Below are positions 1-39,215 of a stretch of DNA of 39,215 nucleotides, in pieces. Every line of letters begins with the position of its first letter. Positions within the stretch are counted from its first letter, which is position 1. The translations under genes and the position numbers were made by a program. The stretch spans positions 1 to 39,215 of the forward strand of contig JAQBUE010000026.1 in the NCBI GenBank assembly GCA_027624045.1. Reading direction: 5' to 3'. The stretch comes from Acidobacteriota bacterium (GTDB lineage Bacteria > Acidobacteriota > Terriglobia > Bryobacterales > UBA6623). The notes under the pieces were generated by a model. That model saw only the letters and a list, made by a program, of their open reading frames with translations. It ran no database searches and had not been told where the DNA came from.

Positions 1-160
1 CTGCCAGGGGAACGTTCTACTTTGCTCAATCAGGGGATCTTTCTAAATTGCGTTGACAGTGATCGCACGGCGCTTTGCCGCGCGGGGCTGGAGTGGTTCT
101 TTGCTGTGCCGTTCACGGTCGAATACGTGTTGCGGATGCTCTCCCTCGATTGTCCGTGGC

Positions 161-1033
161 CTATTCAACTGGGTCGGCGAAAACAACATTCGATTCAGCG
201 CTGAATTTGCGAAACTCGCCATAGGAGCCGATCACTTCCTGATTGAGACCTTTGAGCAGAGCCACTCGTCCCCGGAACCGCAGGCGAAACGAGTCGAGCA
301 TCCAGACTTCATCGTTCACCTTGGTTTGGTGGAAGTCCACGATCGAACCCTTGCCGAGCCGAAACAACACCCAGCCGAAGCTGATCTTGTCGAGCGTTTC
401 CGCTTCGAGGCGCACCCAGGATGAGTCGGCCTTCGAGATCCAGAATGTTCCTTTCATCTTCGTGAGGAACTTCGCCCTCCGTAACCGCGGCTTGTAATCG
501 GGCTTGGGCAGCGCGTCAATGACGTAAGTGTCGATTCCGTCGACCGTCTCTTCGCGGCGCAGCTGAAAGTCGAAAGTATTCTGGATCTCGGTGATCCACT
601 CGCGATGCTCTTGCTTGCGCTTGGCGCGGTCGGCGAGACGCTTGGCCCGTTGCCGTGGTGTTTCGTTCTGTACTTTGCGGATGCTGTTGTCAAGTTTGCG
701 TTGCTCCTTTGCCTCTTCCTCGGGGCTCAAGGGCTGATCGTCGCGAGCGATCAGGCGTTCGTACTCAGAGCCATCGAGCAGCGTGACGTCGTGTGTTTTC
801 GATTGCGACGATTTGATGTCGCCTCGTTTGCTGAGTTCGCGCTCCTCAATGCGCTGCTGGAAGGTGTAATGGCGGGCGATCTCATCGTTGCGTTCGTCGT
901 GTTCGAAAGCCTGGCGGATGATGGCCGCGGCTTCCGTTGTTTGGGCGCGGCCCGTGTGGGCGGCCGCGGCAGCCACGCAAAGAGCCAGGGTCCACCGGAT
1001 GACTTGGTTCGCTCGAAGAATCGAAGGCTTCAC
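161..1033 (-). CDS. Secreted LolA-like / outer-membrane lipoprotein-sorting-like hypothetical protein
   Basis: 290-aa ORF with N-terminal signal-like segment (WTLALCVAAAAAHTGRAQ) and beta-rich body (GTFWISKADSSWVRLEAE, FHQTKVNDEVWMLDSFRLRFRGRVALLKG) typical of LolA-like proteins; conserved-looking coding strand. Confidence 0.7.
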   Translation of the reverse strand: MKPSILRANQVIRWTLALCVAAAAAHTGRAQTTEAAAIIRQAFEHDERNDEIARHYTFQQRIEERELSKRGDIKSSQSKTHDVTLLDGSEYERLIARDDQPLSPEEEAKEQRKLDNSIRKVQNETPRQRAKRLADRAKRKQEHREWITEIQNTFDFQLRREETVDGIDTYVIDALPKPDYKPRLRRAKFLTKMKGTFWISKADSSWVRLEAETLDKISFGWVLFRLGKGSIVDFHQTKVNDEVWMLDSFRLRFRGRVALLKGLNQEVIGSYGEFRKFSAESNVVFADPVE

Positions 1034-1119
1034 GGATGTACACTCCGTCTACGAATACTACGCATATTATTCTGTCGAAGTTGCGCTACGGCGGGTTTTG
1101 ACGCGGCGGTTTCACTGAG

Positions 1120-3075
1120 TTGGCTCAGCTGGGCTGTGTTGCGGCGCGACGCGATCGAACGTATGCTGCGGATATGGCGGACCGCTTCACGCGCGCTCAC
1201 TGGTCGCTGCTGCTCACGGCCGGCATGGCGTTGATCGTCGTCGTGCTCGCGGTCGTGCAGTATCAGTGGAGCGTTCAGGTTAGCGAAGCCGAACGGGAGC
1301 GAATGCGCAAGGGGCTGGAGACCTCCGTCCGGCAGTTCCGCGAAGATTTCAATCGGGAACTGCGGCGAGTAGGCAGCACGTTCCAGCCCGGTCCGGGCCC
1401 GCCCTTCGGCGAAGACTGGTCCGTTTTCGCCGACCGTCTTGATGAATGGAGACAGAGATCCAGCTACCCCGATCTTGTGCGGGCTGTCTTCTTCGTGCAG
1501 CCTGCTGATGACTCAAGTCGCGGCCTGTTGCGGCTGGACCCAAACACCCGCGCCATCGAACCTGCCGATTGGCCCCAGCAGCTTGGGGACCTAAGGCAGG
1601 CGCTCCGTCCGTCAGCGGGTGGTCTGGCCGGGCGGCCCGCGATCAGTCCGTTCGGTTGGACGATCTTCTACGATGCGCCGGCGTTGGTTCTGGCGTTGAC
1701 CGACTTTGGCGAAAGAGGCGATCCCAGGGAACGCTGGCGTGACCGGGAGTTCCAGGGCTATGTCATCTTGGAGCTGGACCGCGAGGTTCTCAGGAATACG
1801 CTCCTGCCTGAACTCGTCGAGCGGCATTTCGGCGGACCCGATGGGATCGTCTATCAGGTTTCCGTCTCGGGCTCCCAATCAACCCTCTACGAGTCAGCGC
1901 CGGATGCGCCCGTGGATGCCGGTAAGCGCGCTGACATGCGTGAGCCCTTGCTGTGGCGGCAACAGGAATTGGTGTCGGAGATCGCGGGTCGGGCAGGGCG
2001 GCGGGGTCGCGGCGGCCCACCGGGCGAGAGGCTTCCGCCCGGTGGTTGGCCTCCGCCGGATGACAGGCCGCCGCGGGGCCGCCGCCCTGAGATTGCACAA
2101 CCTGGGCGCGGGCCCGCGGGACCACCGCCAGGCGCCGAACCGTTTCGGCGTCTGCGCGCGTTTCGTGATGTCATCGTCTCCCCTCCCGACGCGCCCGGTG
2201 AGTGGATGCTGATCGTTCGTCACCGCCAGGAGTCGCTTGAGGAGGTCGTCGCGGCTCACCAGACTCGGAACCTGGCGGTGAGTTTTGGTGTCTTGTTCCT
2301 GCTCTGCGTCAGCATGGGCACTATCCTTGTTTCGACGCGGCGCGCGCAACGTTCGGCCAAATCACAAATGGACTTCGTCGCGGGAGTCTCCCATGAATTG
2401 CGAACTCCTCTGGCCGTTATCTGTTCAGCGGCGGAGAACCTGGCCGATGGTGTCGTCGCGTCCAAGGAGCAGGTCGCTCAATATGGGACGTTGATTCGCG
2501 AGGAAGGCCGGCGCTTGACCGGCATGATTGAGCAGACTCTGCAATTCGCCGCCGGACAATCGAACCGTCAAACCTACGATCTCAAGCCGCAGCAGGTGGC
2601 GGATATCGTCCAGACCGTGTTGCGGCAATCAGCTCCAACGATTCAAGCGGCTGACTGTCAGGTCGAGCAGAACGTGGCGGCGAATCTTCCAGACATCATT
2701 GTCGATCGGGCCGCCCTTTCGCAGTCGCTCCAGAATCTGATCGGCAATGCCGTGAAGTATGGCGGAGGCAGCCGCTGGCTGGGCGTTCGGGCGGAGACAG
2801 GCGACTCGCCCACGGGGGGAAGCGAAGTGCGCATCTCGGTCGAGGATAAGGGATTCGGAATCAGCCCTGCGGAATTGACGCACATCTTCGATCCGTTCTT
2901 CCGCGGCAAGGAGGCCACTTCACGTCAGATTCATGGGACGGGCTTGGGCCTCAGCTTGGCCCGCGACGCCGTCACGGCGATGGGCGGGCGCTTGAGCGTC
3001 AAGAGCAAGGCAGGTGAAGGCAGCACGTTCACGATTCACCTGCCGGCCGCCGCGGCCAACGGCGCGGCAGGCTAA
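1120..3075 (+). CDS. Sensor histidine kinase
   Basis: H-box FVAGVSHELRTPLAVI, N-box NLIGNAVKYG, G1 DKGFGISP, G2 GTGLGLSLA; N-terminal TM and second TM (LAVSFGVLFLLCVSMGTILV). True start possibly ATG at 1174 (MADRFTRAHW). Confidence 0.95.
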   Translation: MAQLGCVAARRDRTYAADMADRFTRAHWSLLLTAGMALIVVVLAVVQYQWSVQVSEAERERMRKGLETSVRQFREDFNRELRRVGSTFQPGPGPPFGEDWSVFADRLDEWRQRSSYPDLVRAVFFVQPADDSSRGLLRLDPNTRAIEPADWPQQLGDLRQALRPSAGGLAGRPAISPFGWTIFYDAPALVLALTDFGERGDPRERWRDREFQGYVILELDREVLRNTLLPELVERHFGGPDGIVYQVSVSGSQSTLYESAPDAPVDAGKRADMREPLLWRQQELVSEIAGRAGRRGRGGPPGERLPPGGWPPPDDRPPRGRRPEIAQPGRGPAGPPPGAEPFRRLRAFRDVIVSPPDAPGEWMLIVRHRQESLEEVVAAHQTRNLAVSFGVLFLLCVSMGTILVSTRRAQRSAKSQMDFVAGVSHELRTPLAVICSAAENLADGVVASKEQVAQYGTLIREEGRRLTGMIEQTLQFAAGQSNRQTYDLKPQQVADIVQTVLRQSAPTIQAADCQVEQNVAANLPDIIVDRAALSQSLQNLIGNAVKYGGGSRWLGVRAETGDSPTGGSEVRISVEDKGFGISPAELTHIFDPFFRGKEATSRQIHGTGLGLSLARDAVTAMGGRLSVKSKAGEGSTFTIHLPAAAANGAAG

Positions 3076-3077
3076 TC

Positions 3078-3797
3078 ATGCAGCAACGAATCTTGATAGT
3101 CGAAGATGAGCAGGGTCTGCGCTTGACGCTGTCCGACCGCCTCCGCAGCGAAGGGTATGAAGTCGATACAGCTTCCGACGGCGCTGAGGGTTATGAGCGT
3201 GCCTCGAAACTTCTATTCGATTTGATCGTGCTTGATCTGATGCTGCCCGAAAAGAGCGGTCTCGATGTTTGCCGCGATCTGCGGCGGATGGGCGTGACTA
3301 CTCCGGTGTTGATGTTAACCGCCCTCAGCCAGACGCATGACAAGGTCGTCGGTCTCAAGATCGGGGCCGACGATTACCTGACCAAGCCGTTCGAGATGGT
3401 GGAGCTGCTGGCGCGGATCGAAGCCCTGCTGCGCCGCCAGGATACGCCCTCGCGGCCACCCTCCTCCGCCTACCAGTTCGGCGCGGTCCGCGTGGACGTA
3501 CGGAGCACGCAGGCCTACCGCGATGAGAAGGAAGTAACGCTTTCGGCGAAGGAGTTCACGCTGTTGCGGTATCTGCTCGAACACCGCGGCGAGACACTGT
3601 CTCGTGAGAAGCTGCTGCATGAGGTTTGGGGATACGACAACATGCCCTCAACCCGAACCGTCGATGTGCATGTGGCCTGGCTGCGCCAGAAGCTCGAAGA
3701 AGACCCCAAGAAGCCGCGCTGGATACTAACCGTTCACGGCATCGGTTACAAGTTTGCCGAACAGAAAGAGCCTGCCGACCCGATCATGGGCGTGTGA
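3078..3797 (+). CDS. OmpR/PhoB-family response regulator transcription factor
   Basis: Receiver motifs (ILIVEDEQGLR, DLIVLDLMLPEKSG, TALS, K in DDYLTKPF) plus winged helix C-terminus (RTVDVHVAWLRQKLEEDPKKPRWILTVHGIGYKF); starts 2 nt after the HK stop. Confidence 0.96.
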   Translation: MQQRILIVEDEQGLRLTLSDRLRSEGYEVDTASDGAEGYERASKLLFDLIVLDLMLPEKSGLDVCRDLRRMGVTTPVLMLTALSQTHDKVVGLKIGADDYLTKPFEMVELLARIEALLRRQDTPSRPPSSAYQFGAVRVDVRSTQAYRDEKEVTLSAKEFTLLRYLLEHRGETLSREKLLHEVWGYDNMPSTRTVDVHVAWLRQKLEEDPKKPRWILTVHGIGYKFAEQKEPADPIMGV

Positions 3798-6789
3798 ACG
3801 TCAGCCTCTGCAATCCGACCTGACGTCGCCCCGGCAGATAGAAACCGAACTGCCCGTCCGACAGGTCTAACTGGCCGCCTGAAAAGCGGTCGATCTCGGT
3901 CCAATTCCCTTGTTCGCGGAGAGATGTGACAACCGCCCCGGAGCGAATGTCGATTCGCACGATGACGTAATCTCTCCAGTCCACCGCGTACCGCTTTCTG
4001 ATGTGCTCCCCGTGACGGCCGGCAGTGACCCGGCTTCGTTCAAAGTAGTCTTTGCCAATCTGAAAGTGCAGGTGGTTCTGCCGGGTGCTAAAGTCGACGA
4101 CCCATTCCAGGCGCTGTCCTTTCCGAACAAGGGCGGCGAATTCATACACGCCGGGCTGCGGCTGAAGAGGCGCCAGGAAGTAATTGCCCCCGGTGCGCAC
4201 GAGCAGGTCGTCCTGGCGCAGCCAGCCGCCGCGCTTCTCCCAGTCGGAGAGCTGAAACAAGGGCCCCGCCGGTTGGGCAATCGCGATGCGCTTCAGGGCG
4301 ATGCGGGCCGTTTTGGTCTCTTCGGGCGCCAGCCGGATGGTTGCTCCGTGATCCTTAAAGCCCTCGGAGGACACGCTGACCGTGTAGGTCCCCGCTTCGA
4401 GTTCAAGAACGCGGTTCGTCACCGTCCGTTCGGTGCTCTCACCTTCGCGGCGCAGGGTCAAGCGGACATCCGCGTTCGCCGGAGTCAACTCGATCCGCAG
4501 TGTTCCGGGCGCATTTTCCAGCGCCCCACTAACGTCGACGGACCCATTGGCGGCAAACTCCCGCTCAATCTCGCGCGGCTTGAACCCCTCCTTCTGCAAG
4601 ACCACCTTGTGCCGGCCCGGCTCGACGTTCGATATGGATAGGTTTCCGTCGGGTCCAAGTACACCGCTGCCGTTTCCGTCGAGCAGGACTTGCGTGCCCG
4701 GAGCGCCGTCGCGAATCCGAAGCGTGGCCGTCGTCGGCAGCGGCTCCAGTGTGAAGTTCAGCGCCACCTGTTCACCTTTGCGCACCGCGACGGTCTGCTC
4801 ACCGGACGGACGAAAACCCTCCTTCTCGACGCGAACCGAATACGTCTTCGGATAGAGGTAGATGAGTAGCCGGCCGCGCCTGGTCACACGCCGGTACTTG
4901 TCGCCATTGAGGAAGATCGCGACCCCGTCCTCCGCCGCATCAATCCGCAGTCCCCCGACGTTTCGATCGGACTGAATAAACGCCGCCAGCAGTGGTGAAG
5001 GCAAACTGTCGAACTCCACCTTGCGTGTCGTGCCGCCCGTCTTGACCTCAATCTCGTGCGCGCCTTCGCCCAAGTCGTTCCACTCCGTCGCCGTGTCACC
5101 CGTTTCGCTTCCGTCAAGTTGAACGGAGGTGATTTCACGGTCGCTATGGAGTTTCGCGGCCGAATGGAATCCGGCGACGACAACAGCGCTGAGGTCTCTT
5201 GTTTCGGGCAGACCGCTCAGCGTCGGCAGGGAGGCCGGAGCCATCTCGAAAGTGAAACTCGCCGTTGCCCCACTCGCGCTGACTTTCAACACGTGCTCGC
5301 CCAAGCTCAAACCTTCGACCTGCCGCTCCCACTCGCCGTCTTCCAATACGCCAAGGGGCTCGCCGTCAAGCTCCACGGTCCCGCTCGCGAGATCTGACGA
5401 AACGCGAATCAGCGGCGCCAAGGGCGGCAGCGTCACAACCACCGGCTCGATAACACCTTCACTGTCGACGTCGAAGGAAACGATCGTCGTGCGGTATCCG
5501 GTCAAGGTCGCTTCGGCGAAGTGAGTGCCGGGTTCGAGTTCGACTTCGCAGGCCGACGTCCCACAATTCCGGCTGTTCACAGAGAGCGCTGCCCCGGCTG
5601 GGTCGCTGCGGAAAGTGACGGCGCGCACAAGAATCGGCGGGGGCGCTTCAGCCTCCACACGGCTGTCACTCATCAACCAGACCGCAAAGATCATAATGAC
5701 GGCGATGCCCGCGCCCATCACGACCGGCAAAAATGGGCCTCCCTTGTCAAACTTCTTAAGCCAAGCGGCCCCTGCCGGAAGCTGCCTGCGCATCTCTTTA
5801 AGCAACCGAGCCGCGGCGCTTCCGGCAACTCGCATTCCTTCGTGCACCTGACGTACCAGTATCCTGGGCGTCGAGAATCCAGACTTTTCGGATTGGAGTT
5901 CGATCTCGGTTTCCGCTTCAGGCTGCGGCTCGTTCGCGGGCAGTTCCTCGATGTTCGCCCGCCCCTGGAAAAGTCGCGTCTCGTCCGGATACTTGGCGAT
6001 CCCCTGATCGAGTACCGCTCGCGCCCCGCGCCGGTCGCCCTGTTGCAGCAGGTGCTCCGACTGGGTCAGGCACCATTCGATGAACTCCTCTCGTTCCGGG
6101 CTTAGGCGATTTCTGATGTCGAGCGCCACTGGGTTCCGCGGATCGAGCTCCAGCGCTTGCTGCACCAAGTAAGCCGCTTCGTCGGGATGGGACTCCACGC
6201 GCCGCTCGGCGTTTCTTGTGAGCGCATCCAGAAGGCCTCCTCGGATGAGCGGATTTCCCGGATCGATCTCCACGGCTTCACGCAAACGGTCGAGGCTCTC
6301 GGCATCGTTTCCCTGCTCGGCCAGCCGCCTGCTCTCGACCAGCAGGCTTAAAGCGTCGGCAACGTCCTCGAACTGCGTGTCGAACGGAAACTCGAGCGCG
6401 CCCTGGCGCGCTGAGTCCAACGCCGCGGCAACGTTGCCGGAAGCAATCCACGCACGCATCTCCCGCTCGTGCCTGTCGAGTGCGCGCTCCTGCGCCTGCT
6501 CGTAGGCTGATTCAACCCACGTCTCAAGACCTTGGAACGATTCCAGAACTTCGGTCGCTATATAGTCGTGGCCGTCGCCGATCTCGATGACAGGCTGGGT
6601 GCCGGCCGGCGACTCGGAAAGCTGCTGAAGCCCCTCGGCCTTTTCGATCAACTCGGCGCCGCGCCCCGACTCGCCGGCGAACAGGTGCAGGTAGACCGGC
6701 CTGCCGCTCGCTTTCTCTGTTGCCTCGAAGGTCTTGACGTTACCGTCGAGCACGAGCTTTTGCAGTTCGTATTTGCTATGGAAGCTCAT
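3784..6789 (-). CDS. PEGA-domain repeat protein with kinase-N-lobe-like head, TPR-like region, one TM helix and C-terminal LamG/concanavalin-like domain
   Basis: 1001 aa; TM FLPVVMGAGIAVIMIFAVWLM; multiple PEGA-type repeats (RSDPAGAALSVNSRNCGTSACEVELEPGTHFAEATLTGYR; GVAIFLNGDKYRRVTRRGRLLIYLYPKTYSVRVEKEGFRP; TQVLLDGNGSGVLGPDGNLSISNVEPGRHKVVLQKEGFKP); TPR-like helices in residues ~110-270. Confidence 0.88.
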   Translation of the reverse strand: MSFHSKYELQKLVLDGNVKTFEATEKASGRPVYLHLFAGESGRGAELIEKAEGLQQLSESPAGTQPVIEIGDGHDYIATEVLESFQGLETWVESAYEQAQERALDRHEREMRAWIASGNVAAALDSARQGALEFPFDTQFEDVADALSLLVESRRLAEQGNDAESLDRLREAVEIDPGNPLIRGGLLDALTRNAERRVESHPDEAAYLVQQALELDPRNPVALDIRNRLSPEREEFIEWCLTQSEHLLQQGDRRGARAVLDQGIAKYPDETRLFQGRANIEELPANEPQPEAETEIELQSEKSGFSTPRILVRQVHEGMRVAGSAAARLLKEMRRQLPAGAAWLKKFDKGGPFLPVVMGAGIAVIMIFAVWLMSDSRVEAEAPPPILVRAVTFRSDPAGAALSVNSRNCGTSACEVELEPGTHFAEATLTGYRTTIVSFDVDSEGVIEPVVVTLPPLAPLIRVSSDLASGTVELDGEPLGVLEDGEWERQVEGLSLGEHVLKVSASGATASFTFEMAPASLPTLSGLPETRDLSAVVVAGFHSAAKLHSDREITSVQLDGSETGDTATEWNDLGEGAHEIEVKTGGTTRKVEFDSLPSPLLAAFIQSDRNVGGLRIDAAEDGVAIFLNGDKYRRVTRRGRLLIYLYPKTYSVRVEKEGFRPSGEQTVAVRKGEQVALNFTLEPLPTTATLRIRDGAPGTQVLLDGNGSGVLGPDGNLSISNVEPGRHKVVLQKEGFKPREIEREFAANGSVDVSGALENAPGTLRIELTPANADVRLTLRREGESTERTVTNRVLELEAGTYTVSVSSEGFKDHGATIRLAPEETKTARIALKRIAIAQPAGPLFQLSDWEKRGGWLRQDDLLVRTGGNYFLAPLQPQPGVYEFAALVRKGQRLEWVVDFSTRQNHLHFQIGKDYFERSRVTAGRHGEHIRKRYAVDWRDYVIVRIDIRSGAVVTSLREQGNWTEIDRFSGGQLDLSDGQFGFYLPGRRQVGLQRLTFTRP

Positions 6790-6970
6790 CGACAGCGCCT
6801 AAAACCTAGTTCGGTCACTCCCATCGTCCCATCCACCCCACAGGGCATCAATAGAGCTATCGTCCTAATGAAGCTAAGCGGATTCGCGATGCAGCATAGG
6901 GGAAGCTTCTTAGCGCCTTTCAACGGTCGCTTAGACTTTGTTAGCTGTCAGCCAACCTGCTGAATGCGTT

Positions 6971-7819
6971 ATGCTAGCCCTCGATAACCTAATGCCCATC
7001 ATCGATACCCACGCACACATCTACTCGCCCGACGAAACCAAGTACCCTGTCATTGAGAAGCCCCTCCGCCCGCCGAAGGGCAAGGGATCGCTGGAGGGCC
7101 TTCGCGAGGAAAGCCGCGCCAATGGCGTCCGGGCCGTGTGCGCCATCCAGACCAGCACGTTCTATCGTTTTGACAACCGCTATATCCTCGATAGCAGCAA
7201 GGCCAACCCTGATTGGGTCGCGGGTGTCTGCACCTTGGATCCTGATGACCCGCGGTCGCCGAGTCTGCTGGTCCGCAACGCCCGCGAGTATGGCGTCCGC
7301 GGTATGCGCAGCATCGCCGCCGCCGATAAGCGGTTGGATCATCCCGGGGTCCGCGCCCTCTGGAAAACGGCGCTCGACGAGGGCATCGTGATCAACGTTC
7401 TGACCGGTCCTGAGTTGACCGATCAAGTCGATCGACTACTGAGGCAGTTTCCCGCCCTGCCTGTCGTGCTCGACCATTGCTTCAACCCCAAGGCGGGCCC
7501 CGATCTCGACCCCACAGTAGAGAAAGTTCTGTGGCTTTCCCGTCATCACAATCTGCACGCAAAACTGACCTTCGTCGGCTCCAGCTGCGTCAGTAGCTAT
7601 CCCTGCACCGACCTTCACGATGCCTGCCTGCGCATCGCGAGAGCCTACGGCGCGGAGCGCTGCGTCTGGGGCAGCGACTATCCGAACGGCCTGTGGACGC
7701 CGAAGGTCACATATGCCGAGCATCTGAAGATCTTCACCGAGGCCCTTCCCTTCAGTCAAACCGAACGCGAAGCTATCCTCGGCGGGACCGCTCAGCGTCT
7801 GTGGTTCCCGAACTTGTAG
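6971..7819 (+). CDS. Amidohydrolase family protein (TIM-barrel metal-dependent hydrolase, COG3618-like)
   Basis: DTHAHIYSP near N-terminus, GVRGMRSI, VVLDHCFNPK, CVWGSDYPNG. Start ATG 6971 or 6992 within ORF 6938..7819. Confidence 0.88.
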   Translation: MLALDNLMPIIDTHAHIYSPDETKYPVIEKPLRPPKGKGSLEGLREESRANGVRAVCAIQTSTFYRFDNRYILDSSKANPDWVAGVCTLDPDDPRSPSLLVRNAREYGVRGMRSIAAADKRLDHPGVRALWKTALDEGIVINVLTGPELTDQVDRLLRQFPALPVVLDHCFNPKAGPDLDPTVEKVLWLSRHHNLHAKLTFVGSSCVSSYPCTDLHDACLRIARAYGAERCVWGSDYPNGLWTPKVTYAEHLKIFTEALPFSQTEREAILGGTAQRLWFPNL

Positions 7820-7888
7820 ACCGACCGCCGGCTGCTTTCTAAGCCAGTATTCAGCGCCTGAACCCGGTGCTACACTGAGTAATTCTCC

Positions 7889-8749
7889 ATGCCCCGTAAG
7901 AAGAGCACGCCCTTCAACAACTACATCCTCGTCATCTTTGATAGCTGCCGCTACGATGCTTTCGCGCGTGCGCGGCCGAAGGTGATGAAGAAGCTCGGCA
8001 AAGTCGAAAAGCGCTGGTCTTACGCTTCCTGGACCGGGCCTTCGCACTACAACCTGCTGATGGGTTTACTCCCCCACCACAGCCCGAAGCGCGTGTTTGC
8101 GTCCGAGTACTACAAGAACGACTTCTTGCGCTACAACGAACGGCTTGGCACGGAAACAATTGAGTTCAAATCACTTGTTCCGCAACTCTACTTCCCATCC
8201 TTCCTCAAGCACAAGATGGGATACAGCACCCACGCGATGGTTTCGCTTCCCGTACTCAACCCGCGCACGATTCTCAATAACGGATTCGATTCCTATCAGT
8301 TGATGGATAAGCACAACGACATGCGGGCCATGGTCAAGCAGATGAAGTTCTCGGAAGACAAACCAAGCTTCCACCTGTTGAACGTGGGCGAAACACATTA
8401 CCCCTACGCCCTGCCCGACGAGCCGCCCGAGAACTGGCCGCGCATCAGCGGCGTTCATGGTGTCTTTAAGCATCTCGATGACCACGTCGTGGGCGGTAAG
8501 CTCGCCAAGTCGAAGGAAAAGTTCTTCAACCAGAAAGCGCTTGACGACCTGCGAGACCGCCAAGTTAAGGCGGTCAAGTACCTCGACCGAGTCGTGGAAG
8601 AGCTGTTCGATATCGTTCCTAAGAACACCTACATCACGATCACCGCCGACCATGGCGAACTCTTCGGCGAGGACGGCTACTTCGGCCACGGCCCCATCAT
8701 GCACGAGAAGGTTTTCGAGGTGCCGTTCGTCGAGGGCAAGATTCGATGA
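7889..8749 (+). CDS. Sulfatase-like alkaline phosphatase superfamily hydrolase (no Cys-type formylglycine motif)
   Basis: Metal-site motif VIFDSCRYDAF, nucleophile region SYASWTGPSHYNLLMGLLPH, TITADHGELFGEDGYFGHG; overlaps next gene by ATGA. Confidence 0.85.
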   Translation: MPRKKSTPFNNYILVIFDSCRYDAFARARPKVMKKLGKVEKRWSYASWTGPSHYNLLMGLLPHHSPKRVFASEYYKNDFLRYNERLGTETIEFKSLVPQLYFPSFLKHKMGYSTHAMVSLPVLNPRTILNNGFDSYQLMDKHNDMRAMVKQMKFSEDKPSFHLLNVGETHYPYALPDEPPENWPRISGVHGVFKHLDDHVVGGKLAKSKEKFFNQKALDDLRDRQVKAVKYLDRVVEELFDIVPKNTYITITADHGELFGEDGYFGHGPIMHEKVFEVPFVEGKIR

Positions 8750-10908
8750 AGAAAGCCGTCGGCAACGGCGGCAGGCTGATTGCCCGCTTGGTCGTCGGCG
8801 GAATCGCCGCCCTAACGCTGTTCTTTCTTGTTGACATCCCCTCGGCCCCGCCCCCAGAGCCGTATCTAGCCTACGTCGGTCCCGGCGCCGGGTTCGCGTT
8901 CCTCGGTTCATTCATGAGCCTGCTCGCCGCTTTTCTTGTGGGCGCCGCATCGATTCTCGCTTGGCCCGTGCGCGTGCTCTGGCGGACTCTGTCGGGCAAA
9001 AAAGGTTGGAAGGACGCCAAGGTTCGCAAGGTTATTTTCCTGGGACTCGACGGATACGATCCGGAACTCGCCGAGCGCTACATGGGCGAGGGTAAGCTGC
9101 CGAATCTCGCGGGCCTCCGCGACAGCGGAACCTACAGCCGTTTGCGAACTACTTACCCGCCGCTTTCACCTGTCGCCTGGTCGACGTTTGCCACTGGCGT
9201 CAATCCCGCCAAACACAGCCTGTACGATTTCCTGAACCGCAGCATGAAGACGTATCTTCCCGAGCTTTCTTCGTCGCGAGTGCGTGAGCCGGCGCGTTTT
9301 CTGCGCCTGGGCAAGTGGCGGTTTCCGTTGGGGAAGGCCTCCATTGATATGCGCCGCAAGAGCAAGACGTTCTGGAGCATTCTCGGCGACGAAGGCATTG
9401 ATTCGTCGATTCTCCGCGTCCCGATCACGTTCCCGCCCGAGAAATTCAATGGCCGTATGCTCTCAGCGATGTGTACGCCTGACTTGCTTGGCACACAGGG
9501 CACCTTTCAACAATTCACCACGGTGGGCGAGGGCGGACAGTTCGATGAAGCCGGCCAGCAGCGTCCTTTGACGCGCAACGGCAAGGGGTTCAAAGGCGCC
9601 ATCGAAGGCCCTCCCAATCCCCTCAAAGACGAATCGGGGCCCATGATCGTCGCCTTCACGCTTCAGGTCAATGGAGCCGGCAGCGGCAAACTCGCTGTCA
9701 ATGGATCGAGCTACGACCTCAAACCGGGCGAATACACGCCCTGGATTCGTCTCACCTTCCGCGCCGCCCCCGGCGTCAAAGTCGAAGGGATTGCGCGCTT
9801 CCTGCTGACCGAGACTAGTCCCAACGTTTCGCTCTACGTTACGCCCATTAATATCGATCCGGAAAAGCCTGCCCTGCCAATTTCGCACCCTACTTACTAC
9901 GCCACGTATTTAGCGAAACTGCTTGGCGCCTATTCCACCCTCGGGCTGGCCGAAGATACCTGGGCGCTCAACGAACGCGTCATCGACGAGCAGGCCTTCC
10001 TCGACCAGGCTTACTCCATCTGCGGTGAGCGCGAAGCAATGTTCGACAACGCGCTCGACAAGACGAAGAAGGGCATCGTCGCCTGCGTCTTCGATACCAG
10101 CGACCGCGTACAACATATGTTCTTCCGCTACCTCGAGCCCGACCATCCGGCTCATCGGAACAACCCGCATGGCAACGGCGCGACGCAGTACGAGAACGTC
10201 ATCGAAGACCTCTACCAGCGCATGGACACCATCGTCGGCAAGGCACTCAAACACGTTGACAAGGATACGGTGTTCTTCGTCCTCTCCGACCACGGTTTCA
10301 AGTCATTCCGGCGCGGCATCAATCTCAATGCTTGGCTGCTCCAGAACGGCTATCTTGCCCTCAAGGACGGCGCCGATCTGGGAACCCCCTATCTCAAAGG
10401 CGTCGACTGGTCTCGTACCCGCGCCTACACGTTCGGACTCACCGGCGTCTATCTCAATCAGGAAGGGCGCGAGGCCCAGGGTATTGTGGCCAAGGGCGAC
10501 GCCGCCGCGCTGAAACGCGAAATCAGCGACAAGCTGAGCGGTCTGCGTGACGACGAACTCGATCAGCTCGCGATTCAGCAGGCCTGGCCCAAGGAAACCA
10601 TCTATCACGGGCCCTACATGGATGTCGCGCCCGACATCGTCATCGGCTACGCCAACGGCTATCGAAGTTCGTGGGATGCCGCGCTGGGCAAAGTCACCGC
10701 CGAGGTGTTTCAAGATAATCTCAAAGCGTGGAGCGGCGACCATTGTGTCGACCCCGCCCTCGTTCCCGGCGTGATCTTCTGCAATCGCAAGTTCGACAGC
10801 GACAACCCCGGCATCGAAGACCTGGCGCCGACAACGCTGGGACTCTTCGGCCAGAAACCCCCGGCCTATATGGATGGCAATGATCTGTTCGCCGCCCCGA
10901 AAACGTAG
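8746..10908 (+). CDS. Alkaline phosphatase superfamily protein (type I phosphodiesterase/nucleotide pyrophosphatase-like), membrane-anchored
   Basis: N-terminal TM segments (LVVGGIAALTLFFLVDIP; PYLAYVGPGAGFAFLGSFMSLLAAFLVGAASILAW), KVIFLGLDGYDPELAERY, PPLSPVAWSTFATGVNPAKHSLYDF, FFVLSDHGFKSFRRGINLNAWLL. Confidence 0.9.
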   Translation: MKKAVGNGGRLIARLVVGGIAALTLFFLVDIPSAPPPEPYLAYVGPGAGFAFLGSFMSLLAAFLVGAASILAWPVRVLWRTLSGKKGWKDAKVRKVIFLGLDGYDPELAERYMGEGKLPNLAGLRDSGTYSRLRTTYPPLSPVAWSTFATGVNPAKHSLYDFLNRSMKTYLPELSSSRVREPARFLRLGKWRFPLGKASIDMRRKSKTFWSILGDEGIDSSILRVPITFPPEKFNGRMLSAMCTPDLLGTQGTFQQFTTVGEGGQFDEAGQQRPLTRNGKGFKGAIEGPPNPLKDESGPMIVAFTLQVNGAGSGKLAVNGSSYDLKPGEYTPWIRLTFRAAPGVKVEGIARFLLTETSPNVSLYVTPINIDPEKPALPISHPTYYATYLAKLLGAYSTLGLAEDTWALNERVIDEQAFLDQAYSICGEREAMFDNALDKTKKGIVACVFDTSDRVQHMFFRYLEPDHPAHRNNPHGNGATQYENVIEDLYQRMDTIVGKALKHVDKDTVFFVLSDHGFKSFRRGINLNAWLLQNGYLALKDGADLGTPYLKGVDWSRTRAYTFGLTGVYLNQEGREAQGIVAKGDAAALKREISDKLSGLRDDELDQLAIQQAWPKETIYHGPYMDVAPDIVIGYANGYRSSWDAALGKVTAEVFQDNLKAWSGDHCVDPALVPGVIFCNRKFDSDNPGIEDLAPTTLGLFGQKPPAYMDGNDLFAAPKT

Positions 10909-10928
10909 GGGCATGGCAGGCCGTGCCC
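10905..10928. repeat. Interspersed palindromic repeat copy 1 (GTAGGGGCATGGCAGGCCGTGCCC)
   Basis: Shares consensus GTAGGnGCAnGGCATGCCGTGCCC with two other intergenic copies; contains the TAG stop of the upstream gene. Confidence 0.6.
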
Positions 10929-10941
10929 ACGCCGAGCGCAA

Positions 10942-12888
10942 ATGAAGATCCGCGACAAAGCCACTCAAAACAGTGAACGCAAGTTCGCACCGGCCATCGC
11001 GGCTGTTTGCGCCCTAGCTCTGCTCATCCAAATCAACTGCGGCGGCCCCGTCACCGGCGATGTCGGCAAGCGTATCATCGTGCTCGGCATCGACGGCATG
11101 GACCCCAAATTCCTCGAAGCTCACTGGGATCAGCTTCCCAACCTCGACCGGCTGCGCCGCGAGGGCGACTTCAAATCCCTCGCCACCACCATCCCGCCGC
11201 AAAGTCCCGTCGCTTGGTCGAGCGTCATCACCGGACTCGACCCCGGCGGACACGGCATCTACGACTTCGTCCACCGCAACCCGTACTCGCGCATGCCGTT
11301 CTCATCCATGGCCGAGACGACCGAGGCCGGCAGCACGCTCGATATCGGCGACTGGGTGATTCCCCTCTCGTCCGCCGAAGTCAAACAGACGCGCCGCGGT
11401 GAAGCTTTTTGGCCGCATCTCACCGACGCCGGTATCCCGGCCAGTATCATCCGTATGCCGGCCAACTTCCCGCCCGCCGGTGAAGGGTCGCGCTCGCTCT
11501 CCGGCATGGGCACGCCCGACATGCATGGCACCTACGGCGAGTTCACCTTCTACACCGACGACCCGGAACGCAAGTCCGGAAATGTATCGGGCGGCGAAAT
11601 CGTGCGCCTTCCGGCGTTCCGTCATCACATCGAGCTGGAAATCAACGGCCCCGTCAATAGCTTCCTGAAAGACCACCCCGTAACAACCGTTCCCCTCACC
11701 GTGAACCGCGATCCCAGCGAGCCCATCGTGAGGTTCGATCTCGGCGAGGAGAGCTTCATCCTTAAAGAGGGTGAGTGGTCCGGCTGGCTGCGCGCAAGTT
11801 TCCCCCTGATCGGCGACCTGCAGAGCGCCTCGGGTATCTTCCGCGTCTTCCTGCGGCAGGTGCGGCCGCGCTTTGAACTTTACGTCACGCCCATTAACAT
11901 CGACCCCACCAGTGCGGCTCTCCCCATTTCAACTCCCGCTTCTTACAGCGCCGAACTGGCCGACGCCATTGGACTCTTTTACACCCAGGGCATGGCTGAA
12001 GACACCTCCGCCTACCGCCAAGGCGCTTTGAGCCTCGACGAATTCATGGAGCAAAGCCGCGACGTTCTCGAAGAGACACGCAGCATGTTGCGCTATGAGC
12101 TTTCGCAATTCAAGAGCGGACTCCTCTTCTTCTACGTTTCGAGCGTTGACCAGAATTCGCATATGCTCTGGGGACAGCACGACGACAAGCTGCTCGAAAT
12201 CTATCGCGAGACCGACAAGATGGTCGGCGAAGCGATGGAGCTGATCGACGACCAGACGACGCTGATCGTCATGTCCGACCATGGCTTCGAGCGCTTTGAC
12301 CGATCCGTGAACCTGAACACGCTGCTGCTACGCACCGGTTTTCTGGCGCTCGACGACCCGCGCAATACCGGCGGCGACGAGTTGTTCAAGCACGTCGATT
12401 GGTCCCGCACACGCGCTTACGCGATGGGCATCAACTCGCTCTACATCAACCGGCTTGGGCGTGAAGAGGGTGGCATCGTCGCCGAGGGCGAAGAGTTCCA
12501 ACAGACCATCGCGGAGCTCCGCAAGGCGCTACTTGCATTCCGTGACCCTGAAAACGGCGAGCAGCTGATCGAAGAGTTATACGAGTCAGAAAAAGTGTAT
12601 AAGGCCCTTCCCACCGAGTTCGCGCCGGATCTAATCGTCGGCTACCGTCCGCCCTATCGCGCGTCATGGGAAACAGGTCTCGGCGGCGTCCCCGCCCAAA
12701 CCGTTGTCGATAATGACGACGCCTGGATCGGCGACCATTGCATCGCCCCGCAATACGTGCCCGGCGTTCTGCTCAGTAATCGCAAAATTACTCTCGGCGA
12801 CCCCGGCCTCACCGACGTCCCTGTAACACTGTTGCGCGAGTTTGGCGTCGAGGTTCCCGGCGACATGATCGGACGCCCCTTGTTTTGA
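10942..12888 (+). CDS. Alkaline phosphatase superfamily protein, paralogous to preceding gene
   Basis: IIVLGIDGMDPKFLEAHW, PPQSPVAWSSVITGLDPGGHGIYDFVHR, LIVMSDHGFERFDRSVNLNTLLL; shares LYVTPINIDP..ALPIS and overall architecture with 8746..10908; lipoprotein-like N-terminus ending in LLIQINCGG. Confidence 0.9.
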   Translation: MKIRDKATQNSERKFAPAIAAVCALALLIQINCGGPVTGDVGKRIIVLGIDGMDPKFLEAHWDQLPNLDRLRREGDFKSLATTIPPQSPVAWSSVITGLDPGGHGIYDFVHRNPYSRMPFSSMAETTEAGSTLDIGDWVIPLSSAEVKQTRRGEAFWPHLTDAGIPASIIRMPANFPPAGEGSRSLSGMGTPDMHGTYGEFTFYTDDPERKSGNVSGGEIVRLPAFRHHIELEINGPVNSFLKDHPVTTVPLTVNRDPSEPIVRFDLGEESFILKEGEWSGWLRASFPLIGDLQSASGIFRVFLRQVRPRFELYVTPINIDPTSAALPISTPASYSAELADAIGLFYTQGMAEDTSAYRQGALSLDEFMEQSRDVLEETRSMLRYELSQFKSGLLFFYVSSVDQNSHMLWGQHDDKLLEIYRETDKMVGEAMELIDDQTTLIVMSDHGFERFDRSVNLNTLLLRTGFLALDDPRNTGGDELFKHVDWSRTRAYAMGINSLYINRLGREEGGIVAEGEEFQQTIAELRKALLAFRDPENGEQLIEELYESEKVYKALPTEFAPDLIVGYRPPYRASWETGLGGVPAQTVVDNDDAWIGDHCIAPQYVPGVLLSNRKITLGDPGLTDVPVTLLREFGVEVPGDMIGRPLF

Positions 12889-12941
12889 GTTCTTCAGCGC
12901 CCAGACACGCTAGGATGGGATCTACACACTAGGATTTAGCC

Positions 12942-13136
12942 ATGTTCGGACCTTCAATCAAACTCGACAAAGACCTCTACGACCGCATCAAACGCTGCTC
13001 CGACGCGGCCGGCTATTCCTCGCCCAAAGAGCTGATCCAGCACGTCCTCGAACGCGAGCTCGAAAAGATCGAAGTGGACGCGCGCTCCGACGAAGAAATC
13101 GTCAAGAAGATGCAGGGGCTCGGCTACATCGATTGA
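12942..13136 (+). CDS. Small ribbon-helix-helix (CopG-like) protein
   Basis: 64 aa; beta strand SIKLDKDLYDRIKRCSDAAGYSSPKELIQHVLEREL has RHH-like pattern. Confidence 0.7.
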   Translation: MFGPSIKLDKDLYDRIKRCSDAAGYSSPKELIQHVLERELEKIEVDARSDEEIVKKMQGLGYID

Positions 13137-13167
13137 TCCACCCCTAAGACCGCCCGCCTAACCTCCC

Positions 13168-13986
13168 GTGGACTTCTTTAACCTCGTACTACGCACTGTG
13201 ATCGGCGGCATTTGCGGCCTCGGCATCGGCCTGCATCCGATGATCGGGATGACGCTCATCTCGTCCCTTACCGGCATCGGCATGTTGTGGGTCTTCGGCA
13301 GGACATCAAACCAGGACGCCATCGCGACAACCAAAAAACGTCTGCAAGCCTATCTACTCGAGATGCGGCTGTTCGGCGACGACATCGGACTCGTTTTTTC
13401 CGCGCAGAGGAAACTCATCTTCGGAAACGTTCGCTACATCGGCTTGATGATGAAGCCGATGATTTTTCTCACCGCGCCGCTGCTGCTTCTCCTCATTCAC
13501 ATGGACGCCTTCTACGGCGCGACGCCGCTCGTCATCGGCGAGCCCGCTGTCGTTACCCTGCAAGCCTCCGGACGATTCGGTACGAATGCCGCCGTACCCG
13601 AACTCGAAGCCCCCGCCGGCATCCGGGTAGAAACGCCCGGCGTTCGCGTCATCGAAAGCGGCCAAATGAGCTGGCGCATTCGCGCCGAGCAACCCGTCGA
13701 AGGTGATCTCAAATTCCGTTGGGGCGGCAAGGAGTGGACCAAGTCCGTCGCCTCCGGAGACCCCTTCCGCAACCTCTCCATCCGCCGCGTTACCGGCCTC
13801 TGGGATTCCCTCTTGAACGTCGGAGAAGATCGTCTAGCCCAAGACGAAGTCGACTGGATCGAAATCCGCTACCCAGCCGCCGAAGTCCCCCTAGCCGGCC
13901 TCAAGCTGCACTGGCTCATCTGGTTTTTCGTCATCTCGATGGTCGCCGCCTACGCCCTAAAGGGCTACTTCGGCGTGACCTTCTAA
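13168..13986 (+). CDS. Membrane protein with three hydrophobic segments, basic cytoplasmic-type hairpin and large beta-rich loop; possible Oxa1/YidC/EMC3/DUF106-superfamily relative
   Basis: GTG start; TM1 VIGGICGLGIGLHPMIGMTLISSLTGIGMLWVFG, basic hairpin TSNQDAIATTKKRLQAYLLEMRLFGDDIGLVFSAQRKLIFGNVRYIG, TM2 KPMIFLTAPLLLLLIHM, loop domain, TM3 LHWLIWFFVISMVAAYALKGYF. Confidence 0.8.
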   Translation: MDFFNLVLRTVIGGICGLGIGLHPMIGMTLISSLTGIGMLWVFGRTSNQDAIATTKKRLQAYLLEMRLFGDDIGLVFSAQRKLIFGNVRYIGLMMKPMIFLTAPLLLLLIHMDAFYGATPLVIGEPAVVTLQASGRFGTNAAVPELEAPAGIRVETPGVRVIESGQMSWRIRAEQPVEGDLKFRWGGKEWTKSVASGDPFRNLSIRRVTGLWDSLLNVGEDRLAQDEVDWIEIRYPAAEVPLAGLKLHWLIWFFVISMVAAYALKGYFGVTF

Positions 13987-14043
13987 GCTCGTGACTGCAC
14001 CTCCCGTCGGGCTAGAATTGAGCTTGAACCTATACTCATGGCA

Positions 14044-14080
14044 ACGGTGTCACCACCGTACTTGGGCACCGTGGCGGTGC
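14044..14080 (+). other. Tandem short hairpins with mutually complementary arms
   Basis: ACGGTG-TCAC-CACCGT (14044..14059) then GCACCG-TGG-CGGTGC (14066..14080). Confidence 0.5.
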
Positions 14081-14111
14081 TTGAGGATGTAGCGCAAGAC
14101 CAGAACTATAC

Positions 14112-14363
14112 GTGAGATATCTGAGAGTACTTGGCCGACTAAGTATCAGCGCAGTCGCAGGCGTCGCTGCGGGGGTTGTAGCCGCGGTCATAGTCGCGGT
14201 GATTGATCTCTACACCACTGGACACGGCTATGGCTCAATCACTCGCGAGTTCATTACGTGGGATCCAGCTGGCGTGCACTTGAGTATTGGAGGCGTGGTC
14301 ATGCTCGTAACCGTGGTCAGTGTCGCAGGTTTGACGTGGCATATTGTGGGCAATCGCGTCTAA
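14112..14363 (+). CDS. Small two-TM hypothetical membrane protein
   Basis: 83 aa from GTG; two hydrophobic segments (ISAVAGVAAGVVAAVIVAVIDLY; SIGGVVMLVTVVSVAGLTWHIV); no homologue recognised. Confidence 0.45.
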   Translation: MRYLRVLGRLSISAVAGVAAGVVAAVIVAVIDLYTTGHGYGSITREFITWDPAGVHLSIGGVVMLVTVVSVAGLTWHIVGNRV

Positions 14364-14519
14364 CTCGATGTGGAACGGTCTGCCGATGCAGGTAGACTTG
14401 CCCACTTGGCCGCCCAACAGCCTGCCTCAAGCACTGGCGGTCTACCTGCCATCGCGGCTACGCAGAATGAGTACACTATCGGCCCCACCAGCCCGTAGCA
14501 ACTCGGCTACACTCGGACC

Positions 14520-17303
14520 ATGCGAAGTTTCTTGCGCCTCGGTGGCGCGCTCGCCGTCGTCGCTGTTTCCGCTTGGCTCTGGCTAAGCCAACCCGACTCC
14601 TCAAACACGGCCGTAGCCCAAGCCTTCTCCGCCAACCAGCAAGCCTTCCTCATCCGCTTCGGCGTCAACGATACCCAACCTCGCAATTGGAGCGGCGAAG
14701 TCCGCGTCGAGAACGGACGCGTCGTCAATCTCGATCCGTGGCAATTCAGCAAAGGTGACGAGCTGCTCTCCGACTCCGCCTGGACTTGCGCCACAACCAC
14801 CGATACCTACTGGGACGCCCCCTGGGAGCGCAGCCTCGAAGGCACCAAGCGCCGCACCCGGCTCACCGCCAAAGGCGTCTTGCTGCGCATCGAAATGGCC
14901 GGTCCCGGCAAGATCAACATCCGGACCGCACAAGGTTCGTTCACCTTTAACCCCGAAGAGCTTTCCTGGTCCCGCCCCAAAACTTTCGCCGACGGACGCG
15001 TCGTCATCAGCCTCTCGCCGTCGCCCCAAAACCTTACCGAAGGCCCCGCCGCCGAAGACTATGTTGACGCCATCGAGTCATCAAAGGGCCAACGCTGGGT
15101 CGCCTACCAAACCTACGATGACGGCTCTGACCAGATCTGGATTCGCCGTGATGACGACGCCCCCGTCCCCCTGACCGACCCGGGACGCGATCTCTTCCGA
15201 GTCCAACTCGCCGAAGATTCCCAAGCACGCATCTGGGCCGTCTGGTCCGAGCAACGAGCCTCCAACTGGGACCTTTTCGCACGCGCTTTCGACGGCAATA
15301 GCTGGGGCGAAGAAACCCAACTCAGCACCGCTCCCGGCTCCGACATCTTTCACTCACTCGCCCGCGACGGCCAAGGCAATCTCTATCTCGTCTGGCAGGG
15401 CGTGCGCTCAGGCAACAGCGACATCTTCTTGCGAACCTATCGCGATGGCCGCTGGCAGCCGGAGGTTCAAGTCAGCGACGACCCCGCCAACGACTGGGAA
15501 CCGCAAGTCGCCGCCTCCAAAGACGGTGAAGTCTCGATCGTCTGGGACACCTACTCAAAAGGCAACTACGACGTCCTCATGAAGCAACTGCGCCGCGGAC
15601 GCTTCTCCGACGCCATCACCATCGCCGACTCTGATTCCTTCGAAGCTCGCGCCACCGCCCACTACGACTCCGGCGGCCGCCTCTGGCTCGCATGGGATGA
15701 AGGCGACGCCGACTGGGGCAAGGACTACGTGGCGGGCGCGCAGGACGCCGGCATGGGCCTGCTCCAGCGCCGCCAGGTTCGCGTCGCCACTTACAGCAAC
15801 GGCCGTCTCGAACAACTCCCCGGCAACCTCCCCGCCGCTCCGCCGGATGAAACCAGCCCAGTCTTCCAATCCCCGCGCCTCGCGGTCGACGGAAACGGCA
15901 ATCCATGGGTCTTCTTCCGCTACCGCACGCACACGCCCGTCGTTCAAGGCGAAGACAAGTTCCGTTCCATGTGGCGACTCGGAGCAACCAGCTACCAAAA
16001 CGGCGCATGGACGCCGCTCGTCCGCTTCCCCCTCGGCTACGGACGCATCGACATGCCCGTCTCGGTTTACACAGATTCCGGCGGCGACATCCAGGTCCAT
16101 TGGGCGAGCGACGGCCGGGAGTTCCCCGACGGCTTTCAGCGCGAGCAGAATCTTTTTGCGGCTGCTCTGACGGCCGACGCTCCGCCCGATAGCGCCCTCA
16201 CATTCGTTGCCTTCAAACCGTCAACTGACAAGTCCGCGCAAGTCCACCCAAACGAAACCACCGACGTTGCACGCCTGCGAAACTACCGAGCCGAGGTCGG
16301 CGGCAAAACCTACCGTCCCGTTCGCGGCGACATGCACCGCCACACCGATATGTCATGGGACGGTAATCGCGACGGCTCGCTCTTCGATGCCTACCGATAC
16401 GCGCTCGATGCCGCCGGACACGACTTCCTCGGCGTCGCCGACCATCAAGCCGGGGGAGAGGTTGAATACAGTTGGTGGATGATTCAGAAGGCCGTCGACC
16501 TGTTTACGATTCCCGGCAAATTCACACCGCTCTACGGCTACGAACGCAGCCGCGGTTATCCCAGCGGCCACCGCAACGCCATGTTTGCCCAACGCGGCGT
16601 GCCCGTTGTGAAGATGCTCGACGAAGAGCGCGAACGAAACAACGAGGTCGGCGTCGAGCATTTCTACGCAGACCTGCGCAAGAATCGCGGCGTTGTGATG
16701 AGCCACACCTCCGCCACCGGCGCCGGAACCGACTGGCGCGACAGCGATCCCGACGTCGAAACGCTCGTCGAAATCTACCAGGGCTACCGCCGCAACTACG
16801 AACATGAAGGCGCGCCGCGTTCGACCGATCGAGGCAGCCGTCCCGCCGGGTTCGTCTGGAAGGCCTGGGAGAAGGGGCTGAAACTGGGAGTGCAAGCTAG
16901 CTCCGATCACGTCTCAACTCACACATCCCACGGCATGATCTGGGTCGAGGACCTCAACCGCGAGAACATCATCGAAGCAATCCGCGCCCGCCACGCCTAC
17001 GCTGCTACGGACAACATCCTCGTCGACTTCCGCGTTAACGGCCGCCTCATCGGCGACGCGTTCGAAACCACGGAACGCCCCAAACTCGAAGCAAACATTG
17101 TGGGGACCGGGCTCGTGCGCAAAGTCGAGGTCATCAAAAACAACACCTATATCCACACTCAGAAGGGCGGCGGGCCCGAACTCTCCTTCACATATGTCGA
17201 CAACGATGTCCGCGAAGGCGAGAGCTACTACTACATCCGCGTTGAGCAGGAAAACGGCGAACTAGCGTGGGCGTCCCCTGTCTGGGTAACCTATAAGAAA
17301 TAG
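14520..17303 (+). CDS. Secreted beta-propeller plus DUF3604/PHP-like metallohydrolase domain protein
   Basis: Signal-like N-terminus; propeller-like repeats (WVAYQTYDDGSDQIWIRR, IWAVWSEQRASNWDLFARAFDG, LYLVWQGVRSGNSDIFLRTYRDG, VSIVWDTYSKGNYDVLMKQLRRG); C-terminal GDMHRHTDMSWDGNRDGSLFDAYRYALDAAGHDFLGVADHQAGG. Confidence 0.85.
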   Translation: MRSFLRLGGALAVVAVSAWLWLSQPDSSNTAVAQAFSANQQAFLIRFGVNDTQPRNWSGEVRVENGRVVNLDPWQFSKGDELLSDSAWTCATTTDTYWDAPWERSLEGTKRRTRLTAKGVLLRIEMAGPGKINIRTAQGSFTFNPEELSWSRPKTFADGRVVISLSPSPQNLTEGPAAEDYVDAIESSKGQRWVAYQTYDDGSDQIWIRRDDDAPVPLTDPGRDLFRVQLAEDSQARIWAVWSEQRASNWDLFARAFDGNSWGEETQLSTAPGSDIFHSLARDGQGNLYLVWQGVRSGNSDIFLRTYRDGRWQPEVQVSDDPANDWEPQVAASKDGEVSIVWDTYSKGNYDVLMKQLRRGRFSDAITIADSDSFEARATAHYDSGGRLWLAWDEGDADWGKDYVAGAQDAGMGLLQRRQVRVATYSNGRLEQLPGNLPAAPPDETSPVFQSPRLAVDGNGNPWVFFRYRTHTPVVQGEDKFRSMWRLGATSYQNGAWTPLVRFPLGYGRIDMPVSVYTDSGGDIQVHWASDGREFPDGFQREQNLFAAALTADAPPDSALTFVAFKPSTDKSAQVHPNETTDVARLRNYRAEVGGKTYRPVRGDMHRHTDMSWDGNRDGSLFDAYRYALDAAGHDFLGVADHQAGGEVEYSWWMIQKAVDLFTIPGKFTPLYGYERSRGYPSGHRNAMFAQRGVPVVKMLDEERERNNEVGVEHFYADLRKNRGVVMSHTSATGAGTDWRDSDPDVETLVEIYQGYRRNYEHEGAPRSTDRGSRPAGFVWKAWEKGLKLGVQASSDHVSTHTSHGMIWVEDLNRENIIEAIRARHAYAATDNILVDFRVNGRLIGDAFETTERPKLEANIVGTGLVRKVEVIKNNTYIHTQKGGGPELSFTYVDNDVREGESYYYIRVEQENGELAWASPVWVTYKK

Positions 17304-17317
17304 TTCGACCGCCCAAC

Positions 17318-17341
17318 GTAGGTGCACGGCATGCCGTGCCC
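17318..17341. repeat. Interspersed palindromic repeat copy 2 (GTAGGTGCACGGCATGCCGTGCCC)
   Basis: Contains perfect 16-bp palindrome GCACGGCATGCCGTGC (17324..17339). Confidence 0.7.
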
Positions 17342-17381
17342 GGTTCGACGAACGCCGACGCACCACCTCAAAGGCTACACA

Positions 17382-18635
17382 ATGGAATCCACAAACAACC
17401 TCTCTCGACGCTCCTTCGTTGCAAGTACGATCGCCGGCAGCGCCGTAGCAGCATCCGCGCGCGCCATGGCCGCCGCTCGCGTTCCGCGCATCATCGGAGC
17501 CAATGACCGTCTTAACGCCGCCGTCATCGGAGCGGGCGGCAATGCCACCGGCCACATGAAGGGCCTGCTCGAACTAAAAGAGGCCGAAAACGTCGAGATC
17601 ATCGCGGTCTGTGACATCTACCAGAAGCGCCTTGATGCCGCCGCCGAGCTCACCGGCGGCAAGCCCTATCACGACTACCGCCAAGTGCTCGAGAACCCAG
17701 ATATTGACTACGTCGTCATCTCCGTCCCCGAGCATTGGCACGCGCGGATGACCCTGGACGCCATCGATGCCGGCAAGCACGTCTATTGCGAGAAGCCGGT
17801 GACGTTCTCGATCGACGAGGGCCTGAAGGTCCGCAAGCGCGTCAAGCAGAGCAAGATCAAAATGCAGGTCGGCGTGCAAGGCATGTCCGACGACTCTTAC
17901 ATCACCGCGCGGCGCTACATCAAAGAGGGCAAGTTAGGCAAAATCGTCGCGGCGCAGATTGATTACTCGCGCAACCACCTCGACGACTACTGGACGAGAC
18001 CCTTCGACGACGACGTTCGTCCCGGCGAAAACCTTGACTGGAACGCTTTCCTCGGCTCCGCCAAGAAGCGTCCCTTCGACCCTGACCGCTTCTTCGCCTG
18101 GCGGCGTTACTGGGACTACTGCGGCGGCATCGCCACCGATTTATTCGTCCACCGGCTCACGCGCATCATCAAGGCCTGCGATCTGACCGTGCCCAGCCAA
18201 GTTGTTGCCACCGGCGGTAAGAACTTCTTTGCAAAGAGCGCCGCGGAGATTCCCGACACGTTCAATATGATGGTTGACTATCCCGAAGGCATCTCAGTCG
18301 CTGTCCTTTCATCCATGGCCAACTCCGCCCCGATTCGGCACCTCATTCGCGGCCACGAAGCGACTCTCGAGTTCACTAAGGAAGGCTTTACAATCACCCC
18401 GGAACGCGAATTCGCCAAGGACCGCGAGGTCCTGACTCATGTCAAAACGGGCGCCGAAGACGTCCGCCTGCACCATGCCAACCATCACCGCGCGATCCGC
18501 TTCAACGAGCCGCTGAACTGCGACATCGATCTCGGCTTCCATGGCATGTTGGCCTGCCGCATGGCCGTCGATTCATTTCGAACGAAACGGTATCTAGCGT
18601 GGGATGCGCGGCGAGAGAAGGTAGTTAAGGCGTAG
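17382..18635 (+). CDS. Gfo/Idh/MocA family oxidoreductase with Tat-type signal
   Basis: Twin-arginine [26 protein letters not shown]; Rossmann [35 protein letters not shown] opens at 17322, likely start ATG 17382. Confidence 0.9.
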
Positions 18636-18669
18636 CTCAAGTTAGAAGAGCCTCGCTCCAACCTCCAAG

Positions 18670-19596
18670 ATGACGTCGGCAAGCAATCTGCTGCTTCGGA
18701 TTGCCAGACGCCTTCTGCGAGGCGCACTCGCACGGGTCGAACGTTGGATCAATCCCTCTCTCCACCTAGGGACCCAACAACCGAAAACCTACAGAAACGC
18801 GGACACATGCAGGCAGCTTCTGCTTTCCGTTGACCCGCCCGACCCGAACGCCGCGGGCTACCTTCAATTTCACCTCGAACGGCTCGTGCGGACACTCGAG
18901 ATCATCCCACCACCTCGATCCACTTCGAGCGTGCTGGAACTCGGCTGCTACATGCAGCTCACTCCCGCGCTGACCAAGCTTTGCGGTTACGAGTCAGTCA
19001 CGGGAGCCTATTTCGGCCCGCAAGGGCAGACCGTTCTTAAGCAGGCCACGATCGAGGGCGCAGAGGTACTAACCTGTGATGTCGATCTTTTCGATGCCGA
19101 GCGCGATTCATTCCCGTACCCTGACGGCTGCTTCGAAATCGTACTGGCTTGCGAGATCATCGAGCATCTCAAGCGCGACCCGATGCATCTGCTGTTAGAG
19201 ACACGCCGTGTCTTGGAACCCGAAGGACTTTTGCTGCTCACTACACCGAATTGTGCGAGTGCGACGGCAATCGCCCGTGTGCTCCGCGGCGACCGCAATC
19301 CGTATACGTTCTCGTCGTATTCCCGGCCCGATGAAAGTGATGAAGACCAGGCAGCCCTTCATATTCGCGAGTACACCGCCGCTGAAATCGGCGAACTGCT
19401 CGACGCAGCCGGCTATGCGGTCGAGGCCCTGTTCACCGAGCGCATTGCGGGCTTTCCCGAAACTGGCTGGGTAGAAGAAATCATCGAGGCGCACGGGTTG
19501 CCGACCGACCTGCGCGGCGAGCAGATCTATTGCCTGGCGAGGAAGCGGACCGGCGCCGATATCACGCGCTATCCGGAGTTTCTCTACACAAGATAA
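18670..19596 (+). CDS. Class I SAM-dependent methyltransferase-like protein
   Basis: SVLELGCYMQLTPAL (motif I region), DSFPYPDGCFEIVLACEIIEHLKRDPMHLLLETRRVLEPEGLLLLTTPN. Confidence 0.85.
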   Translation: MTSASNLLLRIARRLLRGALARVERWINPSLHLGTQQPKTYRNADTCRQLLLSVDPPDPNAAGYLQFHLERLVRTLEIIPPPRSTSSVLELGCYMQLTPALTKLCGYESVTGAYFGPQGQTVLKQATIEGAEVLTCDVDLFDAERDSFPYPDGCFEIVLACEIIEHLKRDPMHLLLETRRVLEPEGLLLLTTPNCASATAIARVLRGDRNPYTFSSYSRPDESDEDQAALHIREYTAAEIGELLDAAGYAVEALFTERIAGFPETGWVEEIIEAHGLPTDLRGEQIYCLARKRTGADITRYPEFLYTR

Positions 19597-19666
19597 TCGG
19601 AGCAGCCTGGCCGATCCTACTATCGCGCATCCCATTATCATGGTTCAGTGCTAAGCTGAAACCGCC

Positions 19667-20170
19667 ATGGCGACACAGGCCCTAGTCAGCCCTGAAGAGT
19701 ACCTCTCGACGAGCTTCGACGGAGCGGACCGCGAGTATGTCGATGGCCTGATTGTGGAGCGAAACGTGGGCGAAAACCCTCACAGCGAGGTTCAGGCCCG
19801 CCTTATCGAGATCTTCTACGAACTGCGCAAACGACACCCGCTGCATTGCCGTCCTGAACTTCGCCTCAAGCTTGCCCCGACGCGCTACCGAATACCGGAC
19901 GTCGCGGTCTTCCATCCCGATAAGCCCGTCGAGTTGGTCCCGGATCGGCCACCTTTGATCGTCATCGAGATCGTTTCGCGCGAAGATCGCTACACCGAGG
20001 TCCTGAAGAAGCTGGAGGAGTACAGAGTGTGGGGCGTACCCCATGTCTGGGTTGTCGATCCGTGGCGGCGTACTCTCTCCGCCTATGGGGAAAAGGGGTT
20101 GATCACCGCGGCGGCATTCCTCATCGGCGAATTGGGGATAGAGATTCCACGCGCCGAGATTCTTCCTTGA
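19667..20170 (+). CDS. Uma2 family endonuclease (DUF820, restriction-endonuclease-like fold)
   Basis: MATQALVSPEEYLSTSFDGADREYVDGLIVERNVG, RIPDVAVF, PPLIVIEIVSREDRYTEVLKKLEEYRVWGVPHVWVVDPWRRTL. Confidence 0.92.
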   Translation: MATQALVSPEEYLSTSFDGADREYVDGLIVERNVGENPHSEVQARLIEIFYELRKRHPLHCRPELRLKLAPTRYRIPDVAVFHPDKPVELVPDRPPLIVIEIVSREDRYTEVLKKLEEYRVWGVPHVWVVDPWRRTLSAYGEKGLITAAAFLIGELGIEIPRAEILP

Positions 20171-20186
20171 CGCGCCGGCCCTTTGG

Positions 20187-21236
20187 CTACTGCTGAGGCA
20201 CTTCCGCTAACGGGAACCGCAGATGCCGAATCCGCTGCCGCTTCCACGTGTACGTAATCAGTAAATCCCCGTTCGCCGCCTGAATCATGGCCGGATACGA
20301 ATACTCCCCAGGCTCGTCTTCGATGACGTGGAACATGCGAAAGTTCTCGCCATCGCGGCTCACCGCCAGATTCAAAGGCGTACGCCCTTCGTCGGTGTGG
20401 TTGTAGATCATCACGACGCGCCCATCCTTCAACGCCACGGCGTCAATTCCCGAGTTCGGGTTTGGCAGATCCAGAGGACGCGCCTGCGTCCAAGTTACCC
20501 CGCCGTCGGAAGAGTCCGCGACGCAGATCCGCCCGGTAAGCGCCGTCGATCGTGCATAGAGCCGCAGCCAATTGCCGCCCATCAAGACCACCGACGGTTG
20601 AATAATCCCATCTGTAACGCTCCACTCCTTGGCTCTCGACTCGGGTTGCTGCCTATTGGCCGATCGAAACCGATCGGGCACTGTGATCGGGCCCGACTTC
20701 GTCCATGTCTCGCCCCCATCCGTACTGCGCTCGATCCATGCCGACCAGGAATGGTAAGACTCAACCGAAGTGCCGCTCACAATCGTGCCGTCTTCCATCA
20801 TCAGCGGCTTGGCCCGGATCGGCCCATAAATGCCCGCCGGCAGATGTTCGATCTCCGACCACGTGACGCCCTCGTCATCGCTCCAGCGCCGCCCCGCCGT
20901 CCATGAAACCGGGTGAGGACCGAACTTGTAGTACAGCCACAATCGTCCGTCTTTCGTGTAGAACAGAACCGGATTGAACGTCGGAATATCCGGCTCGCGC
21001 ACAAGCTCCACCGGTGCCGACCAAGCGCCGCCGCTCCGCCGCGAACTCCAGATCGCCACATCTTCCGCGCCCTCTTTCGTGCCGCCAAACCAGGCCGACA
21101 AAAGATCACCGTTACGCAATTCGATCACGGTCGACGCATGGCAAGAAGGGAACGGCGCTTCCGTGAATATGAATTCGCCGTTCGGTGCCGCTCCCGCAAC
21201 GCCCGCCGCCAGTAGCAACAAGACCACCCACTTCAT
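20187..21236 (-). CDS. Secreted sialidase-family (BNR/Asp-box) protein
   Basis: Asp boxes SDDEGVTWSEI, STDGGETWTKS, SSDGGVTWTQA; signal peptide MKWVVLLLLAAGVAGA from ATG at 21236 (ORF opens at 21299). Confidence 0.85.
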   Translation of the reverse strand: MKWVVLLLLAAGVAGAAPNGEFIFTEAPFPSCHASTVIELRNGDLLSAWFGGTKEGAEDVAIWSSRRSGGAWSAPVELVREPDIPTFNPVLFYTKDGRLWLYYKFGPHPVSWTAGRRWSDDEGVTWSEIEHLPAGIYGPIRAKPLMMEDGTIVSGTSVESYHSWSAWIERSTDGGETWTKSGPITVPDRFRSANRQQPESRAKEWSVTDGIIQPSVVLMGGNWLRLYARSTALTGRICVADSSDGGVTWTQARPLDLPNPNSGIDAVALKDGRVVMIYNHTDEGRTPLNLAVSRDGENFRMFHVIEDEPGEYSYPAMIQAANGDLLITYTWKRQRIRHLRFPLAEVPQQ

Positions 21237-21256
21237 ATCCAAGAACTCCTTTTCAA

Positions 21257-22048
21257 CTAAGTCCCGGTACTCGAATAGTTCGCCACACCCTTGTTCCAAA
21301 GCAGGATCGCCCCTGACAGAAACACCAGCGTCACAAGCGGCAGGAACAAGACGTACGATTGATACTCCGCGCGGTCGAGCAATACCGTCGAAGGATAAAA
21401 GCTCGCGAACGCGAACGGAACAACCCAGCTCAACAAGAACTGAATAAACGGGCTATAGATATTCAGCGGATAGCGCCCAAACGCCAGCATATTGAACACC
21501 GGCGGGATGATCCCCACGCGGTCCTCGACCCAAAACGAAACACACGTCAGCATCAAGAAGACCGCCAGGTAAATCACCAAACCGCAGGCCCCGGCCGCCG
21601 CGACGAATAGCCATTCTTTGAGCCCATACTGAAAACCCAATTCGGCGGCCGTATACCGCACGATGAACAGCCCGACAACCGCGTCGCTCAACGCTTCGAG
21701 GCGGAACTGTTCACTCATCACCTGGAACAGTGAATGCACCGGACGCAGCAGCACGCGGTCAAACTTACCCTCGACAATGTACGACTCTCCGAAGTAGTAG
21801 AGGTTGATACTCACCACGTTGAACAACGACAGCGGGATCAGCCCAAACCCATACAGGAAGAGAATTTCATGAAATCGCCAGCCCGCGATCTCCGGCGCCC
21901 GTTGGAACAGAATGAACACCAGCGCGATGCCGAATCCCGTCGCAATCAAGGTCGTCAGAATCGAGACAACGAGGTCCCCCTTGTAAGCCAGGCGCACCTT
22001 GCCGTATTGCAAGAAGTACTGCGCCAGCAACTGGAGATATCGCCGCAT
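21257..22048 (-). CDS. ABC-2 type (DUF990-like) transporter permease
   Basis: 263 aa, six hydrophobic segments; VVSILTTLIATGFGIALVFILF, GWRFHEILFLYGFGLIPLSLFNVV, VEGKFDRVLLRPVHSLFQV typical of DUF990/COG3694 permeases. Confidence 0.83.
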   Translation of the reverse strand: MRRYLQLLAQYFLQYGKVRLAYKGDLVVSILTTLIATGFGIALVFILFQRAPEIAGWRFHEILFLYGFGLIPLSLFNVVSINLYYFGESYIVEGKFDRVLLRPVHSLFQVMSEQFRLEALSDAVVGLFIVRYTAAELGFQYGLKEWLFVAAAGACGLVIYLAVFLMLTCVSFWVEDRVGIIPPVFNMLAFGRYPLNIYSPFIQFLLSWVVPFAFASFYPSTVLLDRAEYQSYVLFLPLVTLVFLSGAILLWNKGVANYSSTGT

Positions 22049-22051
22049 CAG

Positions 22052-23386
22052 CTAACCACCGGGCAAGGCCCGCAGTACCTCATGAATCTGCCCCAACACC
22101 CAATCCGTCTCCGTCTCTGAAATCACGTACGGCGGCATGAAATACAAAACGTTACCCAGCGGACGCAACAACACCCCGCGCCCCAAGAACTCCCCATAAA
22201 GCCGAGGCCCGATATCCGCCAGATACCCGCCGGCCGCGCTTGATTCCGCATCCTCAGTCAGTTCGACGATCCCCACGCCGCCAATCACCCGCACATCCCC
22301 CACGCACGCCAACGAACGCAACGGCTCCAGTCCAGCTCGCAGCTGCTTCTCGATCCCCGCGACGCGCTGCAGCGTGCCCTCTTCGCGAAACACATCCAGG
22401 CTCGCCAACCCCACCGCGCACCCCAGCGGATTCGCCGTGAACGAATGTCCGTGGAAAAAGGTCTTCGCTCGATCGTCGCTCAGAAAAGCCTCGTAGATGC
22501 TGTCCGTCATCGCCGTCGCCGCAAACGGCAAGTAGCCCGCCGAGAGTCCCTTCGACAAGCACATCAGGTCAGGACTCACCGGGCCATGCTCGGAAGCGAA
22601 CATCCGGCCCGTGCGTCCGAACCCCGTCATCACCTCGTCCGCGATCATCAGAGTCCCATGTTCGTCGCAAAGCTTTCGCACGCCTGACAAAAACTCACGA
22701 GGCCAAACGATCATCCCCCCCGCCGCCTGTAACATGGGCTCAACGATCACACCCGCAACCCGTCCGCCCTCGTCGCGCAGAATCCGTTCAAGATCCGCCA
22801 AACAATCAACAGCGCAACTCGCACGCTCCAGCCCTATGGGACATCGAAAGCAATAAGGTGCATGAGCCCGCGCCACCCGGAACAGCAATCCCTCGAACGA
22901 GAGAGTGAAGATCGACTCTTCGCTCACCGACATCGTCGCAACCGTGTCGCCGTGATAAGCGAACTTGAGCCCGACGAACAGCCGCCGCTCCGGCTCGCCG
23001 CGATTGCGCCAATACTGATAGGCCATCTTGAGCGCAACCTCGACCGCCGTCGAACCGTTATCGGAGTAGAAAATCCGGTTTAGCCCCGCGGGCAGAAGTT
23101 CCGTGAGCCGTTCCGCCAACTCAACCGCGGGACGGTGCGTGAACCCCGCGAAGATCACGTGCTCCAGTTCACCCGCCTGCCGGGTTAGCGCTTCGTTCAG
23201 CTTCGGGTGGCTATGCCCATGAATATTCACCCACCAAGACGAAATCCCGTCCAGAATCTTCCGGCCGTCCTCCGTATACAGATAGACGCCTTCGCCCCGA
23301 ACCACAGGGATCGGCGGCGGCGCTGTCTGCATCTGCGTATACGGATGCCACAGCCGCGCCAGGTCTCGCTCAACAAGGCTCGACAT
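22052..23386 (-). CDS. bioA: Adenosylmethionine-8-amino-7-oxononanoate aminotransferase
   Basis: LWHPYTQM N-terminal signature, GISSWWVNIHGHSHPKLN, FIFYSDNGSTAVEVALKMA-type region, LMIADEVMTGFGRTGRMFA, FFHGHSFTANPLGCAV. Confidence 0.96.
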   Translation of the reverse strand: MSSLVERDLARLWHPYTQMQTAPPPIPVVRGEGVYLYTEDGRKILDGISSWWVNIHGHSHPKLNEALTRQAGELEHVIFAGFTHRPAVELAERLTELLPAGLNRIFYSDNGSTAVEVALKMAYQYWRNRGEPERRLFVGLKFAYHGDTVATMSVSEESIFTLSFEGLLFRVARAHAPYCFRCPIGLERASCAVDCLADLERILRDEGGRVAGVIVEPMLQAAGGMIVWPREFLSGVRKLCDEHGTLMIADEVMTGFGRTGRMFASEHGPVSPDLMCLSKGLSAGYLPFAATAMTDSIYEAFLSDDRAKTFFHGHSFTANPLGCAVGLASLDVFREEGTLQRVAGIEKQLRAGLEPLRSLACVGDVRVIGGVGIVELTEDAESSAAGGYLADIGPRLYGEFLGRGVLLRPLGNVLYFMPPYVISETETDWVLGQIHEVLRALPGG

Positions 23387-23406
23387 TTAGAGTTCCTGAC
23401 AGGAGT

Positions 23407-24063
23407 CTACCGCCAAAGATGTCCTGCCCTATCCAACTCGTCTCTCGCCCAATCTCCAACCACCGCCGCCGTCAGCTCACGAAACAGGGGCATTTCCGCG
23501 ATGACCCGCGTCCGGCCATAGTGCTCGATCGCGTGGCGGTTCTCCTCGTTTCGTTCTCCCACCATCACGACACCGGCCACTTTCAGCGACCGCTGTTTGA
23601 GGGCCTCCAGCGTCAACAAAGTGTGATTGATCGTCCCCACCGCCGTCCGCGCCACCACCAGCGCCGGCAAGCCAAGCCGCGCCATCCAGTCCGTCATTAA
23701 CTCTCGGTCGTTCAGCGGAACAAGCACTCCGCCCGCGCCCTCGACAATCCATGTCCGATCCGTCGCCAGCCTGCCCGCCAACGATTCTAAATCCGCCAAC
23801 GCGATCGTCGTCCCGCTCAGCCGTGCGGCCAGATGGGGCGAAACCGGATTCCGCAACCGCACACCCTCGTCGAAGATTTCCACCTCCGCGCAGTCGCCCA
23901 AATCTCTCACAACCGCCGTGTCGTCATCCTGCTCGATGCCGGTTTGCACCGGCTTCCAGTAGCCAAGAGGTCGCTCGTCGCGGTAGCGCTGCATCAACGC
24001 CGAGCAAACGATTGTCTTGCCGACGCCCGTGTCCGTCCCCGTTACGAAGAGGCCGCGCCGCAT
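23407..24063 (-). CDS. bioD: Dethiobiotin synthase
   Basis: [22 protein letters not shown]-loop, GYWKPVQTGIE, WIVEGAGGVLVPL; overlaps bioF by 22 nt. Confidence 0.95.
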   Translation of the reverse strand: MRRGLFVTGTDTGVGKTIVCSALMQRYRDERPLGYWKPVQTGIEQDDDTAVVRDLGDCAEVEIFDEGVRLRNPVSPHLAARLSGTTIALADLESLAGRLATDRTWIVEGAGGVLVPLNDRELMTDWMARLGLPALVVARTAVGTINHTLLTLEALKQRSLKVAGVVMVGERNEENRHAIEHYGRTRVIAEMPLFRELTAAVVGDWARDELDRAGHLWR

Positions 24064-25208
24064 GCCACCTTCTCCGCCAAGGCCGCAACGACCAATGCCA
24101 CAAACGCCTCAAGGTCGGCCTCGTGTAATTTCGCATTCACCGAGATCCGCAGCCGTGCTGTGCCTTCGGGGACCGTGGGCGGACGGATCGCGCGAACATC
24201 GAAACCTTCTTGCTGAAGCACCGTCGCCACCTCTACCGCTCGCTCGTTATCGCCCAGAAAGATGGGGATGATCTGCGATTCTCCATCAGTTCCGCGGATA
24301 CCCGCCTCCGACAACAACGTGCGCAAACGCCGCGCAAACACCAGTGTCTTCGCGCGCAGTTCGGGCTGCTCGGCGATCACATTCAAAGCGGCATCGATTG
24401 CCGCCGCGACCGAAGGCGGCGACGCCGTCGTGAATACGAACGTGCGAGCCCGCTGCACCAGAAAGTCGATCGCCCAGCGCGGTCCCGCCACGAACGCCCC
24501 GCTCACACCCAAGGCTTTTCCCGCCGTGTTAACGGAAAGGAACACATCCGCGTCAATGCCCGATCGCTCAATCAGTCCGCTGCCGCGCTCGCCATACACA
24601 CCAACCGCGTGCGCCTCATCAACGATCAATCTCGTATCCGTCTCGCGGCAAAGCTCCGCGTACTCGGCGAGCGGCGCAATATCGCCATCCATGCTGAACA
24701 ACGATTCGGTAACCAGGAACCGCTGCCCCTCTCCCGGCTCGGAGCGCCGCGTCGATCCCAACAGCGAGCGCAACGCCGTCACATCGCAATGCGGGAAGAT
24801 TACCCTCCGCGCGCGCCCCAGACGCATACCGTCAATCAAACTGGCATGATTCAACTCATCCGAGAAGACGACGTCACCCTCCTCGAGAAATGTCGATAGA
24901 ACGCCCAAGTTTGCCGCGTAGCCGCTCGAGAAGTAGAGGCTTGCCTCATTGCCCTTCCACGCGGCGAAACGCTCTTCAATCTGCGCAAAGCCGGCCCGCT
25001 CGCCTCTGAGCAGCCGCGATCCCGTGGAACCCACACCCTCGTGCAGCACCGCCTGAGCCATCGCCGCGCGCACCAGTCGATGGTCGGCCAAGCCCAAGTA
25101 ATCATTGGAAGAGAGATCGATTCCCGCGGGTCGCCGGAGTTTTCTCGTTAGACCTTTCGCCTCGATTTCGTCGAGGGCAAGTCTGGTTCGTTGTTCGAGA
25201 TCAGCCAT
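24042..25208 (-). CDS. bioF: 8-amino-7-oxononanoate synthase
   Basis: [90 protein letters not shown]; likely start ATG 25208. Confidence 0.95.
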
Positions 25209-26280
25209 GATTGGCTGTCGCAACAGTGGAGTTTTCGATCAGGGCGCTGCCGTGAGGCGCCGCCGTCACCGGCTCTTCCATGAGCCGCATCCCCAGCTTA
25301 TCGAGAAGCTGCCGGTCGCGGTCCATCTCAGGGTTGGGCGTGGTCAGCAACCGATCCCCCATGAAGACCGAATTCGCCCCCGCTACGAAACACAGCGCCT
25401 GGGCCTCATCCGACATCGAGAGGCGTCCCGCACTCAATCGCACCATCGAGGCCGGCATCAAAATCCGCGCCGCCCCGATCATCCGCACCAGCTCTAGATG
25501 ATCTGCCTGTTTCTGGTTCGCAAGCGGCGTTCCCTCCACGCTCACAAGCATATTGATCGGCACGCTCTCGGGGTGAGGTTTCTGATTCGCCAATTCACGC
25601 AGCAGTCCCACACGATCCTGCCGGCTCTCGCCCATTCCGATGATGCCGCCGCAGCATACCGTGACTCCCGCTTGCCGCACTCGCTCCAGCGTCTCCAGCC
25701 GTTCTTCGTAACGCCGCGTCGTGATGATCTCGCCGTAGAACTCAGGCGATGTATCGAGATTATGGTTGTACGCGGTGAGTCCTGCCTCGGCAAGCTGATC
25801 CGCCTGCCGCTGCGTCAGCATCCCGAGCGTGCAACAGGCCTCCATGCCCAACCGCCGCACGCCCCGCACCATCTCCACCACCTGCTCAAACTCTTCTCCC
25901 TCAGGCGCATCTCTCCACGCGGCGCCCATGCAAAAGCGGGTCGCACCGTTGCCGTGCGCCGTCTCTGCCATTCGTAGCGTCTCGGCAACGCTCATCAAAC
26001 CCGCCGACTGTACGTCGGTCTTGTAATGTGCCGACTGCGGGCAGTACGCACAATCCTCCGGGCATCCGCCGGTCTTGATGCTCAACAGCGAGCAGCCCTG
26101 TACCTCCGCTGGGTTGTGAAACACCCGATGCACCGCCTGGGCCCGAAACAATAGCTCCGGCAACGGTAGGTCAAGAATGGATGAGATTTCCGGCGCCTGC
26201 CAGTCATGGCGCAACGCTGGCTTGGGGTATGAGGTCACGTCAGCAGTATCCAGTGTGGGAGACCTTACATTATGCGACAC
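25201..26280 (-). CDS. bioB: Biotin synthase
   Basis: [20 protein letters not shown] radical-SAM signature, [51 protein letters not shown]. Confidence 0.97.
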
Positions 26281-26352
26281 CGCCGCTCTTCCCGGCAGAA
26301 CGGTCGCTGCGGTAGAATAAACCCTAATCCCTATCGGGAATCAGGAGATTCG

Positions 26353-26577
26353 TTGGAAAGCCACAAGCGCAGCATCGCCAAAGCCGCCAGCTACCGTTTC
26401 TTTGGGTCCTTGATTACCGGGGGAATCGTTTATGCCTTTAGCGGCCAGTGGGACGTGGCTCTGGGCGTGGGCGTTTTCGATGCGACCGCCAAGATGGGCG
26501 CCTACTTCCTGCATGAGCGCCTCTGGGCTCGAATCAAATGGGGTGCGCCGAAGCCGCCGTCCGACTATCAGATTTAG
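26353..26577 (+). CDS. DUF2061 domain-containing small membrane protein
   Basis: SHKRSIAKAASYRFFGSLITGGIVYAFSGQWDVALGVGVFDATAKMGAYFLHERLWARIKWG; putative TTG start with AGGAG upstream. Confidence 0.8.
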   Translation: MESHKRSIAKAASYRFFGSLITGGIVYAFSGQWDVALGVGVFDATAKMGAYFLHERLWARIKWGAPKPPSDYQI

Positions 26578-26676
26578 AGAGCCCTTATCCGCAGCCTCTC
26601 AGATTATTAGCCCGTACTGAGCGTTACTTGGCCTGGTTGCCGTCGAACTTCCGCGAACGCGCACGGCGGACTGTCC

Positions 26677-26883
26677 CTATTCTTCCTGCTCCTCATTCTT
26701 CCCGCCGTGCTCGAACGTGTCCACCTCAATCGCATCTTCTTCAGACGGCTTTCGCCGCCGCCGGCGACCCCTCAGGCCACCGTCCTGACCACCCCGCGAA
26801 TCGAGGGTGGCGTCCTGACTTTTCGTCGTTCGGCGGATGTCGAGGTCGTTCGCCGGCCGATCTACTGGTGAGATTGACCACAT
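26677..26883 (-). CDS. Small basic/acidic hypothetical protein (68 aa)
   Basis: ATG at 26883 is preceded on the minus strand by CGAGGAGGAAACC (strong Shine-Dalgarno with good spacing); protein MWSISPVDRPANDLDIRRTTKSQDATLDSRGGQDGGLRGRRRRRKPSEEDAIEVDTFEHGGKNEEQEE. Confidence 0.5.
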   Translation of the reverse strand: MWSISPVDRPANDLDIRRTTKSQDATLDSRGGQDGGLRGRRRRRKPSEEDAIEVDTFEHGGKNEEQEE

Positions 26884-27015
26884 GGTTTCCTCCTCGTCCC
26901 GCCTATCGGCAGTTTGCGGGAAATCTTGAGGGCGGCGAACGTCTGATAGCCGCTCACCGCTCCGCCAACGGGCTGTGATAAGGTCAACCCTATCGACTCC
27001 AAAAGGGACTACGAA

Positions 27016-29379
27016 ATGAGTTTCAACGTACGCAAAGCCGCCGTCCTGGGCGCCGGAGCCATGGGATCTCGTATCGCCGCGCATTTCGCCAATGCCGGTG
27101 TGGATTGTCTTCTACTCGACCTCGCCGCCAAAGGCGAAACCGAGTCAGCCCGCAACGCGATTGTCGCCGCTGCTCACAAAGCGCTGCTCAGATCCCGGCC
27201 GCCGGCCTTGTTCACCGAAGCCACGCTGGGCCGCCTCGAAATCGGAAACTTTGACGACCATCTGGCGCGTATCGCCGAAGCCGACTGGATCATCGAAGCC
27301 GTGGTCGAAAATTTCGATGCGAAGCGTAAAATCCTCGCTCGCGTCAACGAACTCCGACGCCCTGGCACACTCATCACGACGAACACCTCCGGCCTGCCCG
27401 TCGCCAAGCTCGCCGAGGGCATGTCCGACGACTTTCGCAAACACTGGCTCGGGACGCATTTCTTCAATCCGCCACGCCACATGCGTCTGATCGAGTTGAT
27501 CCCCACGCCCGATAGCGATCCCCGCATCGTCGGGTTCGTCGATCAGTTCTGCAACCGGCGCCTCGGCAAGGTCGTCGTCTATGCCAAAGACCGCCCAAAC
27601 TTCATCGCCAACCGTATCTTCCTCTTCTCCGTCATGCACACCCTGCGCACGATGCGCGAGCACGGCCTCACGATCGAAGAGGTTGATGCCCTGACTGGCC
27701 CCCTCGTGGGACGTCCGCGCATGGCGACCTTCCGGCTCGCCGACTTCACCGGGATCGATGTCTGCCTCTTCGTTGCCGAGACGCTTCACCGCCTCGTCCC
27801 CGACGACGAGAAACGTGACATCTACGAGCCGCCCGACTTCCTGCGCAAAATGGTCGCGCAAGGCATTGTCGGCGACAAGGCCGGCCAGGGTTTCTACAAA
27901 AAGGTCGGTGGGAAGCGCGGCTCCGACCGTCTCGTCCTCGACCTTGAGACGCTCGAGTACCGCTCGGCGCGCCCGCCCAACATCCCCGAACTTGAGCAAG
28001 CCGCGAAAACGCGTGACCTTTCACAACGCATCAAGCTACTGATTGACTCACCCACGCCAGCCGGGAAGTTCCTCTGGGAAACATTGAGTGAACTATTTCT
28101 TTACACCGCCGCCCGCACCCCCGAAGTCACCGATGACATTCTTTCCGTCGACACGACAATGCGCTCCGGTTTCAACTGGCAACGCGGCATCTTTGAAATC
28201 TGGAACGGTCTTGGCGTCGAGCAAACCGTCGAGCGCATGCGCCGCGAGGGCCGCAAGATTCCGCCGCTCGTCGACGCCGTGCTGGCAACACCGGAAAAAT
28301 CCTTTTACCACGAACGTGACGTCTCACTCACCTACTTCGATCTGGCGACAAGGCGTCACCAACCACTCGTCGATCCGGATGGCGTTATCCGTCTGACGTC
28401 TCTTCACCGTCTCAAGAAGGTTCTCCAGTCGAATAGCAGCGCCGATCTGCTCGACCTCGGCGATGGCATCGTATGCCTTGAGTTTCATTCCAAAGCAAAT
28501 TCGCTTGATGAAGGCGTCCTTGATCTCCTCCGCCGGACCGTCGACGATCTCGCGGAAAGTCATCGAGCGCTCATCATCGGCAACGACGGCCCGAATTTCT
28601 CCGTGGGCGCCAACCTCGCCATGCTGCTCGCATGGTGTCGCGCCGAAGACTGGAAGCGTATCGGGCAGGCAATCGATGATGTGCAAGCGCTCTTCCGGTC
28701 GCTCCGCGATATCTCAAAGCCCGTCGTCGCCGCCGTCTTCGGACAGACGCTGGCCGGCGGCTGCGAACTCGCCCTCCATTGCGACCATGTTCAAGCCGCC
28801 GCCGAAACCTATATGGGGCTCGTCGAGGTCGGCGCGGGCCTCATTCCGGCGGCCGGAGGCTGCGCCGAACTCATGCGTCGTCATACTGCTGGGATCGAGA
28901 TGAACAGAGATTTGACGCCGCCCACCCGGACCGTCTTCGAGCGCATTGGCATGGCCAAGGTTTCGGGCAGCGCTGCCGAAGCCCGCGACGCTAAGCTGCT
29001 GCGTCCGTCCGACCGTGTCACGATGAACCGTGACCACCTGCTTGCCGACGCCCGGCAGGCGGCCCATCAACTCGCAAGCGCTTCCTACGAACCCACGGCG
29101 CCGGCGGAAGTCTTCGTGGGGGGGCAAGGTGTTCTTGCGGCGCTCGAACTCGAGCTATATCTGATGCACGAAGCCCGCTTCATTAGCGACTACGATCGGC
29201 ACATCGGACATAAGCTGGCTACGGTGCTTGCCGGTGGACCCCTTTCGCAGCCCAGCGCCGTCTCGCAAGAGTATCTATTAGGTCTCGAGAAGGAAGCCTT
29301 CCTCAGCCTCTGTGGCGAAAAGAAAACTCAAGATCGCATGAGCCATATCCTGGAGACGGGCAAGCCTCTGCGGAACTGA
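27016..29379 (+). CDS. 3-hydroxyacyl-CoA dehydrogenase / enoyl-CoA hydratase fusion (FadB/FadN-like)
   Basis: AAVLGAGAMGSRIAAHFANAGV, ITTNTSGLPVAKLAEGM, GTHFFNPPRHMRLIELIPT, VKDRPNFIANRI-type, then enoyl-CoA hydratase region IIGNDGPNFSVGANLAML, GGCELALHCDHVQAAAETYMGLVEVGAGLIPAAGG. Confidence 0.93.
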   Translation: MSFNVRKAAVLGAGAMGSRIAAHFANAGVDCLLLDLAAKGETESARNAIVAAAHKALLRSRPPALFTEATLGRLEIGNFDDHLARIAEADWIIEAVVENFDAKRKILARVNELRRPGTLITTNTSGLPVAKLAEGMSDDFRKHWLGTHFFNPPRHMRLIELIPTPDSDPRIVGFVDQFCNRRLGKVVVYAKDRPNFIANRIFLFSVMHTLRTMREHGLTIEEVDALTGPLVGRPRMATFRLADFTGIDVCLFVAETLHRLVPDDEKRDIYEPPDFLRKMVAQGIVGDKAGQGFYKKVGGKRGSDRLVLDLETLEYRSARPPNIPELEQAAKTRDLSQRIKLLIDSPTPAGKFLWETLSELFLYTAARTPEVTDDILSVDTTMRSGFNWQRGIFEIWNGLGVEQTVERMRREGRKIPPLVDAVLATPEKSFYHERDVSLTYFDLATRRHQPLVDPDGVIRLTSLHRLKKVLQSNSSADLLDLGDGIVCLEFHSKANSLDEGVLDLLRRTVDDLAESHRALIIGNDGPNFSVGANLAMLLAWCRAEDWKRIGQAIDDVQALFRSLRDISKPVVAAVFGQTLAGGCELALHCDHVQAAAETYMGLVEVGAGLIPAAGGCAELMRRHTAGIEMNRDLTPPTRTVFERIGMAKVSGSAAEARDAKLLRPSDRVTMNRDHLLADARQAAHQLASASYEPTAPAEVFVGGQGVLAALELELYLMHEARFISDYDRHIGHKLATVLAGGPLSQPSAVSQEYLLGLEKEAFLSLCGEKKTQDRMSHILETGKPLRN

Positions 29380-29422
29380 TCGGCAGTCTTGCTTGGCGTC
29401 CTTGATTGACGTGACGTCGCAT

Positions 29423-30226
29423 CTACTTGACCCTGCGGTAAATAAAGGGTTCGACGAACGGTAGGGGTTCCCGGGGTAATTCTTGAGCTCGGAACCCGTG
29501 CTCCGCAAAGAGGCTATCCCACCAATCGCGCCTTTCCAGGGTCACGTGCGTAGAATCATGGTCAAAGAAATCCAGCATATTATTGGGGTAGACTGGGATG
29601 CAGGCCACAACACAGTCTCTTACCAGAGGGCGCAACATGTTGAGGAACCCAGGAAGAGCATCGACCTGAATGTGCTCAAGAATGCTAATAAGAGTTACGA
29701 TGTCGGATGCCTGCTGGATATCGCCTAGCGCGTCTATCCGGCGGATGCGTGGGTGGACCGCGCTACGTATGGCCGCCTCGGAAATTTCATAGCCGACGCA
29801 GTTGTTGAAGCCTGTAGCATCCAGTTCGGCTAGAAAGTGTCCTCGTCCACAACCGATGTCACAGACTGAGGCGGTCCTGCTTGGGGCAGCATGTTCCACG
29901 ACTCGAAGGTTGGACCTCAGATAGGTTCGATAGTTTTCATCCTCGATCATCTCGTAGTAACCGGGCGCGTCGAAAGCCGCGAGAGCAGAAGTGCGAGGTG
30001 GGCTCTTGAAGCCGGTATAGACCAAATAGCGGTGTGCGATGTCCCGATGGCCATCGATATAGCTGAGCAAGCCGGCACTCAGCAACAGCGATCTCTTGAT
30101 TCGGTCCTGAGGGTCACGGCGTGCCAGCCCTTTTAGTATCCGGTGACAATATCGCTTCACCGGCGGAACAAGCATCCATCTAGACACGCTCGAAGGCCTT
30201 GCATAAAAGACTACGCTGAACCACAT
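29423..30226 (-). CDS. Class I SAM-dependent methyltransferase
   Basis: ASVCDIGCGRGHFLAELDATGFNNCVGYEISEAAI motif I/II; SDIVTLISILEHI; alternative start ATG 30175. Confidence 0.85.
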   Translation of the reverse strand: MWFSVVFYARPSSVSRWMLVPPVKRYCHRILKGLARRDPQDRIKRSLLLSAGLLSYIDGHRDIAHRYLVYTGFKSPPRTSALAAFDAPGYYEMIEDENYRTYLRSNLRVVEHAAPSRTASVCDIGCGRGHFLAELDATGFNNCVGYEISEAAIRSAVHPRIRRIDALGDIQQASDIVTLISILEHIQVDALPGFLNMLRPLVRDCVVACIPVYPNNMLDFFDHDSTHVTLERRDWWDSLFAEHGFRAQELPREPLPFVEPFIYRRVK

Positions 30227-31177
30227 AGGCTTGTCAAACTAGGAGTCCGTCCGAGTATCAATCCGCCGATTCTGTGGATTTCTCACGCGGGCCCGAGGGG
30301 GACGGGCCCGAGGGGGACAGCCACCCAAACCCAAGTACTCCAGCGCCAATGTCTTGCTTGGCGTCTCAGAGCCATCGCTCTCAAGTTCAAACTCGGACTG
30401 CCCGAGCTGAGCTGGGCCGCTCTCGGCGACGAACTATTGCGCGGAGGGCATTGGCCCTTATCCGTTGGGACCCTCGTCAGCGGCAGCGTGCGTTCAAAGC
30501 AGCGTCACAACGATTCTCCCTTTCCTTATATCTGCGACACTCCACTTGGGGACTTCCATGGCCGGCTTCAGGACGGCTGGCTGATCGGGCTTCTGTTGCG
30601 GGAGCAGATGGAAGAGGGCATCTACGACCACCCCTCGATCCGCATCCGGGCCGGCGACGTGGTGCTCGACGGCGGAGGGCATATTGGCACCTTCGCTCGC
30701 TTCGCCCTTGAGCGCGGTGCGCGCCAAGTCGTCTCGTTCGAGCCGGACCCGTCGAATGCCGCCTGCTACCGTCTCAATCTCGATAAAGAGATTCGCGAAG
30801 GCCGCGCTGTTCTAATCGAAGCCGGACTTTGGGATCAACAGGATTCACTGAAGTTCGCTCCTGATGCCAAGGGCAACAGTGGAAGCGGAATTGTCGGTCA
30901 GGCGGGTGAACTTGAAATTCAAACCGTCACTATCGACCGCGTTGCGGAGGATCTCGCGCTCGACCGCGTCGACTTCATCAAGATGGATATCGAAGGTGCC
31001 GAGCGACGGGCGCTCGCGGGAGGCTTTTCCGTCTTGCAGCGCTGGGCCCCGCGCATGGCCATCTGCACGTATCACGCCGAGGGCGATGCCGAAGCAATCC
31101 GGCAAATCGTCCAAACCGCGAGGCCCACCTACCAAGCGGCGGCTACAGAAAGTCAAACTTACTTCTACGAAGCCTAG
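30143..31177 (+). CDS. FkbM family methyltransferase (5' boundary uncertain)
   Basis: IRAGDVVLDGGGHIGTFARFALERGARQVVSFEPDPSNAACYRLNL ... VDFIKMDIEGAERRALAGG; first ~75 codons look non-coding, so true start is probably downstream of 30143. Confidence 0.83.
   Translation: MTISLHRRNKHPSRHARRPCIKDYAEPHRLVKLGVRPSINPPILWISHAGPRGTGPRGTATQTQVLQRQCLAWRLRAIALKFKLGLPELSWAALGDELLRGGHWPLSVGTLVSGSVRSKQRHNDSPFPYICDTPLGDFHGRLQDGWLIGLLLREQMEEGIYDHPSIRIRAGDVVLDGGGHIGTFARFALERGARQVVSFEPDPSNAACYRLNLDKEIREGRAVLIEAGLWDQQDSLKFAPDAKGNSGSGIVGQAGELEIQTVTIDRVAEDLALDRVDFIKMDIEGAERRALAGGFSVLQRWAPRMAICTYHAEGDAEAIRQIVQTARPTYQAAATESQTYFYEA
30289..30318. repeat. 15-bp perfect tandem duplication GGGCCCGAGGGGGAC x2
   Basis: Read directly: gggcccgagggggacgggcccgagggggac, just upstream of the FkbM coding domain. 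Confidence 0.8.
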
Positions 31178-31233
31178 GAGTCTGTCCTTTAGGAAACTTG
31201 ACCACTATTGCGGACTCATCCCGGAACGAAACG

Positions 31234-31257
31234 GAGGAGCACCGCATGCCGTGCCCT
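31234..31257. repeat. Interspersed palindromic repeat copy 3 (GGAGGAGCACCGCATGCCGTGCCC)
   Basis: 21 of 24 positions match copy 2; intergenic. Confidence 0.6.
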
Positions 31258-31367
31258 GACCCCTGAAAGAGGCCAGAAGATGGAAGCCGAGCCCCAGCGG
31301 GCCAATCCAACCGAGGCGCCGGCCGCGCCCGCCCGATCTCCATCTTCCCCAGTGAAGAGTATTGACG

Positions 31368-32339
31368 CTAGCGGTTATAAACCGGCGCCGGTCCTCGCAA
31401 CTGTTTCCAAACCAAATCACAGGCTTCGATGCATGATTCACTGAGCCGCGGCGTGTCGAACGCCTCAAGGTTTTCCTCGAGTTGTTCCAGTCGAGACGCT
31501 CCCAAAATGATGCAGTGAGCCTCCTCCTGTTGTAGAATCCAGGCGAAAGCAAGCTGAACCAAACTTAGCCCGGCCTCCGCGGCAATTGCTCGAAACTCGT
31601 CAACGGCGCCAAAGAACGGATCGTGCCAGTAGCGCTTCAGGTACATCTCATTTCCGTCGAACCGAGTGCCCGGCACAGGTGCCGCCTCTTTGTGTTGCTT
31701 TCCCGTCAGCATGCCCCCCGCTAACGGGTTGTAGCAGACATTGCTGATCCCAGCCCTTTTCGTATACCCAACATACTCCTGCTCGATGCCGCGTGCCGTC
31801 AGGTTGTACATCGGTTGCGCCAGCCAGGGCTTGGCGTAGCCGGCCTTTTCGCAGATACTGTGGATTTCACATATCTGCCAGGCGCTGTAGTTGGATGTCG
31901 CCGGGTACCGAATCTTACCTTCGCGGCGCAGCTCGTCCATCACATCGAGAGTTTCTTCAATGGGGACGCCGGAGTCAGGCTGATGGAGATAGTAGACGTC
32001 AAGGTAGTCAGTATTCAGGCGCTGCAAAGACGCTTCGAGCGCCTTGCGAATCGCATCGCGGGACAGTCCGGCGTACTCGACGGGTTTACCCATCGCCCCG
32101 CGGGCCTTGCTCGCCAGGATGACATCCTTGCGCCGCGCGCCCAATACTCGCCCTACGATCCGCTCCGACTCTCCTTGATTGTAGACATTGGCTGTATCGA
32201 AAAAATTGATCCCCGCATCGAAGCAACGGTCGGTAATCCTTTTCGATTCCTCTAGGTCTGCCTGAGAACCGAACGTCATGGTCCCCATGCAGGCCCGCGA
32301 GACTTCTAAGTCTGTATGTGCGATTCTAACCCGGTCCAC
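31368..32339 (-). CDS. Aldo/keto reductase
   Basis: DLEVSRACMGTMTFG, INFFDTANVYNQGESERIVG, LDVYYLHQPDSGVPIEETLDVMDELRREGKIRYPATSNYSAWQI. Confidence 0.93.
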   Translation of the reverse strand: MDRVRIAHTDLEVSRACMGTMTFGSQADLEESKRITDRCFDAGINFFDTANVYNQGESERIVGRVLGARRKDVILASKARGAMGKPVEYAGLSRDAIRKALEASLQRLNTDYLDVYYLHQPDSGVPIEETLDVMDELRREGKIRYPATSNYSAWQICEIHSICEKAGYAKPWLAQPMYNLTARGIEQEYVGYTKRAGISNVCYNPLAGGMLTGKQHKEAAPVPGTRFDGNEMYLKRYWHDPFFGAVDEFRAIAAEAGLSLVQLAFAWILQQEEAHCIILGASRLEQLEENLEAFDTPRLSESCIEACDLVWKQLRGPAPVYNR

Positions 32340-32357
32340 GCGGCGGACCTCCTACTA

Positions 32358-32395
32358 AATTTGCTTTGATTACGGTTGGATTTATATGTTAGCAT
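32358..32395 (+). promoter_or_regulatory. Candidate sigma70-type promoter for the AT-hook-like gene
   Basis: Locally AT-rich segment with TTGCTT, 18-nt spacer, TATGTT upstream of ATG 32405; motif-only. Confidence 0.3.
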
Positions 32396-32404
32396 TAGGA
32401 CGCT

Positions 32405-32638
32405 ATGGCTGATGCACTTGGAATACTAATTGCTGAAAGAGATCGCTTGAATCAGGCGATCGAAATTCTTCAGGGTGACGCTCCGCGCCGAGGGCGCAAA
32501 CCGGGCCGTCCCCCTGGATCCACCAACAAGAAGACCGCCAAGAAACGCGGGCGCAAACCAATGAGTCCGACCGCGAAGAAGGCTGTCTCGGAACGCATGA
32601 AGAAGTATTGGGCTGCGCGCCGGAAGGCGAAGGGTTAA
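32405..32638 (+). CDS. Small Lys/Arg-rich AT-hook-like (putative nucleoid-associated) protein
   Basis: 77 aa; RRGRKPGRPPGS and KKRGRKP AT-hook-like cores, short N-terminal helix IAERDRLNQAIEILQG, basic C-terminus. Confidence 0.72.
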   Translation: MADALGILIAERDRLNQAIEILQGDAPRRGRKPGRPPGSTNKKTAKKRGRKPMSPTAKKAVSERMKKYWAARRKAKG

Positions 32639-32653
32639 CCGGCCCTTCGTCTC

Positions 32654-34918
32654 CTATTGTTTGGTTCGAGCGTGAACCCAGATAGGACTTGACCACGCCC
32701 GATGACCATCCTCCTGCGTAACGGCTATGTAGAGCGGGTTATCTTGACCTGCCTTGAGTCGTATCGTCTTTTCGAACCGGCATCCCCGGTAGGGATTAAC
32801 TTCCGGCAGGCGAAAGACCCGCACCCGGCGCCCTAGTTTTCCGGCGTCGTAGACAAGATCCTCCGCTCCGATCTCACCCACGGGTAGTTCGAACTTCACG
32901 AGTTCGGTTTCGAATCGAAGCGTGCCGCGGGAGGTGTCTTCCAAAATAGCGTCAAATCCTCCGAAGTTGCCGGTGGTGATTGCCTCCCACCGCAACCCGC
33001 TCTCGTCTGTCCTTTTGAGCTTCTTATCCGGGTTTATGAAATTGATAGGATGAGCGCGCAGGATGGCGTTGTCTGCAAACCACGCCTCGCCATCCCAAAC
33101 CGTCTGTCGAAACCGTCCGCGATACTCCGCACCTTCCCAGACGACGCGAATCCGGTTGCCACCGGCAGTCAACTCGGCGGCCGGTCGGACCACGCTTACC
33201 GTCTCCATCCCGTTTCGAACTTCAATCCGTTCAATCGGCGCGGACCCGAGCACATCGACGCACAGCCGGACTTCCTGATCCGACGTTTCGAGAACTTCGC
33301 CCATCTCGGCCCGGCACGCTTCGCGGCTCTCAGTGGGTCCCAACTTCGGATCATCGTCGAAAACCGTCGCCGGACTTTCGAATTCGGCATGGATATCCAC
33401 AATCATGCGTGCGCCCGTCGTTCCGTAATGACGCCTCTTTCGCAGGCAATCGAACCACGTATCGCGGTCCAGCCGCGGCATCAAATAGCAGGTCAGCCCC
33501 CCGTAGGCGCCAAACCACGACGCCCCCGGATAGCTCGCTCCGGGCCGCCCTTTGTGCCCGTCGCTATGGCATACAATGCCCACGCGGTAGCCCTTTTCGA
33601 TGGCATCCGCCAGCAGCCACTCGAACGTGCCCCACGCTGAGTGGATCTCGACGGCTCGCTCGAAACGCCCGTCATGGGCCATCTTGATGTCCGCATACCG
33701 TCCGCCAACGTGCGCGATCACAGCGCAATCTTCCCCAGCCTTCGTTAGCGCCTCGAACAGATCGGCGGCCGTATGGCAGTCCGTATCAACATCCGACAGA
33801 TCTTCGAGCAGCGCATGTGACGACCGCCGAATCGTTTCCCCTTCGCGCCGGAAGAAGACGTTCCGGTCGCCGCCCAGCGCCGTGTTCCCAGACCATTCAT
33901 ATCCCGGCACCGCCACAAAGCGGCCCGCTTCGTCGAAGTCACGCGTCACACGGTTGAGCTCATCCCAGAAGTCTTGCGTGATCTGGAAGTCGTTTCCTTG
34001 GTGGCCGCATATATCGAGGAACGCCCGGTCGCGCGCGAAGGTAAAGTATTCGCCTACCGAATTCGTGCCAACCGTCTCCTCGGTTTGCCCGTGCAGGTCA
34101 CCCCAGTAGGGAAGCAACTCCGCCGACTCCACGATCCTGAGCGGATTGGTCTCGGCGAGTAACACTCCGTCCGCATCCAGCAAATCAATCGTTACGTCAG
34201 CAGGTTCGGGAACTGTTAGGTTCTCCAGAAAGAACCCGAACTCGCCCTTTCGGTAACTCACTTCCTCAGGCAGATTCGCCACGGGAAATGAGGCGCGCAA
34301 GCGCAGCCGGCCCTCGGCCTGGTCCGTCGGATTGCCCCAACGATCCTCCGCTTTCATACAGAGCCGGAACGGCTCGCCTACCCGCCGCATCGTCGGCAGC
34401 ACCGCTTTCCAAACCGCCGCCGGCCCCGGTACGATCGCGATCACCGGCGACGCGGGCAGCTCGACATAGTTGTAAGTCGCAATTGCATCCACCAATACTC
34501 GAAACTCGAACGTCGACTCACAGAACGTTTGCAGCCGCAGTCCCGGCGAGCCCTCGCGCGGGTCGCCGAAACGCACCACGATCCGATCACCCTCCTTCAT
34601 GAAGCCATTGACGACCTTGATATAGAGGGTCTTGTCCCAGGGCCGCAGGTTCCCTTTCGGGTCATAGCGTGTTTCGAGCACTGCGTTGTTGCTCGCCTCG
34701 ACCGTTACATAGTTCGCCCCCTTCGGGTCATCGAACTGCAACCGGCCCATGTCGGCCGCGAATCGAAACACGATCTTCAAACTCGCCGTATCGTCCATTC
34801 CAAAGCGGCCCGCCGTATAGGTGAGCGTGAACGAAGCATAGGAACCGGCCTCGAACGATCCGGCAGGCGAGATTACGGCGCTGCCCATCTCCTCGGGCAG
34901 ATAGGTGGAATGAGGCAT
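32654..34918 (-). CDS. DUF3604 / PHP-like domain-containing protein
   Basis: PYWGDLHGQTEETVGTNSVGEYFTFARDRAFLDICGHQGNDFQIT, VAVPGYEWSG, GHKGRPGASYPGASWFGAYGGLTC; likely start ATG 34918 (ORF opens 34954). Confidence 0.85.
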   Translation of the reverse strand: MPHSTYLPEEMGSAVISPAGSFEAGSYASFTLTYTAGRFGMDDTASLKIVFRFAADMGRLQFDDPKGANYVTVEASNNAVLETRYDPKGNLRPWDKTLYIKVVNGFMKEGDRIVVRFGDPREGSPGLRLQTFCESTFEFRVLVDAIATYNYVELPASPVIAIVPGPAAVWKAVLPTMRRVGEPFRLCMKAEDRWGNPTDQAEGRLRLRASFPVANLPEEVSYRKGEFGFFLENLTVPEPADVTIDLLDADGVLLAETNPLRIVESAELLPYWGDLHGQTEETVGTNSVGEYFTFARDRAFLDICGHQGNDFQITQDFWDELNRVTRDFDEAGRFVAVPGYEWSGNTALGGDRNVFFRREGETIRRSSHALLEDLSDVDTDCHTAADLFEALTKAGEDCAVIAHVGGRYADIKMAHDGRFERAVEIHSAWGTFEWLLADAIEKGYRVGIVCHSDGHKGRPGASYPGASWFGAYGGLTCYLMPRLDRDTWFDCLRKRRHYGTTGARMIVDIHAEFESPATVFDDDPKLGPTESREACRAEMGEVLETSDQEVRLCVDVLGSAPIERIEVRNGMETVSVVRPAAELTAGGNRIRVVWEGAEYRGRFRQTVWDGEAWFADNAILRAHPINFINPDKKLKRTDESGLRWEAITTGNFGGFDAILEDTSRGTLRFETELVKFELPVGEIGAEDLVYDAGKLGRRVRVFRLPEVNPYRGCRFEKTIRLKAGQDNPLYIAVTQEDGHRAWSSPIWVHARTKQ

Positions 34919-35027
34919 GATATTTTCGTTGACCTGTTTCGCGGCGCCGCCCAATACGGGCCACTAGTAGACAGTAGCGCAGTTCCCGGAAATCGCCTCT
35001 GCGGTGACAGGAAGGGTCTGCACGCGC

Positions 35028-36902
35028 CTACAACGAGATACGTGTTTCCCCTGGCCTGTCACCCCGTCGCGGTAACGCAAACAACGTCGCCGCTCCGATG
35101 ATTCCGCCGCAGGCCGACACCCAAACGTGCGGCCAGACCAGCATAACGCCCGCCGCGAACAACGCCGCCCGCGCCGCCGTCGGAACCCGCGTCCGGAAGA
35201 ATCCCTCCAGTGCGATCGCCCAAACATAAATCCCTAAAGTGCAGCTGCCAACGTGAAGCACAATCTCCTGCCACTCGCCGATCAACAATAACGCCGGCCC
35301 GTAGACGAACGCGAATGGCAGCAGAAACGTGATCAGTCCCAGTTGGATCGCCTTGAACCCCGTTTGTATCGGGTCGGTCCCCGCAATCCCCGCCGCCACA
35401 TAAGCTCCCGTGCAGACCGGCGGCGTGATGGCCGAAAGAATCGCGAAATAGAACAAGAAAAGGTGTGCCGCGATCGCCGACACGCCGAGACTTGTCAGCG
35501 TTGTAGGGATCAATGTCGCCAATACCACGTAGGCCGCCACCGTCGGCAGCCCCATCCCCAATACAATGCACGCGATCATCGTCAGCAGCAGCGTCGCGAA
35601 AAGGTTTCCCTGTCCGATGCTCTCAATCAGATACGTGATTCGCAGGTTCAGGCCCGTCGCCGTCATCACTCCAACGATGATGCCCGCACCGGCGCAAATC
35701 GGCGTCAGCACCAGCATGCCGTGAATCGCGGTTCGAAACGCCCGGTCGAACCCTGCCACGTCAAGCCGGGTCTTGGGCCGCGCGAAACTCACCGCCGCCG
35801 CGCAAGCCACCGCTATAAACGCCGCGTACATCACACTGAACTGCAGCGCCAGCAGCACTACCAGCACCACAATCGGCAGCAGCATGTTGCCCCGCTTCGC
35901 CAGTTCGCCGCTCAGGCTCGGTATCTCATCTCGCCGAATCGGCAGCACGCCGTCTTTCACCGATCGAAAGTGAACAATCATCAGCACCGAAAAAAAGAAG
36001 AGCAACGCCGGTACGATCGCATGTAGCATCAGCTCGGCGTACGAGATGTTGAGATAGTCGATCATCACGAACGCCGCCGCGCCCATGATTGGCGGCATCA
36101 ACTGTCCTCCCGATGACGCCAGCGCCTCGACCGCCGCCGCGAATCGCGGGTCGTATCCCGAGCGCATCATCATCGGAATCGTGACCGCCCCCGTCGTCGC
36201 GACGTTCGCCACCGTTGCGCCCGTAATCATCCCCATCAGCCCTGAACTCACGACCGCGATTTTCGCCGGCCCGCCCACAAACCTCCCGGCAATCACCTTG
36301 CCGATATTCATGAACATCTCCGCGCCACCTGTCGCAGTCAAGAATGCCCCGAACAAGATGATCACCACAATGAACGTCGCGCACACACCCAGAGGTGTGC
36401 CAAATACGCCGAACGTTCCATAGAAGATGATGCTGACGACATCCTCGACAGTCAAGCCGCCGTGCCGCAACATCTCGCCCGGTACCCACGGCCCGCCGAT
36501 CGCGTACGCCAGGAACAGCAACAGGACTCCCGCTACCGCCCAACCGACCGTTCTCCGCACCGCCTCGATGATCAGTAACAGCCCTGCCGCCCCAACCGCC
36601 ACGTCAAACGCGCTAATGAAGGGCTCCGAGTAAAGGCGCTCATAATCGAACAGCGTCCAGCCCATCGCCAGCGCCGTCAGCACAGTCAGCGCCAGCCCCA
36701 GCGCCGTCTCGGCCGTCTTGCTCCGCGTAAAGTTCGAAGGACTCTGCAGGAAAACGAGTGGCAATATCACCAGCAGGAACACGCCCCGCTGAATCGGTGC
36801 CTGGAACGGCCCCGTCGCACCCGTGTAGAGCGCGAAGGCGCAACCGCCCCATATCAGGGCCGTCGTCAGGTACCGCGAAATGCTTTCAAGCAGGGTAGGC
36901 AA
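35028..36902 (-). CDS. TRAP transporter fused permease subunit
   Basis: 624 aa, many TM helices; GGQLMPPIMGAAAFVMIDYLNISYAELMLHAIVPALLFFF, MIACIVLGMGLPTVAAYVVLATL, ITPPVCTGAYVAAGIAGTDPIQTGFKAIQLG. Confidence 0.93.
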   Translation of the reverse strand: MPTLLESISRYLTTALIWGGCAFALYTGATGPFQAPIQRGVFLLVILPLVFLQSPSNFTRSKTAETALGLALTVLTALAMGWTLFDYERLYSEPFISAFDVAVGAAGLLLIIEAVRRTVGWAVAGVLLLFLAYAIGGPWVPGEMLRHGGLTVEDVVSIIFYGTFGVFGTPLGVCATFIVVIILFGAFLTATGGAEMFMNIGKVIAGRFVGGPAKIAVVSSGLMGMITGATVANVATTGAVTIPMMMRSGYDPRFAAAVEALASSGGQLMPPIMGAAAFVMIDYLNISYAELMLHAIVPALLFFFSVLMIVHFRSVKDGVLPIRRDEIPSLSGELAKRGNMLLPIVVLVVLLALQFSVMYAAFIAVACAAAVSFARPKTRLDVAGFDRAFRTAIHGMLVLTPICAGAGIIVGVMTATGLNLRITYLIESIGQGNLFATLLLTMIACIVLGMGLPTVAAYVVLATLIPTTLTSLGVSAIAAHLFLFYFAILSAITPPVCTGAYVAAGIAGTDPIQTGFKAIQLGLITFLLPFAFVYGPALLLIGEWQEIVLHVGSCTLGIYVWAIALEGFFRTRVPTAARAALFAAGVMLVWPHVWVSACGGIIGAATLFALPRRGDRPGETRISL

Positions 36903-36926
36903 AGGAAGAAAACCAGGAGCGCAACT

Positions 36927-37931
36927 CTACCATGAATCCCAAACTCCCTGCTCACGGTAGTACCTCTCCGCGCCGGGGTGATACGGCAACGGTTTCATCT
37001 GCGCCGCTGATGCCAGGTCCGCCTCGCCCTCTTCTTTCCACCAAGGTAGTGACGCTTCGACCTCGTCCCAGTTGTCGAACAGCGTCTTCGTCATGCCGTA
37101 GACCAGATCCTCCGGCAGGTCGCCCCGGACCAATAGACACTGGTGAAACCCAATCCCGCGCAGCTTAGGACGGTCAAACACCGGCTCCCCCAACTCGTCC
37201 AGCACGAACGACGATTCGGCGGCCAGCAGCTTCTGCAGCCCTTCCTGCTCGGGCTCGACGAAATCAATCTCCGTGCCGATCTCGCGCGCCGCAAAAATCG
37301 GAGACAAATGTCCGCGATTGCTCCGCGAGTATCCGAACGCAATTGCATCGACCTGCCTGTTCGCCAAAGCTTCCTGCCCATCCGTCCGCTCGATGTAGAG
37401 GAACTCAGTGTTCTCGCGCGTCACACCGAAATATTTGAGGATGCGCTCGGCGATCACTTCCTCTCCCGTCCCCCGGCCGCCGATCACGACGCTGCGCCCG
37501 ATCAAATCCGAGTAGCTCTTGATGTCGCTCACCGCCACGACGCGAAACAAATGCGTCCCCAGCTTCATCCAGACCTGGGCATTGCGATAGTCAATCGGGA
37601 TCAACTCGTCCTTGGCGAAATGAGCCTCGCGCCGATAGGCGTTCTCGAGATCAAACCGGAAACACCGTCCGCCGTCGATCCGCCCGGCCGCCACTCGCTT
37701 CACGTTGCCGACCGACATTCCCTTGCCGATCACGCCATTCGCGATCACGCCCGGCATCTTCTGCGTCAGCACCTTTGACAGGATCGAAACTTCGGTGAAG
37801 TACCGCCCCTGTGGCCCCGCACCCGCCAGCGTGATCAGGCGGACATCTTTCGCCGCCACGCCGCAGCCAACCTCCAGTAGAGCCGCAAAGAGCAAACAGA
37901 ACGGTGTGCATACGTCAACGAGCCGCCGCAT
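36927..37931 (-). CDS. TAXI family TRAP transporter solute-binding protein
   Basis: LAGAGPQGRYFTEVSILSKVLTQKMPGV, SDLIGRSVVIGGRGTGEEVIAERILKYFGV, RQVDAIAFG; lipoprotein-like N-terminus (FAALLEVGCG). Confidence 0.87.
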   Translation of the reverse strand: MRRLVDVCTPFCLLFAALLEVGCGVAAKDVRLITLAGAGPQGRYFTEVSILSKVLTQKMPGVIANGVIGKGMSVGNVKRVAAGRIDGGRCFRFDLENAYRREAHFAKDELIPIDYRNAQVWMKLGTHLFRVVAVSDIKSYSDLIGRSVVIGGRGTGEEVIAERILKYFGVTRENTEFLYIERTDGQEALANRQVDAIAFGYSRSNRGHLSPIFAAREIGTEIDFVEPEQEGLQKLLAAESSFVLDELGEPVFDRPKLRGIGFHQCLLVRGDLPEDLVYGMTKTLFDNWDEVEASLPWWKEEGEADLASAAQMKPLPYHPGAERYYREQGVWDSW

Positions 37932-37932
37932 C

Positions 37933-38733
37933 TTAGCGTTCCCTCCGCGCCGGGCCCACCACGCCCAGCCCCACTCGCAATGCCTCCGTCTCGATAATGT
38001 CGTCAGGCATCACGTTCGCTATGTTTACATCCGGACCGAACTCCGTCACCAGCAACTTCTTCACATCGTGAATCTCCGACAATGACACTCCGCTGATCCA
38101 CGGGCCCGGCAGCTCAAACAGCACCCGGTCGAGATCCAAATCATCACGGCACGCCCGCAGCAGATCCGCGTTCACCACCCCTTGCTCAATCAACTCCGCG
38201 CCTTCCACGAGCAACAACTCCGCGCCCGCTGCAAAGCAGTCCCGCGCCTGCGCGACTAGGTCGTCGGCCGCGTTCTTTTCGCTCTTCGAGCCCACTTCGC
38301 CGAACACCGTTAGCCCCTTGTCGCGAGCCATCGTAATCTGCTCCCGCCGCTCTTTGGGCGACAGCGGAATACAGTTGTCCGAGACCTCGACCACCTCGAA
38401 CCCGAGACGCTTCGCCTCATCGAAAAACAGCGGTAACGCTTGCGCCCCTTCGGTCGCGAATACATATTCTTGAAACTGCCCGCCGAGAAACGGCCGCACG
38501 CCGTGCTTCTTATATAGCTCCAGCTTCGCCCGGATCTGATGCTCCTGATAGAGGCGCGAGGTTCCGGTAGCGATCTTCGCTAAGTCGACATGAGCGCCCG
38601 CGATATCGAGGATATCCTTCTGCCGCCCCAGCCCCAACCCCCAATCGATCATCATCGTGAACCCGCGCGCGCGCGGCTTCGTCCGCGAACGTCTCGGCGG
38701 CAGCGACACAAACGCAAAAGGTTCCGGGGTCAT
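37933..38733 (-). CDS. comA: Phosphosulfolactate synthase
   Basis: KPRARGFTMMIDWGLGLGRQKDILDIAGAHVDLAKIATGTSRLY, GGQFQEYVFATEGA, FEVVEVSDNCIPLSPKERREQI, LLVEGAELIEQG; ComA family pattern. Confidence 0.9.
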   Translation of the reverse strand: MTPEPFAFVSLPPRRSRTKPRARGFTMMIDWGLGLGRQKDILDIAGAHVDLAKIATGTSRLYQEHQIRAKLELYKKHGVRPFLGGQFQEYVFATEGAQALPLFFDEAKRLGFEVVEVSDNCIPLSPKERREQITMARDKGLTVFGEVGSKSEKNAADDLVAQARDCFAAGAELLLVEGAELIEQGVVNADLLRACRDDLDLDRVLFELPGPWISGVSLSEIHDVKKLLVTEFGPDVNIANVMPDDIIETEALRVGLGVVGPARRER

Positions 38734-38844
38734 GAAGGTCTTACAGTATGCCAGAGTCCGGTCAGGCGGCTAGCTGGGCTATGAACAGATTGTGAGTCGG
38801 TTTGGTGTCACCAGCAATCCGTAACGAGGTAGAATTGAACCGGC

Positions 38845-39215
38845 ATGGTCGGTACCACCATCTCCCATTACCTCATCATCGAGAAGCTTGGTGAAGGCGG
38901 GATGGGAGTCGTTTACAAGGCCGAGGACATCAACCTCAAACGTCCCGTCGCCCTGAAGTTCCTCGCGGCCCATCTTCTCGCCGAAGAAGGGACCAAGGCC
39001 CGTTTCCGGAGGGAAGCGGAAGCTGCCGCTTCCCTGTCCCATGCCAACATCGCCGTTATCTACGACATCAGCGAATTCGACGGCTATTCGTTTATTGCCA
39101 TGGAGTTCGTTGAGGGACTCACCGTTAGCGAAACGGTCACTGAGCGCCCCCTAACAGCCTGTGGCAGAATACCCTGTTTTCAGGCGGCGAGAAGCAGCGG
39201 GGTGGCCAGCGGCGC
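38845..39215 (+). CDS. Serine/threonine protein kinase, N-terminal part (runs off window; similarity stops near 39150)
   Basis: ATG 38845: MVGTTISHYLIIEKLGEGGMGVVYKAEDINLKRPVALKFLAAHLLAEEGTKARFRREAEAAASLSHANIAVIYDISEFDGYSFIAMEFVEGLTVSETVTERPL; GxGGxGxVYKA loop, VALKFL lysine and hinge MEFVEG. Absent from the supplied ORF track because it lacks an in-window stop. Confidence 0.88.
   Translation, partial: MVGTTISHYLIIEKLGEGGMGVVYKAEDINLKRPVALKFLAAHLLAEEGTKARFRREAEAAASLSHANIAVIYDISEFDGYSFIAMEFVEGLTVSETVTERPLTACGRIPCFQAARSSGVASG

Follow-up and report, generated by a model that had tools for sequence, protein, structure and literature searches.

Organization of the locus

The window, i.e. the whole analysed stretch of 39,215 nucleotides, carries five consecutive forward-strand genes referred to here as gene 1, PDE1, PDE2, RHH and MP (Table 1). 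Their presence, coordinates and close spacing, as given in the original prediction, were confirmed by an ORF check of the window. Gene 1 and PDE1 overlap by 4 bp, and the gaps PDE1-PDE2, PDE2-RHH and RHH-MP measure 33, 53 and 31 bp, respectively. Promoter and terminator scans of the window gave results near chance, and no Rfam families were found in it.

Table 1. Coordinates and characteristics of the genes and the C-terminal element at the locus.
Feature	Position	Strand	Length	Characteristics
gene 1	7889..8749	+	286 aa	PF00884-fold AP-superfamily protein; lineage-specific neighbour, non-core
PDE1	8746..10908	+	720 aa	PF01663; signal/TM segment, Y-x-GPGAG segment, second TM, basic linker, AP-superfamily domain
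PDE2	10942..12888	+	648 aa	PF01663; exported PDE1 paralogue
RHH	12942..13136	+	64 aa	ribbon-helix-helix-like; C-terminal GLGY invariant
RHH C-terminal tail	13095..13133	+		EIVKKMQGLGYID; same element at ends of APS kinases, CysD and sulfatase-like proteins in relatives
MP	13168..13986	+	272 aa, GTG start	probable Oxa1-superfamily protein (archaeal YidC/DUF106-EMC3 type by sequence) with Ig-like domain, predicted extracytoplasmic

The product of gene 1 had been described as sulfatase-like. This holds for the fold, since the protein matches PF00884 (E=6.8e-10), but not for the active site: the formylglycine motif C/S-x-P-x-R is absent from the protein, and a formylglycine sulfatase was rejected for that reason. 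The protein has Thr in an NPP-like motif (T49-G-P-S-H-Y) and a DHG at position 254. Elsewhere in the phylum only weak general matches to gene 1 were obtained, while in the window's own family it is conserved (16/18 genomes), mostly at sites away from MP. Gene 1 was therefore rejected as a core member, and the single five-gene module originally proposed is reduced to PDE1, PDE2, RHH and MP.

Conservation of the four-gene unit

Conservation was surveyed in 149 Acidobacteriota genomes, and neighbours were counted over 39 MP loci. These loci come from 38 genomes and about 22 families. MP rarely occurs more than once per genome and is present in 18/18 genomes of the window's own family. Next to MP, RHH was found in 38/39 loci, PDE2 likewise in 38/39, and PDE1 in 32/39, on the same strand throughout, so that the order PDE1-PDE2-RHH-MP is far beyond chance; chance adjacency is ruled out by the 38/39 co-location. 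All four genes occur together in 32 of the 39 loci, in agreement with the expectation that at least four of the five genes would co-occur in divergent genera. In five inspected Bryobacteraceae genomes, RHH-MP is found without PDE1 and PDE2 in the immediate neighbourhood.

Pairwise identities of MP correlate with those of PDE1 (r=0.75) and RHH (r=0.80), and none of 2000 permutations gave values as high. Taken as a whole, PDE1-PDE2-RHH-MP almost certainly represents one operon, and literature searches did not retrieve a published description of it. Mobile or phage cargo was rejected because MP had no match among 72,556 plasmids and no PDE1 relatives were found in viral contigs. Beyond Acidobacteriota, no match was found in four genomes around a planctomycete.

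Probable kinship of MP to the archaeal-YidC/EMC3 branch of the Oxa1 superfamily

The three-TM membrane protein of the original prediction indeed has three TM helices along with a helix at the N-terminus; its beta domain had not been mentioned there. The AF2 model (pLDDT 92) places helices at residues 24-46, 49-68, 73-116 and 249-263. An Ig-like domain (residues ~120-247) is located between the second and third TM helices and is extracytoplasmic by predicted topology. Together with a K/R-rich segment at residues 44-92, the modelled helices outline a three-TM core with a cytoplasmic helical hairpin.

The MP profile has a sole match among 177,635 PDB sequences, the archaeal YidC MJ0480 (E=5.3e-11). 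The alignment is collinear over the three-helix core, from TM helices 1 and 2 through the hairpin to TM helix 3. PF01956 matches at MP places in six genomes, in one of them (G021) over the cut-off, and in 14 control genomes it matches in three archaea only. The window's MP alone is sub-threshold for PF01956 (16.6 bits, cut-off 27.1). The earlier label "insertase-like" is supported by the profile match to MJ0480 and by PF01956 at MP places. In Foldseek, the full MP model gave beta-domain matches only, and none of the matches to the TM fragment fell below E=1; no Oxa1-superfamily structure was among the 50 matches listed for either.

A canonical bacterial YidC was rejected, as PF02096 identifies a single place elsewhere in the window's genome (G000:C79), which represents the standard YidC, and the hhalign probability between that protein and MP is 0.2. 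Ancestry of MP in the Oxa1 superfamily is very likely, and sequence comparison places it in the archaeal-YidC/EMC3 branch. Since the genome has a normal YidC, MP would be an additional, archaeal/EMC3-type protein of this superfamily.

Archaeal YidC (DUF106), EMC3 and TMCO1 are described as archaeal and eukaryotic (PMC8887752, PMC8675477). MP shares the three-helix core and the cytoplasmic helical hairpin with MJ0480, EMC3 and TMCO1 (PF01956). Unlike archaeal YidC, EMC3 and TMCO1, it is bacterial and accompanied by a standard YidC in the same genome, it carries an additional Ig-like domain ahead of the last TM helix, and its gene forms an operon with those of AP-superfamily enzymes and of an RHH protein. 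A bacterial protein of this branch, tied to enzymes and coexisting with a normal YidC, would bear on the spread of the Oxa1 superfamily and on its roles besides insertion. DUF106 has been described as archaeal or placed alongside YidC as a prokaryotic insertase.

PDE1 and PDE2 retain a complete two-metal site

Both proteins match PF01663 over the cut-off (PDE1 E=5.5e-30, PDE2 E=1.1e-36) and are paralogous over 627 columns, which confirms their designation as two phosphodiesterase-like paralogues. Seven catalytic and metal positions (D102, S141, D453, H457, D515, H516 and H666) are invariant in 57/57 PDE1 and PDE2 sequences, and the two-metal site and the Ser nucleophile are intact in both paralogues. 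PDE2 homologues have twin-arginine-like or lipobox-like N-termini. By predicted topology, the active site of PDE1 is in the cytoplasm and that of PDE2 outside. All seven positions are common to PDE1, PDE2 and the PF01663 family, and profile matches to NPP and PhnA structures were obtained. Differences from NPP and PhnA are the Ser nucleophile, an insert of ~250 residues that separates the nucleophile region from the second metal motif, anchoring in the membrane, and the predicted arrangement as an inside/outside pair.

RHH and its C-terminal tail

The small RHH protein was named as such in the original prediction, and for this 64-aa protein the label is plausible, although the sequence matches behind it are weak: the window protein is below the cut-off for PF01402 (E=0.027), and the RHH profile reaches E=0.02 with NikR RHH-domain structures. 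The C-terminal "LxxLGY" tail is common to RHH, APS kinase, CysD and sulfatase-like proteins, and RHH may therefore couple the module to sulfate supply. A search for solved structures with the LGY tail gave none, and no description of the motif emerged from literature searches. A tail common to otherwise unrelated proteins of sulfate handling would open a new way of studying how the pathway is organized.

Sulfate-related genes in the vicinity

APS kinase was found within 12 kb of 7/39 MP loci, compared with 0.28 expected, and these cases are distributed over five families. In a wider set of genes, 15 of about 40 loci have ATP sulfurylase, APS kinase, CysN/CysD, CysQ or a P-loop sulfotransferase nearby. 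These neighbours, which played no part in the original prediction, point to sulfate activation and sulfotransfer. A third AP protein is located directly upstream of PDE1 in 11 loci, and its relatives adjoin APS kinase in other loci. APS kinase is absent near most module loci. No sulfate-activation genes were found in the window, and the APS kinase of its genome is on a different contig, beside assimilation-type genes.

Proposed function of the module

The module probably works at the envelope. As a tentative reading, somewhat less likely than not, the PDE1-PDE2-RHH-MP operon would be a sulfation-linked envelope module. Sulfate as its chemistry is conceivable to a similar, marginally smaller degree, and a role of PDE1 and PDE2 as transferases rather than hydrolases is suggested with still more caution. 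MP would form the membrane core, and its three-helix groove and cytoplasmic hairpin might take up or retain the PDE1 TM segment, while the Ig-like domain would extend outside toward PDE2. Acting through the conserved Ser and two metals, PDE1 from inside and PDE2 from outside could transfer sulfate or phosphate esters to a surface glycan or lipid linked to the membrane, or remove them from it. PAPS produced by the sulfate-activation genes that lie beside the operon in several relatives would represent the donor pool, and RHH may be a dimeric partner or a regulator.

The AP-fold proteins Agl30 and Agl31 of Halobacterium salinarum are sulfotransferases (PMC11980604). Compared by description, PDE1 and PDE2 resemble this pair in the AP fold, in comprising a membrane-bound and a soluble enzyme, and in a link to sulfate transfer, which for PDE1 and PDE2 is a genomic one to PAPS genes only. 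The Agl proteins are arylsulfatase-like (PF00884-like) and transfer sulfate to a lipid-linked glycan, whereas PDE1 and PDE2 belong to PF01663. No Oxa1-type or RHH partner of Agl30 and Agl31 is noted in the text consulted (PMC11980604), whereas PDE1 and PDE2 have both. If the sulfate link is true, the module would give bacteria a way of sulfating surface molecules by AP-superfamily enzymes, comparable to that recently discovered in Halobacterium. An extended version of this proposal, in which MP left general insertion to become the core of a sulfation machine with AP transferases inside and outside, and LxxLGY of RHH serves the sulfate-activation and AP-superfamily proteins of these bacteria as a general signal for docking or control, is speculative and rather unlikely.

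Among alternatives, it is unlikely that MP functions as an insertase or membrane chaperone dedicated to PDE1, and perhaps other small membrane proteins, as its clients, the enzymes performing ordinary phosphodiester hydrolysis. The archaeal YidC/EMC3 affiliation of MP is in accordance with this, the PDE1 TM pair would need N-out/C-in insertion, and with a separate standard YidC kept in the genome MP would be specialized. However, a signal-plus-TM protein normally needs only Sec/YidC, RHH-MP persists where PDE1 and PDE2 are not adjacent, and a large extracytoplasmic Ig-like domain is unexpected in a minimal insertase.

A catabolic module is judged slightly less probable still. PDE1 and PDE2 would then be nucleotide or phosphonate phosphodiesterases (NPP/PhnA type), with PAP(S), nucleotide sugars or phosphodiesters recycled both intra- and extracellularly. 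NPPs and phosphonoacetate hydrolase are among the closest solved relatives by profile, the two-metal site is full, and PAPS genes nearby also fit PAP(S) breakdown. Weak NCBIfam matches to PhnA point in the same direction, but every NCBIfam match is far below its cut-off. In addition, a membrane-anchored PDE1 whose partners are an exported paralogue and a protein of Oxa1 type is unusual for nucleotide salvage, and some of the same neighbourhoods contain CysQ, which usually acts as the PAP phosphatase.

LtaS/EptA-type transferases of the AP superfamily, which act on envelope polymers or lipids, span the membrane several times and have a domain outside the cytoplasm. They resemble the module enzymes in combining an AP-superfamily domain with TM segments, and could suggest that the unit serves to make or edit a polymer with phosphate linkages, by phosphoglycerol or phosphoethanolamine-like transfer unrelated to sulfate. 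The sulfate genes would then be nearby because polysaccharide islands collect many modifications. Gene 1 has a weak NCBIfam match to EptA, far below the cut-off, and the APS-kinase cassette of one relative is near a polysaccharide flippase. This explanation is improbable, as the domain of PDE1 is predicted to be cytoplasmic, unlike that of LtaS/EptA, and the recurring named neighbours are sulfate-activation genes and sulfotransferases.

Finally, a toxin-antitoxin-like pair travelling with the enzymes, with RHH as antitoxin and MP as membrane toxin, would explain why the gene just upstream of a membrane protein gene encodes a small RHH protein and why RHH-MP can stand alone, but is very improbable for a conserved Oxa1-type protein that is no small pore, is nearly always single-copy (18/18 in the family), lacks plasmid matches, and diverges in correlation with RHH and PDE1.

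The gene row

All five ORFs of the row described in the original prediction were found at the coordinates claimed for them: gene 1, two alkaline phosphatase (AP)-superfamily proteins of PF01663 (PDE1 and PDE2), a small ribbon-helix-helix-like protein (RHH), and a membrane protein (MP). The window belongs to contig C136 of a 5.5 Mb draft genome (G000), whose nearest named relatives among the genomes retrieved are Acidobacteriota of Bryobacteraceae/Solibacter type. The start of PDE1 overlaps the end of gene 1 by 4 bp, gaps of 33, 53, and 31 bp separate PDE1-PDE2, PDE2-RHH, and RHH-MP, and the first long ORF after MP on that strand begins 534 bp further on.

Features located in the window
Feature	Coordinates	Strand	Remark
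TPR + PEGA repeat protein	3784-6789	-	1001 aa
Gene 1	7889-8749	+	
PDE1	8746-10908	+	
PDE2	10942-12888	+	
RHH	12942-13136	+	
LGY tail	13095-13133		other carriers: C-termini in loci L067, L068, L087, L090, L094-L098, L102-L107
MP	13168-13986	+	
Beta-propeller/CehA-McbA-like protein (927 aa) and Gfo/Idh/MocA oxidoreductase	14520-18635		downstream of MP
Biotin-synthesis-like genes	22052-26280	-	BATS radical SAM, class I/II aminotransferase, AAA_26, class III aminotransferase

Conservation of the operon

The operon PDE1-PDE2-RHH-MP is conserved. With a single query per protein, each searched against one set of 149 Acidobacteriota genomes, MP was found at 39 places in 38 genomes and RHH in an equal number (38/149), while PDE1 and PDE2 had matches in more genomes because the AP superfamily is large. 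Joined coordinates placed RHH and PDE2 each next to MP at 38 of the 39 places and PDE1 at 32, always on the strand of MP. Seven MP loci lack PDE1, several of them close to contig ends. Departures were observed in G023 (order PDE2-RHH-MP-PDE1) and in G062 (RHH past PDE1, on the opposite strand). The loci cover about 22 of the families sampled, and pairwise identities of MP, RHH, and PDE1 are correlated (r 0.64 to 0.80, 27 loci; 0 of 2000 permutations as high), as joint descent of the genes would give. The module is a real operon combining known families in a new way, apparently without earlier description, and its most unusual part is MP, bacterial yet by its profile of the archaeal Oxa1-superfamily type. 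The original observation is confirmed, and its interpretation is supported in part.

PDE1 and PDE2

The two enzymes are paralogues, aligned across 627 columns. Their catalytic site is conserved: PDE1 residues D102, S141, D453, H457, D515, H516, and H666 are invariant in 57/57 PDE1 and PDE2 sequences. In the AP superfamily these positions serve as nucleophile and as six metal ligands, and activity is therefore expected of both proteins. At the N-terminus, PDE1 homologues have a signal-like segment, followed by Y-x-GPGAG (34/37), a TM helix, a linker with a mean net charge of +4.6, and the catalytic domain, which is predicted to be cytoplasmic because of the positive-inside rule applied to this linker. 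The PDE2 domain is predicted to lie outside, because of twin-arginine-like (11/33) or lipobox-like (8/33) signals at the N-termini of homologues.

The membrane protein

An AF2 model of MP (36 homologues, pLDDT 92) has helices at 2-18, 24-46, 49-68, 73-116, and 249-263 and a beta domain at 126-247. Among 177,635 PDB sequences, the MP profile had a single match, the archaeal YidC MJ0480 (5c8j; E=5.3e-11, residues 7-120), with a second, weaker segment pairing the last TM helices. In the reverse search, the Pfam model EMC3_TMCO1 matched MP places in six genomes, one above its cut-off; remaining matches in Acidobacteriota, at larger ORFs, are presumably ordinary YidC, and among 14 control genomes only the three archaea had matches. 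Among the matches listed by Foldseek, the beta domain had only Ig/filamin-like partners and the TM fragment none, and the ancestry of MP therefore stands on sequence profiles and topology. These relate MP to archaeal-type Oxa1-superfamily proteins. The match to MJ0480 agrees with the possible insertase-like character proposed originally, insertion activity itself being a candidate role. The standard YidC of G000 is another gene, and a profile comparison of MP with it detected no match.

RHH and the LGY tail

The predicted ribbon-helix-helix nature of the small protein is plausible but not proven. The sequence has a strand with K-x-K-L and a turn with GYSS-x-EEF, and close to the C-terminus GLGY is invariant. 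This LGY tail, with a consensus of roughly (S/T)xEEExIxx(K/R)L(K/R)xLGY(I/L), ends 44 of 549 neighbourhood proteins (0.7 expected), including RHH (30/33), APS kinase (3/4), CysD (2/3), and sulfatase-like proteins (6/12). A stricter pattern occurs in 1 of 356 other ORFs, itself an RHH frame. In sulfatase-like proteins running on into TPRs, the element is internal, after the catalytic domain. No description of the tail was found in the literature searched; it is possibly a docking tag or degron.

Proteins with no homology to one another share the LxxLGY C-terminus: two RHH families, APS kinase, CysD, AP-superfamily, and sulfatase-like proteins. A second, shorter RHH-like gene without the tail lies in tandem to RHH in G059 (L071, 8183-8533).

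Proposed sulfate link and mechanism

ATP sulfurylase, APS kinase, CysN/CysD, CysQ, or P-loop sulfotransferases are among the neighbours in 15 of about 40 loci retrieved. APS kinase lies within 12 kb of 7 of the 39 MP places, where genome-wide counts predict about 0.28, and in 11 loci a third PF01663 protein immediately precedes PDE1. The APS kinase of G000 is away from the operon, and the sulfate link of the window is therefore through relatives only. In Halobacterium, AP-fold sulfotransferases, one membrane-bound and one soluble, sulfate a lipid-linked glycan (PMC11980604), a precedent that allows for sulfate transfer by proteins of this fold; the comparison with PDE1 and PDE2 is at the level of the AP fold.

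We infer the substrate, partners, and RHH role of the unit as follows. MP would most likely be a membrane core that receives or holds the TM segment of PDE1. It would set one AP active site inside and another outside, via its own outside domain, and the two would modify a membrane-linked surface molecule stepwise. RHH may tie the unit to sulfate supply, via regulation or contact.

A second cassette recurs in other genomes, from several acidobacterial families (L095, L096, L097, L102, L104, L105). Its genes are drawn from the row RHH (with the LGY tail)-ATP sulfurylase-AP460-APS kinase, AP460 being a ~460-aa member of PF01663, and CysQ is nearby in part.

Neighbouring genes

Gene 1, counted as a candidate module member in the original prediction, is a neighbour and not core: outside its own lineage it has only weak general AP-superfamily matches. 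Within the family of the window (n=18), it is present at 74-85% identity in 15 other genomes, and the whole row is kept only in G000, G163, G166, and apparently G164, split there over two contigs. Five genomes (G162, G165, G168, G176, and G177) have gene 1 at another place and RHH-MP as a pair with no adjoining PDE1/PDE2, in most of them with biotin genes immediately before the pair; in G161, gene 1 is near PDE1 and RHH-MP is on a different contig. RHH-MP is the tightest pair of the module, since it persists where PDE1/PDE2 do not adjoin. Gene 1 has no formylglycine motif and carries Thr in an NPP-like motif, and therefore should not be named a sulfatase by mechanism.

PF00884 sulfatase-like proteins near the module (cluster C4; L003, L005-L009, L069, L076, L080, L086) also apparently lack the formylglycine motif; their few C/S-x-P-x-R strings are never at the usual place, and in several proteins TLPTHAS-like motifs with Thr/Ser are found in its stead. 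In several relatives RHH-MP directly follows a bioB-F-D-like trio, and the window has its own biotin-like genes. The beta-propeller/CehA-McbA-like and Gfo/Idh/MocA pair stays beside the module within the genus (G163, G164).
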